From: Methylocystis rosea SV97
GTDB lineage: Bacteria; Pseudomonadota; Alphaproteobacteria; Rhizobiales; Beijerinckiaceae
Direction: 5' to 3'
Assembly (NCBI RefSeq): GCF_000372845.1
Contig: NZ_KB889963.1
Span: 2,383,923-2,447,922, forward strand
DNA: 64,000 bases
The translations under genes were made by a program, and so were the position numbers. Numbering within the stretch: the first letter of the stretch is position 1; each line of letters opens with the position of its first letter. A model generated the notes under the pieces. That model did no database searches. It saw nothing but the letters and a program-made list of their open reading frames with translations, and was not told the origin of the DNA. Shown one piece after another: positions 1 to 64,000 of the stretch.

Positions 1-2
1 GC

Positions 3-3000
3 GCGAACGCCAAAGCCAATGGCTTCGCGGCCACCGCGACCGGCCAGGGCAGCTTCGCCAATGGCGTCGCGGCCACCGCGACCGGCCTTGACGCCATCGC
101 GAACGGCGCCAACGCCACCGCGACGGGCTCCAACGCTAACGCCAACGGCGAGTTCGCCACGGCGACCGGCTCCAGCGCGAAGGCCATCGGCGCGAGCGCC
201 ACGGCGACTGGCGAAACCAGTCTCGCCGACGGCGCCAACGCGACGGCGACGGGCCAGAACGCCAACGCATTTGGCGCCAGCGCCACCGCGACGGGACAAG
301 CCAGCCGCGCCACTGGCGAGTTCGCCACCGCAACGGGACAGAACAGTTTCGCCAACGGGTTCGAGGCCACCGCGACCGGCGCCAATTCGAACGCCAGCGG
401 CGACGCCGCCACGGCGACCGGCGTAAGCAGTCGCGCCAATGGCGCGCTCGCCACCGCGACGGGCGTCGGGAGCTTCGCCAACGGCACGAGCGCCACGGCG
501 ACGGGCCAGGGCAGCACGGCCGACGGCGGCTCGGCCACTGCGACGGGACGCGGCGCCTTCGCTAATGGCGGCAGCGCCACGGCGACCGGCGAGAGCGCCT
601 TTGCGAACGGCCTCAACGCTACCGCCACGGGCCAGCTCAGCCTCGCCGACGGTCTGAATGCGACGGCGATGGGCCAGAGCAGCAACGCCGTCGGGACCAA
701 CGCCACGGCGCTGGGCGCCTTCAGCATCGCCAACGGCGGCAACGCCACCGCGATCGGTGCGAGCAGCACGGCCAACGGCGCCAACGCCACGGCGACGGGC
801 CGAGGCAGCGTCGCCAACGGCGCCAACGCAACCGCGACGGGACGGAACGCCAACGCCAACGGCGCGAGCGCCACGGCGACGGGCGACAGCGCGAACGCCA
901 ATGGTTCGGGCGCCACCGCCACGGGCCGGAGCAGCGTCGCCAACGGCGCGAATGCAACAGCGACAGGACTGAACAGCTTCGCCAATGGCGCCTCCGCCAC
1001 GGCGACGGGCGCTTTCGCTAGCGCCAACGGCGCGTCCGCCACGGCCACGGGCCGAGGCAGCGTCGCCAACGGCGCCAACGCAACCGCGACGGGACAGAAC
1101 GCCAACGCGATTGGAGCCAGCGCCACGGCGACGGGCCAGGCGAGCAACGCCTTTGGAGCGAGCGCCACTGCTACGGGGCAGAACAGCTTCGCCAATGGCC
1201 TTCAGGCAACCGCGACGGGTCAGAGCGCCAACGCCAACGGCGCCAACGCGACGGCGACCGGGCAGAACAGTTTCGCCAATGGCGCCAGCGCCACCGCGAC
1301 CGGCAGACTCGCCACAGCCAATGGAGATGACGCCACTGCGACAGGCGCCAACGCCAACGCGAACGGCTTGAGCGCCACCGCCACCGGCTCCAACGCGAAC
1401 GCCAACGGCGAAAACGCCTCGGCGACGGGCGCCTTCTCCAACGCCAACGGCGTCTTCGCCACCGCGACCGGCGCCTTCGCCAGCGCCAACGGCGGAGCCG
1501 CCACGGCCACGGGCAACGGCAGCACTGCTAACGGCGCCAACGCTACCGCGACGGGACAGACCAGCCTCGCCAACGGTTCCGAGGCCACCGCGACGGGGCA
1601 GAGTAGCTTTGCCAACGGCGCCGGCGCCACGGCGACCGGCCAGGGCAGCTTTGCCGAAGGCGCTCAAGCCACTGCGACGGGAAAGAGCAGCCGCGCCAAT
1701 GGTTCCAGAGCCACCGCCACCGGCGCGAACTCTAACGCCAACGGCGACTCGGCCACGGCGACCGGCGTGAGCAGTCGCGCGAACGGCGTCCTCACGACCG
1801 CAACGGGCGTCGAGAGCTTCGCCAACGGCGATGCAGCCACCGCGACCGGGGCCTTCGCCAAGGCCAACGGTGGCTCCGCTACCGCGACGGGCCAAGCCAG
1901 TTTCGCCAACGGCACGCGCGCCACCGCGACCGGGCAGAACGCCAACGCCACCGGCGCCAACGCCACCGCGACCGGGCAGAACGCCAACGCCAATGGGGCC
2001 AGCGCCACGGCCACGGGGCAGGACAGCCTCGCCAACGGCCAGTTCGCCACCGCGACGGGGCAGTTGAGCAACGCCAACGGCTCCGCTGCGACGGCGACCG
2101 GGCAGTTCAGCAGGGCCAACGGCGATAAGGCCACAGCAACAGGCGAGACCAGTTTCGCCAACGGCGTGAACGCTACGGCGACTGGTCAGAATTCCGTCGC
2201 CGACGGCGCCAATGCGACCGCGACGGGTCAGTTCAGCACCGCCTCTGGCGCGAACGCCACCGCGACGGGACAGAACGCCACCGCCGTTGGGGCCAGCGCC
2301 ACGGCCACGGGGCAGGGCAGCCTCGCCAACGGCCAGTTCGCCACCGCGACGGGCGCCATCTCCAACGCCAACGGCGTCTTCGCCACGGCGACGGGGCAGG
2401 CCAGCACCGCTAATGGCGACGCCGCGACCGCGACAGGGCAGTTCAGCACGGCCAATGGCGCCGAAGCCACGGCGACCGGGGCTAAGTCGAACGCCAACGG
2501 CGAAAACGCCACGGCGACGGGCGCCTTCGCCAACGCCAACGGCGCCTTCGCCACGGCGACGGGCGCCTTCTCCAGCGCCAACGGCGAGTCCGCCACGGCC
2601 ACGGGCCGAGGCAGCATTGCTAACGGCGCCAGCGCCACCGCGACAGGACAGAACGCCAACGCCAACGGCGCCAGCGCAACCGCGACGGGACAGGCGAGCA
2701 CGGCCAACGGCGCGAATGCGACAGCGGTTGGCCAAGGCTCGGTCGCCAATGGCTCGACAGCCTCCGCTTTCGGCCAGAGCGCCAACGCGACAGGCGTGGG
2801 GGCGACGGCGCTCGGCCAAAACGCGCAAGCGACGGCCGACGACAGCACGGCGGTCGGCGCGGGCGCTAACACTGCGGGATTTCTGGGGTCGACGGCGATC
2901 GGCGCAGGCGCGACAAGCACCGCCGCCAATCAGATGACGTTCGGCACGTCTTTAACCACATATGTCGCGCCGGGAATCACTTCCCTCGCGAGCACGGCGT

Positions 3001-6000
3001 CGCAAATCGGGGCGATACAGTGTGTCACGACCGATTCGTTTGGCCATCTCGCAGCCGGGGCTTGTAACGCCGGCGGCGTTCCCGCTGGCGTCGCGATCGG
3101 CGCCAAAGCCACGGCGATAGGTGCGAACAGCCTTGCCGACGGCGCCAACGCCACGGCGACCGGGCAGAACGCCAACGCCACCGGCGCCAACGCCACCGCG
3201 ACGGGCGTGAGCAGCCTCGCCAACGGGGCGAACGCCACCGCGACGGGGCAGAACGCCAACGCTACTGGAGCCAACGCCACTGCGACCGGGCAGAACAGCT
3301 TAGCCAATGGCGCCGCCGCAACGGCGACGGGTCAGAATAGCGTCGCAAACGGCGAGTTCGCCAGCGCCTCGGGCCAGGCGTCGCGCGCCGAGGGCCAGAC
3401 CGCCACCGCCACGGGACAAAACAGCTTCGCTAATGGCGCCGCCGCAACGGCGACGGGTCAGGCGAGCGTCGCGAATGGTCAGTTCGCCACCGCGACCGGC
3501 CAGAACAGCAACGCCAATGGGGCTCAGGCGACAGCGACGGGGCAGAACGCCATCGCTGACGGCGCCAACGCGACCGCCTCCGGCCAAGCCAGCAATGCAA
3601 ATGGCGCTAACGCGACCGCCTCCGGACAGGCGAGCGTCGCGAATGGCGCCAACGCCACGACGACGGGGCAGTTCAGCTTCGCCAACGGGGCGAACGCCAC
3701 CGCCACGGGACAAAACAGCTCCGCCAATGGCGCCGCCGCAACGGCGACGGGGCAGAACGCCATCGCTGATGGCGCCAACGCGACCGCCTCCGGCCAAAAC
3801 AGCAACGCCAAGGGAGCGAACGCCACCGCCTCCGGCCAAGCCAGCACCGCGAATGGCGCCAATGCCACCGCGACGGGACAGTTGAGCGCCGCCAATGGGG
3901 CGAACGCCACCGCCACGGGACAAAACAGCTCCGCCAATGGCGCGGCCGCAACGGCGACGGGTCAGGCGAGCGTCGCAAATGGTCAGTTCGCCACCGCGAC
4001 GGGGCAGAACGCCAACGCTAGTGGAGCCAACGCCACTGCGACCGGGCAGAACAGCTTAGCCAACGGCGCAGGTGCAACGGCGACCGGCCAGAATAGCCTC
4101 GCAAACGGCGAGTTCGCCAGCGCCTCGGGCCAGGCGTCGCGCGCCGAGGGTCAGACTGCGACAGCCACGGGACAAAACAGCTTCGCTAATGGCGGCGCCG
4201 CAACGGCGACGGGTCAGGCGAGCGTCGCAAATGGTCAGTTCGCCACCGCGACCGGCCAGAACAGCAACGCCGATGGAGCTCAGGCGACGGCGGCGGGGCA
4301 GGCGAGCAACGCCAAGGGTGCGAACGCGACCGCCTCCGGCCAAGCCAGTAATGCGAATGGCGCCGCCGCTACGGCGACCGGGCAGGCGAGCGTCGCGAAT
4401 GGTCAGTTCGCCACCGCGACCGGCCAGAACAGCAACGCCAAGGGAGCGAACGCCACCGCCTCCGGCCAAGCCAGCAATGCAAATGGCGCTAACGCGACTG
4501 CGACCGGACAGGCGAGCGTCGCGAATGGCGCCAACGCCACGACGACGGGGCAGTTCAGCTTCGCCAACGGGGCGAACGCCACCGCCACGGGACAAAACAG
4601 CTCCGCCAATGGAGTTCAGGCGACGGCGGCGGGGCAGAACGCCATCGCTGACGGCGCAAACGCGACCGCCTCCGGCCAGAACAGCAACGCCAAGGGAGCT
4701 AACGCCTCCGCCTCCGGCCAAGCCAGCACCGCGAATGGCGCTAACGCGACTGCGACGGGACAGGCGAGCCTCGCGAATGGCTCCAACGCCACCGCGACGG
4801 GGCAGGCGAGCATTGCGACGGGCGAGTGGGCCACCGCGACAGGCGCAGGCAGCTCCGCCAACGGCCTCAACGCCACATCGATGGGTCAGAACGCATTCGC
4901 TGTCGGGGCCAACGCCACCGCGACGGGCCAGGGCAGCTTCGCCAATGGCGCCAACGCCACGACGACGGGGCAGTTCAGCTTCGCCAACGGCCTCAACGCC
5001 ACCTCGACAGGTCAAAACAGCGTCGCCAACGGAACGAACGCCACCGCGACAGGCCAGGGGAGCTTCGCCAATGGCGAATTCGCCTCGGCGACAGGACGCA
5101 ACGCCAACGCCAACGGCTCCAAATCGACGGCGACCGGCGCGGGCAGCAAGGCGGAAGGCGCATTCGCCACGGCGACGGGCGCCGAAAGCATCGCGCAAGG
5201 CGAGAACGCGACGGCGACCGGCGAGAACAGTTTCGCCAATGGCCTTCATGCGACGGCGACCGGCCAAAAGGCGACGGCCAATGGCGCGAACGCCACCGCG
5301 ACCGGTCAAAACAGTTTAGCGGATGGAACGAAGGCGACCGCCACGGGCGTCGACAGCGTCGCGCAAGGGAACAACGCGACAGCAACCGGACATCTCGCTC
5401 TGGCCAAGGGCGACGCATCGACCGCGACGGGCGCCGGCAGCGTCGCCAACGGCAAGAGCGCCACCGCCACAGGCGCTGTCGCCGTAGCGACCGGCGACTA
5501 CGCCACAGCCACCGGCGTTTTCAGCCAGGCGACGGGTAACGCCGCGACGGCGTCAGGCTGGGCGAGCTTCGCCGCCGGCGAGAACGCCACCGCCACGGGG
5601 GCAAACAGCAAGGCCACCGGCGAGAACGCCACCGCCGCCGGCTCCAACAGCAACGCAATCGGCCAATTCGCGACGGCCGCGGGCGCGAACAGCATCGCTA
5701 ATGGCGCAAGCGCCACCGCGACGGGCGCCAATAGCAACGCCGCCGGCCAATTCGCCACTGCAACCGGCGTGGGCAGCCTGGCCGCCGGCCAGAGCGCCAC
5801 CGCGACCGGCCGCGCCAGCAACGCCACAGGGACGTTCGCAACCGCGATGGGCGCAGAAAGCATGGCCAGCGGCGAAGAGGCCACAGCGACCGGACAGGGC
5901 AGCAAGGCGATCGGCGACAAATCGACGGCGACCGGCAGAAAGTCCAACGCCACGGGCGAGAAGGCGACCGCCATGGGCTGGAACGCCAACGCCATCGGCG

Positions 6001-6265
6001 AAGAAGCCACGGCGACCGGCGCGAACAGCCAGGCGGAAGGCAAACGCGCCACCGCGACGGGGCAGTTTGCGCGCGCTTTGGGCGGCAACGCCACGGCGAG
6101 CGGACAATTCAGCACGGCGAGCGGCGCGAACGCTACCGCCATCGGCCAGCAGAGCGCCGCCTATGGCGAATACGCGACCGCTGTCGGCCAGGGTTCGGTT
6201 GCGACGGGGGCGACGGCGTCCGCTTTCGGCCAAAACGCCAACGCCGCCGGCGAAGGCGCGACGGC
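3..6265 (+). repeat. 42-bp coding tandem repeat array in the adhesin head, with higher-order duplications
   Basis: The array has a 42-bp period (14 codons). By length it holds roughly 67 units before and 75 after the unique segment at about 2820-3100. Longer near-identical blocks recur at multiples of the unit. The block beginning gaatagc at 3335 recurs at 4091 (offset 756 bp, 18 units). The block with cgacggggcagttcagc at 3661 recurs at 4543 (offset 882 bp, 21 units). This is the signature of recent expansion by recombination. Confidence 0.9.
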
Positions 6266-6851
6266 GCTCGGACAAAACGCCAGCGCGACCGCGAACAACT
6301 CAACGGCCGTGGGCGCTGGCGCGAATACCGCAGGCTATGCCAACGCCACCGCAATCGGCGCTGGAGCGACCAACACCGCCGCCAATCAGATGATGTTTGG
6401 CGGCGTGACAACGACCTATGCGGCCCCGGGAATTACCTCCGCCGCGAGCCGCGCCGCGCAGAGCGGCGCCACGAATTTCGTGACTTCGGACGGGAACGGC
6501 AATCTCGCGACGAGCGATTACGGCCCAAGCGCCATCGCCGGCCTTTCGGGCGCGGTGAACGGTCTCGGCATGAACGTCGCGGGCATTTGGCAGAGTGTCG
6601 GCAATTTGCAGAGGTCGGTTCGGCGCGGCTATGAAGGTTCGGCGGTCGCGATCGCCAACACGGCGCCGACGATTTCGCGCGACGCCAGATTCGGCGTCTC
6701 GGCGAAATGGGGTAATTTCCGCGGTGAGAACGCCTTCGGCGCAATGGCGCAAGTTCGCCTGAATCCGAATATCGTCATCAACGGGAGCCTCGCCGTCGGT
6801 CTGCGCTATGGTGGCGTCGGCGGCGGAGTCGGCGGACTCTACGAGTGGTGA
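3..6851 (+). CDS. Trimeric autotransporter adhesin (YadA-like), 5'-truncated by the window edge
   Basis: Surface adhesin of the type V secretion class. The frame is already open at base 3 and encodes the same repeats, so the true start and signal peptide lie left of the window; the Met at 669 is only an internal residue. About 2280 residues are visible. Almost all are 14-residue YadA-head repeats (42 bp) of the form ANGxxATATGQxSx. Two head blocks (bases 3-2820 and about 3100-6260) each end in a neck-like unique segment sharing the motifs STAVGAGANTAG and APGITS. The C-terminus has a short stalk helix (about 6530-6660) and a roughly 60-residue anchor with alternating beta strands ending in an aromatic residue (Trp), as expected for the trimeric outer-membrane barrel. 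Codons are very Ala/Gly/Thr-rich, which creates long meaningless frames on the other strand. Confidence 0.93.
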   Translation, partial: ANAKANGFAATATGQGSFANGVAATATGLDAIANGANATATGSNANANGEFATATGSSAKAIGASATATGETSLADGANATATGQNANAFGASATATGQASRATGEFATATGQNSFANGFEATATGANSNASGDAATATGVSSRANGALATATGVGSFANGTSATATGQGSTADGGSATATGRGAFANGGSATATGESAFANGLNATATGQLSLADGLNATAMGQSSNAVGTNATALGAFSIANGGNATAIGASSTANGANATATGRGSVANGANATATGRNANANGASATATGDSANANGSGATATGRSSVANGANATATGLNSFANGASATATGAFASANGASATATGRGSVANGANATATGQNANAIGASATATGQASNAFGASATATGQNSFANGLQATATGQSANANGANATATGQNSFANGASATATGRLATANGDDATATGANANANGLSATATGSNANANGENASATGAFSNANGVFATATGAFASANGGAATATGNGSTANGANATATGQTSLANGSEATATGQSSFANGAGATATGQGSFAEGAQATATGKSSRANGSRATATGANSNANGDSATATGVSSRANGVLTTATGVESFANGDAATATGAFAKANGGSATATGQASFANGTRATATGQNANATGANATATGQNANANGASATATGQDSLANGQFATATGQLSNANGSAATATGQFSRANGDKATATGETSFANGVNATATGQNSVADGANATATGQFSTASGANATATGQNATAVGASATATGQGSLANGQFATATGAISNANGVFATATGQASTANGDAATATGQFSTANGAEATATGAKSNANGENATATGAFANANGAFATATGAFSSANGESATATGRGSIANGASATATGQNANANGASATATGQASTANGANATAVGQGSVANGSTASAFGQSANATGVGATALGQNAQATADDSTAVGAGANTAGFLGSTAIGAGATSTAANQMTFGTSLTTYVAPGITSLASTASQIGAIQCVTTDSFGHLAAGACNAGGVPAGVAIGAKATAIGANSLADGANATATGQNANATGANATATGVSSLANGANATATGQNANATGANATATGQNSLANGAAATATGQNSVANGEFASASGQASRAEGQTATATGQNSFANGAAATATGQASVANGQFATATGQNSNANGAQATATGQNAIADGANATASGQASNANGANATASGQASVANGANATTTGQFSFANGANATATGQNSSANGAAATATGQNAIADGANATASGQNSNAKGANATASGQASTANGANATATGQLSAANGANATATGQNSSANGAAATATGQASVANGQFATATGQNANASGANATATGQNSLANGAGATATGQNSLANGEFASASGQASRAEGQTATATGQNSFANGGAATATGQASVANGQFATATGQNSNADGAQATAAGQASNAKGANATASGQASNANGAAATATGQASVANGQFATATGQNSNAKGANATASGQASNANGANATATGQASVANGANATTTGQFSFANGANATATGQNSSANGVQATAAGQNAIADGANATASGQNSNAKGANASASGQASTANGANATATGQASLANGSNATATGQASIATGEWATATGAGSSANGLNATSMGQNAFAVGANATATGQGSFANGANATTTGQFSFANGLNATSTGQNSVANGTNATATGQGSFANGEFASATGRNANANGSKSTATGAGSKAEGAFATATGAESIAQGENATATGENSFANGLHATATGQKATANGANATATGQNSLADGTKATATGVDSVAQGNNATATGHLALAKGDASTATGAGSVANGKSATATGAVAVATGDYATATGVFSQATGNAATASGWASFAAGENATATGANSKATGENATAAGSNSNAIGQFATAAGANSIANGASATATGANSNAAGQFATATGVGSLAAGQSATATGRASNATGTFATAMGAESMASGEEATATGQGSKAIGDKSTATGRKSNATGEKATAMGWNANAIGEEATATGANSQAEGKRATATGQFARALGGNATASGQFSTASGANATAIGQQSAAYGEYATAVGQGSVATGATASAFGQNANAAGEGATALGQNASATANNSTAVGAGANTAGYANATAIGAGATNTAANQMMFGGVTTTYAAPGITSAASRAAQSGATNFVTSDGNGNLATSDYGPSAIAGLSGAVNGLGMNVAGIWQSVGNLQRSVRRGYEGSAVAIANTAPTISRDARFGVSAKWGNFRGENAFGAMAQVRLNPNIVINGSLAVGLRYGGVGGGVGGLYEW

Positions 6852-6947
6852 TCGCGTCACGCCGGGGAGGGGTTCGGAGATCTGGCGCGCGCCTGCCGCC
6901 TGTTTGCGCGGGGGTGTTTCTCGCGCAGCGCCAGCCCGCGCTCGGGA

Positions 6948-7568
6948 ATGCCGATCGCCGGGAGCAAGGAGAGAGCACTCTTGTTCACAATTATCGACCT
7001 GCGACGTCGGCGTATTTTCCGGTCTTTCCGTCCAGCCTTCGACGATGCACGGAAGCGCCGGTTCGCTACGATCGCCTTAAGCCTCTACGTGGCGGGCGTC
7101 TGCTTGGCGAGCGCCGCTCTTACGAATTCCGCGCGCGCCGAACAAGCGGCGAGGCCTGCGAATATCGAACGCGTGGGCGTGCTGATCCTGGTGCGCTCCA
7201 CCCTGCTCGCTTTGGATCACGCCAACAAGACGGGCGTATACACCGTTCTGCGCGATCTCGGTTCGCCGCAGTTTCAAACCAACACGGCCGCGCGTCTTTC
7301 GGATATTTTCGCGGCCCAGCGGCGCGACAAGCTCGATTTGTCCGCCGTCGCGGCGGTTGACCCGCAGCTGACCACGCCGCCACAGATCGACCCCAACGGC
7401 ATGTTGCGCTTGGTTGGCTTCTTCCCCGCCGGCCAGCAGCAACTCAACTTTGACCTGAGCTTCGCGCCGGTGAACGGGCAGTGGCGATTGTTTGGAATTT
7501 CGGCGGGCCTCGGTCCATCGCCCGCCACGGCGCAACTGCCTCAGAACCGCCAAGCGCCGAAGAAATGA
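6948..7568 (+). CDS. Exported protein of unknown function
   Basis: A 206-residue protein (fewer if a later start is used) with a long basic N-terminus, a hydrophobic segment at about residues 40-60 and an Ala-rich signal cleavage region ending SARA. The mature part (residues 65-190) begins with a helix containing LVRSTLLALDHANKTG, followed by beta-rich sequence. That pattern resembles small NTF2-like or lumazine-like exported domains, but I do not recognise a family. A TTG at 6981 follows an AAGGAG-type ribosome binding site and is a credible alternative start. It lies about 100 bases downstream of the adhesin on the same strand, so it may be co-transcribed and periplasmic; any link to adhesin assembly is a guess. 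Confidence 0.6.
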   Translation: MPIAGSKERALLFTIIDLRRRRIFRSFRPAFDDARKRRFATIALSLYVAGVCLASAALTNSARAEQAARPANIERVGVLILVRSTLLALDHANKTGVYTVLRDLGSPQFQTNTAARLSDIFAAQRRDKLDLSAVAAVDPQLTTPPQIDPNGMLRLVGFFPAGQQQLNFDLSFAPVNGQWRLFGISAGLGPSPATAQLPQNRQAPKK

Positions 7569-7613
7569 CGATCCCTGGATAGCGCGCGTCGAAGCGAGAC
7601 GATAGAGAAGAGC

Positions 7614-8396
7614 ATGCTTCCCGATTCAGCATTGCAGTCCATGAATGTGATGTTTGCGACGCCTTGCTATATTTCGGCGGTGAGCATGAACTACGTCACA
7701 AGCATATTCAATCTGACCTGGCATTGCGCGCGCTTCGACCTCAAATGCATTTTGCACATGCATGCGGAAAGCCTCATCACGCGCGGCCGCAATAAAATGG
7801 TGATGAAGTTTTTATCCGACGAGTCGCTCACGCATCTGTTCTGGATCGATTCGGATATCGCGTTCACGCCGCAGTCCGTTTGCCGCTTGCTGCTTGCGGA
7901 CCGCGACATTGCCGCAGGCGTCTATCCGATGAAAAGCTTCAACTGGCCGGAAGAAGGTCTGCCCGCCGGCACGACGCGCGAAGAGTTCGAGAAGCGTTAC
8001 ACCGACTACCCATTCAATCCGATCGGGCACGGCTCGAAGCGGGTAAGCGAATTTGCAGATAGCGACGGCTTCGTGGAGGTGGCGGAGGCGCCCACGGGAT
8101 TCATGTGCGTCAAGCGGCATGTGTTCTATGACATGATGGAACACTATCCGCATCTGCGCTACACGCCGGACGGTCCGCCGAACAACCCACAAGCGCATCT
8201 GCATTGGCGCTTCTATGATTGCATGGTCGATCCCGACTCCGGCCGTTATCTTTCCGAGGACTTCGCCTTCTGCCGTCTGTGGCGGGACATGGGCGGCAAA
8301 GTATGGGTCGATCTCGACTGCAAGCTGACGCATCTGGGTCAGCACAACTATCCTGGAGACCTGGCCGAAAGTTTGCGCAGGCAGGGCCGTTGGTGA
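7614..8396 (+). CDS. GT-A fold glycosyltransferase-like protein (Anp1/GT2-like)
   Basis: A 260-residue cytosolic protein. It opens with a Rossmann-like strand (MFATPCY) and carries the DxD-like nucleotide-sugar motif in WIDSDIAF (about residues 81-88). A later SEDFAFCRLW (about residues 218-227) matches the usual position of the acidic catalytic region in GT-A enzymes. Length fits single-domain members of this group in alphaproteobacteria. Start alternatives are the ATG at 7614, preceded by an AGAGAAGAG-type site, and MNVMFATPCY at 7641. Acceptor and sugar cannot be read from the sequence. Its position after the adhesin is suggestive of a cell-surface role but is not evidence of adhesin glycosylation. 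Confidence 0.72.
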   Translation: MLPDSALQSMNVMFATPCYISAVSMNYVTSIFNLTWHCARFDLKCILHMHAESLITRGRNKMVMKFLSDESLTHLFWIDSDIAFTPQSVCRLLLADRDIAAGVYPMKSFNWPEEGLPAGTTREEFEKRYTDYPFNPIGHGSKRVSEFADSDGFVEVAEAPTGFMCVKRHVFYDMMEHYPHLRYTPDGPPNNPQAHLHWRFYDCMVDPDSGRYLSEDFAFCRLWRDMGGKVWVDLDCKLTHLGQHNYPGDLAESLRRQGRW

Positions 8397-8542
8397 CAGC
8401 ACAGGGACGTTTCGATCTTTAGCTTCGACTGGCTAATCAGTTGGCGATGGCAAGCGTCCCACAGCTGCAAAAGGCGTCAGCACATGGTCGCGATCCGCGC
8501 CAGGCGCAACGCGGACTATTCCGGCGGTGTCAAATATTGGTT

Positions 8543-8618
8543 TGGTGCCGCTTGAGGGATTCGAACCCCCGACCCCCTCATTACGAATGAGGTGCTCTAC
8601 CAGCTGAGCTAAAGCGGC
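8543..8618 (-). tRNA. tRNA-Thr (anticodon CGT)
   Basis: On the minus strand the sequence folds into a complete cloverleaf. The acceptor stem is GCCGCTT pairing with AAGCGGC. The D arm contains AGCTGGTAGA, the anticodon stem CCTCA/TGAGG encloses the loop TTCGTAA, and the T loop is TTCGAAT. The 3' CCA is encoded. Length is 76 nt including CCA. Anticodon CGT reads ACG threonine codons. Confidence 0.97.
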
Positions 8619-8737
8619 GATTGGCGGACGCCCGAAGGCGCGCGGCGGGTCACTCTTATCGGCGCGCGGCGGGTTTTTCAAGCAGCCTCGCGCCTTGCCA
8701 GGGCAGGGACGCGCAGAAAAGAGGAGGGCGCTCAGAA

Positions 8738-9760
8738 TTAAGGACGCGCCCCGGCAAAGGCCAAATAGGCCAGCGTGACGGCGCGGGCGATGTCGGGCGT
8801 CGCATTGACCGGCGCACGGCGCCAGTCCTCGAGCGCGCCGCTCCAGATGCGGATGGCGCCGGCGTCGGCGAGCGCCGTGAGATAGGCGTCGATCTTGCCT
8901 CGGCGGCCGGGCGGCGGAACGACATAGACCGGCGCGGCGGTCGCGACCGCCTCTCCCACCATATTGACGCTGTCGCCGGTCACGACGATCGCGTCGGCGA
9001 TCGCGAGCATCGAGAGATAGGGATTGTCGCCGGCGCTGTTCCAGAAGAAACCGCCCGGCGCGGCCAGCGCCAGAGTGAGCGCGTCGCGCAAAGCCATCGG
9101 CGTGCGTCGGGAGGCCGTCGCCATGACGGAGCGGCCGCTTGCGCGGAGCGACGCCGCGATGTGAGCGAGCTGCGCGATGTCTTTTGCGCCATAGGCGCCG
9201 CGCCGACTGTCGCCGCCGACGATCAGCGCAACGCGCGGGCGGGGCAGGGCGGCGATGCGGGGATTGGGCGCCGCGCGCGCCGCGGCGAGCCGCTCCGGCG
9301 TGAGCCGATTGGCCGGGGTGAGCGGCGAGAAGACATTCGCGCCGCGAAGGCCGTCATGGCGCGGCGCGATGATGAGGTCGGCGGCGCTCAGTCCGTTCGC
9401 AGGCTTGTTCAGATAGACCGTGAATGTCCGCCCGCCGGAGTCGCGCTTCAGTCGCTTGAGCGCCGGGATCGTCCGGCGTCCCGCGCCGATCGCAATATCG
9501 GGGTAGGGCGGGGCGTGTGCGAAGGCGTCCCGCGGATCGGCTGGCGCAAAGGGCGCGAGCGCGGCGTAGATGTTGCGGGAGGCAATGCAGCGGATTTCAG
9601 GCGCTACGCCTAACGCTTCGGCGAGGCCGAGCGTCTGCGCCTCATGCCCGGCGCGGCCGTCGGAGAGAATGCGAAGCGTCGTGGCCTGCGGAAGCAGGCT
9701 GCTCGAAGCGCCCCCTCCCTGTCCCTCCCCCGCTAAAGCGGGAGAAGGAACCCCAATCAC
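8738..9760 (-). CDS. ELM1/DUF1022 family protein (mitochondrial-fission ELM1-like, glycosyltransferase-like fold)
   Basis: The core begins LRILSDGRAGHEAQTLG and contains GAGRRTIPAL, APRHDGL and VTGDSVNMVGEA, the signature blocks of the ELM1 family. These proteins occur widely in alphaproteobacteria, often near envelope-lipid genes; their biochemical role is unsettled. The start is hard to place. The frame stays open to an ATG at 9865, but that 5' part is translated REP-like repeat. The GTG at 9760 (used here) also lies in repeat, and the conserved core starts only at about 9687, where no ATG, GTG or TTG is present. The repeat supplies GGGAGGGGG, which could act as a ribosome binding site. Confidence 0.82.
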   Translation of the reverse strand: MIGVPSPALAGEGQGGGASSSLLPQATTLRILSDGRAGHEAQTLGLAEALGVAPEIRCIASRNIYAALAPFAPADPRDAFAHAPPYPDIAIGAGRRTIPALKRLKRDSGGRTFTVYLNKPANGLSAADLIIAPRHDGLRGANVFSPLTPANRLTPERLAAARAAPNPRIAALPRPRVALIVGGDSRRGAYGAKDIAQLAHIAASLRASGRSVMATASRRTPMALRDALTLALAAPGGFFWNSAGDNPYLSMLAIADAIVVTGDSVNMVGEAVATAAPVYVVPPPGRRGKIDAYLTALADAGAIRIWSGALEDWRRAPVNATPDIARAVTLAYLAFAGARP

Positions 9761-9843
9761 GAAAGTTGCGCGGTGCGTCGCATCGTCCTGAATCTGACCC
9801 CCTCTCCCGCGAAGCGGGGGAGGGTTGGGGAGGGGGTCGGCGT
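9709..9843. repeat. REP-like palindromic repeats, family A, paired
   Basis: Two G/C-rich palindromes of the type CCCTCTCCCGCGAAGCGGG separated by about 45 bases. The same element recurs at 25663-25704 and 26061-26101. It overlaps the extreme 5' end of the ELM1-like gene. Confidence 0.85.
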
Positions 9844-9851
9844 CCCGCGCC

Positions 9852-10328
9852 TCACCCAAACGCAACCTTCAGGATCTCGTAGCTCTTGCCGCCGCCCGGA
9901 GTCGTCACCTCCACGGTGTCTCCGACCGTCTTGCCGATCAAGGCGCGCGCGATGGGGCTCGTGATCGAGACCCGGCCGCTCTTCACATCGGCCTCGGTCT
10001 CGCCGACGATCTGATAGGCCTTCTCCTCTTCGGTGTCCTCGTCGACGACCGTGACCGTTGCGCCGAATTTGATCGTCGAGCCCTTGAGCTTTGAGACGTC
10101 GATGACCTCGGCGCGCGATAGCTTGTCCTCGAGCTCGGCGATGCGGCCTTCATTCAGCGACTGCGCCTCTTTCGCCGCGTGATATTCGGCGTTCTCCGAA
10201 AGATCGCCGTGCGCGCGCGCTTCAGAGATCTGCTGAATGATTCGCGGACGGTCCTCCTGCTGTCGGCGGCGCAATTCTTCGGTGAGCGCGGCGTAGCCGC
10301 CGGCGGTCATGGGTACCTTGTCCACCAT
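9852..10328 (-). CDS. greA: Transcription elongation factor GreA
   Basis: A 158-residue protein, the usual GreA length. The N-terminal coiled coil (residues 1-75) includes [10 protein letters not shown] and [17 protein letters not shown], with the acidic tip residues D/E in the GDLSENAEY loop that reach into the RNA-polymerase secondary channel. The C-terminal FKBP-like domain includes [14 protein letters not shown] and [12 protein letters not shown]. GreA stimulates cleavage of backtracked transcripts. It lies downstream of carB on the same strand with a 157-base gap, an arrangement seen in other alphaproteobacteria. Confidence 0.97.
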
Positions 10329-10485
10329 TGCTTTCGCTTTCTAGTCTTTTCTTGAGTTTCGCCAATCACGCGGCGCATCGGCGGAGGTTGCACCCGCCGA
10401 ACTGCGGCCATGCGCTAAAGCATAGGCCGCCAAGCAGTGGTCAAATGTTACCGCACCGCCGCTTGCGTCGCAGAACTCCCAAATT

Positions 10486-13400
10486 TCACTTGGTCGCGTT
10501 GGGCGGAAAATAGTCCTGCAGCGCCCGGACCCTAAGGTCTCCAGACACATAGGCGCGTATTCCCTGGGCCGCCGCGACCGCCCCCGCCAGGGTCGTATAA
10601 TAGGGAACCTTATGCAGAAGCGCGGCGCGGCGCAAGGAGCGCGAGTCCGCAAGCGCCTGCGCCCCTTCGGTGGTGTTGAAGACGAGCGCGATCGAGCCGT
10701 TCTTGATGGCGTCGACGATATGCGGCCGTCCCTCCGACACCTTGTTCAGTTTCTGTGCGGGAATTCCCCGCTCGACGAGATAGCGCGCGGTGCCGCCCGT
10801 GGCGACGATGGAGAAGCCGACCTCCTTCAGCAGGCGGACCGCCGGAATGATTCGGCCTTTGTCCGCGTCCCTGACCGAAACAAAAACGACGCCCTCGCGC
10901 GGGGCCTTGGTGCCGCCGCCGAGCTGGCTCTTGACGAAAGCGGCGTCAAAAGAGGTGTCGAGACCCATGACTTCGCCCGTCGAGCGCATTTCGGGGCCAA
11001 GGACGGTGTCCACGCCCGGGAACCTCGCGAAGGGGAAGACAGCCTCTTTCACGCCGACATGCGCCGGCTTCGTATCGAGCGGATCGAAATCGACGAGCTT
11101 CGCGCCGGCCATCACCCGAGCCGCGATCTTGGCGATGGGACTGCCGATCACCTTGGCGACGAAAGGCACGGTACGCGAGGCGCGCGGGTTCACTTCGAGC
11201 ACATAGATCTCGCCGTCCTTGAGCGCGAATTGCACATTCATCAAGCCGACGACTCCAAGCGACATGGCGAGGCTTTTGGTCTGCGCCTCCAGCGCGGCGA
11301 TCGTCTCTGGCGCGAGCGAGCGCGGGGGCAGCGAACAGGCCGAATCGCCTGAATGAATGCCCGCCTCTTCGATATGTTCCATGACGCCGGCGACGACCGC
11401 CTCGTCGCCATCGGCGAGACAATCGACGTCGATTTCGATGGCGTCGGTCAGATAGCGATCGAAGAGCAGCGGATTCTTGCCGAGCACCGTGTTGATCTGC
11501 CCGGTCTTGTCGTTCGGGTAGCGCGCCTTGATCTCGGAGGGCACGAGGCTTGGCAGCGTGCCGAGAAGATAATCGTCGAGATCGCTTTGATCGCGGATGA
11601 TGGCCATGGCGCGGCCGCCCAGGACATAGCTTGGGCGGACGACGAGCGGCAGCCCAAGCTCCTGCACGACGATGCGCGACTGCTCGACGGAGTAGGCGAT
11701 GCCGTTCTTGGGTTGCTTTAAGCCCAGCTTGTCAAGAAGCCGCTTGAAGCGATCGCGGTCCTCGGCGAGGTCGATCGAATCGACCGGCGTGCCCAGAATA
11801 GGTGCGCCCGCCTGCTCGAGGCCGTGCGCAAGCTTCAGCGGCGTCTGCCCGCCATATTGCACGATGACGCCCACAAGCACGCCGTTGGACTTCTCGACAT
11901 CGAGAATTTCGGCGACGTCTTCATTCGTCAGCGGTTCAAAATACAGCCGGTCTGAAGTGTCGTAATCCGTCGAAACCGTTTCCGGATTGCAATTGATCAT
12001 GATCGTCTCGAAACCGGCTTCGGCGAGCGCGAAGCAGGCGTGACAGCAGCAATAGTCGAATTCTATGCCTTGCCCGATACGGTTCGGGCCGCCGCCCAGA
12101 ATGACGATCTTGTTCTTGTCCGAGGGCCGCGCCTCACTCGCGGGGCTCCCGATGAACGGCGTCTCATAGGTCGAATACATATAGGCTGTGGGCGAGGCGA
12201 ATTCGGCCGCGCATGTGTCGATACGCTTGTAGACGGGTCGCACGTCGAGACGGTGGCGCATTTTGCGCACATCTTCCTCTTCGAGGCCCGCAAGCGTCGC
12301 GAGGCGCGAATCGGAGAAGCCGGCGAATTTGAGCTTGCGAAGATTCTCGGCGTCCTCCGGCAGGCCGTAGTTCTTGACCTTGTTTTCGAGCGCGACGATT
12401 TCCGCGATGCGCTCGATGAACCACATGTCGATCTTGCTGGCCTCGTGAATGGCTTCAGCGCTCATGCCGAGCCGCAGCGCCTGGCCGACGACGAGCAGCC
12501 GGTCCGGCGTCGGCGTGCCCAACGCGCCGCGCAGCACATTCATATCGTCGCCTTTTCCGAAGCCTTCGATCTCGATCTCGTCGAGGCCGCAGAGGCCGGT
12601 CTCCAGCGAGCGCAACGCCTTTTGCAGCGACTCGGCAAAATTGCGGCCGATCGCCATCGCTTCGCCAACCGACTTCATGGCCGTGGTCAATGTCGGTTCG
12701 GCGCCCGGAAATTTTTCGAAGGCGAAGCGCGGAATTTTGGTGACGATGTAGTCGATCGTCGGTTCGAAGGACGCTGGCGTCGCCCCGCCGGTAATGTCGT
12801 TGGCGATCTCGTCGAGCGTGTAGCCGACCGCCAAACGCGCGGCGACCTTGGCGATCGGGAAGCCGGTGGCTTTCGACGCCAGCGCCGACGAACGCGACAC
12901 GCGCGGGTTCATCTCGATGACGATCATGCGGCCGTTTGAGGGATCGACCGCGAATTGCACGTTCGAGCCGCCGGTTTCGACGCCGATCTCGCGCAACACC
13001 GCGATCGAGGCGTCCCGCATGATCTGGTATTCCTTGTCGGTCAGCGTCAACGCCGGCGCGACGGTGATGCTGTCGCCTGTGTGCACGCCCATCGGATCGA
13101 TGTTTTCGATGGAGCAGACGATGATGCAATTGTCCGCCTTGTCGCGGACGACTTCCATCTCGTATTCCTTCCAGCCGAGAACGCTCTCTTCGACCAGCAC
13201 TTCATTCGTCGGCGAGGCGTCGATGCCGCGCTCGACGATCTCGATGAACTCCACCTTGTTGTAGGCGATGCCGCCGCCCGTGCCGCCGAGCGTGAAGGAC
13301 GGACGGATGATCGCCGGCAGACCGATATCGTCGAGCGCCTCGAGCGCGGCGGACAATGTCTTGACGTGATGCGAGCGCGGCGTGTCGAGGCCGATTTTCG

Positions 13401-13824
13401 TCATCGCCTCGCGGAACAGTTCGCGGTCTTCGGCTTTGTCGATCGCATGGGCGGTCGCGCCGATCATCTCGACGTCGAATTCTTTCAGCACGCCCATTTT
13501 TTCGAGACTGAGCGCGCAATTGAGCGCGGTCTGTCCGCCCATCGTCGGCAGCAGCGCGAAGCCTCCGGGCGCCGCGTAGCGCTCCTTCTCGATGATCTTG
13601 GCGACGATTTCGGGCGTGATCGGCTCGATATAGGTGCGGTCCGCCATATCCGGGTCGGTCATGATCGTCGCCGGATTGGAGTTGACGAGAACGATCCGAT
13701 AGCCTTCCGCCTTGAGCGCCTTGCAGGCCTGGGTGCCTGAATAGTCGAATTCGCACGCCTGGCCGATGACGATGGGGCCGGCGCCGATGATCATGATGGT
13801 GGAAATGTCGGTTCTTTTCGGCAT
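10486..13824 (-). CDS. carB: Carbamoyl-phosphate synthase large subunit
   Basis: A 1112-residue protein that makes carbamoyl phosphate for pyrimidine and arginine synthesis with the glutaminase subunit CarA, which is not in this window. It starts [21 protein letters not shown]. Two homologous ATP-grasp halves (about residues 1-550 and 551-930) carry [10 protein letters not shown] and the second-half counterpart [12 protein letters not shown]-terminal MGS-like allosteric domain (about 940-1112) includes SVRDADKG and [10 protein letters not shown]. The frame is open 26 codons further upstream (to 13902), but the added residues are unlike any CarB. The ribosome binding site is weak. An unusual terminator-like hairpin lies about 200 bases upstream. 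Confidence 0.97.
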
Positions 13825-13857
13825 GTGATCCCGTTGGCCGTCCGCAGCGCGCGATAC

Positions 13858-13971
13858 CTGGCCTCGTGCTGAGGCGCGCCGTAAGGCGCGTCTTGGAACC
13901 ACGAGGCGAGATATGTTCAGCGGTTCCCTCGTCCTTCGAGACGGCGGCTTCGCCGCCTCCAGGATGAGGAC
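13858..13971. repeat. REP-like palindromic repeat, family B, upstream of carB
   Basis: An imperfect inverted repeat (13858-13905) is followed by a strong palindrome centred on GGCGGCTTCGCCGCC with flanks GTCCTTCGAGACG and AGGATGAGGA. Both flanking motifs recur at 16651-16792. Confidence 0.75.
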
Positions 13972-14021
13972 ACCTTTCGTCTTTCAACCTGACGCACCCC
14001 GCACGGCTGGGGAGCGCGCAT

Positions 14022-14047
14022 AAAAAAGGGCCGCGATTCCGGCCCTT
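14022..14047 (-). terminator. Terminator-like hairpin in the carB leader (possible attenuator)
   Basis: On the minus strand AAGGGCCG pairs with CGGCCCTT (8 bp, six-base loop), followed directly by a T run. It faces the carB direction but no minus-strand gene precedes it, so either it ends antisense transcription or it sits inside a long carB leader as an attenuator. The structure is seen directly; its role is inferred. Confidence 0.5.
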
Positions 14048-14264
14048 GGACCAGAACGCGTCCCGAACTTGCCCGTCATTTTGTCGGCGAACCGGTGATG
14101 CGGGCGGCGAGCGGGGCGCGCCCGGCTCGAAAGTCGCCGACTGTCTAGACGAGAATGACGGTCATGTGAAGGGGCGGCGAGGGTGGGAGAGGGGCCTCAA
14201 GGGGGACGGACCGAGCCTCAGGCCGGCGAATCGCGCTATCATTCCCGTTCCTCGTCCCTTCAAG

Positions 14265-14576
14265 ATGGCGGCCATGCGGATTACGAGCTCACTGCTTTTT
14301 CCGATGTTGCTTTTCCTCGCCGGCGCGGGACGCGCCCAGGCTGACGACCTTTCAGCCGTCTTTGCGCAATGCGCGGCATGTCATGGCGCGGACGGGATCG
14401 CCAAAAGCGCCGACGTTCCGCATCTTGCCGGCCAGCACGAACTCTATCTCTTCAATCAAATCAAGGCGTTCAAAACCGGCAGGCGGGCGCATAAGGAGAT
14501 GCGCTATATGAGCCGCCAAATGTCGGAAGCCGAGATGCGGGACATCGCGCGCCACTACGCAACGATGCCGCGCTGA
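14265..14576 (+). CDS. Small c-type cytochrome (class I, single haem)
   Basis: About 103 residues with a signal peptide ending GAGRAQA (cleavage near residue 26). The haem-binding motif is CAACH, and a probable distal Met lies in the YMSRQMSEAEM segment. It belongs to the cytochrome c553/c4-like single-domain group (AVFAQCAACHGADG) that shuttles electrons in the periplasm. An upstream frame extension to 14046 is not protein-like. ATGs at 14265 and 14274 both precede the signal peptide. It is separated by only two bases from the gtrA-like gene, so the two are probably one transcript. Confidence 0.88.
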   Translation: MAAMRITSSLLFPMLLFLAGAGRAQADDLSAVFAQCAACHGADGIAKSADVPHLAGQHELYLFNQIKAFKTGRRAHKEMRYMSRQMSEAEMRDIARHYATMPR

Positions 14577-14578
14577 GC

Positions 14579-14953
14579 ATGTCGACGACGCGTCAGCTTG
14601 CGACTTACGCGTCGGTCGGCATCGGCGCGACGCTCGCGCATTACGCCATTCTCATCGCATTGGTCGAAGGCGCGGGCTGGCGCGCGGTGCCGGCGACGCT
14701 GTGCGGCTATGTGGTCGGCGGCGTTGTGGCCTATCTCCTGAACCGGCGTCACACCTTTGCAAGCGATCGGCCGCATGCCGAGGCGACGTGGCGATTTGCG
14801 CTGGTCGCGTTTGCGGGCTTTTGCGTCACCTATGTCTTGATGAGTCTCTTCGTCGATCGCTGGAGCGCGCCTTATCTCCCGGCGCAGATGGTCACCACTG
14901 TGCTGGCGATGTTCGTGACCTTTGCGCTGAACCGGCGATGGACATTTGGGTGA
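14579..14953 (+). CDS. GtrA-like membrane protein
   Basis: A 124-residue integral membrane protein with four predicted transmembrane helices. It has the family landmarks LNRRHTF after helix 2 and LNRRWTFG at the C-terminus. GtrA-family proteins are thought to flip or assist transfer of lipid-linked sugars in O-antigen or wall-polymer modification. No glucosyltransferase partner is adjacent. The start follows the cytochrome stop by two bases. Confidence 0.88.
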   Translation: MSTTRQLATYASVGIGATLAHYAILIALVEGAGWRAVPATLCGYVVGGVVAYLLNRRHTFASDRPHAEATWRFALVAFAGFCVTYVLMSLFVDRWSAPYLPAQMVTTVLAMFVTFALNRRWTFG

Positions 14954-14962
14954 GGCGCTGTC

Positions 14963-15075
14963 TGGCCGTCATGGCCGGGCTTGTCCCGGCCATCCACGCC
15001 GTGACGTTCCACGAATACTGCAAGGAGGCCGCAGCGGCGCCGCGTGGATGCCCGCGACAAGCGCGGGCATGACGC
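14963..15075. repeat. REP-like repeat, family C, paired inverted copies
   Basis: GGCCGGGCTTGTCCCGGCC at about 14972 and an inverted, diverged copy containing GCCCGCGACAAGCGCGGGC at about 15050. They lie between the gtrA-like gene and the broken DUF2267 gene. Confidence 0.75.
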
Positions 15076-15163
15076 TGCTGTGGCTAATAACGCGCGCCTC
15101 AACCGCGATGGACATTTGGGCGACGTTACTGCCCGCTCCCGACTTTTTGGAAAGCGCATTCAC

Positions 15164-15583
15164 ATGCCCATCCCGATGGACATCCAGCATGCTTCGGAAG
15201 AGTTCGACGCCTTCCTCGTGGATGCGCGCGATCGTTCGGGCCTCGCGACGCGCAATCAGACCTATACGATGACTCAGGGCGTGTTGCAGGCGTTTCGCCG
15301 CCGACTGTCGGTCGCCGACGCCATCCGCTTCGCCGGCGCGCTTCCGCCCGTTCTTAGGGCGATCTTCGTCGCCTAATGGAATCCCGAGGAGCCGCAGGCG
15401 CCCTTTGGCGATCGCGAGTCCATGATACGCGACGTTCAGGCGTTGCGGCGCGATCATAATTTCTCGCCGGAGACCTGTATCGATGACGTCGCCGTCGCCC
15501 TGCGCGCGCATATTGACGAGCGCGCGTTCGAGCGCGTGTTAGCCGCGCTTCCCGCCGGCGCGGCGGAGTTTTGGAGGGTTTAG
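15164..15583 (+). pseudogene. DUF2267 family gene interrupted by an in-frame stop
   Basis: Reading from the ATG at 15164 gives 70 residues up to a TAA at 15374-15376 after LPPVLRAIFVA. The same frame continues without shift as WNPEEPQAPFGD through RAHIDERAFERVL to a TAG at 15581-15583, for 139 codons in total. That is the usual DUF2267 length, and the post-stop sequence is the expected second half of the domain. A single substitution explains the break. The final TAG overlaps the convergent hemF stop by two bases. It is either a recent pseudogene or a readthrough/sequence-error case. Confidence 0.82.
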
Positions 15584-16563
15584 GGCCACTTCACCAGAGG
15601 CGGCATCGACGAGAGGATCGAGTCGACGTTGCCGCCGGTCTTTAGTCCGAAGATCGTGCCGCGGTCGTAGAGCAGATTATATTCGACATAGCGGCCGCGG
15701 CGCACCAACTGCTCGTCGCGCTGCGCCTCGCTCCAGGGCTTGGCGAAATTGCGCCGCACGAGTTCCGGATAGATGTCGACAAAGCTTTCGCCGACGTCGC
15801 GGGTGAAGGCGAAATCTTCATCCCAGGCGGAATTTCCCGCGTCTCCGGCGCTGTTGAAATAATCGTAGAAAATGCCGCCGATGCCGCGCGGCTCGTTGCG
15901 GTGGGCGAGAAAGAAATATTCATCGCACCATTGCTTGAAGCGCGCATAGTCGGCGACCTTGTGGCGCTCGCAGGCGCCGCGCATGGCGGCGTGAAAGGCG
16001 ATGGTGTCGGGATCGTCCTGCGTGCGGCGCGCGTCGAGCACCGGCGTCAGGTCAGCGCCGCCGCCAAACCACGCCTTGCTCGTCACCACGAAGCGCGTGT
16101 TCATATGCACGGCGGGAACATTCGGATTCCAGGGATGCGCGATCAGCGAGATCCCTGTTGCAAAAAAGCGGGGGTCCTCCGCCGCGCCCGGGATCTGCTT
16201 GGCGAATTCAGGCGCGAAGGTTCCAAAGACGGTGGAGCAATGCACGCCCGCCTTTTCGAACACCCGGCCATGGATCATCCCCATGCGGCCGCCGCCGCCC
16301 GGCGCGCCGATGTTTCGAGCGGCGCTTCCTAAAGTCGCGCCGCCGATGTTTCGCGCGGCGCTTCCTAAAGTCGCGCCGTTGTGGTCCGTCCGGCTCCATG
16401 GCGTGAGAACGAAGCGGCCCGGCGCGTCGGCGCCTTGAGCGAATGGCCCCGGCGCTTCGTCCTCCAGCGCTTCGAAGGCGGCGATGATGCGCAACTGCAG
16501 AGACTCGAACCATGCGCGGGCGGCGTCTTTGCGAGCTTCGAGTTGATCAGGCGCGGCGTTCAT
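15580..16563 (-). CDS. hemF: Oxygen-dependent coproporphyrinogen III oxidase
   Basis: A 327-residue cytosolic enzyme that oxidatively decarboxylates coproporphyrinogen III to protoporphyrinogen IX in haem synthesis. Family blocks include [46 protein letters not shown] and [15 protein letters not shown]. The start used (MNAAPDQLE) removes 40 upstream codons that are not HemF-like. An oddity is that residues about 64-87 hold two tandem copies of a 12-residue segment, [12 protein letters not shown], inserted just before the conserved Gly-rich block where HemF normally has a short loop. The reading frame is preserved, so the enzyme is probably functional. Confidence 0.95.
16303..16374 (-). repeat. 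36-bp tandem duplication inside hemF
   Basis: Two copies with a 36-bp period (gatgtttcg at 16309 and 16345) encode 12 residues each within hemF. The copies differ at only a few positions. Confidence 0.9.
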
Positions 16564-16650
16564 CGACGTCTCCTCTTCTCGCCGCTTCATCCCGCCGGCG
16601 CCGCGCCTTGTCAATTCAGCAGAACTATTGCGCCAGGGCGATCGGGTGAA

Positions 16651-16792
16651 GGGTTTCCTCATCCTGAGGAGCGTGCGCAGCACGCGTCTCGAAGGACGAG
16701 GAAACCCGTTTTCGCGTATTCTTCCTCACCCTCGTCCTTCGAGACGCCGCCTGCGGCGGCTCCTCAGGATGAGGGTGAGGAAAACTATCCTT
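16651..16792. repeat. Paired inverted REP-like repeats, family B (BIME-like)
   Basis: TCATCCTGAGGAGCG and its inverted partner CCTCAGGATGAGG flank CTCGTCCTTCGAGACG motifs in opposite orientations. They lie between hemF and a membrane-protein gene, and share motifs with 13926-13971. Confidence 0.8.
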
Positions 16793-16806
16793 CCCGATTC
16801 CCCTGA

Positions 16807-17475
16807 CTATTGCGCCATGCCTGCAACTTTCAACTTGGAGTCACGCGGCGCGGCCGGGGTTGCTGTCGCCGCCGCGAAGCCGGCGCGCAGAAACTGCGCC
16901 AGCGCCGTCTTGACGTTTCTGCCGCGCTCCGTGAGTTCGGTGACATAGCAAAAGCGCGGCTCGCCATTGGGCCAAGCGTCGTTTCTGGCTTTCGCCAGGC
17001 GCATGTCTTCAAGCACCTGCGCCTTCACCTCGCGCGAGTCCTTCATCGTAATCAGCCCGTCAGCGGCCAAATGCCGGTCCGCGGCATAGTCCTCGCTCAT
17101 TTTCTGCGTGGCCGACGCGAAGTCGCACAGCTTACCCTGATCGCCGACGTAGAGAATGCGCTCGACCCAGTTCGCGCGGAGCGACAGAATGTCGTCGGGC
17201 AGCATTCCCCTCATTTCCGCGGGCAGGGAGTGATAGATCGGCGTCGACTCGGCGATCTGATCCACTGCGAACGCGGCTTTCACATTGAACCCTTCGAAGC
17301 TTTGGATCTGAGTGAGTTTGACGAAGGCCTTGCCGATTGCGCCGCGCGCCTCGGCGAAGTTGGTCACGAGGGCGTAAAGGCCCACGCAGAGCATTCCCGT
17401 GAACACGGCCGCATTGAGAGATTTGAGCAGCCGCTGCCAAAGTATTAGCGAGACGCGAATTGCCTGATGGGTCAT
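16807..17475 (-). CDS. Membrane-anchored protein of unknown function
   Basis: A 222-residue protein with one N-terminal transmembrane segment (about residues 20-42, NAAVFTGMLCVGLYALV) and a large, probably periplasmic, mostly helical domain with two cysteines. I do not recognise the family. The ATG at 17475 is preceded by a GGGAGG ribosome binding site, and 19 bases upstream lies a consensus CtrA box. The downstream end meets REP-like repeats. Confidence 0.65.
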   Translation of the reverse strand: MTHQAIRVSLILWQRLLKSLNAAVFTGMLCVGLYALVTNFAEARGAIGKAFVKLTQIQSFEGFNVKAAFAVDQIAESTPIYHSLPAEMRGMLPDDILSLRANWVERILYVGDQGKLCDFASATQKMSEDYAADRHLAADGLITMKDSREVKAQVLEDMRLAKARNDAWPNGEPRFCYVTELTERGRNVKTALAQFLRAGFAAATATPAAPRDSKLKVAGMAQ

Positions 17476-17493
17476 ATCGCCCTCCCAAAATTC

Positions 17494-17509
17494 GTTAACA
17501 TCGCCTTAA
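17494..17509 (-). promoter_or_regulatory. Consensus CtrA binding site
   Basis: On the minus strand TTAA-N7-TTAAC matches the full CtrA box exactly (TTAAGGCGATGTTAAC). It lies 19 bases before the start codon of the membrane-protein gene and overlaps where its promoter should be. This would place that gene under cell-cycle control; whether it is activated or repressed is not clear. Confidence 0.6.
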
Positions 17510-17572
17510 AAACGGCGACGGTCTCAAATTAAGCGGGCTTTTTCGTAATGCGCTGTGCGCCGCCGCACCCCG

Positions 17573-18049
17573 TCAGCGGGCGCGCAGCTGCCGAAGCGCC
17601 TCGCTCATGACGATCGCCGCGGCGACGGCGACGTTCAGCGAACGCATGCCGCCGCACATGGGAATGCGGAGCGTCAGATCGGCGGCGGCGTGGACCTCTT
17701 CCGGCGCGCCTGCGGACTCCCGGCCGACGAGCATGATGTCGCCGTCGCGATAGTCGCAGTCGAGATAGGACGCCGCCGCCCGCGTCGACAGCAGCAGCAG
17801 CCGGCGGCTCTCGCCCGCCTGGCCGGACGCAGCCCGCCATGCTTGAAAGGACGCGAAGGATGCATGTCGGTCAATCGTCACGTGATCGAGATAGTCCATG
17901 CCGGCGCGGCGAAAGTCGCGATCGCTTGTCGGAAACCCGGCCGGCCCGATGATCGCCGCCGAAACGCCGAGGCACGCGCATGTGCGCAGCATGGCGCCGG
18001 CGTTCTGAGGGATGTCCGGCTGGTACAAGGCTAGCTTAAGAGAAGTCAT
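17573..18049 (-). CDS. trmL: tRNA (cytidine(34)-2'-O)-methyltransferase
   Basis: A 158-residue SPOUT methyltransferase that modifies the wobble base of tRNA-Leu. Family blocks are LALYQPDIPQNAGAMLRT at the N-terminus, DIMLVGRESAGAP in the middle, and RIPMCGGMRSLNVAVAAAI in the C-terminal trefoil knot that binds SAM. The start MTSLKLALYQP (18049) is preferred over an ATG 13 codons upstream because it matches the normal family start. It is divergent from petA; their shared 280-base upstream region holds no other gene I can support. Confidence 0.94.
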   Translation of the reverse strand: MTSLKLALYQPDIPQNAGAMLRTCACLGVSAAIIGPAGFPTSDRDFRRAGMDYLDHVTIDRHASFASFQAWRAASGQAGESRRLLLLSTRAAASYLDCDYRDGDIMLVGRESAGAPEEVHAAADLTLRIPMCGGMRSLNVAVAAAIVMSEALRQLRAR

Positions 18050-18329
18050 GGTCCGTTCGAGTGGGAGGAGATGGTGAATTTGCGGCATATCGCCGCGAAT
18101 ATCGGCAACGGTCTTGTGTGGCAGGGTGAATACCCAAATTTCCCTATGTCGGCTTGTGGACAGCGGCGGGGATTCGCGTCACATATCACCTCCGCCCCGC
18201 CGCAGCCTTGGCATTGCCTTGGTGCGGCGCCGCAGCGATTGGCCGGAAGCGGCAAACGTGGAACGATCGCCTTGGGCGCAGCCGCAGCCTCGGCCGCGAA
18301 GACTTGAGAGCGTTGGGAGAGGTTCGAGC

Positions 18330-18860
18330 GTGACAAGCAAAGACACCGCCGCAAAACCGGCGGAGCCAAGCCGGCGGGACATTCTCTATATCGCAACGGG
18401 CGCCGCCGCAGCAGGCGCCGCGGCCGGGATGGTCTGGCCGCTGATCGCCCAGATGAACCCGGACGCGTCCACCCTCGCGTTGGCCTCGACGGAAGTCGAT
18501 CTTTCTTCGGTCCCAGAAGGCCAGATTGTTACCGTGAAATGGCGCGGCAAGCCGGTTTTCGTGCGCCATCGGACGCCGGCCGAAATCAAGGCGGCGGAGG
18601 ACACGCCGCTGTCGGTTCTGCCGGATCCGGAGGCCGATTCGAAACGCGTTCAAAAACCCGAATGGCTGGTGATCATCGGAGTCTGCACGCATCTCGGCTG
18701 CATTCCGACCGGCAAGGAAGGCGAATACAACGGCTGGTTCTGCCCCTGCCACGGCTCGGTCTACGACCTTTCGGGCAGGATTCGAAGCGGCCCGGCGCCG
18801 ACCAATTTGGAGGTGCCGCCTTACGCCTTCATCGCCGAGAGCAAAATTAAGATCGGCTAG
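18330..18860 (+). CDS. petA: Ubiquinol-cytochrome c reductase Rieske iron-sulfur subunit
   Basis: A 176-residue subunit of the bc1 complex. It begins with GTG. The N-terminus has a twin-arginine-like [11 protein letters not shown] followed by one Ala/Gly-rich transmembrane anchor. The 2Fe-2S ligands are in CTHLGC (Cys119, His121) and CPCHGS (Cys138, His141), with Cys124 and Cys140 as the disulfide pair. The C-terminus has [13 protein letters not shown]. The frame is open further upstream but the residues there are not Rieske-like. It is the first gene of the petABC operon. Confidence 0.95.
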
Positions 18861-18915
18861 CCAAGGCCAAGCGCCTTTCATTTTTCCCGCGCGAGATTCC
18901 GAGAGCACCAGGCCC

Positions 18916-20154
18916 ATGGAAGGACATTCCCAATACACGCCCAAGAGCGGCTTCGCTCGCTGGTTGGAGCGCCGTCTGCCGATTTTGAGCTTCATGCATG
19001 GTTCTTTCGTCTCCTATCCGACGCCAAAAAACCTGAACTACATGTGGGTGTTTGGCGCGATCTTGAGTTTCATGCTCGTCGCGCAGATCGTCACGGGCGT
19101 CGTCCTTGCGATGCATTACACCCCGGAAACGACGCTCGCTTTCGATTCCGTCGAGAAGATCATGCGCGACGTGAATTGGGGCACCGTGCTGCGCTACGCG
19201 CACGCCAATGGCGCGTCGATGTTCTTCCTCGCCGTCTACCTCCATATCTTCCGCGGCATGTATTACGGGTCCTACAAGGACCCTCGCGAGGTCTTGTGGA
19301 TTCTCGGCGTGGTGATCTTCATGCTGATGATGGCCACGGGATTCCTCGGATATGTCTTACCGTGGGGCCAGATGTCCTTCTGGGCGGCGACCGTCATCAC
19401 CAATCTCTTTTCCGCCATTCCGGTCGTTGGAACCGCAATCACCACCTGGCTGCTCGGCGGCTATTCCGTCGACAATCCGACGCTCAATCGCTTCTACGCT
19501 TTGCATTATCTGGTGCCGTTCATCATCGTCGCCATCGTCGCTCTGCATGTATGGGCGCTGCATGTGACCGGCCAGAACAATCCGTCCGGCGTCGAAGTGA
19601 AGGACATCAAGAAGGAAACTGTTCCTTTCACGCCCTATGCGACCATGAAGGACGCGGTCGGCATCGCGGCGTTTCTCGTCGTCTACGCCTGGCTGACGTT
19701 TTTCGTGCCGAATTACCTCGGCCATCCGGACAATTACATCGAAGCCAATCCGCTCGTGACGCCGCCGCATATCGTGCCGGAGTGGTACTTCCTGCCGTTC
19801 TATGCGATCCTTCGCGCGATCCCGAACAAGCTGCTCGGCGTCACTGCTCTCTTCGCCTCGATTTTGATCACCGCGGCGCTGCCGTGGCTCGATACGTCGA
19901 AGGTGAAATCGGCCGTGTATCGGCCGCTGTTTCGCAAGGAGTTCTGGATTTTTGTCGCGGTGTGCATCGGGCTTGGCTATCTGGGGGCGCAGCCCGCTGA
20001 AGGCGCATATCTCTGGTTCGCGCGGGTGCTCTCGGCCTATTATTTCCTCCACTTCTTGGTGATTTTGCCGGTCATCGGCAAAGTGGAGAAGCCGGAGCCA
20101 GTGCCTGAATCCATCGACGCTTCGATCATGCGGGGGGAAACCTCCCATGTCTAA
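18916..20154 (+). CDS. petB: Cytochrome b subunit of the bc1 complex
   Basis: A 412-residue, eight-helix integral membrane protein with two b haems and the Qo/Qi sites. Visible landmarks are [10 protein letters not shown] and ANGASMFF in the first helices, [12 protein letters not shown] in the Qo region, [19 protein letters not shown] (PEWY motif), and the usual four haem-ligand His residues in helices B and D. This is the long single-polypeptide form of alphaproteobacteria. Its 3' end overlaps the petC start by eight bases, implying translational coupling. Confidence 0.97.
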
Positions 20155-21103
20155 GGCGCGCGTAAGATCCACAAAACGGCAGTTCTATGTGAAGCGCCTC
20201 TCGCTCGTTCCCCTCGCGTTGGCCGCGACGTTGACAATGGTCGGCCCGGCCTGGAGCCAGCAGGAAGCGCCGCCATCCGCGACCGATCAGGTCGCTGCGC
20301 CCGAGGCCACGGAAAAGGAAGCGCGGCACGAGAGCGAACGACATGAGCGGACGCCCAAGCGCTTTGACTGGAGCTTCGCCGGCGCGTTCGGCCGCTACGA
20401 CAAGGCGCAGTTGCGCAGAGGTTTCAAGGTCTACAAGGAGGTCTGCTCCTCCTGCCATTCGATCAAAATGCTCGCCTTCCGCAATCTTTCGCAGCCCGGC
20501 GGGCCGGAGTTTCCTGAAAAAGAGGTCGAAGCGCTCGCCGCGAGCTACAAGATCAAGGACGGCCCAAACCAGGCGGGCGAATATTTCGATCGGCCGGGTC
20601 GCCCCAGCGATCGCTTCCCCCCGCCTTTCGCCAATGAACAGGCGGCGCGCGCCGCGCTGGCCGGCAATTATCCGCCGGACATGTCGGTTCTGGCCAAGGC
20701 GCGAGGCTATTCGCGCGGCTTTCCACTCTTCCTGTTCGACGCTTTGCCGGGCTTTTCGTATCAGGAACACGGCGTCGACTACATCACCTCGCTGATGGAG
20801 GGCTACGAAGACCCGCCGCCAGACGTGAAACTGCCGGAAGGGCAGTTTTACGATCCCTATATGCCGGGCCGGCGCATCGGCATGCCGCCGCCGCTTTCCG
20901 AGGGCGTGGTGACCTATGAGGATGGCGCGCCGCAAACGATCGACCAATACGCCAAGGATGTCGCCGCCTTCATGATGTGGGTCGCAGAGCCGCATCTTGA
21001 GTCGCGCAAGCGAGTCGGGCTTGGCGTCGTGGCCTTCCTGCTCGTCTTCGTCGGACTGCTCTATTTCACCAAACGCAGGATCTGGTCGAACGTGCCGCAT
21101 TAG
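20147..21103 (+). CDS. petC: Cytochrome c1 subunit of the bc1 complex
   Basis: A 318-residue subunit with an N-terminal signal peptide (ending GPAWSQQ) and a low-complexity acidic linker. The haem motif is CSSCH (Cys100), followed by the typical [10 protein letters not shown]. Further blocks are [29 protein letters not shown] and [15 protein letters not shown], which carries the likely Met ligand. A single C-terminal transmembrane helix ([18 protein letters not shown]) anchors it, followed by a basic tail. This completes the petABC bc1 operon. Confidence 0.96.
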
Positions 21104-21230
21104 GCGGGACGCTCGCCGCGAGCCGCGCGCGAGCGCGAATTGCGCCAAGAGAGAGCGGCGAGCAGAATGCCGAGCTATCTGGCGGCGACCATGCCGCCGC
21201 CATGAGTCCTTGCCGCGTCGCGCGACGCCG

Positions 21231-21599
21231 TCACTCGATCTTCTTCAGTTCGGCGAGCGCGCTGGTCGCGTGCTTGACGGCACGCGCCGAGTCGCCGAAC
21301 CGTGCGCGCATTTCGGCCAGGCGCAGATGCCTGATCGCGCGATGCAGCAGCTTGTTGGCGGCGCGGTCCCGTTCGATGGCCTTTTCGTGCAGCGCCTCGC
21401 GCGCATGGCCGAGCGCGCTCATCATATGCGTAACGATCTCCTTGGAGTCGCCCTTCGCGCCGTCGTCTATCGCTTCTTGAGTATGCTCAATCGCCGCCTG
21501 CACATGCACGCCGATGCCGGCCAGCGCATAAGTGCCGGAAAAGCCCAGCGCCAAAGCGGTCAGAATCGCGAATACGCTCATTCGAGGCGTCATTGTCAT
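21231..21599 (-). CDS. Small metal-binding protein SmbP-like, exported
   Basis: About 122 residues. The signal peptide (TPRMSVFAILTALALGFSGTYALAG) is followed by an all-helical mature domain with repeating His and Ala positions, for example HTQEAIDD, HMMSALGHAREALHEK, LLHRAIRHLRLAEM and KHATSALAEL. This pattern matches the SmbP four-helix His-rich family first described in Nitrosomonas, which binds copper and other divalent metals in the periplasm. The start at 21599 precedes the signal peptide; 19 more upstream codons are unlikely to be translated. It is convergent with petC, so not part of that operon. Confidence 0.68.
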   Translation of the reverse strand: MTMTPRMSVFAILTALALGFSGTYALAGIGVHVQAAIEHTQEAIDDGAKGDSKEIVTHMMSALGHAREALHEKAIERDRAANKLLHRAIRHLRLAEMRARFGDSARAVKHATSALAELKKIE

Positions 21600-21776
21600 C
21601 TCCCCATCGCCACCAGTGGGCTTGGCTTCAGCTTGTCCAAGAGTTAGGGCGTCCATTGCAACGGCTCAATCCCCTCGTGACGTCGGCGGTTTCTTGATTG
21701 AAGGCGCCAAATCGGGCACAAGGCGCTAGCGTCTCTGGGGCTTTCGTCGCCCGCTCATTTTCCCGGAAAGGTTGCA

Positions 21777-23075
21777 ATGTCGGAGATCTTGCGCGTCGGC
21801 ATCGCGGGCCTCGGCACCGTCGGCGCGGCGGTGGCGCGCCTGCTCCGCCGCCAGGCCGAGGCGCTCACGGCCCGCACCGGACGGCAGATCGCCCTGGCGG
21901 GCGTTTCGGCTCGCGACGCCGCGAAGGATCGGGACGCCGATCTTTCCGGCGCGGAGTTCTTTCCTGATCCGGTCAAGCTCGCGTCCTCGCCAGCGATCGA
22001 TCTTTTCGTCGAATTGATCGGCGGCTCGGAAGGGCCAGCGAGGGCCAGCGTCGAAACCGCGCTCGCACATGGCAAGGCGGTCGTCACCGCTAACAAGGCC
22101 TTGCTCGCCGCGCATGGCTTGCATCTCGCAGCGCTCGCCGAGGAGAACCATGCCGCGCTCGCCTTCGAGGCGTCCGTCGCCGGCGGCATCCCGATCGTCA
22201 AGACGCTGCGCGAGGGGCTCGCCGGCAATTCGATCGAGCGCGTCTATGGCATTCTCAACGGCACCTGCAATTACATCCTGTCGCGCATGGAACAGGAGCA
22301 GCTCTCCTTCGAGGAATGCTTGAAGGAGGCGCAGAGGCTCGGCTATGCCGAGGCTGATCCGACCTTCGACATCGGCGGTTTCGACACCGCTCACAAGCTT
22401 GCGATCCTCACCTCGCTTGCCTTCGGCACGCGCATCGCCGCCGGCGCCATCGATATCGAGGGCATTGAGCGCGTGACGCTTGCCGACATCGACGCGGCGG
22501 CTGAGCTTGGCTACCGCATCAAGCTGCTTGGCGTCGCGCAGCGCACCGCTGATGGGGTCGAGCAACGCGTCCATCCAACGATGGTCAGCAAGAACTCCGC
22601 CATCGCCCAGGTGATGGGCGTCCTGAACGCCGTCACCATCGACGCCGACGCGGTGCATGAACTGACGCTCGTGGGGCCGGGCGCCGGCGGTGACGCCACG
22701 GCCTCGGCCGTCGTCGCCGATATCGCCGACATCGCCAAGGGCGTGCGTTCGGCGCCGTTCGGTCTGCCGACCGCGAAGCTCGCCGAGCTCAAACGCACGC
22801 CGATGCAGCGCCACGAAGGCGGCTATTACATCCGCATGTCGGTGCGCGACGTCGCCGGCGCCTTCGCCAAGATCGCGACGCGCATGGCGGAGCGCCGCAT
22901 ATCGCTTGAAAGCATCGTGCAACGCGGCGCGCGGGGCGCGCCGGGCGATTGCGTCGATGTCATCCTCATCACCCATGCGACAAGCGAACATCTCGTGCGC
23001 GAGGCGCTGGACCTGATCTATCAGGATGGCGTCATCGTTTCGCGCGCGCAGGTCATCCGCATCGAGCGCGAGTAG
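21777..23075 (+). CDS. hom: Homoserine dehydrogenase
   Basis: A 432-residue enzyme that reduces aspartate semialdehyde to homoserine on the threonine and methionine branch. The N-terminal Rossmann motif is GIAGLGTVGAAV (residues 8-19). The catalytic domain has NGTCNYILSRM, EAQRLGYAEADPTFDIGGFDTAHKL in outline, and AAELGYRIKLLGVA. A C-terminal ACT domain (about 350-432, GGYYIRMSVRDVAGAFAKI) gives allosteric control, usually by threonine. The glpX gene follows after six bases, a pairing common in alphaproteobacteria. Confidence 0.97.
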   Translation: MSEILRVGIAGLGTVGAAVARLLRRQAEALTARTGRQIALAGVSARDAAKDRDADLSGAEFFPDPVKLASSPAIDLFVELIGGSEGPARASVETALAHGKAVVTANKALLAAHGLHLAALAEENHAALAFEASVAGGIPIVKTLREGLAGNSIERVYGILNGTCNYILSRMEQEQLSFEECLKEAQRLGYAEADPTFDIGGFDTAHKLAILTSLAFGTRIAAGAIDIEGIERVTLADIDAAAELGYRIKLLGVAQRTADGVEQRVHPTMVSKNSAIAQVMGVLNAVTIDADAVHELTLVGPGAGGDATASAVVADIADIAKGVRSAPFGLPTAKLAELKRTPMQRHEGGYYIRMSVRDVAGAFAKIATRMAERRISLESIVQRGARGAPGDCVDVILITHATSEHLVREALDLIYQDGVIVSRAQVIRIERE

Positions 23076-23081
23076 CGAGAC

Positions 23082-24071
23082 ATGACGCAGCAGCCTGAAA
23101 CCGACGCGTCGAAGATCGACCGCTACCTGACGTTGGAGCTGGCGCGCGCGTCAGAGCGCGCCGCGGTCGCCGCCGCCAAATTCCGGGGACGAGGCGACGA
23201 GATGGCCGCCGACCTCGCGGCGGCGGAGGCGATGCGCGAGGAGCTATCGCTGCTTCCCGTCCGCGGGCGCATCGTGATCGGCGAGGGCGACAAGGACGCC
23301 GCGCCGATGCTTTACATCGGCGAAGAAATCGGCGCGGGCGTTGGTCCCCGCGTCGATCTCGGCGTCGCGGCGCTCGAAGGCTCGACGCTTTGCGCCAAGG
23401 ACATGCCGGGCTCGATGGCCGTCGTCGCCATGGCGCCGGCGGGGTCGCTCCTTCATGCGCCCGACGTTTACATGGACAAGATCGCCATCGGTCCGGGCTA
23501 CCCTGAGGGCACAATCGATCTCGATCGCGACCCCGGCGACAACATCAGAGCGCTCGCTATCGCCAAAGGCGTGCGCGCGAGCGAAATCACGGTCAGCATT
23601 CTCGATCGGCCGCGCCACGCCGAAATCATTCGCAATTGCCGCAACGCCGGCGCCTGCGTGCGCCTCATTACCGACGGCGACGTCGCGGCGATCATTCTCA
23701 CCACCCATCCTTTTGAAACCGGCGTCGATATGTATCTTGGCCGCGGCGGCGCTTCGGAAGGCGTGCTCGCCGCCTGCGTCCTGCGTTGCGCGGGCGGCCA
23801 GATGCAGGGACGGCTGGCGCTCGAAACGCGTGAACAGATCGCGCAGGCGCAGCGTTTGGGCCTTCTCGATGCGCGGCGCAAATATTCGGTCGGCGACATG
23901 GCGGCCGGCGACGTCGTCGTCTGCGTGACGGGCGTCACCGCCGGGCCGCTCGTTGGCGGCGTGTCTCTCGGCAAGACGACGATCGACACCGAGACGATCG
24001 TCTATCGCTCGGCGACGGGCACGATCCGCCGCATCCATGCGATACATCGCGCCGCCGGCAAGTTCGATTGA
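23082..24071 (+). CDS. glpX: Class II fructose-1,6-bisphosphatase
   Basis: A 329-residue GlpX-type phosphatase for gluconeogenesis or the Calvin and related cycles. Motifs include GRIVIGEGDKDAAPMLYIGE in two parts, AALEGSTLCAKDMPGS, DVYMDKIAIGPGY and GRGGASEGVLAACVLRC; the acidic metal ligands lie in the GEGDKD and DVYMDK blocks. It starts six bases after the hom stop. A C-terminal RRIHAIHR is typical of the family. Confidence 0.96.
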   Translation: MTQQPETDASKIDRYLTLELARASERAAVAAAKFRGRGDEMAADLAAAEAMREELSLLPVRGRIVIGEGDKDAAPMLYIGEEIGAGVGPRVDLGVAALEGSTLCAKDMPGSMAVVAMAPAGSLLHAPDVYMDKIAIGPGYPEGTIDLDRDPGDNIRALAIAKGVRASEITVSILDRPRHAEIIRNCRNAGACVRLITDGDVAAIILTTHPFETGVDMYLGRGGASEGVLAACVLRCAGGQMQGRLALETREQIAQAQRLGLLDARRKYSVGDMAAGDVVVCVTGVTAGPLVGGVSLGKTTIDTETIVYRSATGTIRRIHAIHRAAGKFD

Positions 24072-24079
24072 CGTCGGTC

Positions 24080-24229
24080 CTAATACGTCCGGCCGGTTTC
24101 GAGCTGAGTTTTGGCGTCGAGCTTGCGCATCGGCGGCGGCGGATAATCCGGTGGCGGCGGGGGCTGCGTCGCACAGGCGGCGAGCGACAAAGCGAAAAGC
24201 GAAGCAAGGATCAGATGAAGGCGTCGCAT
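24080..24229 (-). CDS. Small Pro-rich lipoprotein (49 residues)
   Basis: A short minus-strand gene. A basic start and hydrophobic segment end in the lipobox LSLAAC, whose Cys would be acylated at about residue 19. Then comes a proline-rich stretch (QPPPPPDYPPPP) and a short polar tail ending GRTY. This is a textbook bacterial lipoprotein layout. It lies between glpX (convergent) and the RsmB-type gene (divergent). The ribosome binding site is weak. Function unknown. Confidence 0.62.
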   Translation of the reverse strand: MRRLHLILASLFALSLAACATQPPPPPDYPPPPMRKLDAKTQLETGRTY

Positions 24230-24306
24230 CAGTTTCGTCCATATTTCTCAAGAGGGCGCGCATCTTCGCGCCTCTTGCGTAAGAGCGTGGCTGTGGCGAC
24301 GGAATT

Positions 24307-25707
24307 ATGTCCATCGCGCGCCGCTTGGACGGCGCGCCGATGACTCCTGCCGCACATATCTCCGCTGCGATCGAGGTGCTCGACGATGTTGCAAAGCGCC
24401 GCCGACCCGCCGCCGAGGCGCTAAAGGACTGGGGCATCGCGCATCGCTTCGCCGGCTCGAAGGATCGCGCCGCGATCGCCAGCCTCGTCTTCGACGCGCT
24501 GCGGAAGCGCGCTTCGGCCATCTATGTCATGGGCGCGGACGATCCGCGCGCGATCATGCTCGGCGCGCTGCGCGAGGCGCGCGGCCAGGGCGCCGAGGCG
24601 ATCGCGGCGCTCTGCTCGGGCGCCGGCCATGCGCCGGCCCCGCTTTCGGACGAGGAGCGCCATCGGTTGGAGACGGGCTCGCTCGCTGACGCGCCGGATC
24701 ATGTGCGCGGCGACTATCCGGAATGGCTGGCGTCGCATTTTGAGGCGGCGTTCGGCGCGCGCGCGGCCGAAGAAGGCGCGGCGCTCGCCGCCCGCGCGCC
24801 TGTCGATCTGCGCGTCAATATTCTGAAATGCTCGCGCGAACAGGCGCTCGAAAAGCTCGCGCATCTCTCTCCTGCGCCGACGCCGCTTTCGCCGATCGGC
24901 ATGCGCATCGAGGCGGGGCAGGGGCGGGGTCCGGCGCTGACCGCCGAGACCGCTTATGTGAAGGGGCTCGTCGAGCCGCAGGACGAGGCCTCGCAGCTCG
25001 CGGCGCTGCTCTGCGCCGCCGGGCCGGGCGAGCAGGTTCTCGACCTTTGCGCCGGCGGCGGCGGCAAGGCGCTGGCGCTCGCGGGGCAGATGCATAACCG
25101 CGGGCAAGTCTACGCTTATGACGCGGACGGGCGCAGGCTCATGCCGATCCATGAGCGGCTGGAGCGCGCCGGCGCCCGCAACATTCAGGTGCGCGCGCCG
25201 CGCGGCAAGGCCGACGTGCTCGCCGATCTCGAGGCGCGCTGCGACCTCGTGCTGATCGACGCGCCCTGCACGGGCGTCGGCGCCTGGCGGCGCCATCCCG
25301 ACGCCAAATGGCGGCTCGCGCCCGGCGCGCTGGACCGAAGATTGAAGGAGCAGCGCGAACTCTTGGCGATGGCCGTTCGCTTCGTGAAGCCCGGCGGTCG
25401 GCTCGCTTACGTCACCTGTTCGGCGCTGCGCGAGGAAAACGAGGACCAGATCGCGGCCTTTCTCGCCGCCAATCCCGATTTCGCGTCGCGATCAGCCGCC
25501 GAAACTGCGGAAGCCGCCGGCCTCCCCGACCTCGCCCGCTTCGCCTCGCCGCACGGACCTGGCATCCGCCTGTCGCCGGCGACAAGCGGCACGGACGGGT
25601 TTTACATTTGTGTCTTGGCGAAAGTGAATTCGTCTGAGCTTGCGCAAATGTCGAGTGTTGGCGTCCCCTCTCCCGCGAAGCGGGGGAGGGACAGGGAGGG
25701 GGCGTGA
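24307..25707 (+). CDS. RsmB/NOP2-family rRNA or tRNA (cytosine-5) methyltransferase
   Basis: A 466-residue protein. The N-terminal helical NusB-like region (residues about 15-140) is followed by the SAM-binding Rossmann domain with DLCAGGGGKALALAGQM, YDADGRRL, and the two catalytic-cysteine motifs DAPCTGVGAWRRHP and YVTCSALREENE. It methylates C5 of a cytosine in RNA; the exact target cannot be assigned. The start may be 24307 or the ATG at 24343 (MTPAAHISAA), which fits the family better. The last dozen or so residues (VPSPAKRGRDREGA) are translated REP-like repeat, so the natural C-terminus was replaced or extended by repeat insertion. The stop overlaps the DUF559 start. Confidence 0.92.
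   Translation: MSIARRLDGAPMTPAAHISAAIEVLDDVAKRRRPAAEALKDWGIAHRFAGSKDRAAIASLVFDALRKRASAIYVMGADDPRAIMLGALREARGQGAEAIAALCSGAGHAPAPLSDEERHRLETGSLADAPDHVRGDYPEWLASHFEAAFGARAAEEGAALAARAPVDLRVNILKCSREQALEKLAHLSPAPTPLSPIGMRIEAGQGRGPALTAETAYVKGLVEPQDEASQLAALLCAAGPGEQVLDLCAGGGGKALALAGQMHNRGQVYAYDADGRRLMPIHERLERAGARNIQVRAPRGKADVLADLEARCDLVLIDAPCTGVGAWRRHPDAKWRLAPGALDRRLKEQRELLAMAVRFVKPGGRLAYVTCSALREENEDQIAAFLAANPDFASRSAAETAEAAGLPDLARFASPHGPGIRLSPATSGTDGFYICVLAKVNSSELAQMSSVGVPSPAKRGRDREGA
25663..25704. repeat. REP-like palindrome, family A, 5' side of the DUF559 gene
   Basis: CCCCTCTCCCGCGAAGCGGGGG followed by GAGGGACAGGGAGGGGGC. It encodes the C-terminus of the RsmB-type protein and gives the DUF559 gene its G-rich ribosome binding site and GTG start. 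An inverted copy follows that gene. Confidence 0.88.
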
Positions 25708-26144
25708 CAGACGCGAAGCTTCCGAAAGTTGATTTCGCGCGCAATCTTCGCCGCGACATGTCGAATGCCGAGCGAAAATTATGGTCGGCGCTGCGCGGCC
25801 ACCGGTTTCATGGGCTGCAATTCCGCCGCCAAGCGCCTTGCGGCCCCTATATCGCGGATTTTCTCTGTCACGCCGCACAACTTGTCATCGAGGTCGATGG
25901 GGCGACGCATTCCACCGATGCTGAGCTTGCGCGCGACAGCCGGCGCGACACCTGGTTCGAGGCTAACGGCTTTTCAGTCTTGCGCGTAACCAATGCAGCG
26001 GTTTACGCAGAATTTGACGGCGCGTTGGAAATGATACGATTACGCGTCGAGGAAAGATTGCCCTCACCCCAACCCTCCCCCGCTTCGCGGGAGAGGGAGT
26101 CCGACTCGGGTCCTGACAACAAACCGCGCACTCTGCGTCGTTAG
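25704..26144 (+). CDS. DUF559 family protein (endonuclease-like fold)
   Basis: A 146-residue protein starting with GTG. The DUF559 core (residues about 8-115) has ARNLRRDMSNAERKLWSALR, FRRQAPCGPYIADFLC, LVIEVDGATH and FEANGFSVLRVTNAAV. The D and ExD-like acidic residues in IADF and IEVDG match the PD-(D/E)XK/Vsr-like nuclease core to which this family is assigned. Biological role is unknown. Both ends lie in inverted REP-like repeats; the tail LPSPQPSPASRERE is translated repeat. This suggests that gene and repeats move or are maintained together. Confidence 0.85.
   Translation: MTDAKLPKVDFARNLRRDMSNAERKLWSALRGHRFHGLQFRRQAPCGPYIADFLCHAAQLVIEVDGATHSTDAELARDSRRDTWFEANGFSVLRVTNAAVYAEFDGALEMIRLRVEERLPSPQPSPASRERESDSGPDNKPRTLRR
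26061..26101. repeat. REP-like palindrome, family A, 3' side of the DUF559 gene (inverted copy)
   Basis: CCTCCCCCGCTTCGCGGGAGAGG, the inverse of the copy at 25663-25704. It encodes the last residues of the DUF559 protein. Confidence 0.88.
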
Positions 26145-26180
26145 GGTCCCCTCTCCCCTTTAAGAGAGACAGGGTGGGGG
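26145..26180. repeat. Degenerate family A REP-like element before guaA
   Basis: CCCCTCTCCCCTTTAAGAGAG followed by ACAGGGTGGGGG, a diverged member of the same family just upstream of guaA. Confidence 0.65.
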
Positions 26181-26199
26181 CCTACAAAAAAGAGAACCC

Positions 26200-27804
26200 A
26201 TGACCACCGCGCCCGACGTCTTCCATCACGACATCGCCGATCGCCATGACAAGGTGCTGATCGTTGATTTCGGCTCGCAGGTGACGCAGCTGATCGCCCG
26301 GCGCGTGCGCGAGGCGGGCGTCTATTGCGAGATCGCGCCGTTCCAGACCGCCGAGCGCGCTTTCGCCGAGATCCGCCCCAAGGCGGTGATCCTCTCGGGC
26401 GGGCCGTGCTCGGTGACGGACGAGGGGTCTCCCCGCGCCCCGCAAAGCGTTTTCGACTCCGGCGTGCCGGTGCTCGGCATCTGCTATGGCGAGCAGACGA
26501 TGGCGACCCAGCTCGGCGGCAAGGTCGAGGGCGGTCATCATCGCGAATTCGGCCGCGCCGATGTGACGGCGCTGGAGCACAGCGCGCTGCTCGACGGCGT
26601 GTGGGAGAAGGGCGGCAGCTTCCCCGTTTGGATGAGCCATGGCGACCGCGTGACGAAGCTGCCGGAAGGCTTTCGCGTCATCGCCGCGTCCGAAAACGCG
26701 CCCTTCGCCGCGATCGCGGATGAGACGCGCCGCTACTACGGCGTGCAGTTTCATCTCGAAGTCGTGCATACGCCCGACGGCGCCAGGCTCTTATCGAATT
26801 TCGTGCATAAGGTCGCGGGGCTGAAGTCCGACTGGACGATGGCGGCGTTTCGCGGCGAGGCGATCGCGGCGATCCGGCGCCAGGTCGGCGATGGGCGGGT
26901 GCTCTGCGGCTTGTCGGGCGGCGTCGACAGCGCCGTCGCGGCGGTGCTCATTCACGAAGCGATCGGCGAGCGTTTGACCTGCGTATTCGTCGATCACGGC
27001 CTGTTGCGGCAGGGCGAGGCGGAAGAGGTCGTGCGGCTCTTTCGCGATCACTACAACATTCCGCTGCATCACGTCGAAGCGGCGGACCTGTTCCTCGGCG
27101 CGTTAGAGGGCGTCGACGATCCGGAGGTGAAGCGCAAGACGATTGGACGACTGTTCATCGAGACCTTTGAAGCCGAAGCGAAGAAGATTGCTCAGGACGG
27201 GCGCGGCGCGCCGCAGTTTCTCGCGCAAGGCACGCTCTATCCCGATGTCATCGAGAGCGTCTCCTTCACTGGCGGCCCGTCGGTGACGATCAAATCGCAT
27301 CACAATGTCGGCGGATTGCCGGAGCGCATGAACATGCGGCTCGTCGAACCCTTGCGCGAACTCTTCAAGGACGAGGTGCGGGCGCTCGGGCGCGAACTCG
27401 GACTGCCGGAAGCCTTTGTCGGGCGTCATCCATTTCCGGGGCCTGGGCTCGCGATCCGCTGCCCCGGCCTCATCACCCGCGAGAAGCTGGCGATCCTGCG
27501 CAAGGCCGACGCCGTCTATCTCGACGAGATCCGCAAGGCGGGATTGTATGACGACATCTGGCAGGCCTTCGCGGCGCTCTTGCCGGTGCGCAGCGTCGGC
27601 GTGATGGGCGACGGGCGCACTTACGATTACGTCGTCGCGCTGCGCGCCGTGACGTCGAGCGACGGCATGACCGCGGATTTTTATCCCTTCGACATGAGCT
27701 TTCTTGGCCGCGCCGCGACGCGGATCATCAATGAAGTGAAGGGCGTCAACCGCGTGGTGTACGATGTGACGAGCAAGCCGCCGGGGACGATTGAGTGGGA
27801 GTGA
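26200..27804 (+). CDS. guaA: GMP synthase (glutamine-hydrolysing)
   Basis: A 534-residue enzyme that aminates XMP to GMP. The N-terminal class I glutamine amidotransferase domain has the nucleophile in [10 protein letters not shown] (Cys95) and the His/Glu pair in the FHLEVVHT region. The ATP-pyrophosphatase domain carries the P-loop [11 protein letters not shown] (about residue 238). The C-terminal dimerisation domain ends [24 protein letters not shown] in the usual way. Length is normal. Confidence 0.98.
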
Positions 27805-27825
27805 CCGGATACCCTCGGCGGCTTA

Positions 27826-28355
27826 GACTCGGCCGCGCACCACGAGGTGGCGCGGCAATGTCGCAACAAGATTGCTCTCGGCCAACTGCGCCAGCGCCAA
27901 TGTGAAATTCGGCACTGTAAGCGCGACGCGGCGTGCGAGCCCCATCTCGGCCAGCTTGGCGTCGACGACCCCATGCGCGTCGCCGATGGCTGAGACCAAC
28001 ATGTGCGACGCCTTGAGGTAGGTGTCGCGCCTCGGCTTACGCGCTAACGGATGACCCGCGCGCATGGCGACCACGAAATCCTCCTCGAGGAGCAAGCGAT
28101 AGACGAAACGTGGTGGCGGTGGCGCGCCAATCGGCAGCACTGCCAAGTCTAGTCTCCGCGCATCGAACTCCGTCGAAGTGGTATGCCAAAGTTCGCTCCT
28201 CAGCTTGCCGTGATGCTAGGGCATGAGTTGCAGAAGACGAATATCGACGCGTGTCGCCGCTTGCGTCAGACGATCCATGAGCGGCGAAAGAAAAACAGCC
28301 GTGATCGCATCAGGCGCGCCGATGGTGAACGGACGCTGCGCCGTTTCGGGATCGA
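27826..28355 (-). pseudogene. LysR-type regulator fragment, decayed
   Basis: Minus-strand remnants of the LysR effector-binding domain. FDPETAQRPFTIGAPDAI (the normal domain start after the HTH linker) leads to VDIRLLQLMP and then a stop. After a frame change the sequence resumes as LDLAVLPIGAPPPP through LLLEEDFVVAMRAGHPLA to VATLPRHLVVRGRV. There is no helix-turn-helix part and the C-terminal end is missing where it abuts guaA. Not functional. Confidence 0.75.
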
Positions 28356-28369
28356 ACGTTCCGGCCCCT

Positions 28370-28545
28370 GAAACGATGCCTATTCAGATCGCTCGCCGTT
28401 TTTGCGAGGAACCAGCAGTAGGAAATGCCGGCGGACGCATTCAGTCCCGTCTCAGCCTTGATCCTCGCTCGGATCAATTCGGCGATCGTCGTGCCGATCG
28501 AGATGTTGTTGTGGTTCTCGGTGACGTCGAGATAGGATTCATCAC
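28370..28545 (-). pseudogene. DNA polymerase IV (dinB) fragment
   Basis: A minus-strand segment reading RDESYLDVTENHNNI, IRARIKAETGLNASAGISY and FLAKTASDLN, which matches the palm region of Y-family polymerase DinB (consensus DEAYLDVT and SAGISYNKFLAKLASD). Only about 55 residues are recognisable, flanked at once by unrelated sequence and the lysR fragment, so a deletion joined the two remnants. Confidence 0.72.
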
Positions 28546-28640
28546 GCGTACCTGCGCGCTCCAACACTACCTCTACCACGAAGCGCCTGGTCGGCTTCGT
28601 CGCGCACCGTGACGAGGCGCGGACGCTCGGCCGATTCTCA

Positions 28641-29591
28641 TTAGGATAATCCGCATGGGCGCCGCGCAACCAGCAGCAATCCGGAACCTTCGTCATCGGT
28701 CGACGGAATGCCACGGATCCAGTGCGCAATGGCGCCGCTGGCTAGCCCCACTGCAGCTGAAGCATGCCAGGACCACGCTTCACTGTAATGCTGGCCGGTG
28801 CTTTTGATAGGCGTACAATGTTCTATCCAATAGATCAGGGCATCGTGTTTACCCCAGGGAACGTTCTCTATGCTGTCGATGACGACGTTGACGCCCTTCG
28901 CCAAGTGGATCAGCGCAGACTTCGTCCACCACGTTAGATGGTGGGGTGGCGCGTTCATTAAAAAATTTGGTATGCGGGTCATTGCGGAAGGGACATGCGG
29001 CACGCCGACCATAATGAGCCCCCCCGGTTTGACTGCCTGCACCATCTCAGCGAAGAGATTGACGGGCGCCTTGACATGCTCAAGGACCTGAAAGGCGCAC
29101 ACGACGTCATAAGCACCCGTGTGATTTACGAGGTGCTGAGCTAGCGTCTCGCTGCACACTGAGCCGTCGGCGTCGCCCTCGGCGACATGCGGGTCAAGCC
29201 CAGTGTAAGTCGCCTGTGGCACGCACGTTCGGAAGTTCGCAAGTCCGCACCCGATATCGAGCACGCGCGCGCCGGGCTTGACGTGTCGGGCAGCCATCAC
29301 AAACTCCGGGCGGGCGGTTTGTTTGGAATAGAGACCTAAAGCGCGAAGTCTTGAATAGAAAGCCGCGTAAAATGCGTCGTCGCCTTCAACAGGTGGGTCG
29401 AAGAAATAGAGACCTGTGGGCGACTCCCACAAGCCGAATCGATCGACCCCGTCGAAGCTCGGCCGGGGATCCGTCTTGAACTCGATTCGCCATAAGCGAA
29501 TGAGGAGAAGTGCTGGCACCCACTGAATATGGCGGACTGCTGGAAGGCCGGTAATCGGGCAAGCCGGAACGCGTCCCTGATCCAAGGTCAT
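28641..29591 (-). CDS. Class I SAM-dependent methyltransferase
   Basis: A 316-residue protein. The N-terminal part (1-95) starts with a CPITG segment, suggesting the zinc-ribbon-like lead seen in some Methyltransf_23 sugar or lipid methyltransferases. The SAM-binding motif is VLDIGCGLANF (about 113-123), then YTGLDPH (motif II), FQVLEHVKAP (motif IV) and AVKPGGLIMVGVPH. The substrate is unknown. It sits alone on the minus strand at the edge of the decayed region, its 3' end about 100 bases from the dinB remnant. Confidence 0.82.
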   Translation of the reverse strand: MTLDQGRVPACPITGLPAVRHIQWVPALLLIRLWRIEFKTDPRPSFDGVDRFGLWESPTGLYFFDPPVEGDDAFYAAFYSRLRALGLYSKQTARPEFVMAARHVKPGARVLDIGCGLANFRTCVPQATYTGLDPHVAEGDADGSVCSETLAQHLVNHTGAYDVVCAFQVLEHVKAPVNLFAEMVQAVKPGGLIMVGVPHVPSAMTRIPNFLMNAPPHHLTWWTKSALIHLAKGVNVVIDSIENVPWGKHDALIYWIEHCTPIKSTGQHYSEAWSWHASAAVGLASGAIAHWIRGIPSTDDEGSGLLLVARRPCGLS

Positions 29592-30108
29592 TGAGGCCTG
29601 CCTCCGATTTCGTGCTTGCTACCGGTTGGTGATTTTGTGGCCGGCATTGAGGCGCATGCAAGCAAAATCAGCATGGACACTCGGATCAAGTGTCAGAGTC
29701 ATGACCGTGGAACGCGAGGCGAGCCGTTGAGCGATTACGGCCACCGCAGCGGAGATCGGCGGTTGTCCGGGATGCAAGACCCCAAATCACGCCATCACAG
29801 CAGGCAGAGAACTATTCTATAAAAAAGTTTTGAATCGCCGATCGTCGGCGCAGCGCTTTGCAGGTCCCCCAGACTTCGTCGCGTTGCGCGCGCTATGCGG
29901 ATTCGAAGGATTCTTCGCAGCAAAGACATGAAGCGACTCGACTGCTAGGAATTTACGAGATTCATCGCGTGGCCGGCTGAGCAACCTCAATCAGCTCCGC
30001 TGTCCACGCTCACATTGCAGGAGCGGCCGGTCATGGACTAACATGCTCTAGCCCTGCCCACGAGCAGTCTCGCGATGGGATAAGTAGCGTGCGCAAAAGG
30101 ACAACCCC
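29592..30108. other. Intergenic region without a supported gene
   Basis: 517 bases between divergent methyltransferase genes, with more A/T than the surroundings. I see no conserved protein, RNA or clear repeat. It should hold the promoters of both flanking genes. Confidence 0.5.
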
Positions 30109-30981
30109 ATGATGAATGCGGTCATTCATGCGTCCGTGCCGATGAAGCAATTCCGCTGCCCAAACGGACTCCGTGTTTGGAATGCTCCGAAGTCTCGCCA
30201 TGATACGCGCTTTCTCTACAAGGAGATTTTCGAACGGCATTGTTACGAGCAGCATGGAATTTCGGTCAATAACGGCGATGTTGTTCTCGATATAGGCGCA
30301 AATATCGGGATGTTTGCGCTTTCACTGATGGAGCGCTTTCGTGATCTCAAAATCGTATGCGCGGAGCCGGTGCCCAACACGTATGCCTGCCTCGAACGGA
30401 ACCTGAGAGGATCACCACGTCGGAGTTTGCACGACATAACGCTTCTTGATTACGCGATTGGATCAACGAACGCAGAAGCGACGATCGCGTTTTTTCCGCA
30501 AATGCCAAGTAACTCGACACTGCATTTGCAAGAAAAGCGGCGCCATTGGGAGAGATTTTCTGCAGAAGTAACCTCGTCTGAGCTCTCGAATCTGCATCGC
30601 GCGTTTGCGTTCCTTCCTCGCCGCGTGTTTGCTCTAATCGTGAAGCCGATACTCAAAGACACGCAGACTATAAAGTGCAAGATACAGACCTTGAGCGACA
30701 CAATTCGTCAACAGGCGCTGCGAGGCGTTGATCTGTTGAAGATCGACATCGAAGGTGCCGAGATCGAAGCTCTGCATGGTTTGGAAGAACAACACTGGCC
30801 TCTAATCCGGCAACTCGTGCTCGAGATAGAACCTTCAAACAAGCACGTATTGTCTTCACTTGTCGCGAAACTCGGCGCCTTGGGATTCAGCAAAGTGACG
30901 GCCGAGAGTTTCGCGGGCGGAACGGTCGACATCGAAGACTCAAAGCCTTGCACAGTCTACGCTTTGCGCATGACAGGATAG
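30109..30981 (+). CDS. FkbM family methyltransferase
   Basis: A 290-residue protein with the FkbM core: VVLDIGANIGMFALSL (SAM motif I, about 57-72), VCAEPVPNTYACLERNL, and the C-terminal VDLLKIDIEGAEIEALHG (about 207-224). FkbM enzymes are SAM O-methyltransferases of sugars or polyketides. It is a paralog of the FkbM gene at 44591-45394 in the lipid locus: both share the long insert between motifs with F-P-R rich sequence and the same K-D/C-Q-LSD pattern. It may therefore have split from that locus. Confidence 0.85.
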   Translation: MMNAVIHASVPMKQFRCPNGLRVWNAPKSRHDTRFLYKEIFERHCYEQHGISVNNGDVVLDIGANIGMFALSLMERFRDLKIVCAEPVPNTYACLERNLRGSPRRSLHDITLLDYAIGSTNAEATIAFFPQMPSNSTLHLQEKRRHWERFSAEVTSSELSNLHRAFAFLPRRVFALIVKPILKDTQTIKCKIQTLSDTIRQQALRGVDLLKIDIEGAEIEALHGLEEQHWPLIRQLVLEIEPSNKHVLSSLVAKLGALGFSKVTAESFAGGTVDIEDSKPCTVYALRMTG

Positions 30982-31229
30982 CAATAGGCAAAAGCGGCGC
31001 AGTCGCCTTTATTGAAGGAGACTGACGAAAATGCAGATCTCGGATTCATGAAATCTCCATCGAAGAGCCGCCGACCTTTTTTGACAGGTCGAGCTAGGGT
31101 TTGATCGCCCTGACGTCGACGTCTCGCAAGATTAACTCAGTGCGCACCGCCTACCGGACGGGGTGGCGCGCCGCTTTGCCCACGACAAACTAGGCGGCGC
31201 GCCATGCGTAAATGCCTGTCGGCCTCGCC

Positions 31230-31990
31230 GATAAAGCGTGTGTTATTTGAGCCGACTGGTTCTTGCCACCGCGCCCTCGAAGGCACTCAATACGGCAGGT
31301 CTGCCTGTCGCCAAGGTCAATCCACGACGGACGCATCGCCGAGGCCGTTGGGAGACTAGTCAAAACCGATCATGTTGATGCCGCCACTCTCGCATGCATG
31401 GGCGAGCTTCTCGATTTGCCGGAGCGGCCTGTGCCAGCCAAAATCATCATTGATTTGAAGAAGCTTGCATCTTGCCCGTGCGGCGCTCATCAGAGATTGC
31501 ACACCCGTAAAAGGCCGCGCCATTTCGCGCGCTATGCTCGAGAAGCGAAACAAGAGACGCCTCGAGATCGAGACCAAGATTGACAAGATCGACGCTGCGA
31601 TCAAAAGGCTGATCAACGACGGCGTCCAGCTTGCGCGGCGTCTCGACATTCTGCCTTCGATTTTCGGCCTCGTGAATGTCACTGCTTTCGCGCTGCTTAT
31701 CGAGATGCCGGAATTTGGAAGCGTTGAAAGCGAACTGGCGGGAACCTCTCCCCAGCCTCGCGCCGGTCGCCAGGCAGACGGATCGTTGCTGAAGATTGAT
31801 ATTTCGTCGCGCGTCGCAGCGGTAAGGCGATGATCCATGCGGCGGCCGTCGCATTGGTGAAGCGGTCGATGAGGATAAGAGCGCCCGTCGTGCGGTTTTG
31901 ATCGTAAGAGTTAAAAGCTCGGCGCGGCCGCCGAGATGTTGCAGAATTAAGGGGCGACAACAAAAACTCAGGCAAGACCGCAATCACCCG
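31230..31990 (+). pseudogene. IS110-family transposase remnant
   Basis: Plus-strand pieces in several frames follow the order of an IS110-type DEDD transposase: VLFEPTG, then ALNTAGLPVAKVNPR, AEAVGRLVKTDHVDAATLACMGELLDLP (in parts), RAALIRDCT, LARRLDILPSIFGLVNVTAFALLIEMPEFGS, and last a KTAITR piece near 31975. Frameshifts and missing segments break it at least three times. No intact termini were seen. Confidence 0.8.
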
Positions 31991-31997
31991 ATGGCTT

Positions 31998-32270
31998 TCA
32001 ATCTGCCAATTTCTTTAGGCAATCACCGGCAGCCTCGGCGGTCGTCTTTGCGGTTAAAGGGCTTAATCTGCCGGAGCTTACCTTGCTTAGGGTGATTGCT
32101 GTTACGACCGCCTCGTTGTCGGCTCCTCGACGCATTTTCCCGACTGCTGCCGCGTAGATGACTTTAGAGTCAGGTGAAAGACCCGCTGCACATGCGTCCG
32201 CTTTTTTTCGGTCGGCGTAAGCTGGCGAAGCGAGAAGGGCGGCAACTACCCCGACTTTAAGTGCCCTCAT
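31998..32270 (-). CDS. Small exported protein of unknown function
   Basis: A 90-residue protein: a signal peptide MRALKVGVVAALLASPAYA, then a short mature domain with two cysteines (DACAAGLSPDSKVIYAAAV and GDCLKKLAD) likely paired in the periplasm. This pattern is common among small exported proteins of Hyphomicrobiales. The start at 32270 is chosen over an upstream ATG because it begins the signal peptide. Confidence 0.68.
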   Translation of the reverse strand: MRALKVGVVAALLASPAYADRKKADACAAGLSPDSKVIYAAAVGKMRRGADNEAVVTAITLSKVSSGRLSPLTAKTTAEAAGDCLKKLAD

Positions 32271-32301
32271 GTGTATTTCCTTCGGCGACTTGTGGCGCTT
32301 G

Positions 32302-32640
32302 CTACATCGGAACATCTCGACACCGAGTTAAGCCCATATTGGGCTGCGCTAGGCGGTCGAGCCAGCGAGAAAGGCGCGTCAGCGGATACGGCAGCGTCGC
32401 GCCCTGATGCACGAGGAGCGCGCACAGCTTCCGCGTCCAGGTCGTTCCGCAGTTGGGCGCTGAGCAGACGAAGATGTGGCCCGCGCGTAGCATGAGGCTG
32501 TTCCAGCACGCGCTATCGTAGACGACTCCGGAGTAGGTGTGGATGCGCTCCGGCGCGCTCATCTTGAGATCCCCTTGCGCGGCGATGACATCGGAGAAAA
32601 CTTCTCCGGTCAAACAAGCAAAAAATGTTCCTTGCGTCAT
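32302..32640 (-). pseudogene. Truncated sulfotransferase-like gene
   Basis: 112 residues. HTYSGVVYDSACWNSLMLRAGHIFV and APNCGTTWTRKLCALLV (each given here in part) match the 5' end of PAPS-dependent sulfotransferases, where the usual P-loop is PKSGTTW. The rest of the domain (another 170 or so residues) is missing, so it cannot be an active enzyme. It ends shortly before the small exported protein gene. Confidence 0.7.
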
Positions 32641-32998
32641 TGCGATTGGGAGTCAGCCGGAGTGATGGTCGGCGGCAGTTGCGCTTTCTCTTAAACACGC
32701 TTCAGGAACGGATCGTCATGCAAACGCATTAGTAGGTTTAGTAATGAGACGCCGACCGATTGGATCACGGCGCGATTTGAAAAAAAAAATCTACATCAAG
32801 GAAGTCACTGACACATCGAAATAAATTCACGCATTTGCTCGGGGTGCGACGAAAAAATTCAAGAAAATTGCGCGCGCGATGCAACGAATTTTAGAGCGGA
32901 ACGTTGACAGATAGCGGTTGCTGCAGTGCACCTAACGATTAGGCGCAATGCACATAATTTGGCCAGAGCGCGGTGGCGATTTTCTTGGAGGGACATTG
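32641..32998. other. A/T-rich intergenic region
   Basis: 358 bases including an A-run near 32780. No gene or RNA recognised. It holds the upstream region of the coiled-coil gene, whose start follows a clear GGAGGG site. Confidence 0.5.
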
Positions 32999-33814
32999 AT
33001 GGAAGCCATCAATGCGGTCTCGCTCAATACATGCTTTGAATCGGATAAATCCATTCGTGGACGCCGTTCGGAAGAGGTCGGCGTAATTGTCTTAAACCGG
33101 CAATTCGTGGCCGCCGAAGATCAATCTCTCGATCACGAAGTGAATGTGTTGCGCGCTAAAGCGCGTTCGGCGCTGCAACTGGCGCAGCGTGAGCGGGATA
33201 TAATCAAGGCGACGAGAGACCGCATCCAGGAAGCCGTCGAACGCGCCAACAATTTTTCTGCTGCGATCCAGAGAAGGCTTTCCAGATTCGCCAATCTTGA
33301 CAAGCGGATCGCTGAAGAGTGCGCGGCATCGATACTTCGTTCGACAGGACAAGAGGCGGGCCGCGCGCTCGAGCTATCGCCGAAAACGAAGAAGCTCGCT
33401 GAAAGGATTTTCTCTCTTAAAAATCAATCGGCCTCGTTTCGACGCGCTTCAGATTGCCTTCGTCAAGAACTCGCGAACGCCGAAAGCAGTCTGAAGTTAG
33501 CCGAGGGCGAAGTTATAAAGGCGGCTGTCGCTGTCGCCGCTGCTGAAATGGAGCCGATCGCGGCTGAACTGGCGCGCGTTGAAAGTCGGGCGGCGACGCT
33601 TCGGCGTCTTCTTCTGGGATACGGCGCTCTCCGCCATGACGGTGGATTTCTGCCGATGAGCAGCGCGACCGCGCAGCTTCTCAGGGCGCCGCCGAAGAAT
33701 GCGATGGTGGGCGGAAGCGTGCATTGCTTCGAGGCCACCGCGCAATGGGCATCCTATTTGCAACAGCTCAGTATCGATAGCGAAGCGACGCTCGATGCGA
33801 AAGTGCGTTGTTGA
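32999..33814 (+). CDS. Coiled-coil protein of unknown function
   Basis: A 271-residue, soluble, strongly helical protein. Residues about 50-110 and 140-200 show heptad-like patterns (LRAKARSALQLAQRERD; LRQELANAESSLKLAEGEV). No signal peptide or known domain is visible. The ATG at 32999 follows GGAGGG at good spacing; an ATG 17 codons upstream lacks one. It lies 150 bases before the lipid synthase on the same strand, but the gap contains repeats that look like a new promoter, so membership in that operon is uncertain. Confidence 0.6.
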   Translation: MEAINAVSLNTCFESDKSIRGRRSEEVGVIVLNRQFVAAEDQSLDHEVNVLRAKARSALQLAQRERDIIKATRDRIQEAVERANNFSAAIQRRLSRFANLDKRIAEECAASILRSTGQEAGRALELSPKTKKLAERIFSLKNQSASFRRASDCLRQELANAESSLKLAEGEVIKAAVAVAAAEMEPIAAELARVESRAATLRRLLLGYGALRHDGGFLPMSSATAQLLRAPPKNAMVGGSVHCFEATAQWASYLQQLSIDSEATLDAKVRC

Positions 33815-33895
33815 GTGTGTTGCAGCACAGATTTTTTCATGCGCAGGCGCGATACAGCGCAAGCGAACAAGCTGACGAAGTGAACATTAAAGCGC

Positions 33896-33918
33896 AAATA
33901 AGCATAGCTGAAATAAGC
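33896..33918 (+). promoter_or_regulatory. Direct repeat upstream of the lipid synthase (possible operator)
   Basis: AAATAAGC occurs twice, at 33896 and 33911 (15-bp period), 47 to 69 bases before the synthase start. Such spaced direct repeats often bind a regulator. No regulator gene lies nearby. Confidence 0.35.
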
Positions 33919-33964
33919 TTTTAGCCGTGTTTTTTGGACACAAGCTGAACTCGAGGAGATATAG

Positions 33965-36900
33965 ATGGAAACGGTGATTGCGATCACTCCGAGCCATTGC
34001 CTCGACCCGCAAATCGCCATTGCCGCCTGCAAGGCGGGCGAGACTGGCGTCCTCGATTTGGGTTGGCGTGCGGACGCCTCCGTCATCACTGACGCGATAA
34101 ACGCTCTGCGGAAGTCGGTGGGCGTCCGCGGAACATGGGGTGTCAGATGGGACGCCGCCGCAGGTCCTTACCGGGATCTGAACGAACTTTCGCAGCTCAC
34201 GCAAGGCAAAGTTCCGCTTCTTATTTTTGCGGGCGTTAAGGCGCGAGAGGCGACCGGTCTACTAAAATCTACGAAAGAGTTGGCGCAACGAGTCCTGCTC
34301 GAAGTCCATGATCTCGACTCTGCGCTGCTCGCAGAGGCGGAAGGCTTCGACGGGTTGATCGTGAAAGGCCACGAGGCCGGGGGATGGATTGGTTCCGCCA
34401 CCTCATTCATCCTGCTGCAGGAATTGAGCGGGAAGGTCCAGATTCCTTACTGGATACAAGGCGGCGTCAACATGCGCAGCGCCGCGGCAGCCGTTCTTTC
34501 GGGCGCGAGTGGAGTCGTTCTCGCCGAGCAGCTTTGGTTGACGGAAGAGGGGCCGAGCGCGTCCGCAGAGCAAAAAAAGCTCTGGAGCCAATTCGACGGC
34601 AGCGAAACGATCGTCGCCGGGCGAGGCGCTGATCTGTTTCGTCTTTCCGCTCGACACGGTCGAGGCAAGCTCCGCGAGCTGGAAGTCGGCGTCGCCAAGG
34701 GCGACGACCTGCGGGATCTCTTGCGACGATTGTTGGCGGAGCCAGAAGACGCGCTCACTCCGCTCGCACAGGACATCGCCTTCGCCGCCTCGCTCGGGCG
34801 TCGCTACGGCACAACAGGACGCGTGATCACCGCGCTGCGCGACGCAATAGCGCCCGCGATCGGCGAGGCCCGTGCTCAAAATGTGCTGCGACCCGACTCG
34901 GCGCTCGCCAAACTGCACGGCGCCCGTTTTCCAATTGTGCAGGGTCCGATGACGCGCGTCAGCGACGTCGCGCCCTTTGCCGACGCGGTGTCTCGGGCGG
35001 GAGGCTTGCCGTTTCTGGCGCTCGCCGTGATGCGCGGTGTGGAAGTGCGTTCGCTGCTGACGAAGACCAAAGAGCTGATGGGCGCGCGGCCCTGGGGCGT
35101 CGGCATCTTGGGCTTCATGCCGCTCGACCTGAGACAGGAGCAGATGGAGGCCATCCGCAACGTCAAGCCGCCGTTCGCGATTGTCGCCGGGGGCAGGCCG
35201 AGCCAGGCCAAGGAACTCGAAGCGCTGGGCATTTCCACCTATCTGCATGTGCCGTCGCCTGGTCTGCTGCATGGCTTCATCAAGGAAGGCGCGCGCAAAT
35301 TCATTTTCGAGGGAAGCGAGTGCGGCGGGCACACCGGACCGCGCACGAGTTTCGTGCTGTGGGAGTCGGCCATCGAGACACTTCTCAGCGCGAAGATTGA
35401 TGATCCCGAGACGGTGCAGATCCTCTTCGCCGGCGGCATTCATAACGGGCTTTCCGCCGCGATTGTTTCGGTGTTGGCGGCGCCGCTCGCGGCCAAAGGA
35501 ATGAAAGTCGGCGTGTTGATGGGCACCGCCTATCTCTTCACCGAAGAAGCGGTGCGAACCGGAGCCATAGTCAAGGAATTTCAGGATCAAGCCGTTGACT
35601 GCCGTGAAACTGCGCTGCTGCAATCGGGAGTCGGCTCATTCACACGCTGCGCCAACACCAGCTTTTGCGATGAGTTCGATAAGACGCGGCGCGATCTGAT
35701 TTTGCAGGGCAAGTCGGAAGAAGAAATTCTCATGGCGCTCGAGCTGCTCAACATCGGGCGGCTGCGCATCGCCTCAAAGGGCGTCGCACGCAATGAGAAT
35801 CCTGCGGCCGAGGGTAACAACGAGAAATACGTCAGCCTCGACGCCGACGCGCAGCGCCGTGAAGGCATGTATATGATGGGCGAAGTCGCGCGCTTGCGCG
35901 ACTCGCGGTTGAGCATGGCCGAACTGCACCAGGCCGTCTCCTCCGGCGCCCAGGCGGCGCTCGCCCGCGGCGACAACCGTAAGAGTTCGTCAAAGCGAGA
36001 ACCGCGCGAAGAAATCGCTGTCGTCGGCATGGCCTGTCTGTTGCCGGGCGCGAACGACGTGCGCAGCTACTGGCGCAACATCATGCTGGCCGTCGATTCA
36101 GTTCGCGAAGTAACCGAGGATCGCTGGCGCGCGTCCGACTTCTACGAGCCAAAACGCGGCGTGAAGGACAAGGTCTATTCGAAGTGGGGCGGCTTCCTCG
36201 ACGACGTCGCTTTTGACCCGACGCGTTACGGGATTCCGCCCGCCAGTCTGCGCTCCATCGAACCCGTGCAGCTCCTCGCGCTGCTGGTGTCGAGCATGGC
36301 GCTGGAAGACGCCGGCCTTGATCGCCGGCCGTTCCCGCGCGAGCGCACCGCGACAATTTTTGCCTCTGGCGGCATGAATGATCTCGGAACGATCTACATC
36401 TTCCGGACGTTGCTCGCGCATTATCTGCCAAAAGCCGAAGGCGTCTCCGAAGAAGCGCGCAAGCAGATCCTGGAGTCCCTCTATCAGGATGAGTTGCCGA
36501 AGTGGACGGAAGACTCCTTTCCGGGATTCCTCGGCAATGTCGTCGCCGGGCGCGTCGCCAATCGACTCGATCTGCGCGGCGCGAATTTCACCGTCGACGC
36601 GGCCTGCGCCTCCTCTCTCGCTGCGCTCGACGTCGGCATCAGACAGTTGCGCAGCGGCGACGCGGACATCGCGCTCGTTGGCGCGGTGGATGGGACCAAC
36701 GGCCCCGTCAGCTTCATGTCCTTTGCTCAGACCCATGCGCTGTCGCCGCGCGGTCGCTGTCGCCCCTTCGATGACAGCGCGGACGGCATCGCCATTGGCG
36801 AAGGCGTGTGCGCCGTTGTATTGAAGCGGCTCGCCGACGCCGAACGCGATGGCGACAGGATCTATTCCGTCATCAAGGGCATTGGCAGCTCAAGCGACGG

Positions 36901-39900
36901 CCACAATCGCAGCCTGACGGCGCCGCATCCAGAAGGCCAGGTTCTGGCGCTCGAACGCGCCTATGCCGACGCCGGCGTCGATCCATCGAGCGTCACGCTG
37001 ATCGAGGCGCATGGCACTGGCACGTCGGTCGGCGACAAATCCGAGATCGGCGCGCTGAACATGGTCTTCGGTCCCGCGTCGAGAACGCCGCAGCAATGCG
37101 CCGTCGGCTCGGTGAAGTCGATGATCGGCCACACAAAAGTGGCGGCTGGACTCGCGGCGCTCATCAAGGCGAGCCTCGCGCTCAAGCACCGCGTGCTGCC
37201 GCCGACCATCGGCGTCGAAAAACCAGTGTCAGGCGTCGATTTCGCCAAATCGCCTTTCTACATCAACACCGAAATTCGCCCCTGGCTCGGCGTCGGCGAC
37301 AGCGCGCCGCGCCGTTGCGGCGTCAGCGCCTTCGGGTTTGGCGGCACCAACTTTCATACCGTGCTCGAAGAATATCGCGGTGACTTCCGGGCGTCCGACG
37401 CGCAGGATCTGAACCCGCGCGCGGCCGAGATTTTCGCCTTCAGCCGTTCGAGCGTCGAGGCGGTTGAAGACGCGGCGCGGACTCTGCTGCAAGGCGTCGA
37501 GCAGATTCAGGAGCTCGATCTCGCACAGCTCGCTTACTCGACGTCCCTTGACGACGCCAGGCTGCGGCCGAAGAACGGCGGTCAGATCGTGCAGCTCGCC
37601 ATCGTGGCGAACTCGGTCGCCGACCTAAAGGGCAAGCTTGAATTCTTCCTACGCAGCCATCAAGGCAAGGCGACGCTCAGCGCGCCGAGCGGGATCTACT
37701 ATCGGAACCTGCAACATCGCGCCGACAGTGGCGCCGTCTGCTTTCTGTTCCCGGGGCAGGGATCGCAGCAGATCAACATGCTTCGCGATCTTGTCCTTGC
37801 GCGTCCGTCCGCTTACGCCTTGTTCGAAAAGGCCGACGCGCTGCTAAAGAGCACGCTGCCGAAGCCGCTGTCGCAATATGTCTATCCCGTGCCTGTCTTC
37901 GGCAAGGAGGAGCGGGAGCGCCAGCAAGCGGCATTGAACGACACGCGCATCGCGCAGCCGGCGCTCGGATTGGCGGGCCTCGCGGCCTATGATGCGCTAT
38001 CGGCCTTCGGCTTAAAGCCCAACTTCGTCGCCGGCCACAGCTACGGCGAATATGTCGCGCTCTGCGTCGCCGGGGTTCTGTCGCGGGAGGATCTTATCCG
38101 CATCTCCGATGCGCGCGGCCGTATCTCCAAGGAGATATCCGTCGCACAGCCGGCGACGATGGCTGCGGTCAACGCCAACGAGGCGTGGACGCTAGAGGCG
38201 ATCGCGCGTCTCGAACTGGCGGTGAGCGTCGCGAATTTGAACGCCCCTGACCAGACGATCATCGCAGGGCCAATCACCGCGATCGATGCTGCGGTGAAGG
38301 CCCTCAGCGGGGAGGACGTGCGAGTCAAGCGGCTGCCAGTGACTGCGGCGTTCCACTGTAACGCGATGGCGGGGGCGCAAGCGGCGCTCGCCGCGGAGTT
38401 CGGCTCGGTGACGTTCCGACCGCCGAAGATCAAAGTGTTCAGCAACACGACGGGCGACCGCTATCCCGAGGAGCCCTCTGAAATCCGCGCGGTGTTGGCG
38501 CGCCACATCGTCGAGCCCTTGCGCTTCGTCGATGAGATCGAGCGCCTCTACGCGGCCGGGGCAAGAGTCTTCATCGAGGCGGGTCCCGGGCAGGTGCTGA
38601 GCGGGCTCGTCGGCCGCATTCTCGGCGACCGGCCGCACACGACGCTGTCAATCGACGCGCCGGAGCGTTCGGGCTGGCTGCAGCTCGCGCAGCTGCTCGC
38701 GCGGGCGTTTGCGCTCGGCCTTCCGGTCGATCTCGCGCCATGGTTTGCGCGCCGCGGACTTGCGGAAATGAGCCTCGCGCAAGTCTTCGAACAGGCTCGC
38801 GCCAAGGCCAATCCAGGGCCTATGGCGTGGCGGGTGAATGGCGGGCGCGCCGAGCCTTGGCGCGGCGAAGCAAAGCCGCCAAAGCGCGCCGCCGGCGCCG
38901 CCGCGCAACCGGCGCCTGTGAAAGCGCCCGCCGCGCTCCTCCAAACCAGACCCAATGGGAACGCAGCAGCCTATCCACCATCGGCGCCATTATTCGGCGT
39001 CGAACGCGAGAGGAGCAAAGCCTTGTCTACTCACGTACCATCGCCAGCGCTTGGCGCGGTCAGCGCGTTAGGCGCTGAATCGCGGTTCGCCCAAGTGCAG
39101 AACAGTTTGGCGCAACTCATCGATCTACAGCGCGAGCAGCAGGACGTATTGCGTCGTTTCTTCGAGTTCCAGGGACAGCTGCTCGGCGCCAACGGCAATG
39201 GCGCCGCTGAACGAACCGGGTTTGGCGCTGAGCCGATCCCGTTCCTGATCGCCGAACAGGCGACGGCGGCTCCGACGACGGCCGGCGTCTTCGTTCCGCC
39301 GGCCCCTGTGCTGCCGAAGCTTGCCGCCACGCAGAACGGCAAGGCTCCGCAACCGGCGCCGCGCCCCGCGAGCGCGCCTCCGGTCGCCGCGAAACCGGCG
39401 GCGAATGGCGCCGGCGCTGCAAAGACGACGGACCAGAAGGGCCCAAAGCAGCTTGCGTCGACCGAGGCGTTCAAGGCCGATCTGTTGCAGGCGGTCGTCG
39501 AGCGCACGGGCTACACCGAAGACATGCTCGATCTCGACGCGCATATGGAGGCGGATCTCGGCATCGACTCCATCAAGCGGATCGAGATCTTGAGCAAGCT
39601 CAAGGACGATCACTCCTTCATGGAGAACCAGGACGAAGAGAAGGTTTTCGAGGAGCTGTCGGGCCTCAAGACCCTGAATGCGATCGTCGATTGGTACGAT
39701 CAGTTTCGGAAGTCGCAGGCCGAGCCGGGAGGCTCCGACTCAATAAAAAAAGCTCAGACTCCGCTGTCGCTCTCCTTGCCTGAGACAGCGGAGTCTGACG
39801 CCCCGAAGGCAAATCCCGCGGACGTGCAGCGCTACGCGGTCACCCCCGTGGCCGCGCCGCGGGACGCTTCAAGGCAAGTTAAGGATTTTCCCGCAGACCG

Positions 39901-41416
39901 CCTGATCCTCGTGGTCGGCGGCGCGGGGGAGTTGAGCGTCGCTATCAGCGACGCTCTGAGGGCTAACGGCCATAAGGTCTGGCGGGTCACGCCCGGCGGC
40001 GAGACTCGCCTCGTCGATAGTGAGCGCATCGAAGCCAACTTGTCTTCGCTTGACGCAGTGACCGCGCTTCGCGAGATGCTCGCCGACGAGGGCGCCAAGG
40101 TAGGCGCGATTTTCAATTTGTCCGGCTTGCAGTCGATCGGCGGCGTCGCGCATGACGCCCGTCTGGACCACGCACGGCAATTGTTTCTGCTCCTCAAGGC
40201 CTTCGAAAAGGATTTGAGGGAAAGCGCCAAGTGCGGCGGCGGCGTCCTTTTCAATCTGACCGATTTCGATGGACAATTCGGTCTTCGCCGGGCGCGCCCG
40301 TTCGCCGCGGCTCCCGCCGGCACGCTCGGCGTCGCCAAGTCAGCGGCGCGGGAATGGCCGGAGTTGCGAGTCAAATGCATCGACGCCGATCCCGATATCG
40401 ACGTGAAGCGGCTGGTCGACGAATCTTTGATGGAATTTTACGACGACGATCCGACGGTCGAAGTGGGCTTCACCCAGCGCGGACGCTTTCAGCTCGAACT
40501 CGCGGAGGAGTGCGTTCCGACGGCCGATCTGTCGGGCCTGAGCTTGGAGCATGACGGCGTGCTGCTCGTCACGGGTGGCGCCTACGGCATAACCGCGGAC
40601 GTCACGAGGGCGATGGCGGAGAAATTCCGGTCGCGGCTCGTTCTCGTCGGACGCAGTCCGATGCCGGAGGCCGAGCCCGAAGCTACGCGCAGCCTGAACG
40701 AGCGCGCCGCGTTACGGCAGTTTCTCATCGGGGAGGCGCGCGCACGCAACGCCAAGGTCAAACCGGCGGAAATCGAAAGCGGGATCAAACGCATCCTCAA
40801 AGACCGTCAGATCCGCAACAACATCGCGGCGATGCGTTCGGCCGGGGCGCAGGTCGAGTACCACGCGCTCGACATCCGCGACGGCGACGCCTTCGGGCGT
40901 CTGATAGATTCAATCTACGATCGCTATGGCCGCATTGACGGCGTGCTGCATGGCGCGGGCGTCATCGACGACAGGATGATGAGAGAGAAGTCGCCCGAGT
41001 CCTTCGACATGGTGTTCGAGACGAAGGTGATCCCGGCCATGGTTCTATCCGAGAAACTGCGGCCGGAAACTCTCAAATTCCTAGTGTTCTTCTCGTCGAT
41101 CGCGGGTCGTTTCGGCAACGCCGGCCAGAGCGACTACAGCGCGGCGAACGAGGTCGTCAACAAGCTGGCCGATGGCCTCAGCCACAAATGGCCGCATGTT
41201 CACGCCGTCGCGATCAATTGGGGACCGTGGGACGGCGGCATGGTGAACGACGATCTGCGCAAGCTCTACGCCTCCAAGCAGATCTATCCGATCGCCATTG
41301 ATCAAGGAAAGCGGCGCTGCCTCGAGGAGCTCGAGCGCGGAAACACCGGCGCGCCGGAAATCGTCGTCGCCGCAAGCCTCGAACAGATCGCCCGACAGGG
41401 CATGCGGCAACAATAG
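33965..41416 (+). CDS. Type I iterative fatty acid/polyketide synthase (NPD-NPD-KS-AT-ACP-KR)
   Basis: A 2483-residue cytosolic megasynthase. Two FMN-type nitronate-monooxygenase/enoyl-reductase-like domains lead: residues about 1-300, whose motif reads HEAGGWIG, and 310-600, with ECGGHTGPRTS. Thus the usual catalytic His is Trp in the first copy. The KS (about 680-1140) has Cys881 in DAACASSL, His1016 in EAHGTGTS and His1056 in IGHTKVAAG, with the PUFA/Hgl-type YGIPPASLRSIEP block. The AT has GHSYGEY (Ser1359). A Pro/Ala linker precedes one ACP (LGIDSIKR, Ser1869). The KR (about 1950-2480) has VTGGAYGI and SDYSAANE. There is no DH and no thioesterase; DH is supplied by the gene at 42673. It starts after a GAGGAG site. 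The layout resembles Azotobacter ArsA and other secondary-lipid synthases. Confidence 0.93.
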   Translation: METVIAITPSHCLDPQIAIAACKAGETGVLDLGWRADASVITDAINALRKSVGVRGTWGVRWDAAAGPYRDLNELSQLTQGKVPLLIFAGVKAREATGLLKSTKELAQRVLLEVHDLDSALLAEAEGFDGLIVKGHEAGGWIGSATSFILLQELSGKVQIPYWIQGGVNMRSAAAAVLSGASGVVLAEQLWLTEEGPSASAEQKKLWSQFDGSETIVAGRGADLFRLSARHGRGKLRELEVGVAKGDDLRDLLRRLLAEPEDALTPLAQDIAFAASLGRRYGTTGRVITALRDAIAPAIGEARAQNVLRPDSALAKLHGARFPIVQGPMTRVSDVAPFADAVSRAGGLPFLALAVMRGVEVRSLLTKTKELMGARPWGVGILGFMPLDLRQEQMEAIRNVKPPFAIVAGGRPSQAKELEALGISTYLHVPSPGLLHGFIKEGARKFIFEGSECGGHTGPRTSFVLWESAIETLLSAKIDDPETVQILFAGGIHNGLSAAIVSVLAAPLAAKGMKVGVLMGTAYLFTEEAVRTGAIVKEFQDQAVDCRETALLQSGVGSFTRCANTSFCDEFDKTRRDLILQGKSEEEILMALELLNIGRLRIASKGVARNENPAAEGNNEKYVSLDADAQRREGMYMMGEVARLRDSRLSMAELHQAVSSGAQAALARGDNRKSSSKREPREEIAVVGMACLLPGANDVRSYWRNIMLAVDSVREVTEDRWRASDFYEPKRGVKDKVYSKWGGFLDDVAFDPTRYGIPPASLRSIEPVQLLALLVSSMALEDAGLDRRPFPRERTATIFASGGMNDLGTIYIFRTLLAHYLPKAEGVSEEARKQILESLYQDELPKWTEDSFPGFLGNVVAGRVANRLDLRGANFTVDAACASSLAALDVGIRQLRSGDADIALVGAVDGTNGPVSFMSFAQTHALSPRGRCRPFDDSADGIAIGEGVCAVVLKRLADAERDGDRIYSVIKGIGSSSDGHNRSLTAPHPEGQVLALERAYADAGVDPSSVTLIEAHGTGTSVGDKSEIGALNMVFGPASRTPQQCAVGSVKSMIGHTKVAAGLAALIKASLALKHRVLPPTIGVEKPVSGVDFAKSPFYINTEIRPWLGVGDSAPRRCGVSAFGFGGTNFHTVLEEYRGDFRASDAQDLNPRAAEIFAFSRSSVEAVEDAARTLLQGVEQIQELDLAQLAYSTSLDDARLRPKNGGQIVQLAIVANSVADLKGKLEFFLRSHQGKATLSAPSGIYYRNLQHRADSGAVCFLFPGQGSQQINMLRDLVLARPSAYALFEKADALLKSTLPKPLSQYVYPVPVFGKEERERQQAALNDTRIAQPALGLAGLAAYDALSAFGLKPNFVAGHSYGEYVALCVAGVLSREDLIRISDARGRISKEISVAQPATMAAVNANEAWTLEAIARLELAVSVANLNAPDQTIIAGPITAIDAAVKALSGEDVRVKRLPVTAAFHCNAMAGAQAALAAEFGSVTFRPPKIKVFSNTTGDRYPEEPSEIRAVLARHIVEPLRFVDEIERLYAAGARVFIEAGPGQVLSGLVGRILGDRPHTTLSIDAPERSGWLQLAQLLARAFALGLPVDLAPWFARRGLAEMSLAQVFEQARAKANPGPMAWRVNGGRAEPWRGEAKPPKRAAGAAAQPAPVKAPAALLQTRPNGNAAAYPPSAPLFGVERERSKALSTHVPSPALGAVSALGAESRFAQVQNSLAQLIDLQREQQDVLRRFFEFQGQLLGANGNGAAERTGFGAEPIPFLIAEQATAAPTTAGVFVPPAPVLPKLAATQNGKAPQPAPRPASAPPVAAKPAANGAGAAKTTDQKGPKQLASTEAFKADLLQAVVERTGYTEDMLDLDAHMEADLGIDSIKRIEILSKLKDDHSFMENQDEEKVFEELSGLKTLNAIVDWYDQFRKSQAEPGGSDSIKKAQTPLSLSLPETAESDAPKANPADVQRYAVTPVAAPRDASRQVKDFPADRLILVVGGAGELSVAISDALRANGHKVWRVTPGGETRLVDSERIEANLSSLDAVTALREMLADEGAKVGAIFNLSGLQSIGGVAHDARLDHARQLFLLLKAFEKDLRESAKCGGGVLFNLTDFDGQFGLRRARPFAAAPAGTLGVAKSAAREWPELRVKCIDADPDIDVKRLVDESLMEFYDDDPTVEVGFTQRGRFQLELAEECVPTADLSGLSLEHDGVLLVTGGAYGITADVTRAMAEKFRSRLVLVGRSPMPEAEPEATRSLNERAALRQFLIGEARARNAKVKPAEIESGIKRILKDRQIRNNIAAMRSAGAQVEYHALDIRDGDAFGRLIDSIYDRYGRIDGVLHGAGVIDDRMMREKSPESFDMVFETKVIPAMVLSEKLRPETLKFLVFFSSIAGRFGNAGQSDYSAANEVVNKLADGLSHKWPHVHAVAINWGPWDGGMVNDDLRKLYASKQIYPIAIDQGKRRCLEELERGNTGAPEIVVAASLEQIARQGMRQQ

Positions 41417-41467
41417 CAGGCGTTCGCCAATTACCGACGCCGAAGTCGACAGATCGAGGAGTAGGCG

Positions 41468-42676
41468 ATGTCGTTTTGCCTGACAAACTTTGTTCCCGTC
41501 CGCATGATCGAGCCTGTGCCGCAGGCTTTGACTCTCGAACTTTCAGCCTATGGATTCGCCAAGTCCTATTGCCGCAGTCACGGGATCACCGATGCGGAGA
41601 GCTTTGGAACGATCATTCACGAAACGCGGCAAAAGTTTGAAAAGTTCGCTCTGTCTCCCTCAGTGATCAAGCGGCGCCAATTGGTGTTCTTTCCGCGTCT
41701 CAGCGACATCAGCTTCAGCAATGGCGAGTTCACGGTCGCAGAGCCCGAACACGAGTATATGCAGCTCTTCGACAACTACGAGAACCTCCAGGCGAAGGAC
41801 ATCAAGACGCGCCATTCGAGCTATGCGAAAGTCGCCGACGGCTGCCTCAAGGAGATGTACGGCGACGCCGAGGAGGCGCCGGACGATCTCATCCATGTGA
41901 CCTGTTCCGGCTATCTGGCGCCCAGTCCCGTGGAGCGGATGGTGGCCGGCAAGGAATGGTTCAACACCACCGTCACGCATAGTTACCACATGGGCTGCTA
42001 CGGCGCGTTTCCGGCGATCAAGATGGCGCACGGCTTTCTCTCGTCGTCGCAATTCGCCATGACCAAGCCCAAGGATCGCGTCGACATCGTGCACACCGAG
42101 GTGCTCTCCGTTCACCGCGGCATCGAAGAGCTCAAGGCCGAGAACATCATCACGATGACGCTGTTTGCCGACGGCTTCATAAAATATTCGATGGTGACGG
42201 AAGATTACCTGCGGGAACGAGGGCTTCGCGGCTTGAGGATCCTCGCCTTCAACGAGCATCTGCTGCCGAACTCGGCCGACGACATGACCTGGGTACCTGG
42301 CTCAACACGCTTCCACATGACGCTCTCCGTCATGGTGCCCGTCGTCATCAAGCAATCGGTTCGCCCATTCGTCGAGCAGTTGCTGCAACGCGTCGGCGTC
42401 GATTTCGAGCATGACAAGCACAGGCTGATTTTCGCCATTCATCCTGGCGGCCCGAAGATCGTCGAACATATTCAGGAGGCGCTCGGGCTTGAGCCGGATC
42501 AGGTGGCGATCAGCAATTCGGTGTTTACCGAGAACGGCAACATGTCCTCGGCGACAGTCCCCCACATCTTGAAGGAAATTTTGGAGGAGCCCTCGATTCC
42601 TGCGGGGGTCCGCATCGTCTCTCTCGCCTTTGGACCGGGTTTGACGATCACCGGCTTGGTGGCGGAAAAGATATGA
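41468..42676 (+). CDS. Type III polyketide synthase (alkylresorcinol/alkylpyrone synthase-like)
   Basis: A 402-residue homodimeric chalcone-synthase-fold enzyme. The catalytic triad is in place: Cys177 in HMGCYGAF, His325 in AIHPGGPK and Asn358 in ENGNMSSAT. The C-terminal GFGPG-like loop reads LAFGPGLTI. Such enzymes take a fatty acyl starter, add malonyl units and cyclise the chain to resorcinols or pyrones. The gene follows the type I synthase by about 50 bases, and its stop overlaps the next start (ATGA). This supports direct acyl hand-over from the synthase ACP, as shown for Azotobacter ArsA/ArsB; that mechanism here is inferred. Confidence 0.93.
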   Translation: MSFCLTNFVPVRMIEPVPQALTLELSAYGFAKSYCRSHGITDAESFGTIIHETRQKFEKFALSPSVIKRRQLVFFPRLSDISFSNGEFTVAEPEHEYMQLFDNYENLQAKDIKTRHSSYAKVADGCLKEMYGDAEEAPDDLIHVTCSGYLAPSPVERMVAGKEWFNTTVTHSYHMGCYGAFPAIKMAHGFLSSSQFAMTKPKDRVDIVHTEVLSVHRGIEELKAENIITMTLFADGFIKYSMVTEDYLRERGLRGLRILAFNEHLLPNSADDMTWVPGSTRFHMTLSVMVPVVIKQSVRPFVEQLLQRVGVDFEHDKHRLIFAIHPGGPKIVEHIQEALGLEPDQVAISNSVFTENGNMSSATVPHILKEILEEPSIPAGVRIVSLAFGPGLTITGLVAEKI

Positions 42677-44553
42677 GCTTCGAGCGCGCTAAGAGAGTCA
42701 ACGGCGGCGACGCTCCATCCTGGCCAGCGACGGGCGAGGGCGGAGCGCCTCTCATCGCGCGCATGTTCGAGGTTCAGGACGCGAAGGAGCTGGCGCTCGC
42801 CGTCGAGCAGCCGGAAGAAGAAGCTCATCTTTCCGAGCGGCCCAGCCCGATGGCAACAGCGGGCGCGGGAAGCTGTGTTCAGATCCAAGAGGCGGATACA
42901 AGCGAACCGCGCATGCCGTTCATCGGTTCCGTGCTCGATTACGTTCCCGGCGAGCGCATCACGATCGAGCGCAAACTCAGCGTTCACGAAGATCTCTACC
43001 TCGCCGATCACGCTTTCGTTCATGCGCCTGGCATAAAGCCGACGTCGGCCTGTCTGCCGGTCGTGCCGATGACGATGAGCCTCGAAATCATGGCCGAGGC
43101 GGCGGCGTGTCTCGCGCCGGGCTGCGGTCTGATCGGATTTGAAGACGTACGCTCGGTGACCTGGATCGATCTGGCGGACGTTGACGAAGTCGCGCTAAAC
43201 ATTGAGACGCAGATCGTTCGTCACGATGCGAAGCGCGGGGCCTTCAGCATTTCCGCCGCCATTTACGTCGAAGGTAAAAGCTCTCCCGCGATCACTGCGA
43301 CTGTTCTTTTCGGAGATCGCTACTTGGTCGAATTGTCGCCGACCTTTAGCGATTTGAGCAACGCGCGCGCTCACTCGCTCACAGCGGATGAAATCTATGC
43401 CGAGCGGCATATGTTTCACGGACCGAGCTTTCAATGTCTCGTTGGAGAGTCCGTTCTCGGAGACGAAGGAATCGTCGGCGAGCTTTGTGTGCGGTCTGCC
43501 GAAGAGCTTTTTGGATCGACGCGTTCTCCGCAACTTTTGACGGACCCCTGCTTACTCGACGCGGTGGGTCAAATCGTCGGCCTCTGGGCGATGGAGCAAG
43601 AGCGCTACGTCTTTCCAATCGGTCTCTTGAAACTTGAAATTTATCGGCCGACGCCGCCGGTCGGAACGCGCGCGCCTGTGCGCGTTGAGATCTTGCAGTC
43701 GGAAGGCAAGACGCTCGTCGCCGATGTCGAGGTGCAGGATGGCGAAGGCGGCGTTTGGATGCGAATCTCAGGCTGGCGGACATGGAAGTTTCGCTGGGAA
43801 AAGCGCCTGGTGGATTTCCGTCGTCAGCCCGACAGACACTTGTTAACGACGCCAGCGCCCGCGCCGCGTTTCGAGGGCGCCGTTTCATTGATGCTTTCAA
43901 GCGCCGAGCTGAAGCAATTCGATCCCGCCTTGCTCGCGCGCTATTGTCTGAGCGCCGACGAAATGCTGACCTTCAAAGAACTGGAACGCTTTCCCCAGCG
44001 CCAGCGGCAGTGGCTCTATGGCCGCGTCGCGGCCAAGGACGCCGTCCGCCTGTGGGTGGCGAAGCGACAGCAAGGGGAGATGTCGCATCCGGCGGCGTTC
44101 GCCATCTCTTCGGATGAACGCGGACGACCGTTCGTCAAGCCCGCGCCGGGCTTGGGATCCGCGCCGTCGGTGAGCATTTCCCATTGCGATGAACGAGCGA
44201 TAGCGGTCGCTCACGAGCATGACATCGGCGTCGATATTGAGCGTATCGCCACGCGCGACGTCGGCGTAGTCGAAGCCTTCGCCTCAGCGAAGGAACGCGA
44301 GATGATCGGTAGTTTTCCGGTCCAAGAACGCGACGCTTGGTTGACCCGGCTGTGGTGCGCGAAGGAAGCGGTCGGCAAGCTCTTGGGCGTCGGTCTTGAG
44401 GGGAAACCGCTTGCGATGGAGGCTGCCGAAATGACCGGTGACGGACAGATCGTCCTTTCGCACAAGGACAGGAACGCGCGCGCGCGCATTTCGACGATTG
44501 AAGATGACGGATTCATTATCGCCTACGCAGACTTGGAGCAGTCAGTCGCGTAA
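42673..44553 (+). CDS. Polyketide dehydratase-phosphopantetheinyl transferase fusion
   Basis: A 626-residue protein. The N-terminal 80 residues are low-complexity. Residues about 85-380 form a double-hotdog PS-DH domain with the catalytic His113 in DHAFVHAPG, the MFHGPSFQ motif, and the acidic partner D296 in LLDAVGQ. Residues about 420-620 are an Sfp-type 4'-phosphopantetheinyl transferase with SISHCDERAIAVA, IGVDIERI and WCAKEAVGKLLG. The fusion would supply both the missing dehydratase and ACP activation for the type I synthase. It overlaps the type III gene by four bases, implying coupling. Confidence 0.9.
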   Translation: MSFERAKRVNGGDAPSWPATGEGGAPLIARMFEVQDAKELALAVEQPEEEAHLSERPSPMATAGAGSCVQIQEADTSEPRMPFIGSVLDYVPGERITIERKLSVHEDLYLADHAFVHAPGIKPTSACLPVVPMTMSLEIMAEAAACLAPGCGLIGFEDVRSVTWIDLADVDEVALNIETQIVRHDAKRGAFSISAAIYVEGKSSPAITATVLFGDRYLVELSPTFSDLSNARAHSLTADEIYAERHMFHGPSFQCLVGESVLGDEGIVGELCVRSAEELFGSTRSPQLLTDPCLLDAVGQIVGLWAMEQERYVFPIGLLKLEIYRPTPPVGTRAPVRVEILQSEGKTLVADVEVQDGEGGVWMRISGWRTWKFRWEKRLVDFRRQPDRHLLTTPAPAPRFEGAVSLMLSSAELKQFDPALLARYCLSADEMLTFKELERFPQRQRQWLYGRVAAKDAVRLWVAKRQQGEMSHPAAFAISSDERGRPFVKPAPGLGSAPSVSISHCDERAIAVAHEHDIGVDIERIATRDVGVVEAFASAKEREMIGSFPVQERDAWLTRLWCAKEAVGKLLGVGLEGKPLAMEAAEMTGDGQIVLSHKDRNARARISTIEDDGFIIAYADLEQSVA

Positions 44554-44590
44554 TCGGAAACCATTTGTCGGCATTCGCCGAGGAGGGATC

Positions 44591-45394
44591 ATGCTGCAGA
44601 CGATGCTTCCCAATGAACAGCGGGTGTACTGTGTGAATCCCTTGGAGGCCCCGATCATTTTTGGACAGATTGCGCCCTACTTCAAACATGGGATCGAAAT
44701 TGAGGAGGGAGACACCATCGTCGACGTCGGCGCGAACATCGGACTCTTTGCCTTGACCGCGTGCGATTGGGGCAAACGGGCCGTAAAAATTCTCGCCTTT
44801 GAGCCAATTCCTGACCTGTTCAAGTGCCTCACGGCCAACGCCAAGAAGTACAAGCTCGATAGCCTCGTCACCTTGCCCTACGCCCTCTCACGAGAGAGCG
44901 GCGCGATCGAATTCACCCACTATCCGCTGCTGACCTCCATGTCGACAGCCTATCCCTATGATTCGAACGCAGCGTCGGTTCGACTTGGCTTTCGAGACAT
45001 ACTGCCTCAGTTCCCGCCATTTCTGCGATGGATACAGCGACTGCCGCCCAAGCCCCAGGAAATTGCTCTGCGCATTCTTCTTAAAATCCTGCTACGCGGC
45101 CGACGCGTTTCGTGTCAGGCGTTGTCGCTCTCAGACGCAATCCGCGATCAAGAACTCACACGCATCGATCTCGTGAAGATCGATGCTGAAATGGCCGAAC
45201 TCGACATCCTGCAAGGCGTCACAGCCGACGACTGGGGAAAGATCAACAAGATCGTCGTCGAAGTGCACGACGTTGAAGGCCGCTTGAACAAGGTGCGGAG
45301 CCTGCTTCAGGCCGCCGGCTTCCGGCGCATCGACGATGAGCAGGATCCGCAGATGAGGGAGTTTCGCGTGCACACCGTTTACGCGACGAAGTGA
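44591..45394 (+). CDS. FkbM family methyltransferase of the lipid locus
   Basis: A 267-residue protein. SAM motif I is IVDVGANIGLFAL (about 40-52), followed by LAFEPIPDLFKCL and the C-terminal LVKIDAEMAELDILQG. The ATG at 44591 follows AGGAGGGATC, a strong site; the frame is open upstream but overlaps the preceding gene. It is a paralog of the gene at 30109-30981. Predicted to O-methylate a sugar or a hydroxyl of the lipid product. Confidence 0.87.
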   Translation: MLQTMLPNEQRVYCVNPLEAPIIFGQIAPYFKHGIEIEEGDTIVDVGANIGLFALTACDWGKRAVKILAFEPIPDLFKCLTANAKKYKLDSLVTLPYALSRESGAIEFTHYPLLTSMSTAYPYDSNAASVRLGFRDILPQFPPFLRWIQRLPPKPQEIALRILLKILLRGRRVSCQALSLSDAIRDQELTRIDLVKIDAEMAELDILQGVTADDWGKINKIVVEVHDVEGRLNKVRSLLQAAGFRRIDDEQDPQMREFRVHTVYATK

Positions 45395-45458
45395 GGAGAA
45401 TGGTGGCGTCGATTTCCGCTCAGGCCTGGTTGGCTGATGCTAATCCGAGGAGCAGAAT

Positions 45459-46673
45459 ATGCTTTACGCGCTGATTATCGCTTTCCTGGGGCTGCAACTG
45501 CTCGTGGTGCTCGCGCCGATGCTACGCTTCGCAAAGTGTTTCCGCCGCGCGCCGTCCTTGCGAACAGAGCAGCCTAAAGCAGCTGTCATCTTGCCGTGTA
45601 AGGGGATAGATGGCGCTCTGGTCGAAACCGTTCGGCGGTTGCTGCGCCAAGACTACAATAACTACGGGCTGCTGTTTGTGACCGAGAGCGAGGAAGATCC
45701 GGCGCATAAGTTGATCAAAGGCCTGATCGAGGGCGCTTCACCTCCGGCGCGATTGATCACTGCTGGCCCCGCCGCGGCCTGCGGACAGAAGGTTCATAAT
45801 CTCGCCACCGCGGTCGACGCTCTCGATGAGTTCTTTCCCGACATTGAGATCATCGCCTTTTGCGATTCTGACGCACAGCCGCAAACGGATTGGCTGACCA
45901 ATCTGGCCGCAGGACTCGCGGACCCTGAAGTGGGCGTCGCCACCGGCTATCGCTGGTATCTTCCGGCCGGCAGCGGCCTCGGGTCTCTGCTGTTGAGCGC
46001 CTGGAACGCGCAATCGCTGTTCTTGTTTGGCGATGAGTCGAGCTTCGCCTGGGGAGGGACTATGGCGATGCGCCGCGTTGATTTCGAAAACTTGGAAATC
46101 CGGCAACGCTGGCGGGGAGGGGTGAGCGACGACGGCAGCGTGACGACCGCGGTTCGTTCGCATGGGCGGCGCATTCAATTCGTGCCCCGCTGTCTGGTCG
46201 CCTCGCGGGGCGACGCGAGCTTGAGTGACGTTCTGGAATTCACGAACCGCCAGATCATCCTGACGCGAGTTTATATGCCACGCGCATGGCGCGAGATCGT
46301 GGCGCTAACGTTGTATTTCTGCGCTCTTTTTGTGCTTGTCGCGTCGCTTCTCTACAGAGCCTTCGCCCAACAAGGTCTGCCCGATGGCGTCGTCAGTCTG
46401 CTGCTGCCGGGCATGGCGTTTGCAATGGTCTTACAGTGCTGGCTGCAGACCACCTTTGCGATGCGCATTCTGCCGCAGCATCGCGACGAGTTGAGACGCC
46501 TTCGATGGGCCTATCTTGGAGTAATGCCTCTGGTGGCGCCTCTGGCGCTCTGGAACGTGATCGTATCGTGCTTCTCTCGACGCATCGTTTGGCGCGGGAT
46601 CGGCTATGAGCTGCTCGGTCCTAATCAGACCGTCATCTGGAAACGCGATCTTCCCGATCCGCGCGCGATTTAG
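45459..46673 (+). CDS. GT21/ceramide-glucosyltransferase-like membrane glycosyltransferase
   Basis: A 404-residue protein with an N-terminal transmembrane helix, a GT2/GT21 catalytic domain and two to three C-terminal helices. Motifs are ILPCKG, the D1/D2 acidic pair with CDSDAQ (about 134), GGTMAMRR, VSDDGSVT (D3, about 222) and the RQxxxTRVY segment taking the place of the (Q/R)xxRW motif. This order is that of ceramide glucosyltransferase and bacterial HpnI-type enzymes that act on lipid acceptors at the membrane. In this context the acceptor may be the phenolic lipid made by the upstream enzymes; that is inference. Confidence 0.85.
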   Translation: MLYALIIAFLGLQLLVVLAPMLRFAKCFRRAPSLRTEQPKAAVILPCKGIDGALVETVRRLLRQDYNNYGLLFVTESEEDPAHKLIKGLIEGASPPARLITAGPAAACGQKVHNLATAVDALDEFFPDIEIIAFCDSDAQPQTDWLTNLAAGLADPEVGVATGYRWYLPAGSGLGSLLLSAWNAQSLFLFGDESSFAWGGTMAMRRVDFENLEIRQRWRGGVSDDGSVTTAVRSHGRRIQFVPRCLVASRGDASLSDVLEFTNRQIILTRVYMPRAWREIVALTLYFCALFVLVASLLYRAFAQQGLPDGVVSLLLPGMAFAMVLQCWLQTTFAMRILPQHRDELRRLRWAYLGVMPLVAPLALWNVIVSCFSRRIVWRGIGYELLGPNQTVIWKRDLPDPRAI

Positions 46674-46699
46674 GGCGGCTGCGTTGTATCAAAGGAATC

Positions 46700-46861
46700 A
46701 TGATGTCCGGCCTGCAGAGCAAGCGTACTGATGTTTTCGTTCTCCGGAGCGTTGTGTGGCGGCGTCATCCGATAAGACGATGCGCGTTTAGCGGAAATTC
46801 GCTGGAATCGTGGGAACGGTTTTGGACGAATGTTGTTACTCCTCTAGCGGAGGGACTGTGA
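46700..46861 (+). CDS. Small ORF translationally coupled to the next gene (candidate)
   Basis: A 53-codon frame begins ATGATG after AAAGGAATC and ends TGA overlapping the next ATG (TGATG). It is basic and not hydrophobic (start MMSGLQSKRTD, end TPLAEGL). No homology recognised. The ribosome binding site and stop-start overlap argue for translation; composition gives no support. It may be a leader peptide. Confidence 0.3.
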   Translation: MMSGLQSKRTDVFVLRSVVWRRHPIRRCAFSGNSLESWERFWTNVVTPLAEGL

Positions 46862-47385
46862 TGTATTTCCTTCCTGATCAAGATCTAAAAATCGAATGGG
46901 TTCGCAAGGACGAAAGTTGTCCGCACGAGGGCCATTCCTGGTACGGAAGTCGATACTGCTACTTCGAGATCGATCGTAGCGAGTGCGACTCGGCGATAGA
47001 CGTTTGCCCTGTCTACGTTCTCTATTCAATGACCGGCGAAACGCTGATCAACGAGCTTGCACGGCGCAAGGCGTCTGAACTGAGAGTGGCGCCGGCAACC
47101 GACGCCGTCAGTGAAATCGAGCGCTTGACGAGCGGCGAAGTCAGACATCGCTCGGACGAGATGCAGTTTATCGGACGCTTCATCATGCGCTCGATCGAGG
47201 ACGCCTGGGACGATCGTACGAATGACCAAGCTATGTCGACATGGACAAGATTGGCGTCAATGGCGCCATCGTGGAGATTCGGCTTCAGGCGAAGAAAGAT
47301 CCAAGTCAATCGTGACGCCATACGGCTGACGAAGGACGCCGCTGAAGTCTTAGAGACCAGAGAAGCGGCGAGCCGGCTGCGGTAG
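46861..47385 (+). CDS. Unknown protein within the lipid locus
   Basis: A 174-residue soluble protein with a Cys/Tyr-rich N-terminal half (ESCPHEGHSWYGSRYCYFEI, then a CDSAIDVCPVY segment) and a helical basic C-terminal half. Four cysteines in the first 60 residues could bind a metal. No known family is recognised. The ATG at 46861 follows GGAGGG. It sits between the glycosyltransferase and the exporter genes on the same strand, so it may serve the pathway. Confidence 0.6.
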   Translation: MYFLPDQDLKIEWVRKDESCPHEGHSWYGSRYCYFEIDRSECDSAIDVCPVYVLYSMTGETLINELARRKASELRVAPATDAVSEIERLTSGEVRHRSDEMQFIGRFIMRSIEDAWDDRTNDQAMSTWTRLASMAPSWRFGFRRRKIQVNRDAIRLTKDAAEVLETREAASRLR

Positions 47386-47524
47386 GTTCATTGAGGCGCT
47401 AGGACGCAGTCCGTCGGCTGCGTCATCCGATGTTGCGAGCGGAGAGAATATGGCGCCTGGCGCTGCGCGCAGTCACCGGCAAGGTGCGCTTGAAGAACTA
47501 GAATAGCTGCGGGAGCCTTTCGAA

Positions 47525-48733
47525 ATGTCGCTAGGAAAAGAAATTGGCCTCGCCACGAGACAATTTGGCGGACGCAGCGGCGTTGCATGGATGCGTCCGA
47601 GTCTGACGCTTCTCATCGCTTGGCGAAACCTCGTCCACGATCGTGTCCGTTTCGCTGTGACGATCGTCGGAATCGCCTTCTCGACAATCCTCGTCGGCAT
47701 TCAGTTGGGCATGCTCCTTAATTTTCTTCACACGACGTCGACCGTCGTGGACCATGCCGGCGCGGATCTTTGGGTCGCCGCGCATGGCGTTCCCAGCGTC
47801 GATCTTGCAACGCCGATCGACGGCAGACGCAGATTCCAGTCGCTGGCGGTGGAAGGCGTCGCCGTCGCCGAGCCTTATCTTCTGCATTTCGGCTTTTGGA
47901 AGCGCGCCGACGGGATACGGCAGATTGTCATCCTCATTGGCGTCGAACCGGGCGCCGAGATGGGCTTGCCGCTGACTTTGCCCGCCGGGCAAAGCTTCCG
48001 AGAGGCGCTATCCAGCCCCGATGGGATTATCATCGATCGACTCTACGCCGAAAAGCTTGGTGTCACCGGACTCAATCAACTTGTTGAAATTAATGATCGC
48101 CGGGCGCGGGTCGTCGGCTTTACGGACGGGATAAGAACATTCACGCAATCGCCCTATGTCTTTACCTCGCTACGTAACGCGCGATCGCTGCTGGGTCGAA
48201 CAGACAATCTCATCACTTACGTGTTGATCCGGCTCGCCCCCGGTCAGGATCCGGCTACGGTGATCGAGAGACTGTCCGCCCGAATGCCAGACGTCGACGT
48301 AATGACCTCGCGGGAATTTGCGGCCAATAGCCAGAAATACTGGCTTCTGACCACGGGTGCGGGCATTTCGATCATCTGCTCTTCGCTGCTTGCGCTTTTT
48401 GTTGGCGTCGTGATCGTCGCACAAACGCTCTACGCTAGCACCATGGATCGTCTTCCCGAATACGCAGTCATTCGTGCTATGGGCGGGCCGCGATGGTATC
48501 TCTACAAGATCGTCATTGAACAGGCGGTGATCGGTGGTCTGATCGGAAGCGTCGTCGGGATCGGCGCCGTGGCGGTGCTTGTGTATCTCGGCCGGAACAT
48601 GAGTTCGCCGCCGCTTTTCCCAGCTTGGCTTGCTGTTGGCATCGGCGCCGTCACCGTGCTGATGTGCGTCGGCGCCTCGCTGGTGTCGATCAGCAAGATC
48701 ACATCAATTGATCCAGTGAAGGTGTTCAGATGA
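47525..48733 (+). CDS. ABC exporter permease (DevC-like, FtsX/MacB-type)
   Basis: A 402-residue inner-membrane permease. Four transmembrane helices: one at about 40-65, and three clustered at about 285-310, 335-360 and 370-392. The large periplasmic domain between helix 1 and 2 contains DLWVAAHGVPS and LGVTGLNQLVEI. The EYAVIRAMGGPR coupling segment and the C-terminal DPVKVFR are characteristic of DevC/FtsX-like permeases. Its stop overlaps the ATPase start by four bases. In Anabaena, DevBCA exports heterocyst glycolipids; a similar lipid cargo is proposed here. Confidence 0.9.
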   Translation: MSLGKEIGLATRQFGGRSGVAWMRPSLTLLIAWRNLVHDRVRFAVTIVGIAFSTILVGIQLGMLLNFLHTTSTVVDHAGADLWVAAHGVPSVDLATPIDGRRRFQSLAVEGVAVAEPYLLHFGFWKRADGIRQIVILIGVEPGAEMGLPLTLPAGQSFREALSSPDGIIIDRLYAEKLGVTGLNQLVEINDRRARVVGFTDGIRTFTQSPYVFTSLRNARSLLGRTDNLITYVLIRLAPGQDPATVIERLSARMPDVDVMTSREFAANSQKYWLLTTGAGISIICSSLLALFVGVVIVAQTLYASTMDRLPEYAVIRAMGGPRWYLYKIVIEQAVIGGLIGSVVGIGAVAVLVYLGRNMSSPPLFPAWLAVGIGAVTVLMCVGASLVSISKITSIDPVKVFR

Positions 48734-49458
48734 AACGCGCCGTCATCAGCGCCTCTGGCGTCAGTCATTCCTTCGACACCGGACCGACGCCGGTCACCGT
48801 GCTTCGGGACATCGACGTTGAGGTTTACGCCGGCGAGTTGCTGATGCTTGTGGGACCGTCGGGCAGCGGTAAGACGACGCTGCTCCATATTCTGGGTCGG
48901 CTGCTCAGCCCTTCGAGCGGAGTGGTGATGCTTTATGGAAAAAACACGCAGGCGCTCGGCGAAGAGGAGCTCGCAGCGCTGCGGCTGAAATATTTTGGCT
49001 TCATTTTTCAAGCCTACAATCTGTTCCCCGTGCTGACCGCCACGGAAAACGTGATGGTGATGCTCGATCTTCTCGGAGTGTCCCGGCAGATTGCTCGGGA
49101 GCGCGCGCGCGAACTCCTGAAATCGGTGGGCTTAGGTCAGCGGCTCGATTCCTTTCCCTCTCAATTGAGTAGCGGCCAGAGACAGCGCGTCGCGATCGCG
49201 CGCGCTCTGGCCGGCGATCCCAAGATCCTGATGGCCGACGAACCGACTGCCGCGCTGGACGCAGAAAGCGGACTTCGCGCCATTGAGCTTTTGCAGATGC
49301 TTGCGCATCAGCAGGAGCGAGCGGTGGTCATCGTCACCCATGATCCGCGCATTCTTCAATTCGGGGATCGGGTGATACATCTCGAAGATGGACAAATCGC
49401 CGAGCGTTTGGCGACGCCGCGTGGTCCATCTCCCCTACACGCAATGGGAGCCTTGTGA
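48730..49458 (+). CDS. ABC exporter ATPase (DevA-like)
   Basis: A 242-residue ATP-binding subunit. Walker A GPSGSGKTT (about 42-50), Q-loop FQAYNLFP, signature LSSGQRQR (about 145), Walker B ILMADEPTAALD (about 167) and H-loop VTHDPRIL. Sequence type is the LolD/MacB/DevA group, which powers extrusion rather than import. It is coupled to the permease by an ATGA overlap and to the fusion protein by TGATG. Confidence 0.94.
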   Translation: MKRAVISASGVSHSFDTGPTPVTVLRDIDVEVYAGELLMLVGPSGSGKTTLLHILGRLLSPSSGVVMLYGKNTQALGEEELAALRLKYFGFIFQAYNLFPVLTATENVMVMLDLLGVSRQIARERARELLKSVGLGQRLDSFPSQLSSGQRQRVAIARALAGDPKILMADEPTAALDAESGLRAIELLQMLAHQQERAVVIVTHDPRILQFGDRVIHLEDGQIAERLATPRGPSPLHAMGAL

Positions 49459-50576
49459 TGAAAATGTCGTCACGCGTCGTCGCAATTCTGACTTTCCTCG
49501 GCCTGGCTGCGCTGGGCCTCTTTCTCTTTCAGTCGATCGAGAGCACGCAGTCAACCGCTCGCGCCACAACGTCGCTCGCCAGTCTTGCGCAGCATGTCGC
49601 CGCCGCGCCGGGAATGGTGGAGCCTGAAGGCGAGGAGCGAGAAATCTCCGCGCAAGCGACAGGCGTCATCCGCGAGATGCGGGTCGAGGAGAACGATGAG
49701 GTGGCGGCCGGTCAGATCATCGCGGCGCTCGATAATACCGAGCAGGTCGCTCGACTGGAGTCCGCGCGCGCCGCGCTTGCGCTGCGGCAGGCCGAACTTG
49801 AGCGCCTCACCAATGGCGCGCGCGCCGAGGAGCGCCGAGAGGCGAAGGATGCTCTGATGGAGGCAGACGCAGCGCTCGATTTGGCGCGACGCGAACATGA
49901 GCGACGGCTGCCGCTCACTAAGAGCGGCGTTTCGCCCCAAGCGGCGCTTGATCAGGCCACGTCCCACTGGAACGTCAACAAGGCGCGGCGCGCGGCGATC
50001 GCGGAAAGGCTCGCGATGCTCGAGGCTCCGCCGCGCGCGGAAGATCTCGCGGCGGCGCGCGCGCGGGTGCGGCTCGCGGAGGCGGATGTGGCTCTGTCGG
50101 AAGCGCTTTTGGAAAAGACGCTGGTGCGGTCGCCGATCGCGGGTACGATCCTGCGTCGCTCTCGCGTCGCCGGCGAAGCCGTGACGCACGTGCCGCCGAC
50201 GCCGATCGCCATCGTCGGCAATGTTCGCGGTCTGCGCGTGCGCGCGGACGTCGATGAGACCGACGTCGGAAAAATCGTCGCCGGGCAGCGCGTCGAGGTC
50301 ACTGCGGACGCGTTCCCAAATCAGAAATTCGGCGGACGAGTTTTCCGCGTGTCGTCCAGAATGGGCTCCAAGATGGTTCAGACCGGTCGGCCGACCGATC
50401 GCGTCGACGCCAAGGCGCTGCAGGTGCTTATAGATCTCGACCCCGGCGTGAAATTGCCCGTCGGGCTGCGCGTTGACGCTTATTTTTTGGTCCACCCGCT
50501 CTCGGCGCAGACAGGTTGGCTCCAACCAATGAAGGCGCAAAAATCCGCGGGGCGATTCGCCATAGCGCGCGACTGA
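49458..50576 (+). CDS. Membrane fusion protein (HlyD family, DevB-like)
   Basis: A 372-residue periplasmic adaptor. An N-terminal transmembrane anchor (VVAILTFLGLAALGLFLF), a lipoyl half with MVEPEGEEREISAQATG, an alpha-helical hairpin at about 95-215 (coiled coil with many Ala/Glu/Arg), then the second lipoyl half VRSPIAGTILRR and beta-barrel (VRADVDETDVGKIVAGQRVEV, given in part). This matches DevB adaptors that link an ABC permease to a TolC-type channel. The ATG at 49458 overlaps the ATPase stop. Confidence 0.92.
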   Translation: MKMSSRVVAILTFLGLAALGLFLFQSIESTQSTARATTSLASLAQHVAAAPGMVEPEGEEREISAQATGVIREMRVEENDEVAAGQIIAALDNTEQVARLESARAALALRQAELERLTNGARAEERREAKDALMEADAALDLARREHERRLPLTKSGVSPQAALDQATSHWNVNKARRAAIAERLAMLEAPPRAEDLAAARARVRLAEADVALSEALLEKTLVRSPIAGTILRRSRVAGEAVTHVPPTPIAIVGNVRGLRVRADVDETDVGKIVAGQRVEVTADAFPNQKFGGRVFRVSSRMGSKMVQTGRPTDRVDAKALQVLIDLDPGVKLPVGLRVDAYFLVHPLSAQTGWLQPMKAQKSAGRFAIARD

Positions 50577-50677
50577 CGGAGCGCGAGGAGTCGCGCGAAT
50601 TGATTGGCTAATTCTAGATAACGCCCAGGCGGGCGCCGGAATTATCCTAACAGGGCTATCAGAAGGAGAGCGCCAAA

Positions 50678-51400
50678 ATGGCTAAGCTCGCTCGCGCAGT
50701 ATATCCTGAACTTTTGGATTCTCTTCCATGCGACGATCCCCGAGCAATGCAGTCGCGCCGCGACCTGCAGCGCGTCAACAGCTGGATGTTGCAGACCAAG
50801 ATTATGGCGACGATGCTTTCCCGCCATTTCGACAGGACGCCGAAAACTATTCTCGATCTCGGCTCCGGCGACGGTGCATTGATGCTCGGCGTCGCAAATC
50901 GCCTGGCGCCGAAGTGGCAAGGCGTGACGGTGCGCCTGCTCGACCAACAGGACATTCTATCGGACGAGACGCGCCAAGCCTTTGAAGCGATCGGATGGCG
51001 GGTGGAGAGCGTCGTCGCAGACGTCTTCGATTACCTTTCGCATGACGCCGCGACGACGGACATCATCTCAGCAAATCTGTTTCTGCATCATTTTGAAAAC
51101 CCCGACCTCGCCCGCTTGCTTGAATTGGCGGCGGCGCGCACGACGCTGTTCGTAGCATGCGAACCCCGTCGCGATCGCTTTTCGCTCATGGCGAGCAGCC
51201 TGGTCTGGGTCATCGGCTGCAACGACATCACGCAATGGGATGCGAAGACGAGCGTGCGCGCCGGCTTCAACAACCGCGATCTATCGAAGCTGTGGCCAGA
51301 TCAGGATGACTGGGTTCTCGACGAGAGCCCCGCAAGGCCATTTACGCACTGCTTCGCGGCGCGGCAGTCGAATTCCGCCCCAGGCGACACGCCTTCGTAA
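50678..51400 (+). CDS. SAM-dependent methyltransferase of the lipid locus
   Basis: A 240-residue class I methyltransferase. Motif I is ILDLGSGDGALML (about 66-78), motif II RLLDQQD, and an LFLHHFENPD block (about 140-149). It starts after an AAGGAG site. It is paired with the following FAD oxidoreductase; methyltransferase plus flavoprotein pairs also accompany type III PKS genes elsewhere, for example SrsB and SrsC with SrsA in Streptomyces. A likely role is methylation of the resorcinol or pyrone ring; this is inferred. Confidence 0.84.
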   Translation: MAKLARAVYPELLDSLPCDDPRAMQSRRDLQRVNSWMLQTKIMATMLSRHFDRTPKTILDLGSGDGALMLGVANRLAPKWQGVTVRLLDQQDILSDETRQAFEAIGWRVESVVADVFDYLSHDAATTDIISANLFLHHFENPDLARLLELAAARTTLFVACEPRRDRFSLMASSLVWVIGCNDITQWDAKTSVRAGFNNRDLSKLWPDQDDWVLDESPARPFTHCFAARQSNSAPGDTPS

Positions 51401-51519
51401 GCCGTCGCTCTCGCGAGCGGCTGGCTTGGGCCCATCGACGCAACAATCGCTTCAACAGACGGTGAGGAGCCCCCAAAGGACAAACCGGTCACTCCGGAAT
51501 TGCTTCGCGAAGAGGTAGA

Positions 51520-52671
51520 ATGAGGAGTCGTATCGTGACGGAAGCAAGCGTGATCATCGGCGGCGGCGTCGCTGGAGCTACGGCGGCCCTTGCTTTATCC
51601 CGCGCGGGTCGGCGCGTCGATCTCTATGAGCGCTCGTCGTCGGCCAGTCATAAGATTTGCGGCGAGTTCATGAGCCGTGAGGTCAGCGCGAATTTGCGAT
51701 CTCTTGGCGTAGACCCGGTGGATCTGGGCGCTCGACCGATCAACCGTGTGCGATTGGTTCGGGGAAATCGCAGCGTGGACCAACCGCTGCCTTTTCCGGC
51801 TCTGGCGCTATCGAGAAAAATCCTCGACGAGGCTCTCCTCGAACATGCGACGTCCTGCGGCGTGAACGTCATTCGCGGCAAGGCGGCGCGACGCATCGAG
51901 CAATCGGATGACGGCGGCTTCGAAGTGTCCTTCGGCTCCGGAGATAGCGCGCCGGCTCGCGCGATTTTTCTTGCGAGTGGCAAGCACGATTTGCGTGGCG
52001 TCAAGCGCGCTGCGCCTGGGCGCCAAAGCGATTATCTTGCTTTGAAAATGTATTACCGTTTCAACAAGAAAAAGACTGAGCATCTGCGGTGGGTGACGGA
52101 GCTCATTCTCCTCAAGGAATGCTATCTCGGGCTAATGCTTGTCGAAGACGATCGCGTCAATTTGTGTTTCGTGATCAGCGAAGACCGCTTCGCCGAAGGA
52201 GGGGGAACCTGGCAAGGTGTTCTGCAGCAATTCAGCAGCGAGTCGGGCTACGTAGCGGCTTACTTGGAGGGCGCCGTGCCTTTGCTGGATCGCCCGCTTG
52301 CGATCAGCCGCATTCCTTATGGTTTTGTACACAATCCGTCCCCTGCGGACCCGCCGGGCCTGTGGCGGCTTGGAGATCAGATTGCGGTGATCCCTTCTTT
52401 CACCGGCGACGGGATGGGCATGGCGAGCTGCAGCGCAGTTCTGGCGGCCAACATGTTTCTCGAAGGCGCGACCTCGCATGAGTTTCATGACCGCTTCAGT
52501 AAGATCGTTAGAAAGCAAATGCGCGTTTCAAAGCCGTTGAACAGCATGTTCTTCAGACATTCGGTTGGCCAGGACGCCCTTATATGGCTCGCCTCGCAGT
52601 TTCCTAGCGGCGTCCGCGCGATCGCGCGCGCGACGCGCGTTCCCGAACAGGCGATGCCGCGTATCGACTAA
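51520..52671 (+). CDS. FAD-dependent oxidoreductase (geranylgeranyl-reductase/hydroxylase-like)
   Basis: A 383-residue flavoprotein. The dinucleotide-binding motif VIIGGGVAGATAAL (about 10-23), the E at the end of strand 2 (VDLYERS), a KICGEFMS block typical of the geranylgeranyl-reductase-like group, and the FAD-closing motif IPSFTGDGMGMASCSA near residue 290. It lies last in the co-directional lipid locus, after the methyltransferase. Candidate roles are ring hydroxylation to a quinone lipid, or reduction of a double bond; the sequence does not decide. Confidence 0.85.
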   Translation: MRSRIVTEASVIIGGGVAGATAALALSRAGRRVDLYERSSSASHKICGEFMSREVSANLRSLGVDPVDLGARPINRVRLVRGNRSVDQPLPFPALALSRKILDEALLEHATSCGVNVIRGKAARRIEQSDDGGFEVSFGSGDSAPARAIFLASGKHDLRGVKRAAPGRQSDYLALKMYYRFNKKKTEHLRWVTELILLKECYLGLMLVEDDRVNLCFVISEDRFAEGGGTWQGVLQQFSSESGYVAAYLEGAVPLLDRPLAISRIPYGFVHNPSPADPPGLWRLGDQIAVIPSFTGDGMGMASCSAVLAANMFLEGATSHEFHDRFSKIVRKQMRVSKPLNSMFFRHSVGQDALIWLASQFPSGVRAIARATRVPEQAMPRID

Positions 52672-53027
52672 GTCCATATTCCCACCGAGCCACGTTTATG
52701 GCTGCTAAAAAGACACAAGCCTCTTCTCCAAATCAACCGACCAGACTCGCCGCGCATCATGCGGTTGAAGGTCGGCCATTAACGGCGTTTACAGATCAAG
52801 TATCAACTTGTACAAATAAACGCATGAGCCAAGAAGCGCCCGATGCGATGGTCTCGGGCTAGGCGCGTCATTTCAACAACGGAACTCTCGAACGCTACTG
52901 CGGTCTGCCCCAGCGAGATGAATGTGAGATGGCCCAACGATAACGTTTTCGGCGCGGCGCTTGACTGACCCGACTTTTTCCCTGGTCTCCCTTGAATCGA
53001 CAGCTTGTTTCAGCAAGGAGATCGATA
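52672..53027. other. Intergenic region after the lipid locus
   Basis: 356 bases without a supported gene. A 54-codon frame at 52699-52863 has no ribosome binding site and no recognisable product. Confidence 0.45.
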
Positions 53028-53681
53028 ATGATACTCTTGAGCCGGATTTTCGATCAGGAAACCCAGATGAACTCGAGCCGCTCGATACGACAGACGCGGT
53101 TCATGGTTCTTCTGCTGTCTGTTGTGATCTTCTCAGGCGTGCAGGACGCCCAGGCTCAGTCCCTCAAACGCGATCTGCGGGGCTTTTCGCTCGGCATGTC
53201 CAAGGATGAAGCGGCGAGACTCGCGCGGTCGCAATGCAACAACTTCGGAAAGGTCTCGTTTCATGGCGGCATGCGCGCCGAGGAGTTCTTCGCATCGTCA
53301 TCTGAATATGGGAAACAGTTCTCCTGCAGATTTGAGGACGGCTCCATCGTCAACTATGCGCTCACCCCGCGGACCGGCAAGGTCTACAGGCTGAACGGCG
53401 TGTTCCTGTCACCGATGACCTGTCCGGAGCTTCTCGATTTCATCATCGAAGAATTCAAAGTGAGCGAAAAATATTCCAAATACCATCCAAAGCCCAAAGC
53501 CGAGCGCGACTGCCAGGGATGGGCGTGGCAATCCGGGCCGAGCTACGATTTGAAAGTCTGGCTCAACGAGCCCGACGCCACGCGATTCAACGTGAGCTTG
53601 ATGGACAGCGAAGTTGTCCGGCAGAATGAGGCCTCGGCCGAGGATCCCGAAAAACAGTCGGGCGTCAAACCTCGCTTGTAG
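53028..53681 (+). CDS. Exported protein of unknown function
   Basis: A 217-residue protein. The ATG at 53028 follows AAGGAGATCG at good spacing; the signal peptide core is FMVLLLSVVIFSGVQDAQA, so MNSSRSIRQ at 53067 is an alternative start. The mature part starts LRGFSLGMSKDEAARLA, a layout seen in exported proteins that recognise small ligands, and has three or four cysteines probably forming disulfides. No family assigned. It is convergent with the TolC-like gene. Confidence 0.62.
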   Translation: MILLSRIFDQETQMNSSRSIRQTRFMVLLLSVVIFSGVQDAQAQSLKRDLRGFSLGMSKDEAARLARSQCNNFGKVSFHGGMRAEEFFASSSEYGKQFSCRFEDGSIVNYALTPRTGKVYRLNGVFLSPMTCPELLDFIIEEFKVSEKYSKYHPKPKAERDCQGWAWQSGPSYDLKVWLNEPDATRFNVSLMDSEVVRQNEASAEDPEKQSGVKPRL

Positions 53682-53720
53682 GTTCAGGCGTTGCTCGTCG
53701 CGGCGCCGCGCCGCGCATGT

Positions 53721-55130
53721 TCATCGATCAGGCGTATCGGTTCCGTACCATTTGTATTTGACCTGCTCGAAATGAACGACAGGGTCGTAGCGCACGACAT
53801 TGAGATTGAGCGTCTCGGCCGTCAGTCTGCCGATCGCGGCTAAAATCGCGTATGAGGCAACGACACGGTCCCTTTGGGAAATGACCAGATTGGCGCGCGC
53901 ATTGAGCAAAGTCTGCTGAGCGTTCAACACGTCGAGCGTCGTGCGCTGCCCCACCTGCGCCTCGTCCCGAACGCCTTTGAGAGCGAGTTCGGCCGCCTTC
54001 ACCGTCGCCTGATCCGATCTGATCTGCGATCTGGCCGTGTCCAGCAGACCATAGCTCGAGACAACGTTAGCACGAACGCGGTCGCGCTGTGCGTCGGCGT
54101 TGAGGCGCGCCTTGCCGAGCACCTCTTTCGCCTTACGGATCGAGGAATACTCCCCTCCTCCCTGGTAGAGGGGGACATTGAGCGCGCCGTTGACGCCCGC
54201 CGAAAATTGCCGCGAGCCGGGCAGTCCAAGGAAAGAGTCATACTGCTGGGATACTTGCGCATTGACCGACAGCGTGGGCAAAAGCGCGCCCTCGGCGACT
54301 TTCACCGCCGACTCCGCGGTGTCCACCCGATGTAAGGCCGCGACGATGGCGGGATGTTCGACAAGCGCGACGTCAATCGCATCCCTCACTGATTTGGGCA
54401 ACATCCGCTCAACCGATGGGGCCGGCTCGAGACGTTTCGGCTCCACACCGATTATCTGCCGGTAAACGGCGGCGCTGCTTTTCAGTTGCGCCTCGGCGGC
54501 AAAATATTCTGAGCGCGCATGGGAGACGGAGGCTTCGCTTTGCGACACGTCGGTATTCGTCACGTCACCGGATTGATAGCGCTTCTGCGTATCGTGCAAC
54601 TGTAGATCGAGCACGGCGATGTTGCTCTTGCGCAGCGATAGGATCGCCGCGTCGCGCATCACGTCCATGAAAGCGGTCGCGCCGCTGCGCAATATCTCCT
54701 GCTCAGAAAGCCGCATCAGGGCGCGCGACTCGAATACGCTCGACTCGGCGCGGCGCACCGAATTCTCCGTGCGACCGCCATCAAAGACATTTTGCGAGAC
54801 GTTCAGCGTGGCCCCACGCGGATATCCCGTATATTCATCAGTAAGCGGGATGCGCTGATTGATCACCGGCAGTCGCACTGGAATCCTGAGGTTCGAGCGC
54901 TGCGCGCCGACGCTTGCCTGAATATTGGCGTTGGGACGCAGTCCGGACCAGGCGCTCGAGACGTCTTCGTCACGCGCACGCACGTCGGCGCGTTGCTCGT
55001 TTAGGTCCGGGTTACCCGCATAAGCCCGAGCGAGCGCAGAGGAAATTGTTTCGGCTGAGACATCGCTTGCGCTTGCCAACGCGAGGCCTGCCCCTGCCGC
55101 TACGACTGTAAGCGCGCCGAACGATTTCAT
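53721..55130 (-). CDS. TolC family outer-membrane efflux protein
   Basis: A 469-residue outer-membrane channel. The signal peptide (MKSFGALTVVAAGAGLALASASDVSAETI, given in parts: it ends DVSAE) leads into the TolC repeat: SSALARAYAGNPDLNEQRADV at the start of repeat 1 and DAIDVALVEHPAIVAALH at repeat 2, each followed by long coiled-coil helices and beta strands (GATLNVSQNVFDGG; ALNVPLYQGGGEYS). It is the type I secretion/TolC class. The nearby DevCAB-like pump lacks its own channel, so this may be the partner, as HgdD is in Anabaena; it is transcribed from the opposite strand. Confidence 0.93.
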   Translation of the reverse strand: MKSFGALTVVAAGAGLALASASDVSAETISSALARAYAGNPDLNEQRADVRARDEDVSSAWSGLRPNANIQASVGAQRSNLRIPVRLPVINQRIPLTDEYTGYPRGATLNVSQNVFDGGRTENSVRRAESSVFESRALMRLSEQEILRSGATAFMDVMRDAAILSLRKSNIAVLDLQLHDTQKRYQSGDVTNTDVSQSEASVSHARSEYFAAEAQLKSSAAVYRQIIGVEPKRLEPAPSVERMLPKSVRDAIDVALVEHPAIVAALHRVDTAESAVKVAEGALLPTLSVNAQVSQQYDSFLGLPGSRQFSAGVNGALNVPLYQGGGEYSSIRKAKEVLGKARLNADAQRDRVRANVVSSYGLLDTARSQIRSDQATVKAAELALKGVRDEAQVGQRTTLDVLNAQQTLLNARANLVISQRDRVVASYAILAAIGRLTAETLNLNVVRYDPVVHFEQVKYKWYGTDTPDR

Positions 55131-55891
55131 GGAATCCCACTCTCTCGCTCCAGCGCGAAGCGTACCGCTCAACGCCGGAATGAGCCTTCCAGGCTCTTAC
55201 GCCGCTTTGAAAATTGGGAGCGAATGCGTGGGCGCAGCAGATCTGATCCCGTTCACTCGTCACAATCATGATATCTTTGCGTATAGCGGTAATTGTAACA
55301 GCAGCAACGCATCACAGGAAGATGAGTAACGTTGATCAGTCGACATTTATTGTTGACGTGGCAAAAATGACACAGCGCTTGCTCCGGACTTGAGCTCCTT
55401 TTCATAAAAAACTGATTTGGTTAATTTCAAAAGGGGTTTAATGACAAAATTTATTGGAGAGAATTATTTGGGCGGCGATGCCTATTCTTTGAGCAGCGAC
55501 CCCAATCCGACGCAAAGCCTCCGCAAGCAGATCGGCGCCGAGCATCTTGCCGGTTCGCGGTTCACGGCTAGACGCCCGATTATTGAACGGGGATGGCGTC
55601 GGGGGCGTTGCGGCGGGGCTTGCCGGGCGCGGCAGCGCGCTCGACCGAGCCGGCCGAGAGGCAATCGATCTAGTCAGATAGCTAGGCTCTTGGCGGTCGC
55701 GTGTCAGTGTCCGGGGAGGCGATACGCGTCGCTCGCGCAGTTTGCTTGAGCGGCCGATGGACGAAAAAATGTCGGACGGAAAGGCACGAATGGAGGATCA
55801 CCGCTCGAGAGAAATATGTTTGCTTTCCCAGATTGCGGGCCGCGCTAGTTACCGACTCATTCTAACTTCTCTCAATTTAAAGGAGTTTGTT
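55131..55891. other. Long intergenic region with a possible broken small gene
   Basis: 760 bases. The first 300 are A/T-rich and hold the TolC-like promoter. An ATG at 55441 after AAAGGGG opens a frame (MTKFIGENYLGGDAYSLSS) that becomes Arg-rich after about 45 codons. In another frame, 55568-55681 reads LLNGDGVGGVAAGLAG and ends REAIDLVR. Together they look like one small gene split by a frameshift, but neither part is recognised. Confidence 0.35.
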
Positions 55892-56110
55892 ATGCGTAAT
55901 CTTCTCATCCTCGCGATCGCCGCGTGCATTGGCGGCGGCGTTATCACTTCCGCGGCGAGCGCACGCCCCGTGACGACGGACGAGTGCCTCGCGCGCGGGC
56001 TTTGCGCTTACGTCAGCCCGAAAGGTCGCGTGACATGCGGAAAATGCCCAGGCCAGGTAAAGTCAGTCGGGTTCGCCACGCGCAGCCAGGCTGCGAAGCA
56101 CCGCAAGTAA
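55892..56110 (+). CDS. Small exported Cys-rich protein
   Basis: A 72-residue protein. AAAGGAG lies nine bases before the ATG. The signal peptide MRNLLILAIAACIGGGVITS ends near ASA; the mature 50 residues contain four cysteines in two pairs (DECLARGLC; VTCGKCPGQ) and a basic tail. The frame is open 50 codons upstream without ribosome binding site or protein-like sequence. Function unknown; probably periplasmic. Confidence 0.7.
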   Translation: MRNLLILAIAACIGGGVITSAASARPVTTDECLARGLCAYVSPKGRVTCGKCPGQVKSVGFATRSQAAKHRK

Positions 56111-56167
56111 GTTGATCCTTTCGCTGGTCCCGTGCGTCGCTCGGGGATCGACCAATAAGTTGGACCC

Positions 56168-56836
56168 ATGATTTCCATGCGTCCGCTGCTGATCCGCGCG
56201 CTGGCCGTGGCGCTGTCCATCGGCCTTTATCTCGCGCTGGCGATCCTTGGCGCCGGCGGGGTTGACGCCTACTTCGCCAATTCGGCGCGGACGGCGCTTG
56301 TCGTCGTCACGCTCGCGCTCGGAGTCGCGTCGCTCTTCGTCGGCGGCAATCTCAGCTCTGGCCAGCGGGAAGACCGCGGCAATCGGTGGGTGATCCCGAC
56401 CTTTCTCGTCATCGGGCTTCTCGGCGCCTATCTGCCTGCCTGGGCCGATCGGCAGGGACTGTGGAGATTGGACGGAGACGCCGTGCGGTGGCTCGGCGTC
56501 GCTCTGCTCGCCGCAGGCGGAGCATTGCGTCTGTGGCCGGTCGCCGTGCTCGGGCGCCGCTTCAGTGGCCTTGTCGCCATTCAGCCTGGACACGAACTCG
56601 TCACCACGGGACTTTACAGCCGCATCAGACATCCAAGCTATCTCGGCCTGTTGATCTCGGCGCTTGGCTGGGGGCTGGCGTTCAATACGGCGGTGGGCGT
56701 CGTCCTGGCGCTGGCGAATATTCCGCCGCTCGTCGCGCGGATGAACGCCGAGGAACGCCTGTTGAGTTCGGAGTTCCGCGCGGCCTATGAGGCCTATCGC
56801 GCACGTACGGCGCGGCTCATTCCGGGCGTATATTAA
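56168..56836 (+). CDS. Isoprenylcysteine carboxyl methyltransferase-like (ICMT/PEMT) membrane protein
   Basis: A 222-residue protein with about five transmembrane helices. The C-terminal SAM-binding block is typical of ICMT/PEMT-family methyltransferases: VTTGLYSRIRHPSYLGLLIS followed by NAEERLLSSEF and YEAYRARTARLIPGVY. Such enzymes methylate lipophilic substrates at the membrane. Notably SrsB of the Streptomyces phenolic-lipid pathway belongs to this family, so a link with the locus 3.5 kb upstream is possible but unproven. Confidence 0.85.
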   Translation: MISMRPLLIRALAVALSIGLYLALAILGAGGVDAYFANSARTALVVVTLALGVASLFVGGNLSSGQREDRGNRWVIPTFLVIGLLGAYLPAWADRQGLWRLDGDAVRWLGVALLAAGGALRLWPVAVLGRRFSGLVAIQPGHELVTTGLYSRIRHPSYLGLLISALGWGLAFNTAVGVVLALANIPPLVARMNAEERLLSSEFRAAYEAYRARTARLIPGVY

Positions 56837-56894
56837 GCTGCGCGACTGCGCCCGCAGCTTCACTACGGATCGCCAACGCGGCAAAGGGAAACTC

Positions 56895-57254
56895 ATGAAG
56901 CGTCTGCTGTCGCGCTTGCTGCTATTCAGCCTTTTCGTCGCGCTGCCGGCGCAAGCCAGCGACGTCATAAAGCTCGCGCCGGGCGGCAGCGCGATTTTTT
57001 CGCTGCAGGAGAATATGACGACCGGCTATTCCTGGCGCATCGATCCGGCTGCGAGCCGTGATCTCGACATTCTGTCGATTTCGGACGGCGGCCGCAGCGG
57101 CGGGCGGCGACGCATGGTCGGCAGCCCCAGCGTGCGTCATTGGAAAATTCGCGCGCTCAAACCCGGACATGCCGAAATCGTCTTCGCCTATCAGCGCCCA
57201 TGGGAGCCTGCGCCCGTTAAAACCCGCAGCGTCGAGGTGGAGGTCGCGCCTTAG
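56895..57254 (+). CDS. Chagasin/I42-family cysteine peptidase inhibitor-like protein
   Basis: A 119-residue exported protein: signal peptide MKRLLSRLLLFSLFVALPAQA and an Ig-like beta domain. The inhibitor loops are recognisable: NMTTGYSW for the NPTTGY(S/T)W loop, a GRSGGRR loop 2, and AYQRPWEPAP for the RPWE loop. Chagasin-type inhibitors block papain-like cysteine peptidases; bacterial members are periplasmic. The start lies after an AAAGGGAA site. Confidence 0.85.
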   Translation: MKRLLSRLLLFSLFVALPAQASDVIKLAPGGSAIFSLQENMTTGYSWRIDPAASRDLDILSISDGGRSGGRRRMVGSPSVRHWKIRALKPGHAEIVFAYQRPWEPAPVKTRSVEVEVAP

Positions 57255-57362
57255 AGCAGGTTCCGAAAAAGTTGACAGACTTTTTCGATGAGAATCTGCT
57301 CCAAAATTTTGATGTTGAGCGATTCCTTATCGATCACATGATTCCATGTGATCGGGAAGCGC
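57253..57362. repeat. Complex palindromic repeat, family D (full copy)
   Basis: Begins at the stop codon of the inhibitor gene. GAGCAG/CTGCTC arms enclose GAAAAAGT/ACTTTTTC, and a second perfect hairpin GATCACATG/CATGTGATC follows. It separates convergent genes and may act as a bidirectional terminator. A shortened copy lies at 61526-61588. Confidence 0.8.
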
Positions 57363-57368
57363 TCGAGT

Positions 57369-58238
57369 TCAGGATTCGCTCTCGCGCGGGAATTTCATCG
57401 CGTCTTCGAGACTCATCATGGCCGAGCCGGGCTTCGCCGGCTTTTGCTGGCTCTCATGCGGCGCCCAGCCCGACGCCCAGACGATTTCGAAGCTCGCGCG
57501 CACGCGTCCATCGGGGTCCGAGAAGCGCTCGGCGTAGATTTGCGCCGCGCGCGCAACCACGTCGCGCCGCAGGGGTTTGCGAGACCGTTTGACAAGGACG
57601 TTGGCGGCGCCCATCGCGCGCAAATCCTTCATCAGCCCCAAGATTGACTCATAGCGCAGCGTGAAGCTGTCGATGTCGGCGACGGGCAGGGCGAAGCCCG
57701 CGCGCTGCAGCAGCCCGCCCATGTCGCGCACGTCGACGAAAGGCGATACGCGGGGACTCGCCCCGCCGGTGATTTCTTCTTCGGCCTGCGCCAAGGCGGC
57801 GCGAAGCTCGACAAGACTGGCGCCGCCGGCGAGGCAGGCGAGGAAGAGTCCGTCCGGCGCAAGTATGCGTCTCGCTTGCGCCAGCGCGCCCGGCAGATCG
57901 TTCACCCACTGCAGCGACATGCCGGAGACGATCAGATCGAATGAGCCCTGCGCGAAGGGCGGAGCTTCTTCGTCAGCGATGACGTCGCCGGCATGGCCGC
58001 TCGCGCGCAAAGGCCGCGCACGGCCGCTCGCGACGACGGCTTGCGCGAAATGCGCGCTCGGCGAGCCGAGATCGAGCGCGCGCGGAAATTCGCGCTTCAC
58101 CGTCAGCAGGCGATCGAGCAGATCGTCGGCGGCGCGCGTCATCAGGAAATCCGGCGCGCCTTTCGACATGGCGCGGCGCAAGCGCCGCCGCAGCAGCGCG
58201 CGATCAAAAATCTTCGGCGGTCCGACTGTCTCGCTCAT
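57369..58238 (-). CDS. SAM-dependent methyltransferase (BioC/NDUFAF5-like)
   Basis: A 289-residue protein. It opens IFDRALLRRRLRRAM, then DDLLDRLLTVKREFPRALDLG (SAM motif I, LDLGSP), and has SFDLIVSGMSLQWVNDLPGAL (motif IV, given in parts) and RILAPDGLFLACLAGG. This order is the NDUFAF5 (complex I assembly hydroxylase)/BioC-like group conserved in alphaproteobacteria. Its end abuts a palindromic repeat. Confidence 0.85.
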   Translation of the reverse strand: MSETVGPPKIFDRALLRRRLRRAMSKGAPDFLMTRAADDLLDRLLTVKREFPRALDLGSPSAHFAQAVVASGRARPLRASGHAGDVIADEEAPPFAQGSFDLIVSGMSLQWVNDLPGALAQARRILAPDGLFLACLAGGASLVELRAALAQAEEEITGGASPRVSPFVDVRDMGGLLQRAGFALPVADIDSFTLRYESILGLMKDLRAMGAANVLVKRSRKPLRRDVVARAAQIYAERFSDPDGRVRASFEIVWASGWAPHESQQKPAKPGSAMMSLEDAMKFPRESES

Positions 58239-58369
58239 GCCTTATTACCGCGCCCGCGCCAGTTACCCTGCAAGTGCGCAAAGCGCATGAATTTCGACGA
58301 AAGGATGGCGCAATCTTGAAGCGATGATCTGAAGCGAAGCGGTCGCGACGATAGAACATCCCAAATTAT

Positions 58370-58381
58370 CTTAACGTTAAG
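58370..58381. promoter_or_regulatory. Perfect palindrome upstream of the L,D-transpeptidase gene
   Basis: CTTAACGTTAAG, 106 bases before the L,D-transpeptidase start and between divergent genes. A possible operator; it is not a CtrA box, because the half-site spacing is two, not seven. Confidence 0.3.
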
Positions 58382-58486
58382 CCATAACCTGAAAACGCGA
58401 AACGTTTCGACAAGATCATGGCCAAAGTTAGACTGCCGCCATTCGAGAAGTCGCTGTCGAGGCTTCAACACGTAGGGTGTAGCGTC

Positions 58487-59077
58487 ATGCGTAATCTATT
58501 TGCTTTTTTGCGTCGATCCCACACCGCCAAGTCAACCGGAACGTCAGCTGGAACGTCAATCGGAACGCTTCAGTCAGTTTTGATGGCGACAGTTGTCGGC
58601 CTTGGCGTCGCCGCGCTTCCGCAGGACGCGAACGCGCGCAACATCGTCTCTTTCTCTCCCCACGTCGCTCCCGGCACGGTCGTGATCAGCGCCAGCCAGC
58701 GAAGGCTGTTCTATGTTGTCGATACAGGAGTCGCCATCAGCTACCCCGTGGCCGTCCCCAAGCGCGGCAAGGAATGGTCGGGCGCGACGTCCATCGAGGG
58801 AAAATATGTCAATCCCGACTGGGTTCCGCCAGCGGTAGTGAAAGCCGACCACCCGGAACTGCCGAATTTCATTCGTGGCGGCTCGCCGCGCAACCCGATG
58901 GGCGTGCGCGCTTTGACGCTCAGCAGCGGCGAAGTGGCGATTCACGGCACGACCCAGAGGATGCGCGCTTCAATCGGCACGGCCGCCTCCTACGGCTGCA
59001 TTCGAATGTTGAACGAGGACGTTTCCGACCTCTACGATCGCGTCGACGTGGGATCGCCGGTCATGATGACGCGCTAG
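58487..59077 (+). CDS. L,D-transpeptidase (YkuD family)
   Basis: A 196-residue periplasmic enzyme with a signal segment (TLQSVLMATVVGLGVAALPQDANA, in parts, ending DANA). The YkuD domain (about 60-195) includes VAVPKRGKEWSG, NPMGVRAL, AIHGTTQ and the catalytic SYGCIRM (Cys171 with the His of AIHGT). It forms 3-3 cross-links in peptidoglycan or attaches lipoproteins. An ATG 23 codons upstream (58418) is also open. A terminator-like hairpin follows. Confidence 0.9.
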   Translation: MRNLFAFLRRSHTAKSTGTSAGTSIGTLQSVLMATVVGLGVAALPQDANARNIVSFSPHVAPGTVVISASQRRLFYVVDTGVAISYPVAVPKRGKEWSGATSIEGKYVNPDWVPPAVVKADHPELPNFIRGGSPRNPMGVRALTLSSGEVAIHGTTQRMRASIGTAASYGCIRMLNEDVSDLYDRVDVGSPVMMTR

Positions 59078-59103
59078 CCCAGGCGATCCATCAAATAATC
59101 GCA

Positions 59104-59143
59104 AGCCTCGCCCGCGAACGTGCGGACGAGGCTCTTTCGTTCT
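59104..59143 (+). terminator. Rho-independent terminator candidate after the L,D-transpeptidase gene
   Basis: AGCCTCG pairs with CGAGGCT, extended by an inner CCGC/GCGG helix, followed by CTTTCGTTCT. It begins 27 bases after the stop. The T tract is interrupted, so strength is uncertain. The rest of the gap to 59434 shows no gene. Confidence 0.55.
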
Positions 59144-59434
59144 CCGCGCGATTCGTCTTTTATCCAGAGCTTTTTTTTGGCGCGCGTGGCTGTGGAAGAG
59201 GGCAGCCGCGGCATGGACGCAGACACGCGAATCCCGCAGTCTCCGCCTCGAACACAGTCTGACGATCGCTTTTTTGGCGTCCTAGTTCTTGTGTGGAGTA
59301 TAGTGATCGCAAGAGATGATTCGACTTTGAATCAATCGCTTGAAAAGGAGGCACCCTCACGCAAAGCTCCACGACGCATCGTCGCCTGTCTTTTAGTCGC
59401 CGCGTTATGCTGACATTGAGAAAAAGGTTGGCAC

Positions 59435-59938
59435 ATGCTGATCGCAACGGAAAAAGAAACGGAACGCGCTGAACATCCGGTGGATGTTGTGGAGCAACTG
59501 GCGGCCACCAATGATTGGTCCTTCGATCGAGACGATGAAGACGAGATTTCCATTTCCGTCGCCGGAGCTTGGACGGAATATCACGTCGCCTTTACTTGGC
59601 TTCCGCAGCTCGAAACGCTGCACGTCAGTTGCGCTTTCGATCTCAAGGCGCCCGAACGGAGGCGCGGTGAACTGATGTCGCTCGTCAATGCGATCAACGA
59701 GCAGATGTGGATCGGGCACTTCGACTTCTGGCCGAAGGAGGGGGTCGCGATGCACCGTCATGGCCTCATCCTGACGGGAGGGGCGCAGCCCTCGGCGACG
59801 CAATGCGCGGCCTTGCTCGACAACGCGCTTCAGGCGTGTGAGCGGCATTATCAAGCCTTTCAATTCGTGCTCTGGGCCGGAAAGAACGCCAGGGAAGCGC
59901 TCGCCACCGCCAATTTCGAGACGAAAGGCGAGGCGTGA
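59435..59938 (+). CDS. YbjN domain protein
   Basis: A 167-residue soluble protein of the YbjN/type III secretion chaperone-like fold. Landmarks are HPVDVVEQLAATNDWSFDRDD at the start, LHVSCAFDLKAPERRRGEL, LVNAINEQMWIGHFDFWPKEG and FQFVLWAGKNAREAL near the end. YbjN proteins may act as co-chaperones; the role is not established. It overlaps the proC start by four bases, a pair conserved in Hyphomicrobiales. Confidence 0.88.
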   Translation: MLIATEKETERAEHPVDVVEQLAATNDWSFDRDDEDEISISVAGAWTEYHVAFTWLPQLETLHVSCAFDLKAPERRRGELMSLVNAINEQMWIGHFDFWPKEGVAMHRHGLILTGGAQPSATQCAALLDNALQACERHYQAFQFVLWAGKNAREALATANFETKGEA

Positions 59939-60756
59939 CCGACGCGGGCGAGCTGCGCGGAAAGTCGGTCGCTCTGATCGGCGCCGGAAACATGGGTCTG
60001 GCGCTACTCGAAGGCTGGGCCGCGCAGGATCTGCTGGGAGCAGCGTCAATCGTCGAGCCGCAGCCGTCGCCGCGGCTCCAGGAGCTGTGCGCCGCGAAGG
60101 GCTACGCGCTGAACGGCGCCGCTGCTCCTTGCGACGCCGTGGTTCTCGCCGTCAAGCCGCAGGCGTTCGATGCGGGTGCCGCGGCCGCGTCCCCTTTCGT
60201 GGCGCGCGGCGCCATTGTCGTGTCGATCCTCGCCGGCAAGCGCATCGCGGACCTCGCCGCGCGCCTGCCGACGCAAGCCGTCGTGCGCGCGATGCCAAAT
60301 ACGCCGGCGGCGATCGGGCGCGGCGTCACCGGCGCCTACGCCAGCGCAACGACGAGCGCCGCTCAGCGCGCGCTCGCCGACGCATTGCTTAGCGCCGTCG
60401 GCGGCGTCGAGTGGGTCGATGACGAGGCGCTCATCGACGTCGTGACGGCGGTTTCCGGCTCGGGTCCCGCTTATGTCTTCTATTTCGCCGAGTGCCTCGC
60501 CGCCGCCGGCGCCGAAGCCGGTCTGCCGGCCGCCCTCGCGGCGCGGCTCGCCCGAGCGACGGTCGAAGGCGCCGGCGAACTGATGCGCCGACAGCCCGAG
60601 ACAGGCCCCGACGAATTGCGCCGGCGCGTGACGTCGCCAGGCGGCACGACGGCGGCGGCGCTCGAGGTTCTTGAAGCGCCGGAGGACGGCCTCGCCGCGC
60701 TGATGCGCCGCGCCGTAGCTGCGGCGAAGCGCCGGGCAGGGGAACTTTCCGGTTGA
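59935..60756 (+). CDS. proC: Pyrroline-5-carboxylate reductase
   Basis: A 273-residue enzyme for the last step of proline synthesis. It starts with GTG overlapping the YbjN stop. The Rossmann motif is LIGAGNMGLALLEGW (about 14-28), then VLAVKPQAFDA, VRAMPNTPAAIGRGVTG, and the C-terminal domain with AVSGSGPAYVFYFAE and LRRRVTSPGGTTAAALEVL. Length is normal. Confidence 0.96.
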   Translation: MTDAGELRGKSVALIGAGNMGLALLEGWAAQDLLGAASIVEPQPSPRLQELCAAKGYALNGAAAPCDAVVLAVKPQAFDAGAAAASPFVARGAIVVSILAGKRIADLAARLPTQAVVRAMPNTPAAIGRGVTGAYASATTSAAQRALADALLSAVGGVEWVDDEALIDVVTAVSGSGPAYVFYFAECLAAAGAEAGLPAALAARLARATVEGAGELMRRQPETGPDELRRRVTSPGGTTAAALEVLEAPEDGLAALMRRAVAAAKRRAGELSG

Positions 60757-60833
60757 GACGGCGCGCGCCTTGTCCCGCGGCCCGGCGACAATAGAATACT
60801 GACTAGAAAATTCCTTCGGACCTGGAGACAGAC

Positions 60834-61511
60834 ATGACCAGCGGCGGCTCCCGCGACCGAGTGATCGATGCGACGCTGCGGCTCGCCACGCGGCGAGAGT
60901 TCAGCGACGTGACGCTCACCGATATCGCTCATGAGGCTGGCAACTCGCTTGCCGATCTGCGCGAACTTTTTCCATCGAAGGGCGCGATCATGGGGGCGTT
61001 CTCTCGGCGCATCGACCGGGAGGTTCTCGACGCGGCGCCCAAGGAAGCCTCACACGAACCCGCGCGCGAGCGGCTCTATGACGTTTTGCGCCGCCGGCTC
61101 GATTCGCTCGAACCGCATCGTGAGGCGCTGGCGAGCGTCGGCCGCTGGGCGGCGCGCGATCCGCTCACCGCCGCGGCGCTCAACCGCGAAACCGTGAACT
61201 CGATGCGCTTCATGCTGGAGGCGGCGGACATCGACAGCGAGGGCCCGGTCGGCTCGCTCAAACTGCAGGGGTTGGCGTTAGCCTGGAGCCGCGTGCTCGA
61301 GGATTGGTTCGCAGGCGATATTCACGACGCCCTATCGACGCTCGATCGCGAACTCACGCGCGGCGAGCGCTACGTCGATCGGGCGGAGGATTTCGCAAGA
61401 CTGACGCGGCCCTTCTATTCCTTCGCGCAAAGTCTGTTCGGCTGGCGGACGCGACGTGGTGGGCGCGATTACCACGACGACGACAGCGGCTATCCCCACG
61501 CGCGCGCGTGA
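60834..61511 (+). CDS. TetR family transcriptional regulator
   Basis: A 225-residue regulator. The N-terminal helix-turn-helix (residues about 5-52) reads RDRVIDATLRLATRREFSD, VTLTDIAHEAGNSLADLRELFPSKGAIMGAF (in parts). The C-terminal ligand domain is helical and ends in a basic, His/Asp-rich tail. The ligand is unknown. It follows proC on the same strand after 77 bases and ends at a palindromic repeat. Confidence 0.85.
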   Translation: MTSGGSRDRVIDATLRLATRREFSDVTLTDIAHEAGNSLADLRELFPSKGAIMGAFSRRIDREVLDAAPKEASHEPARERLYDVLRRRLDSLEPHREALASVGRWAARDPLTAAALNRETVNSMRFMLEAADIDSEGPVGSLKLQGLALAWSRVLEDWFAGDIHDALSTLDRELTRGERYVDRAEDFARLTRPFYSFAQSLFGWRTRRGGRDYHDDDSGYPHARA

Positions 61512-61525
61512 TTGGCTGCCGCCCG

Positions 61526-61588
61526 GAGCAGGTTCCTCGATGAGAACCTGCTCCACCATTTTGGTATCGAGCGATTCCTTGCTCTAAA
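61526..61588. repeat. Palindromic repeat, family D (short copy)
   Basis: GAGCAGGTTC and its inverse GAACCTGCTC form a compact hairpin; the inner A/T stem of the copy at 57253 is missing. The shared segment GAGCGATTCCTT follows. It lies between convergent genes. Confidence 0.75.
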
Positions 61589-62954
61589 GCGGGAGACTTG
61601 CCGTCGCCCGCAAGCCGCCGAGCGGGCTGCGGTCGAGCGTAATGTCCCCGCCATGGCCGCGTGCGATGTCGCGTGCGATGGCGAGGCCTAGCCCTGAGTT
61701 TCCGTCGTTCTGGTTGCGGGATTCGTCTAGCCGGTAGAACGGCCTGAAAGCGTCTTCGCGACGCTCGACGGCGATGCCGGGCCCGTCGTCATCGATATGA
61801 ACGGTCATCATCGCGCCGTCATTGATCACTGAGAGTTCGATCCGCTTGCCGTAGCGCTGCGCATTGCCGACCAGGTTGGCGAGCAGCCGCTTGATCGCCG
61901 CCGGCCGCGCGACGATTGTCGGATCGCCCTCAATCTTCACGGACGCCGCGAGACCGCGCTTCACAGTGTCCGCCCGCAGTTCGTCGAGGATGGCCGCAAT
62001 ATCGGTGGGGGAGGATTTTTCGTCGCCGTCGCCGCGCGCAAAGGCGAGATAGGCCTCGACCATGCGCTCCATCTCGTCGACATCCTTGCGCATTTCGACG
62101 GCTTCATGCGAATCGCGCATCAGCGCCAGCGAAAGCTTGAAACGCGTGATGATGGTTCGCAGATCGTGCGAAACGCCATTGAGCATCGTCGTGCGTTGCT
62201 CGATCGCGCGTTCGAAACGGCGTTTCATGTCGAGAAAGGCGGCTCCCGCCTGACGCACCTCGCGTGCGCCGCGCGGACTGAATACGACATTGCGGCCTTT
62301 GCCGAACTCCTCGGCGGCGCGGGCCAGCCGCAGGATCGGCCTGATCTGATTGCGCAAGAAGGACGTGGCGATGGCGAGGATGATGACTGAGGCGATCGCC
62401 ATCCACATGAAGAAAATATACGAGTTCGAGGCGTATGCGTGCGTGCGCGTGGCGAGCATTCTCAACGTCGCGTCGTTGAGCGCGACGCGGATTTCGATCA
62501 GGCTGCCGGGAAGCGCGGTGTTGATCCAGAAGGGCTCCTTAAGTTTGCGCGTGAGCTCCTTCGTGAGCGCCTTGTCCAGCAGCGAGAACAAAGACGACTT
62601 TGGCGCCGGCCCAGGCAGGTCCTGCTTGGGGAGAACCGCAATCTCCATATTGAGATCGAAGGCGGCGATGCGGCGCAGTCGCGCGTGATCCGGGTCGTCC
62701 GGGAACGTCTGGTAGATATCGACGAGCGCCGCCACTTGCCGGGCCACCCCCGCGGAAAGACGGTAGGTCACGACCTCCCAATGCCGCTCCATGAAAACAT
62801 AGGCGACCGCGGACTGGAGGAGCACGACCGGCAGGATCACGATCAGCAGCGCGCGGGCGTAAAGCCCCTTCGGCATGCGGTCATGCAGCCAGTTGGCGAA
62901 GCGCCGCCACAGATTGCGGGGCGCGGCGAGAACTTCCGGTAAGACGACTGTCAT
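61584..62954 (-). CDS. EnvZ-like sensor histidine kinase
   Basis: A 456-residue sensor. Two transmembrane helices (about 26-48 and 170-195) bracket a periplasmic domain of about 115 residues; a HAMP domain follows (RNQIRPILRLARAAEEFGKG). The phospho-acceptor is in NGVSHDLRT (His about 263). The ATPase has LLANLVGNAQRYG, DDGPGIAV, and NSGLGLAIARDIARGHGG. The start MTVVLPEVLA (62954) avoids overlap with the response-regulator gene. It works with the OmpR-like regulator encoded just upstream. Confidence 0.92.
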   Translation of the reverse strand: MTVVLPEVLAAPRNLWRRFANWLHDRMPKGLYARALLIVILPVVLLQSAVAYVFMERHWEVVTYRLSAGVARQVAALVDIYQTFPDDPDHARLRRIAAFDLNMEIAVLPKQDLPGPAPKSSLFSLLDKALTKELTRKLKEPFWINTALPGSLIEIRVALNDATLRMLATRTHAYASNSYIFFMWMAIASVIILAIATSFLRNQIRPILRLARAAEEFGKGRNVVFSPRGAREVRQAGAAFLDMKRRFERAIEQRTTMLNGVSHDLRTIITRFKLSLALMRDSHEAVEMRKDVDEMERMVEAYLAFARGDGDEKSSPTDIAAILDELRADTVKRGLAASVKIEGDPTIVARPAAIKRLLANLVGNAQRYGKRIELSVINDGAMMTVHIDDDGPGIAVERREDAFRPFYRLDESRNQNDGNSGLGLAIARDIARGHGGDITLDRSPLGGLRATASLPL

Positions 62955-62973
62955 CGTGACGACTCTATCATTT

Positions 62974-63714
62974 TCAGCCGTTGGCGCGTAGCGGGTCGAC
63001 GAGCAGACGATAGCCGTGCCCGCGCACCGTCTGAAGATAGCGCGGCGCATTCGGGTCGGTCTCGATCTTTCGCCTCAATCGGGCGATCTCAACATCGACG
63101 CTGCGCTCGCTCGCGCTTCGTGCGGGATCACGTTGCGCCAAAGTTTGGCGGGAGACAATCGCGCCGTCGCTTTCGGCCAGCGCCCGCAACAGATCGCGCT
63201 CGCGCGTCGTGAGGCGGACCGGCGCGCCGTCGTGCAGCAACTCGCCTCGCGACGGATCAAAGGCGAATTCGCCAAAGCGCTTTGGTCCCGCGGAATCTGC
63301 GCGCCGCGCGCGGCGCAAAATGCTGGCGATGCGCAGCGACAACTCCCGCGGATCGAAAGGCTTGGCGAGATAGTCATCGACGCCGGCTTCAAGCCCTTCG
63401 ACACGGTCCGCCGTCTCGGTAAGCGCCGTCAGCATCAGGATGGGCGCGGAGCGCAGCGGTTCCGCGCTCTTGCGCAGCCGCGCCACGAAGGCCGTGCCGC
63501 TTTCGCCAGGCATCATGACATCCAGGACAATGAGATCGAAGGCGATGTCGCGCATTCTGGCGCTCGCCTCCCTCGTATCGGCCGCAGCGCTAACGAAATA
63601 GCCCTCATTCATCAAATAGCGCGAGAGCAAGGTGCGAATGCGCTGATCGTCGTCAACGACGAGGATATGGGCCGCTTTCGCGTGCGGCGCGGCGCGTTGG
63701 GAAATAACCGTCAT
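62974..63714 (-). CDS. OmpR-family response regulator
   Basis: A 246-residue regulator. The receiver domain (about 14-130) has the acidic pocket VVDDDQ, the phosphorylation Asp65 in LDVMMPG, the Thr in MLTAL and the Lys in YLAKPFDP. The winged-helix DNA-binding domain (about 150-240) includes RLTTRERDLLRALAE, SVDVEIARLRRKIE and VRGHGYRL. It starts by ATGA overlap with the marR stop. It forms a two-component pair with the downstream kinase. Confidence 0.94.
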   Translation of the reverse strand: MTVISQRAAPHAKAAHILVVDDDQRIRTLLSRYLMNEGYFVSAAADTREASARMRDIAFDLIVLDVMMPGESGTAFVARLRKSAEPLRSAPILMLTALTETADRVEGLEAGVDDYLAKPFDPRELSLRIASILRRARRADSAGPKRFGEFAFDPSRGELLHDGAPVRLTTRERDLLRALAESDGAIVSRQTLAQRDPARSASERSVDVEIARLRRKIETDPNAPRYLQTVRGHGYRLLVDPLRANG

Positions 63715-64000
63715 GTCGCGGCGCCGGCTGTTTTCGCGCATGCAAGATGCGCTCGAACGCGTTCGCGCTCGCCGGAGTCGATCATCGCGAACAGGAATTT
63801 TGAGGCGGCGCCGCGCGCCGCAGGCGGGAGCTCGTCCATGACTGTCCGGAAACGCGCTGATTGCAGCGCCGCGAGATCGCGCGCGAGCGTCGCGCCCTTG
63901 GGGGTCGGATAGAGCAGGCGCTGGCGGCGGTCGACGACGCCGGCGCGCGCCTCGACGAAGCCCGCCTCAAGAAGTTGTTTGAGCACGCGGTTGAGGCTCT
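63711..64000 (-). CDS. MarR family regulator, 5'-truncated by the window edge
   Basis: The last about 96 codons of a MarR-type regulator; the start lies right of the window. Visible are the end of the recognition helix (SLNRVLKQLLEAGFVEARAG), the wing VVDRRQRLLYPTPKGATLARDL and a helical C-terminal dimerisation part. The gene leads a marR-ompR-envZ arrangement with overlapping ends, which is seen in other Hyphomicrobiales and implies joint regulation. Confidence 0.88.
   Translation of the reverse strand, partial: SLNRVLKQLLEAGFVEARAGVVDRRQRLLYPTPKGATLARDLAALQSARFRTVMDELPPAARGAASKFLFAMIDSGERERVRAHLACAKTAGAAT

Follow-up and report, generated by a model that had tools for sequence, protein, structure and literature searches.

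A DevBCA-like pump and a TolC channel as the probable export end of an alkylresorcinol locus in Methylocystis rosea

Introduction

How do phenolic lipids leave the inner membrane of the bacteria that make them? In the open-licence literature, the route by which alkylresorcinols of cyst-forming bacteria get out of the inner membrane does not seem to have been described. PMC4824345 and PMC12358690 contain neither the word transport nor the word export in their text, and PMC4314083, which has 'transporter' four times, does not use it for alkylresorcinol lipids.

In this work we focused on a locus of Methylocystis rosea SV97, contained in the 64,000-nucleotide stretch of DNA that was analysed (hereafter the window). 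An original prediction had placed a tripartite pump behind lipid genes, with a TolC channel close by, and proposed an equivalent, for a phenolic lipid, of the DevBCA-HgdD system of Anabaena. The locus names a candidate alkylresorcinol exporter in alphaproteobacteria and, if this were confirmed, DevBCA-like lipid export would reach beyond cyanobacteria.

Methods

Loci bearing a type III polyketide synthase (PKS) were collected (113 found, 80 kept), and 29 of them held matches to the PKS, the type III PKS and the dehydratase/4'-phosphopantetheinyl transferase (PPTase). These 29 loci comprised 4 of Dev type, 24 of Lol type and one (L071) that stops short of the transporter; the remaining 51 did not enter the count. 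Loci L069, L070, L071 and L077 were matched to genomes G015, G016, G028 and G005, respectively, and were not entered a second time as lineages. Four far paralogues were left out of the TolC trees, as were G015_ARS, G016_ARS and G009_722k in the second tree; the TolC fetched at 3.04 Mb of G009 (L192) was not included, and G000_23k gave no match.

Table 1. Features of the locus (positions in the window)
Feature	Position	Strand	Remarks
Insertion	27801..55821	.	absent from G023; from guaA side to native ICMT side; edges as seen by blastn
ArsA-like type I PKS/fatty acid synthase	33965..41416	+	FabK/NMO-KS-AT-ACP-KR (Pfam); 54% identity to A. vinelandii ArsA-position gene (L084)
ArsB-like type III PKS	41468..42676	+	C177/H325/N358 triad; W275 aligned with ArsB Trp281
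ArsD-like dehydratase + PPTase fusion	42673..44553	+	PS-DH and ACPS domains; 47% to A. vinelandii gene
FkbM methyltransferase, tailoring	44591..45394	+	open frame from 44438; likely start ATG 44591
GT2 glycosyltransferase, tailoring	45459..46673	+	
191-aa protein, family not recognised	46810..47385	+	G020 counterpart (40%) likewise before devC
DevC-like permease	47525..48733	+	402 aa; MacB_PCD + FtsX
DevA-like ATPase	48730..49458	+	242 aa; ABC_tran; Walker A and LSSGQ present
DevB-like periplasmic adaptor	49455..50576	+	373 aa; HlyD/barrel-sandwich; start GTG 49455 or ATG 49458
SAM methyltransferase, tailoring	50678..51400	+	
FAD-dependent oxidoreductase, geranylgeranyl-reductase-like	51520..52671	+	score below cut-off
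ars-linked TolC-family outer-membrane channel	53721..55130	-	ATG start; open frame from TTG 55172

Results

The lipid genes contain an ArsA-, ArsB- and ArsD-like core in the order of an ars alkylresorcinol locus. The type III PKS is 64% identical to its Azotobacter vinelandii counterpart, in the same comparison that gave the ArsA- and ArsD-like percentages of Table 1, and has the Cys-His-Asn triad and the tryptophan of resorcinol-type synthases. Its W275 aligns to a Trp at the ArsB position and to a Gly at the ArsC position. The nearest PDB chains are 3vs9 and 3vs8, which correspond to ArsC G284W and ArsC, and the W281G exchange in ArsB is described as abolishing alkylresorcinol synthesis and conferring alkylpyrone synthesis (PMC6274091). 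On the strength of homology and this key tryptophan, an alkylresorcinol is the predicted product of the locus. A tRNA-Asp that ARAGORN placed at 39907-40005, within the PKS gene, was regarded as a false prediction.

As predicted, DevC-, DevA- and DevB-like genes overlap each other (47,525-50,576), with 4-base stop/start overlaps joining devC to devA and devA to devB, and they come after the lipid genes, in the order PKS, type III PKS, dehydratase/PPTase, FkbM, GT2, the 191-residue protein and the pump. They have the make-up of the wider DevBCA-like group, i.e. a separate MacB-type permease, an ATPase and an HlyD adaptor, with permease and ATPase nearer to Dev than to Lol models. All three proteins stay below the NCBIfam cut-offs, with 148.7 vs 290.35 bits for DevC (TIGR01185), 245.5 vs 295.8 for DevA (TIGR02982) and 103.6 vs 129 for DevB (TIGR02971). 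The best NCBIfam models were those of DevC for the permease and of DevA for the ATPase; the best match of the adaptor was PRK03598, a general HlyD protein (128.8 bits), above the DevB model. A phmmer search of DevC against the PDB gave weak matches only (best E 0.03), and an AlphaFold2 model of DevB built from 4 sequences was of poor quality (mean pLDDT 52). The DevB of Anabaena is described as being without a membrane-proximal domain (PMC8277102). In the trees the DevC proteins of ars-linked pumps formed a single clade (support 97/100; DevA lower, at 91/95), and the window pump lay outside both the DevC/DevA clade and the B-C-A gene order of four cyanobacterial plasmid copies.

The arrangement PKS-type III PKS-PPTase-(0 to 3 genes)-DevC-DevA-DevB, on one strand, was found in five related alphaproteobacterial lineages: the window clade, G020, Beijerinckia mobilis, B. 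indica (plasmid) and Methylosinus sp. C49 (plasmid). Since these lineages are related and their DevC proteins form one clade, they do not stand for five independent gains. A search of the sequence read from the other four lineages gave no match at E <= 1e-4 to the window's FkbM, GT2, methyltransferase (MT) and geranylgeranyl-reductase-like (GGR) proteins, so that the pump tracks the core lipid. A DevC at >=69% identity was present in 7 of the 61 genomes searched, and all seven also carry an ars-type type III PKS; one genome among the 61, G025, has such a synthase at 54% without such a DevC. The latter locus (L096), with its 54% ArsB-like protein but no PKS or pump match, was not counted as an ars locus. 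Among the matches listed for 397 genomes drawn evenly from the order, the only ArsB-like protein at E <= 1e-60 was the window's own, other ArsB-like carriers of the same genus not being among the genomes listed.

This recurrence bears on whether the pump is instead a MacAB-like drug or peptide efflux system merely travelling with the lipid genes. Such a pump would share the MacB_PCD/FtsX architecture and the general HlyD character of the adaptor, and some DevBCA paralogues of Anabaena act in drug resistance (PMC8277102). The pump, however, stays by the lipid core in five lineages, also in versions without the window's tailoring genes, and the MacB model scores lower than those of Dev (216.9 vs 245.5 bits for the ATPase), which makes this explanation very improbable in our opinion.

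The TolC-family channel predicted 3 kb away on the other strand is indeed there, with 3.1 kb between the stop codons of DevB and TolC. It matches PF02321 (E 3.4e-54) and exceeds the TIGR01844 cut-off (294.7 vs 225.15 bits), and its signal-peptide-like stretch starts at an internal ATG (55,130) within the longer minus-strand frame that opens with TTG. Because of its orientation it is not part of the pump operon. The 3.9-Mb genome holds 3 genes above the TIGR01844 cut-off, from which a TolC this close to DevB is calculated to occur in about 0.5% of placements, or about 2% if all 13 outer-membrane-factor genes counted in the genome are allowed.

The lipid genes, the pump and TolC are all missing in the three relatives whose fetched stretch spans both flanks (G023, G036 and G017), and therefore all sit in one insertion of approximately 28 kb. 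A TolC at the same place in relatives without the lipid locus, which would have marked it as unrelated, was looked for and found in none of the three. No TolC match at E <= 1e-6 was present in 12 guaA stretches from 10 genomes; nine of these stretches reach one flank at best and are of little use here. The ICMT gene at 56168 was dropped from the locus as a native gene, present at the empty site.

A TolC is linked to the locus in three lineages and in three arrangements: convergent to devB in the window, divergent and at the opposite end of the locus in G020, and 25 bp from devB and convergent in Methylosinus sp. C49. In the two Beijerinckia species the pump is present, but 41 kb of the B. indica plasmid and the 21-kb B. 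mobilis locus showed no linked TolC. The two B. mobilis TolCs above the TIGR01844 cut-off are on contigs of another size than the locus. In the tree the linked copies, on three long branches, grouped at 99/97 together with one unlinked copy and separately from the clade holding the host's 2.61 Mb TolC. This unlinked copy lies at 4.11 Mb of G006, with none of 20 other pump and lipid queries nearby in 20 kb. A strict clade of linked TolCs alone was not the best tree, yet it was not rejected (p-AU 0.06 and 0.16 in the two trees).

The channel might be a passenger: DevBCA would then work with a TolC encoded elsewhere in the genome, for instance the 2.61 Mb copy, and the island TolC would serve something else. 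The Beijerinckia loci, the opposite strand and the unlinked G006 copy fit such a view, as does HgdD, which partners at least seven DevBCA paralogues in Anabaena (PMC8277102). We nevertheless find it unlikely, given the linkage in three lineages in different arrangements, the grouping apart from the clade of the 2.61 Mb copy and the lack of a TolC at this site where relatives do not have the locus. The island carries its own three-part pump and outer-membrane channel, probably to expel the phenolic lipid.

The exported form could be glycosylated or methylated rather than bare alkylresorcinol, a variant of the same explanation that we consider possible, though the less probable form of it. A glycosyltransferase is nearby in all five lineages (GT2 in the window; in G020, a GT28/UDPGT-like gene that follows devB; GT4 in the two Beijerinckia loci and, upstream on the other strand, in Methylosinus), but its family varies by lineage, and among the alphaproteobacterial loci FkbM, MT and GGR were found in the window clade only.

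In beta- and gammaproteobacteria the place of the pump is taken by LolD-LolE-like genes in all 24 ars loci that reach the transporter, with a LolA-like gene in 23 of them (L087 ends first). No such LolD-LolE(-LolA-like) module follows arsD in the window, where DevCAB stands in its place. By locus-tag order the gene after arsD in A. vinelandii is Avin_29510, an ABC ATPase whose entry for the algU mutant is 0 in a table that also lists ArsA, ArsB and ArsC (PMC10651043); it would be part of a second candidate exporter, in a genetically tractable species.

Among the 51 uncounted loci, L097, L100 and L120 show weaker Lol-like matches beside the type III PKS, and L111 shows DevA/DevB-like matches at 28-32%, about 7-9 kb away.

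Discussion

The gene content and its recurrence suggest, with good though not full confidence on our part, that this region forms the export end of an ars locus of the Azotobacter type, DevCAB and TolC moving alkylresorcinol to the cell surface. A long acyl chain would be built on ACP by the ArsA- and ArsD-like proteins and converted into alkylresorcinol by the ArsB-like type III PKS. Once at the periplasmic leaflet of the inner membrane, the lipid would be handed by DevC-DevA, as a MacB-type ATP-driven permease, to the DevB adaptor and would pass from there via the TolC channel to the cell surface. TolC would be the dedicated copy by the locus in the Methylocystis-like window clade, Methylosinus and G020, and the Beijerinckia pump would work with a TolC encoded elsewhere. 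The proposed equivalence to DevBCA-HgdD gains support, at the level of sequence, from the recurrence of pump and lipid core in five lineages and of TolC in three; it is qualified by the position of the pump apart from cyanobacterial DevBCA and under the NCBIfam cut-offs, and by a lipid of the Azotobacter ars type.

A dedicated alkylresorcinol exporter, with a transport module exchanged between lineages, is likely. We give even chances to a wider proposal, that ars loci hold an exporter slot which has had two mechanistically distinct occupants. In beta- and gammaproteobacteria, Azotobacter included, the slot would contain a chaperone route of LolDE/LolA type that leads to the outer membrane; in methanotroph-related alphaproteobacteria it would contain a conduit of DevBCA type that has its own TolC and ends at the cell surface. 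If so, the transporter swap would decide whether the phenolic lipid remains within the outer membrane or coats the cell from outside.

The arsABCD locus of A. vinelandii has an ArsA-, ArsB- and ArsD-like core arranged as in the window, but it also has a second type III PKS (ArsC, for alkylpyrone), of which the window has none, and carries LolD-LolE-LolA-like genes, an outer-membrane-protein-like gene and a GT4 where the window has DevCAB and TolC. LolCDE/LolA, which acts through LolCDE at the periplasmic leaflet, has a broadly similar type of ABC permease and ATPase; those of the window, however, score highest with the DevC and DevA models, and LolA_like had no match among the locus proteins scanned. 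MacAB-TolC has the same tripartite layout and MacB_PCD/FtsX domains, but MacB is one fused chain, its model spanning 648 positions, whereas permease and ATPase are separate proteins in the window. Cyanobacterial type III PKS clusters, with some of whose synthases ArsB and ArsC group, also encode RND, MFS and ABC transporters, DevA and HlyD not being named in the text (PMC8086630).

The DevBCA-HgdD system of Anabaena sp. PCC 7120 resembles the window in its separate MacB-type permease and ATPase, its HlyD-type adaptor and its TolC-type channel. The heterocyst glycolipid of Anabaena is PKS-made; the lipid of the window differs from it in being of ars type. In Anabaena, DevBCA-HgdD is used for an envelope lipid in a differentiated cell type (PMC8277102). 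The cyanobacterial genes are in the order B-C-A in all four plasmid copies and form a separate clade, whereas the window has C-A-B; identities of the window proteins to these copies, which are not the Anabaena PCC 7120 proteins, are 27-30% for DevC, 41-46% for DevA and 24-30% for DevB. HgdD is encoded elsewhere in Anabaena and is common to many pumps, whereas the ars-type pump has its TolC linked in three lineages.

Pump, channel and lipid genes

The original prediction had placed three overlapping Dev-like pump genes and a TolC gene downstream of lipid genes, and the ORFs and family matches bear out this placing. Both the DevC/DevA and the DevA/DevB junctions are four-base overlaps. Among the NCBIfam models, the permease scored highest with DevC (148.7 bits versus 31.4 for the second-ranked family) and the ATPase with DevA (245.5 bits versus 216.9 for MacB and 209.5 for LolD); for the adaptor PRK03598 (128.8 bits) outscored DevB (103.6). 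The DevC, DevA and DevB scores each lie below the curated cut-off of their model, and the TolC protein exceeds that of TIGR01844.

Features of the pump, channel and lipid genes
Feature	Coordinates or position	Strand	Remarks
DevC-like permease	47525-48733		
DevA-like ATPase	48730-49458		
DevB-like adaptor	49455-50576		
TolC ORF	53721-55172	minus	signal-peptide-like start at ATG 55,130
Type I PKS	upstream of pump		2483 aa; domains FabK/NMO, KS, AT, ACP, KR
Type III PKS	upstream of pump		
Dehydratase/PPTase fusion	upstream of pump		
FkbM methyltransferase	upstream of pump		
GT2 glycosyltransferase	upstream of pump		

A tRNA-Asp called by ARAGORN at 39907-40005 is probably false, as it sits within the PKS ORF.

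Predicted product

Genome contigs were scanned with three aligned type III PKSs, and 80 of 113 loci were retained, including loci of Methylocystis, Beijerinckia mobilis, three Azotobacter species, Methylobacter, Methylocaldum, Massilia and Paraburkholderia. Several of these genera other than Azotobacter form cysts; no paper on cyst formation in them was found in the open-licence literature. The Azotobacter vinelandii ars locus (L084) has the order PKS-T3PKS-T3PKS-DH/PPTase (54, 64, 61 and 47% identity to the window), consistent with the arsABCD roles stated in excerpts of PMC4824345, according to which its alkylresorcinols go into the membrane and exine of cysts.

The PDB chains nearest to the window type III PKS are 3vs9 and 3vs8, which are ArsC G284W and ArsC, respectively, in the available part of the review PMC6274091. 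The same part reports that ArsB W281G lost alkylresorcinol synthesis and gained alkylpyrone synthesis. Since the window enzyme carries the triad C177, H325 and N358, and since its W275 aligns with the Trp of A. vinelandii ArsB, where ArsC has Gly, it is predicted to make alkylresorcinols. At the ArsB Trp281 site, Burkholderia/Paraburkholderia enzymes (L088-L091) carry Glu and the second B. mobilis copy carries Leu, so that their cyclisation may differ.

The locus as an insertion

Under the original prediction, a TolC gene at the same place in relatives lacking the lipid locus would have been unrelated to it. We found three relatives with both flanks, and lipid genes, pump and TolC were missing from all three. 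In G023, guaA (97% identical) is followed by approximately 726 bp and then by genes matching the window from 55.8 kb on, window positions 27801-55821 being missing; the island DevC and T3PKS are unmatched elsewhere in that genome too. The flanks are separated by 2.9 kb in G036 and by 12.4 kb of other DNA in G017, and DNA and protein searches of both gave no match to the island stretches. TolC therefore sits within the insertion together with the lipid genes, and the original prediction is not refuted on this point. The other 9 of 12 guaA-site stretches, with one flank or none, held no TolC, pump or PKS match at E <= 1e-6.

Two further genomes (G018 and G016) carry the island beside the same right-hand flank genes as the window, and in G018 guaA is also visible on its left. 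Proteins encoded on the island share 92-100% identity with their counterparts on named Methylocystis contigs. The G+C contrast is weak (island 0.55-0.66, left flank 0.64-0.68, right flank 0.59-0.68). The left part of the island (28310-33814) holds an impB/mucB-like fragment, a methyltransferase, an FkbM protein and a weak sulfotransferase-like piece, as well as a 288-aa protein whose counterpart in G020 (36%) also precedes the PKS.

Recurrence in other genomes

The comparison genome G020 has the order w32948-PKS-T3PKS-DH/PPTase-w46810-DevC-DevA-DevB (window genes named by start coordinate), with 69, 65 and 59% identity for DevC, DevA and DevB; its TolC (58%) lies divergently on the other side of the locus. 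Plasmid pMSC49a of Methylosinus sp. C49 has PKS-T3PKS-PPTase-DevC-DevA-DevB, with a convergent TolC (57%) 25 bp past DevB. Just beyond this TolC (L174 24541-39452) is a further cluster, which includes a type I PKS gene of 11 kb, an AMP-binding protein and a Rieske protein.

The order on Beijerinckia indica plasmid pBIND02, PKS-T3PKS-T3PKS-PPTase-GT4-DevC-DevA-DevB, is shared by B. mobilis. No TolC match was present in the 41 kb of pBIND02 read or within the 21 kb B. mobilis locus stretch; B. mobilis has two TolCs over the TIGR01844 cut-off, both on contigs that differ in size from the ars contig.

In genome G005, DevC and TolC occur in two copies on separate contigs (C31 and C34), with one TGA within the C34 TolC match. 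Plasmid pDVUL01 of Nitratidesulfovibrio vulgaris (L175 12004-14922) carries DevC-DevA-DevB-like genes (45, 53 and 36%) close to nif genes, with no PKS annotation in the 25 kb shown. In G006 (L046 9864-14005) a different type III PKS comes before DevC and DevA, separated from them by an FAD enzyme; G033 (L044) and G034 (L054) gave similar matches. These type III PKSs, with 25-31% identity and 1.1-1.2 kb before the DevC-DevA pair, mark another kind of locus, in the window's own genus, in which a type III PKS is accompanied by Dev-like genes.

In phylogenetic trees, the six ars-locus DevC rows formed one clade (support 97/100), separate from four cyanobacterial DevC rows, other DevC-like rows and the Azotobacter-type permease. 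DevA rows from ars loci grouped likewise (91/95). The ars-linked TolCs and one unlinked G006 copy grouped at 99/97, outside a 98/98 clade containing the TolC at 2.61 Mb of the window genome; a clade of linked TolCs alone was neither recovered nor rejected.

Two transport modules at ars loci

Matches to all three biosynthetic genes were present at 29 of the 80 loci. After the PPTase gene, 24 of these 29 carry LolD- and LolE-like genes, and 23 of the 24 a LolA-like gene as well. DevCAB occurs in four (two Methylocystis, a Methylocystaceae MAG and B. mobilis), and one locus ends before the transporter position. The Lol-type loci include Pseudomonadaceae, Methylococcaceae, Oxalobacteraceae and Burkholderiaceae, which are beta- and gammaproteobacteria. 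An outer-membrane-protein-like gene and a GT4 often also follow arsD at these loci (L084 14422-20278 and 23 more).

At the A. vinelandii locus, the ATPase scored 246.7 with LolD versus 199.4 with DevA, below the cut-off, the permease scored highest with LolCE, also below the cut-off, and the third transport gene is PF17131 LolA_like. The genes that follow arsD here are a candidate for the alkylresorcinol transport system of A. vinelandii. In the part of PMC10651043 available, a table that also lists ArsA, ArsB and ArsC gives the ABC ATPase Avin_29510 as 0 in an algU mutant, and the text ties the Ars loss to encystment. From gene order, we infer that Avin_29510 is L084 14422-15174.

The type III PKS tree (midpoint root, some forks open) drew the alpha rows within the beta/gamma rows and the ATPase tree split Dev from LolD. 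Biosynthesis is thus common to both groups, and the transport module was probably exchanged, in one direction or the other.

Proposed mechanism and substrate

The lipid would be synthesised at the inner membrane and then be present in the periplasmic leaflet, where DevC-DevA would capture it, ATP driving its passage through DevB and TolC. Such transport would be of the MacB-like mode. The genes, their order, the insertion, the recurrence and the trees are observed directly; product, transport direction and choice of partners are what we infer.

The window FkbM, GT2, MT and GGR tailoring genes had no match in the stretches read of four other alphaproteobacterial lineages, which retain the pump despite this, and this argues for the core lipid as substrate. 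It is perhaps exported glycosylated, since glycosyltransferases of varied families recur at the loci.

Comparison with known systems

No paper was found in the open-licence literature on Methylocystis with alkylresorcinol or with type III polyketide; of ten papers found for type III polyketide with DevC, none deals with a bacterial pump, going by title and abstract opening. RND, MFS or ABC transporters are already known from type III PKS clusters of cyanobacteria, according to excerpts of PMC8086630, and a transporter adjoining a type III PKS is therefore not new per se. The genes described here form a candidate export module that is real, specific and recurrent. Set against DevBCA-HgdD, as described in portions of PMC8277102 and PMC6161253, the window pump probably operates in a like manner; it is not classed as DevBCA, because on testing it scored below the family cut-offs, fell outside the clade and differed in gene order.
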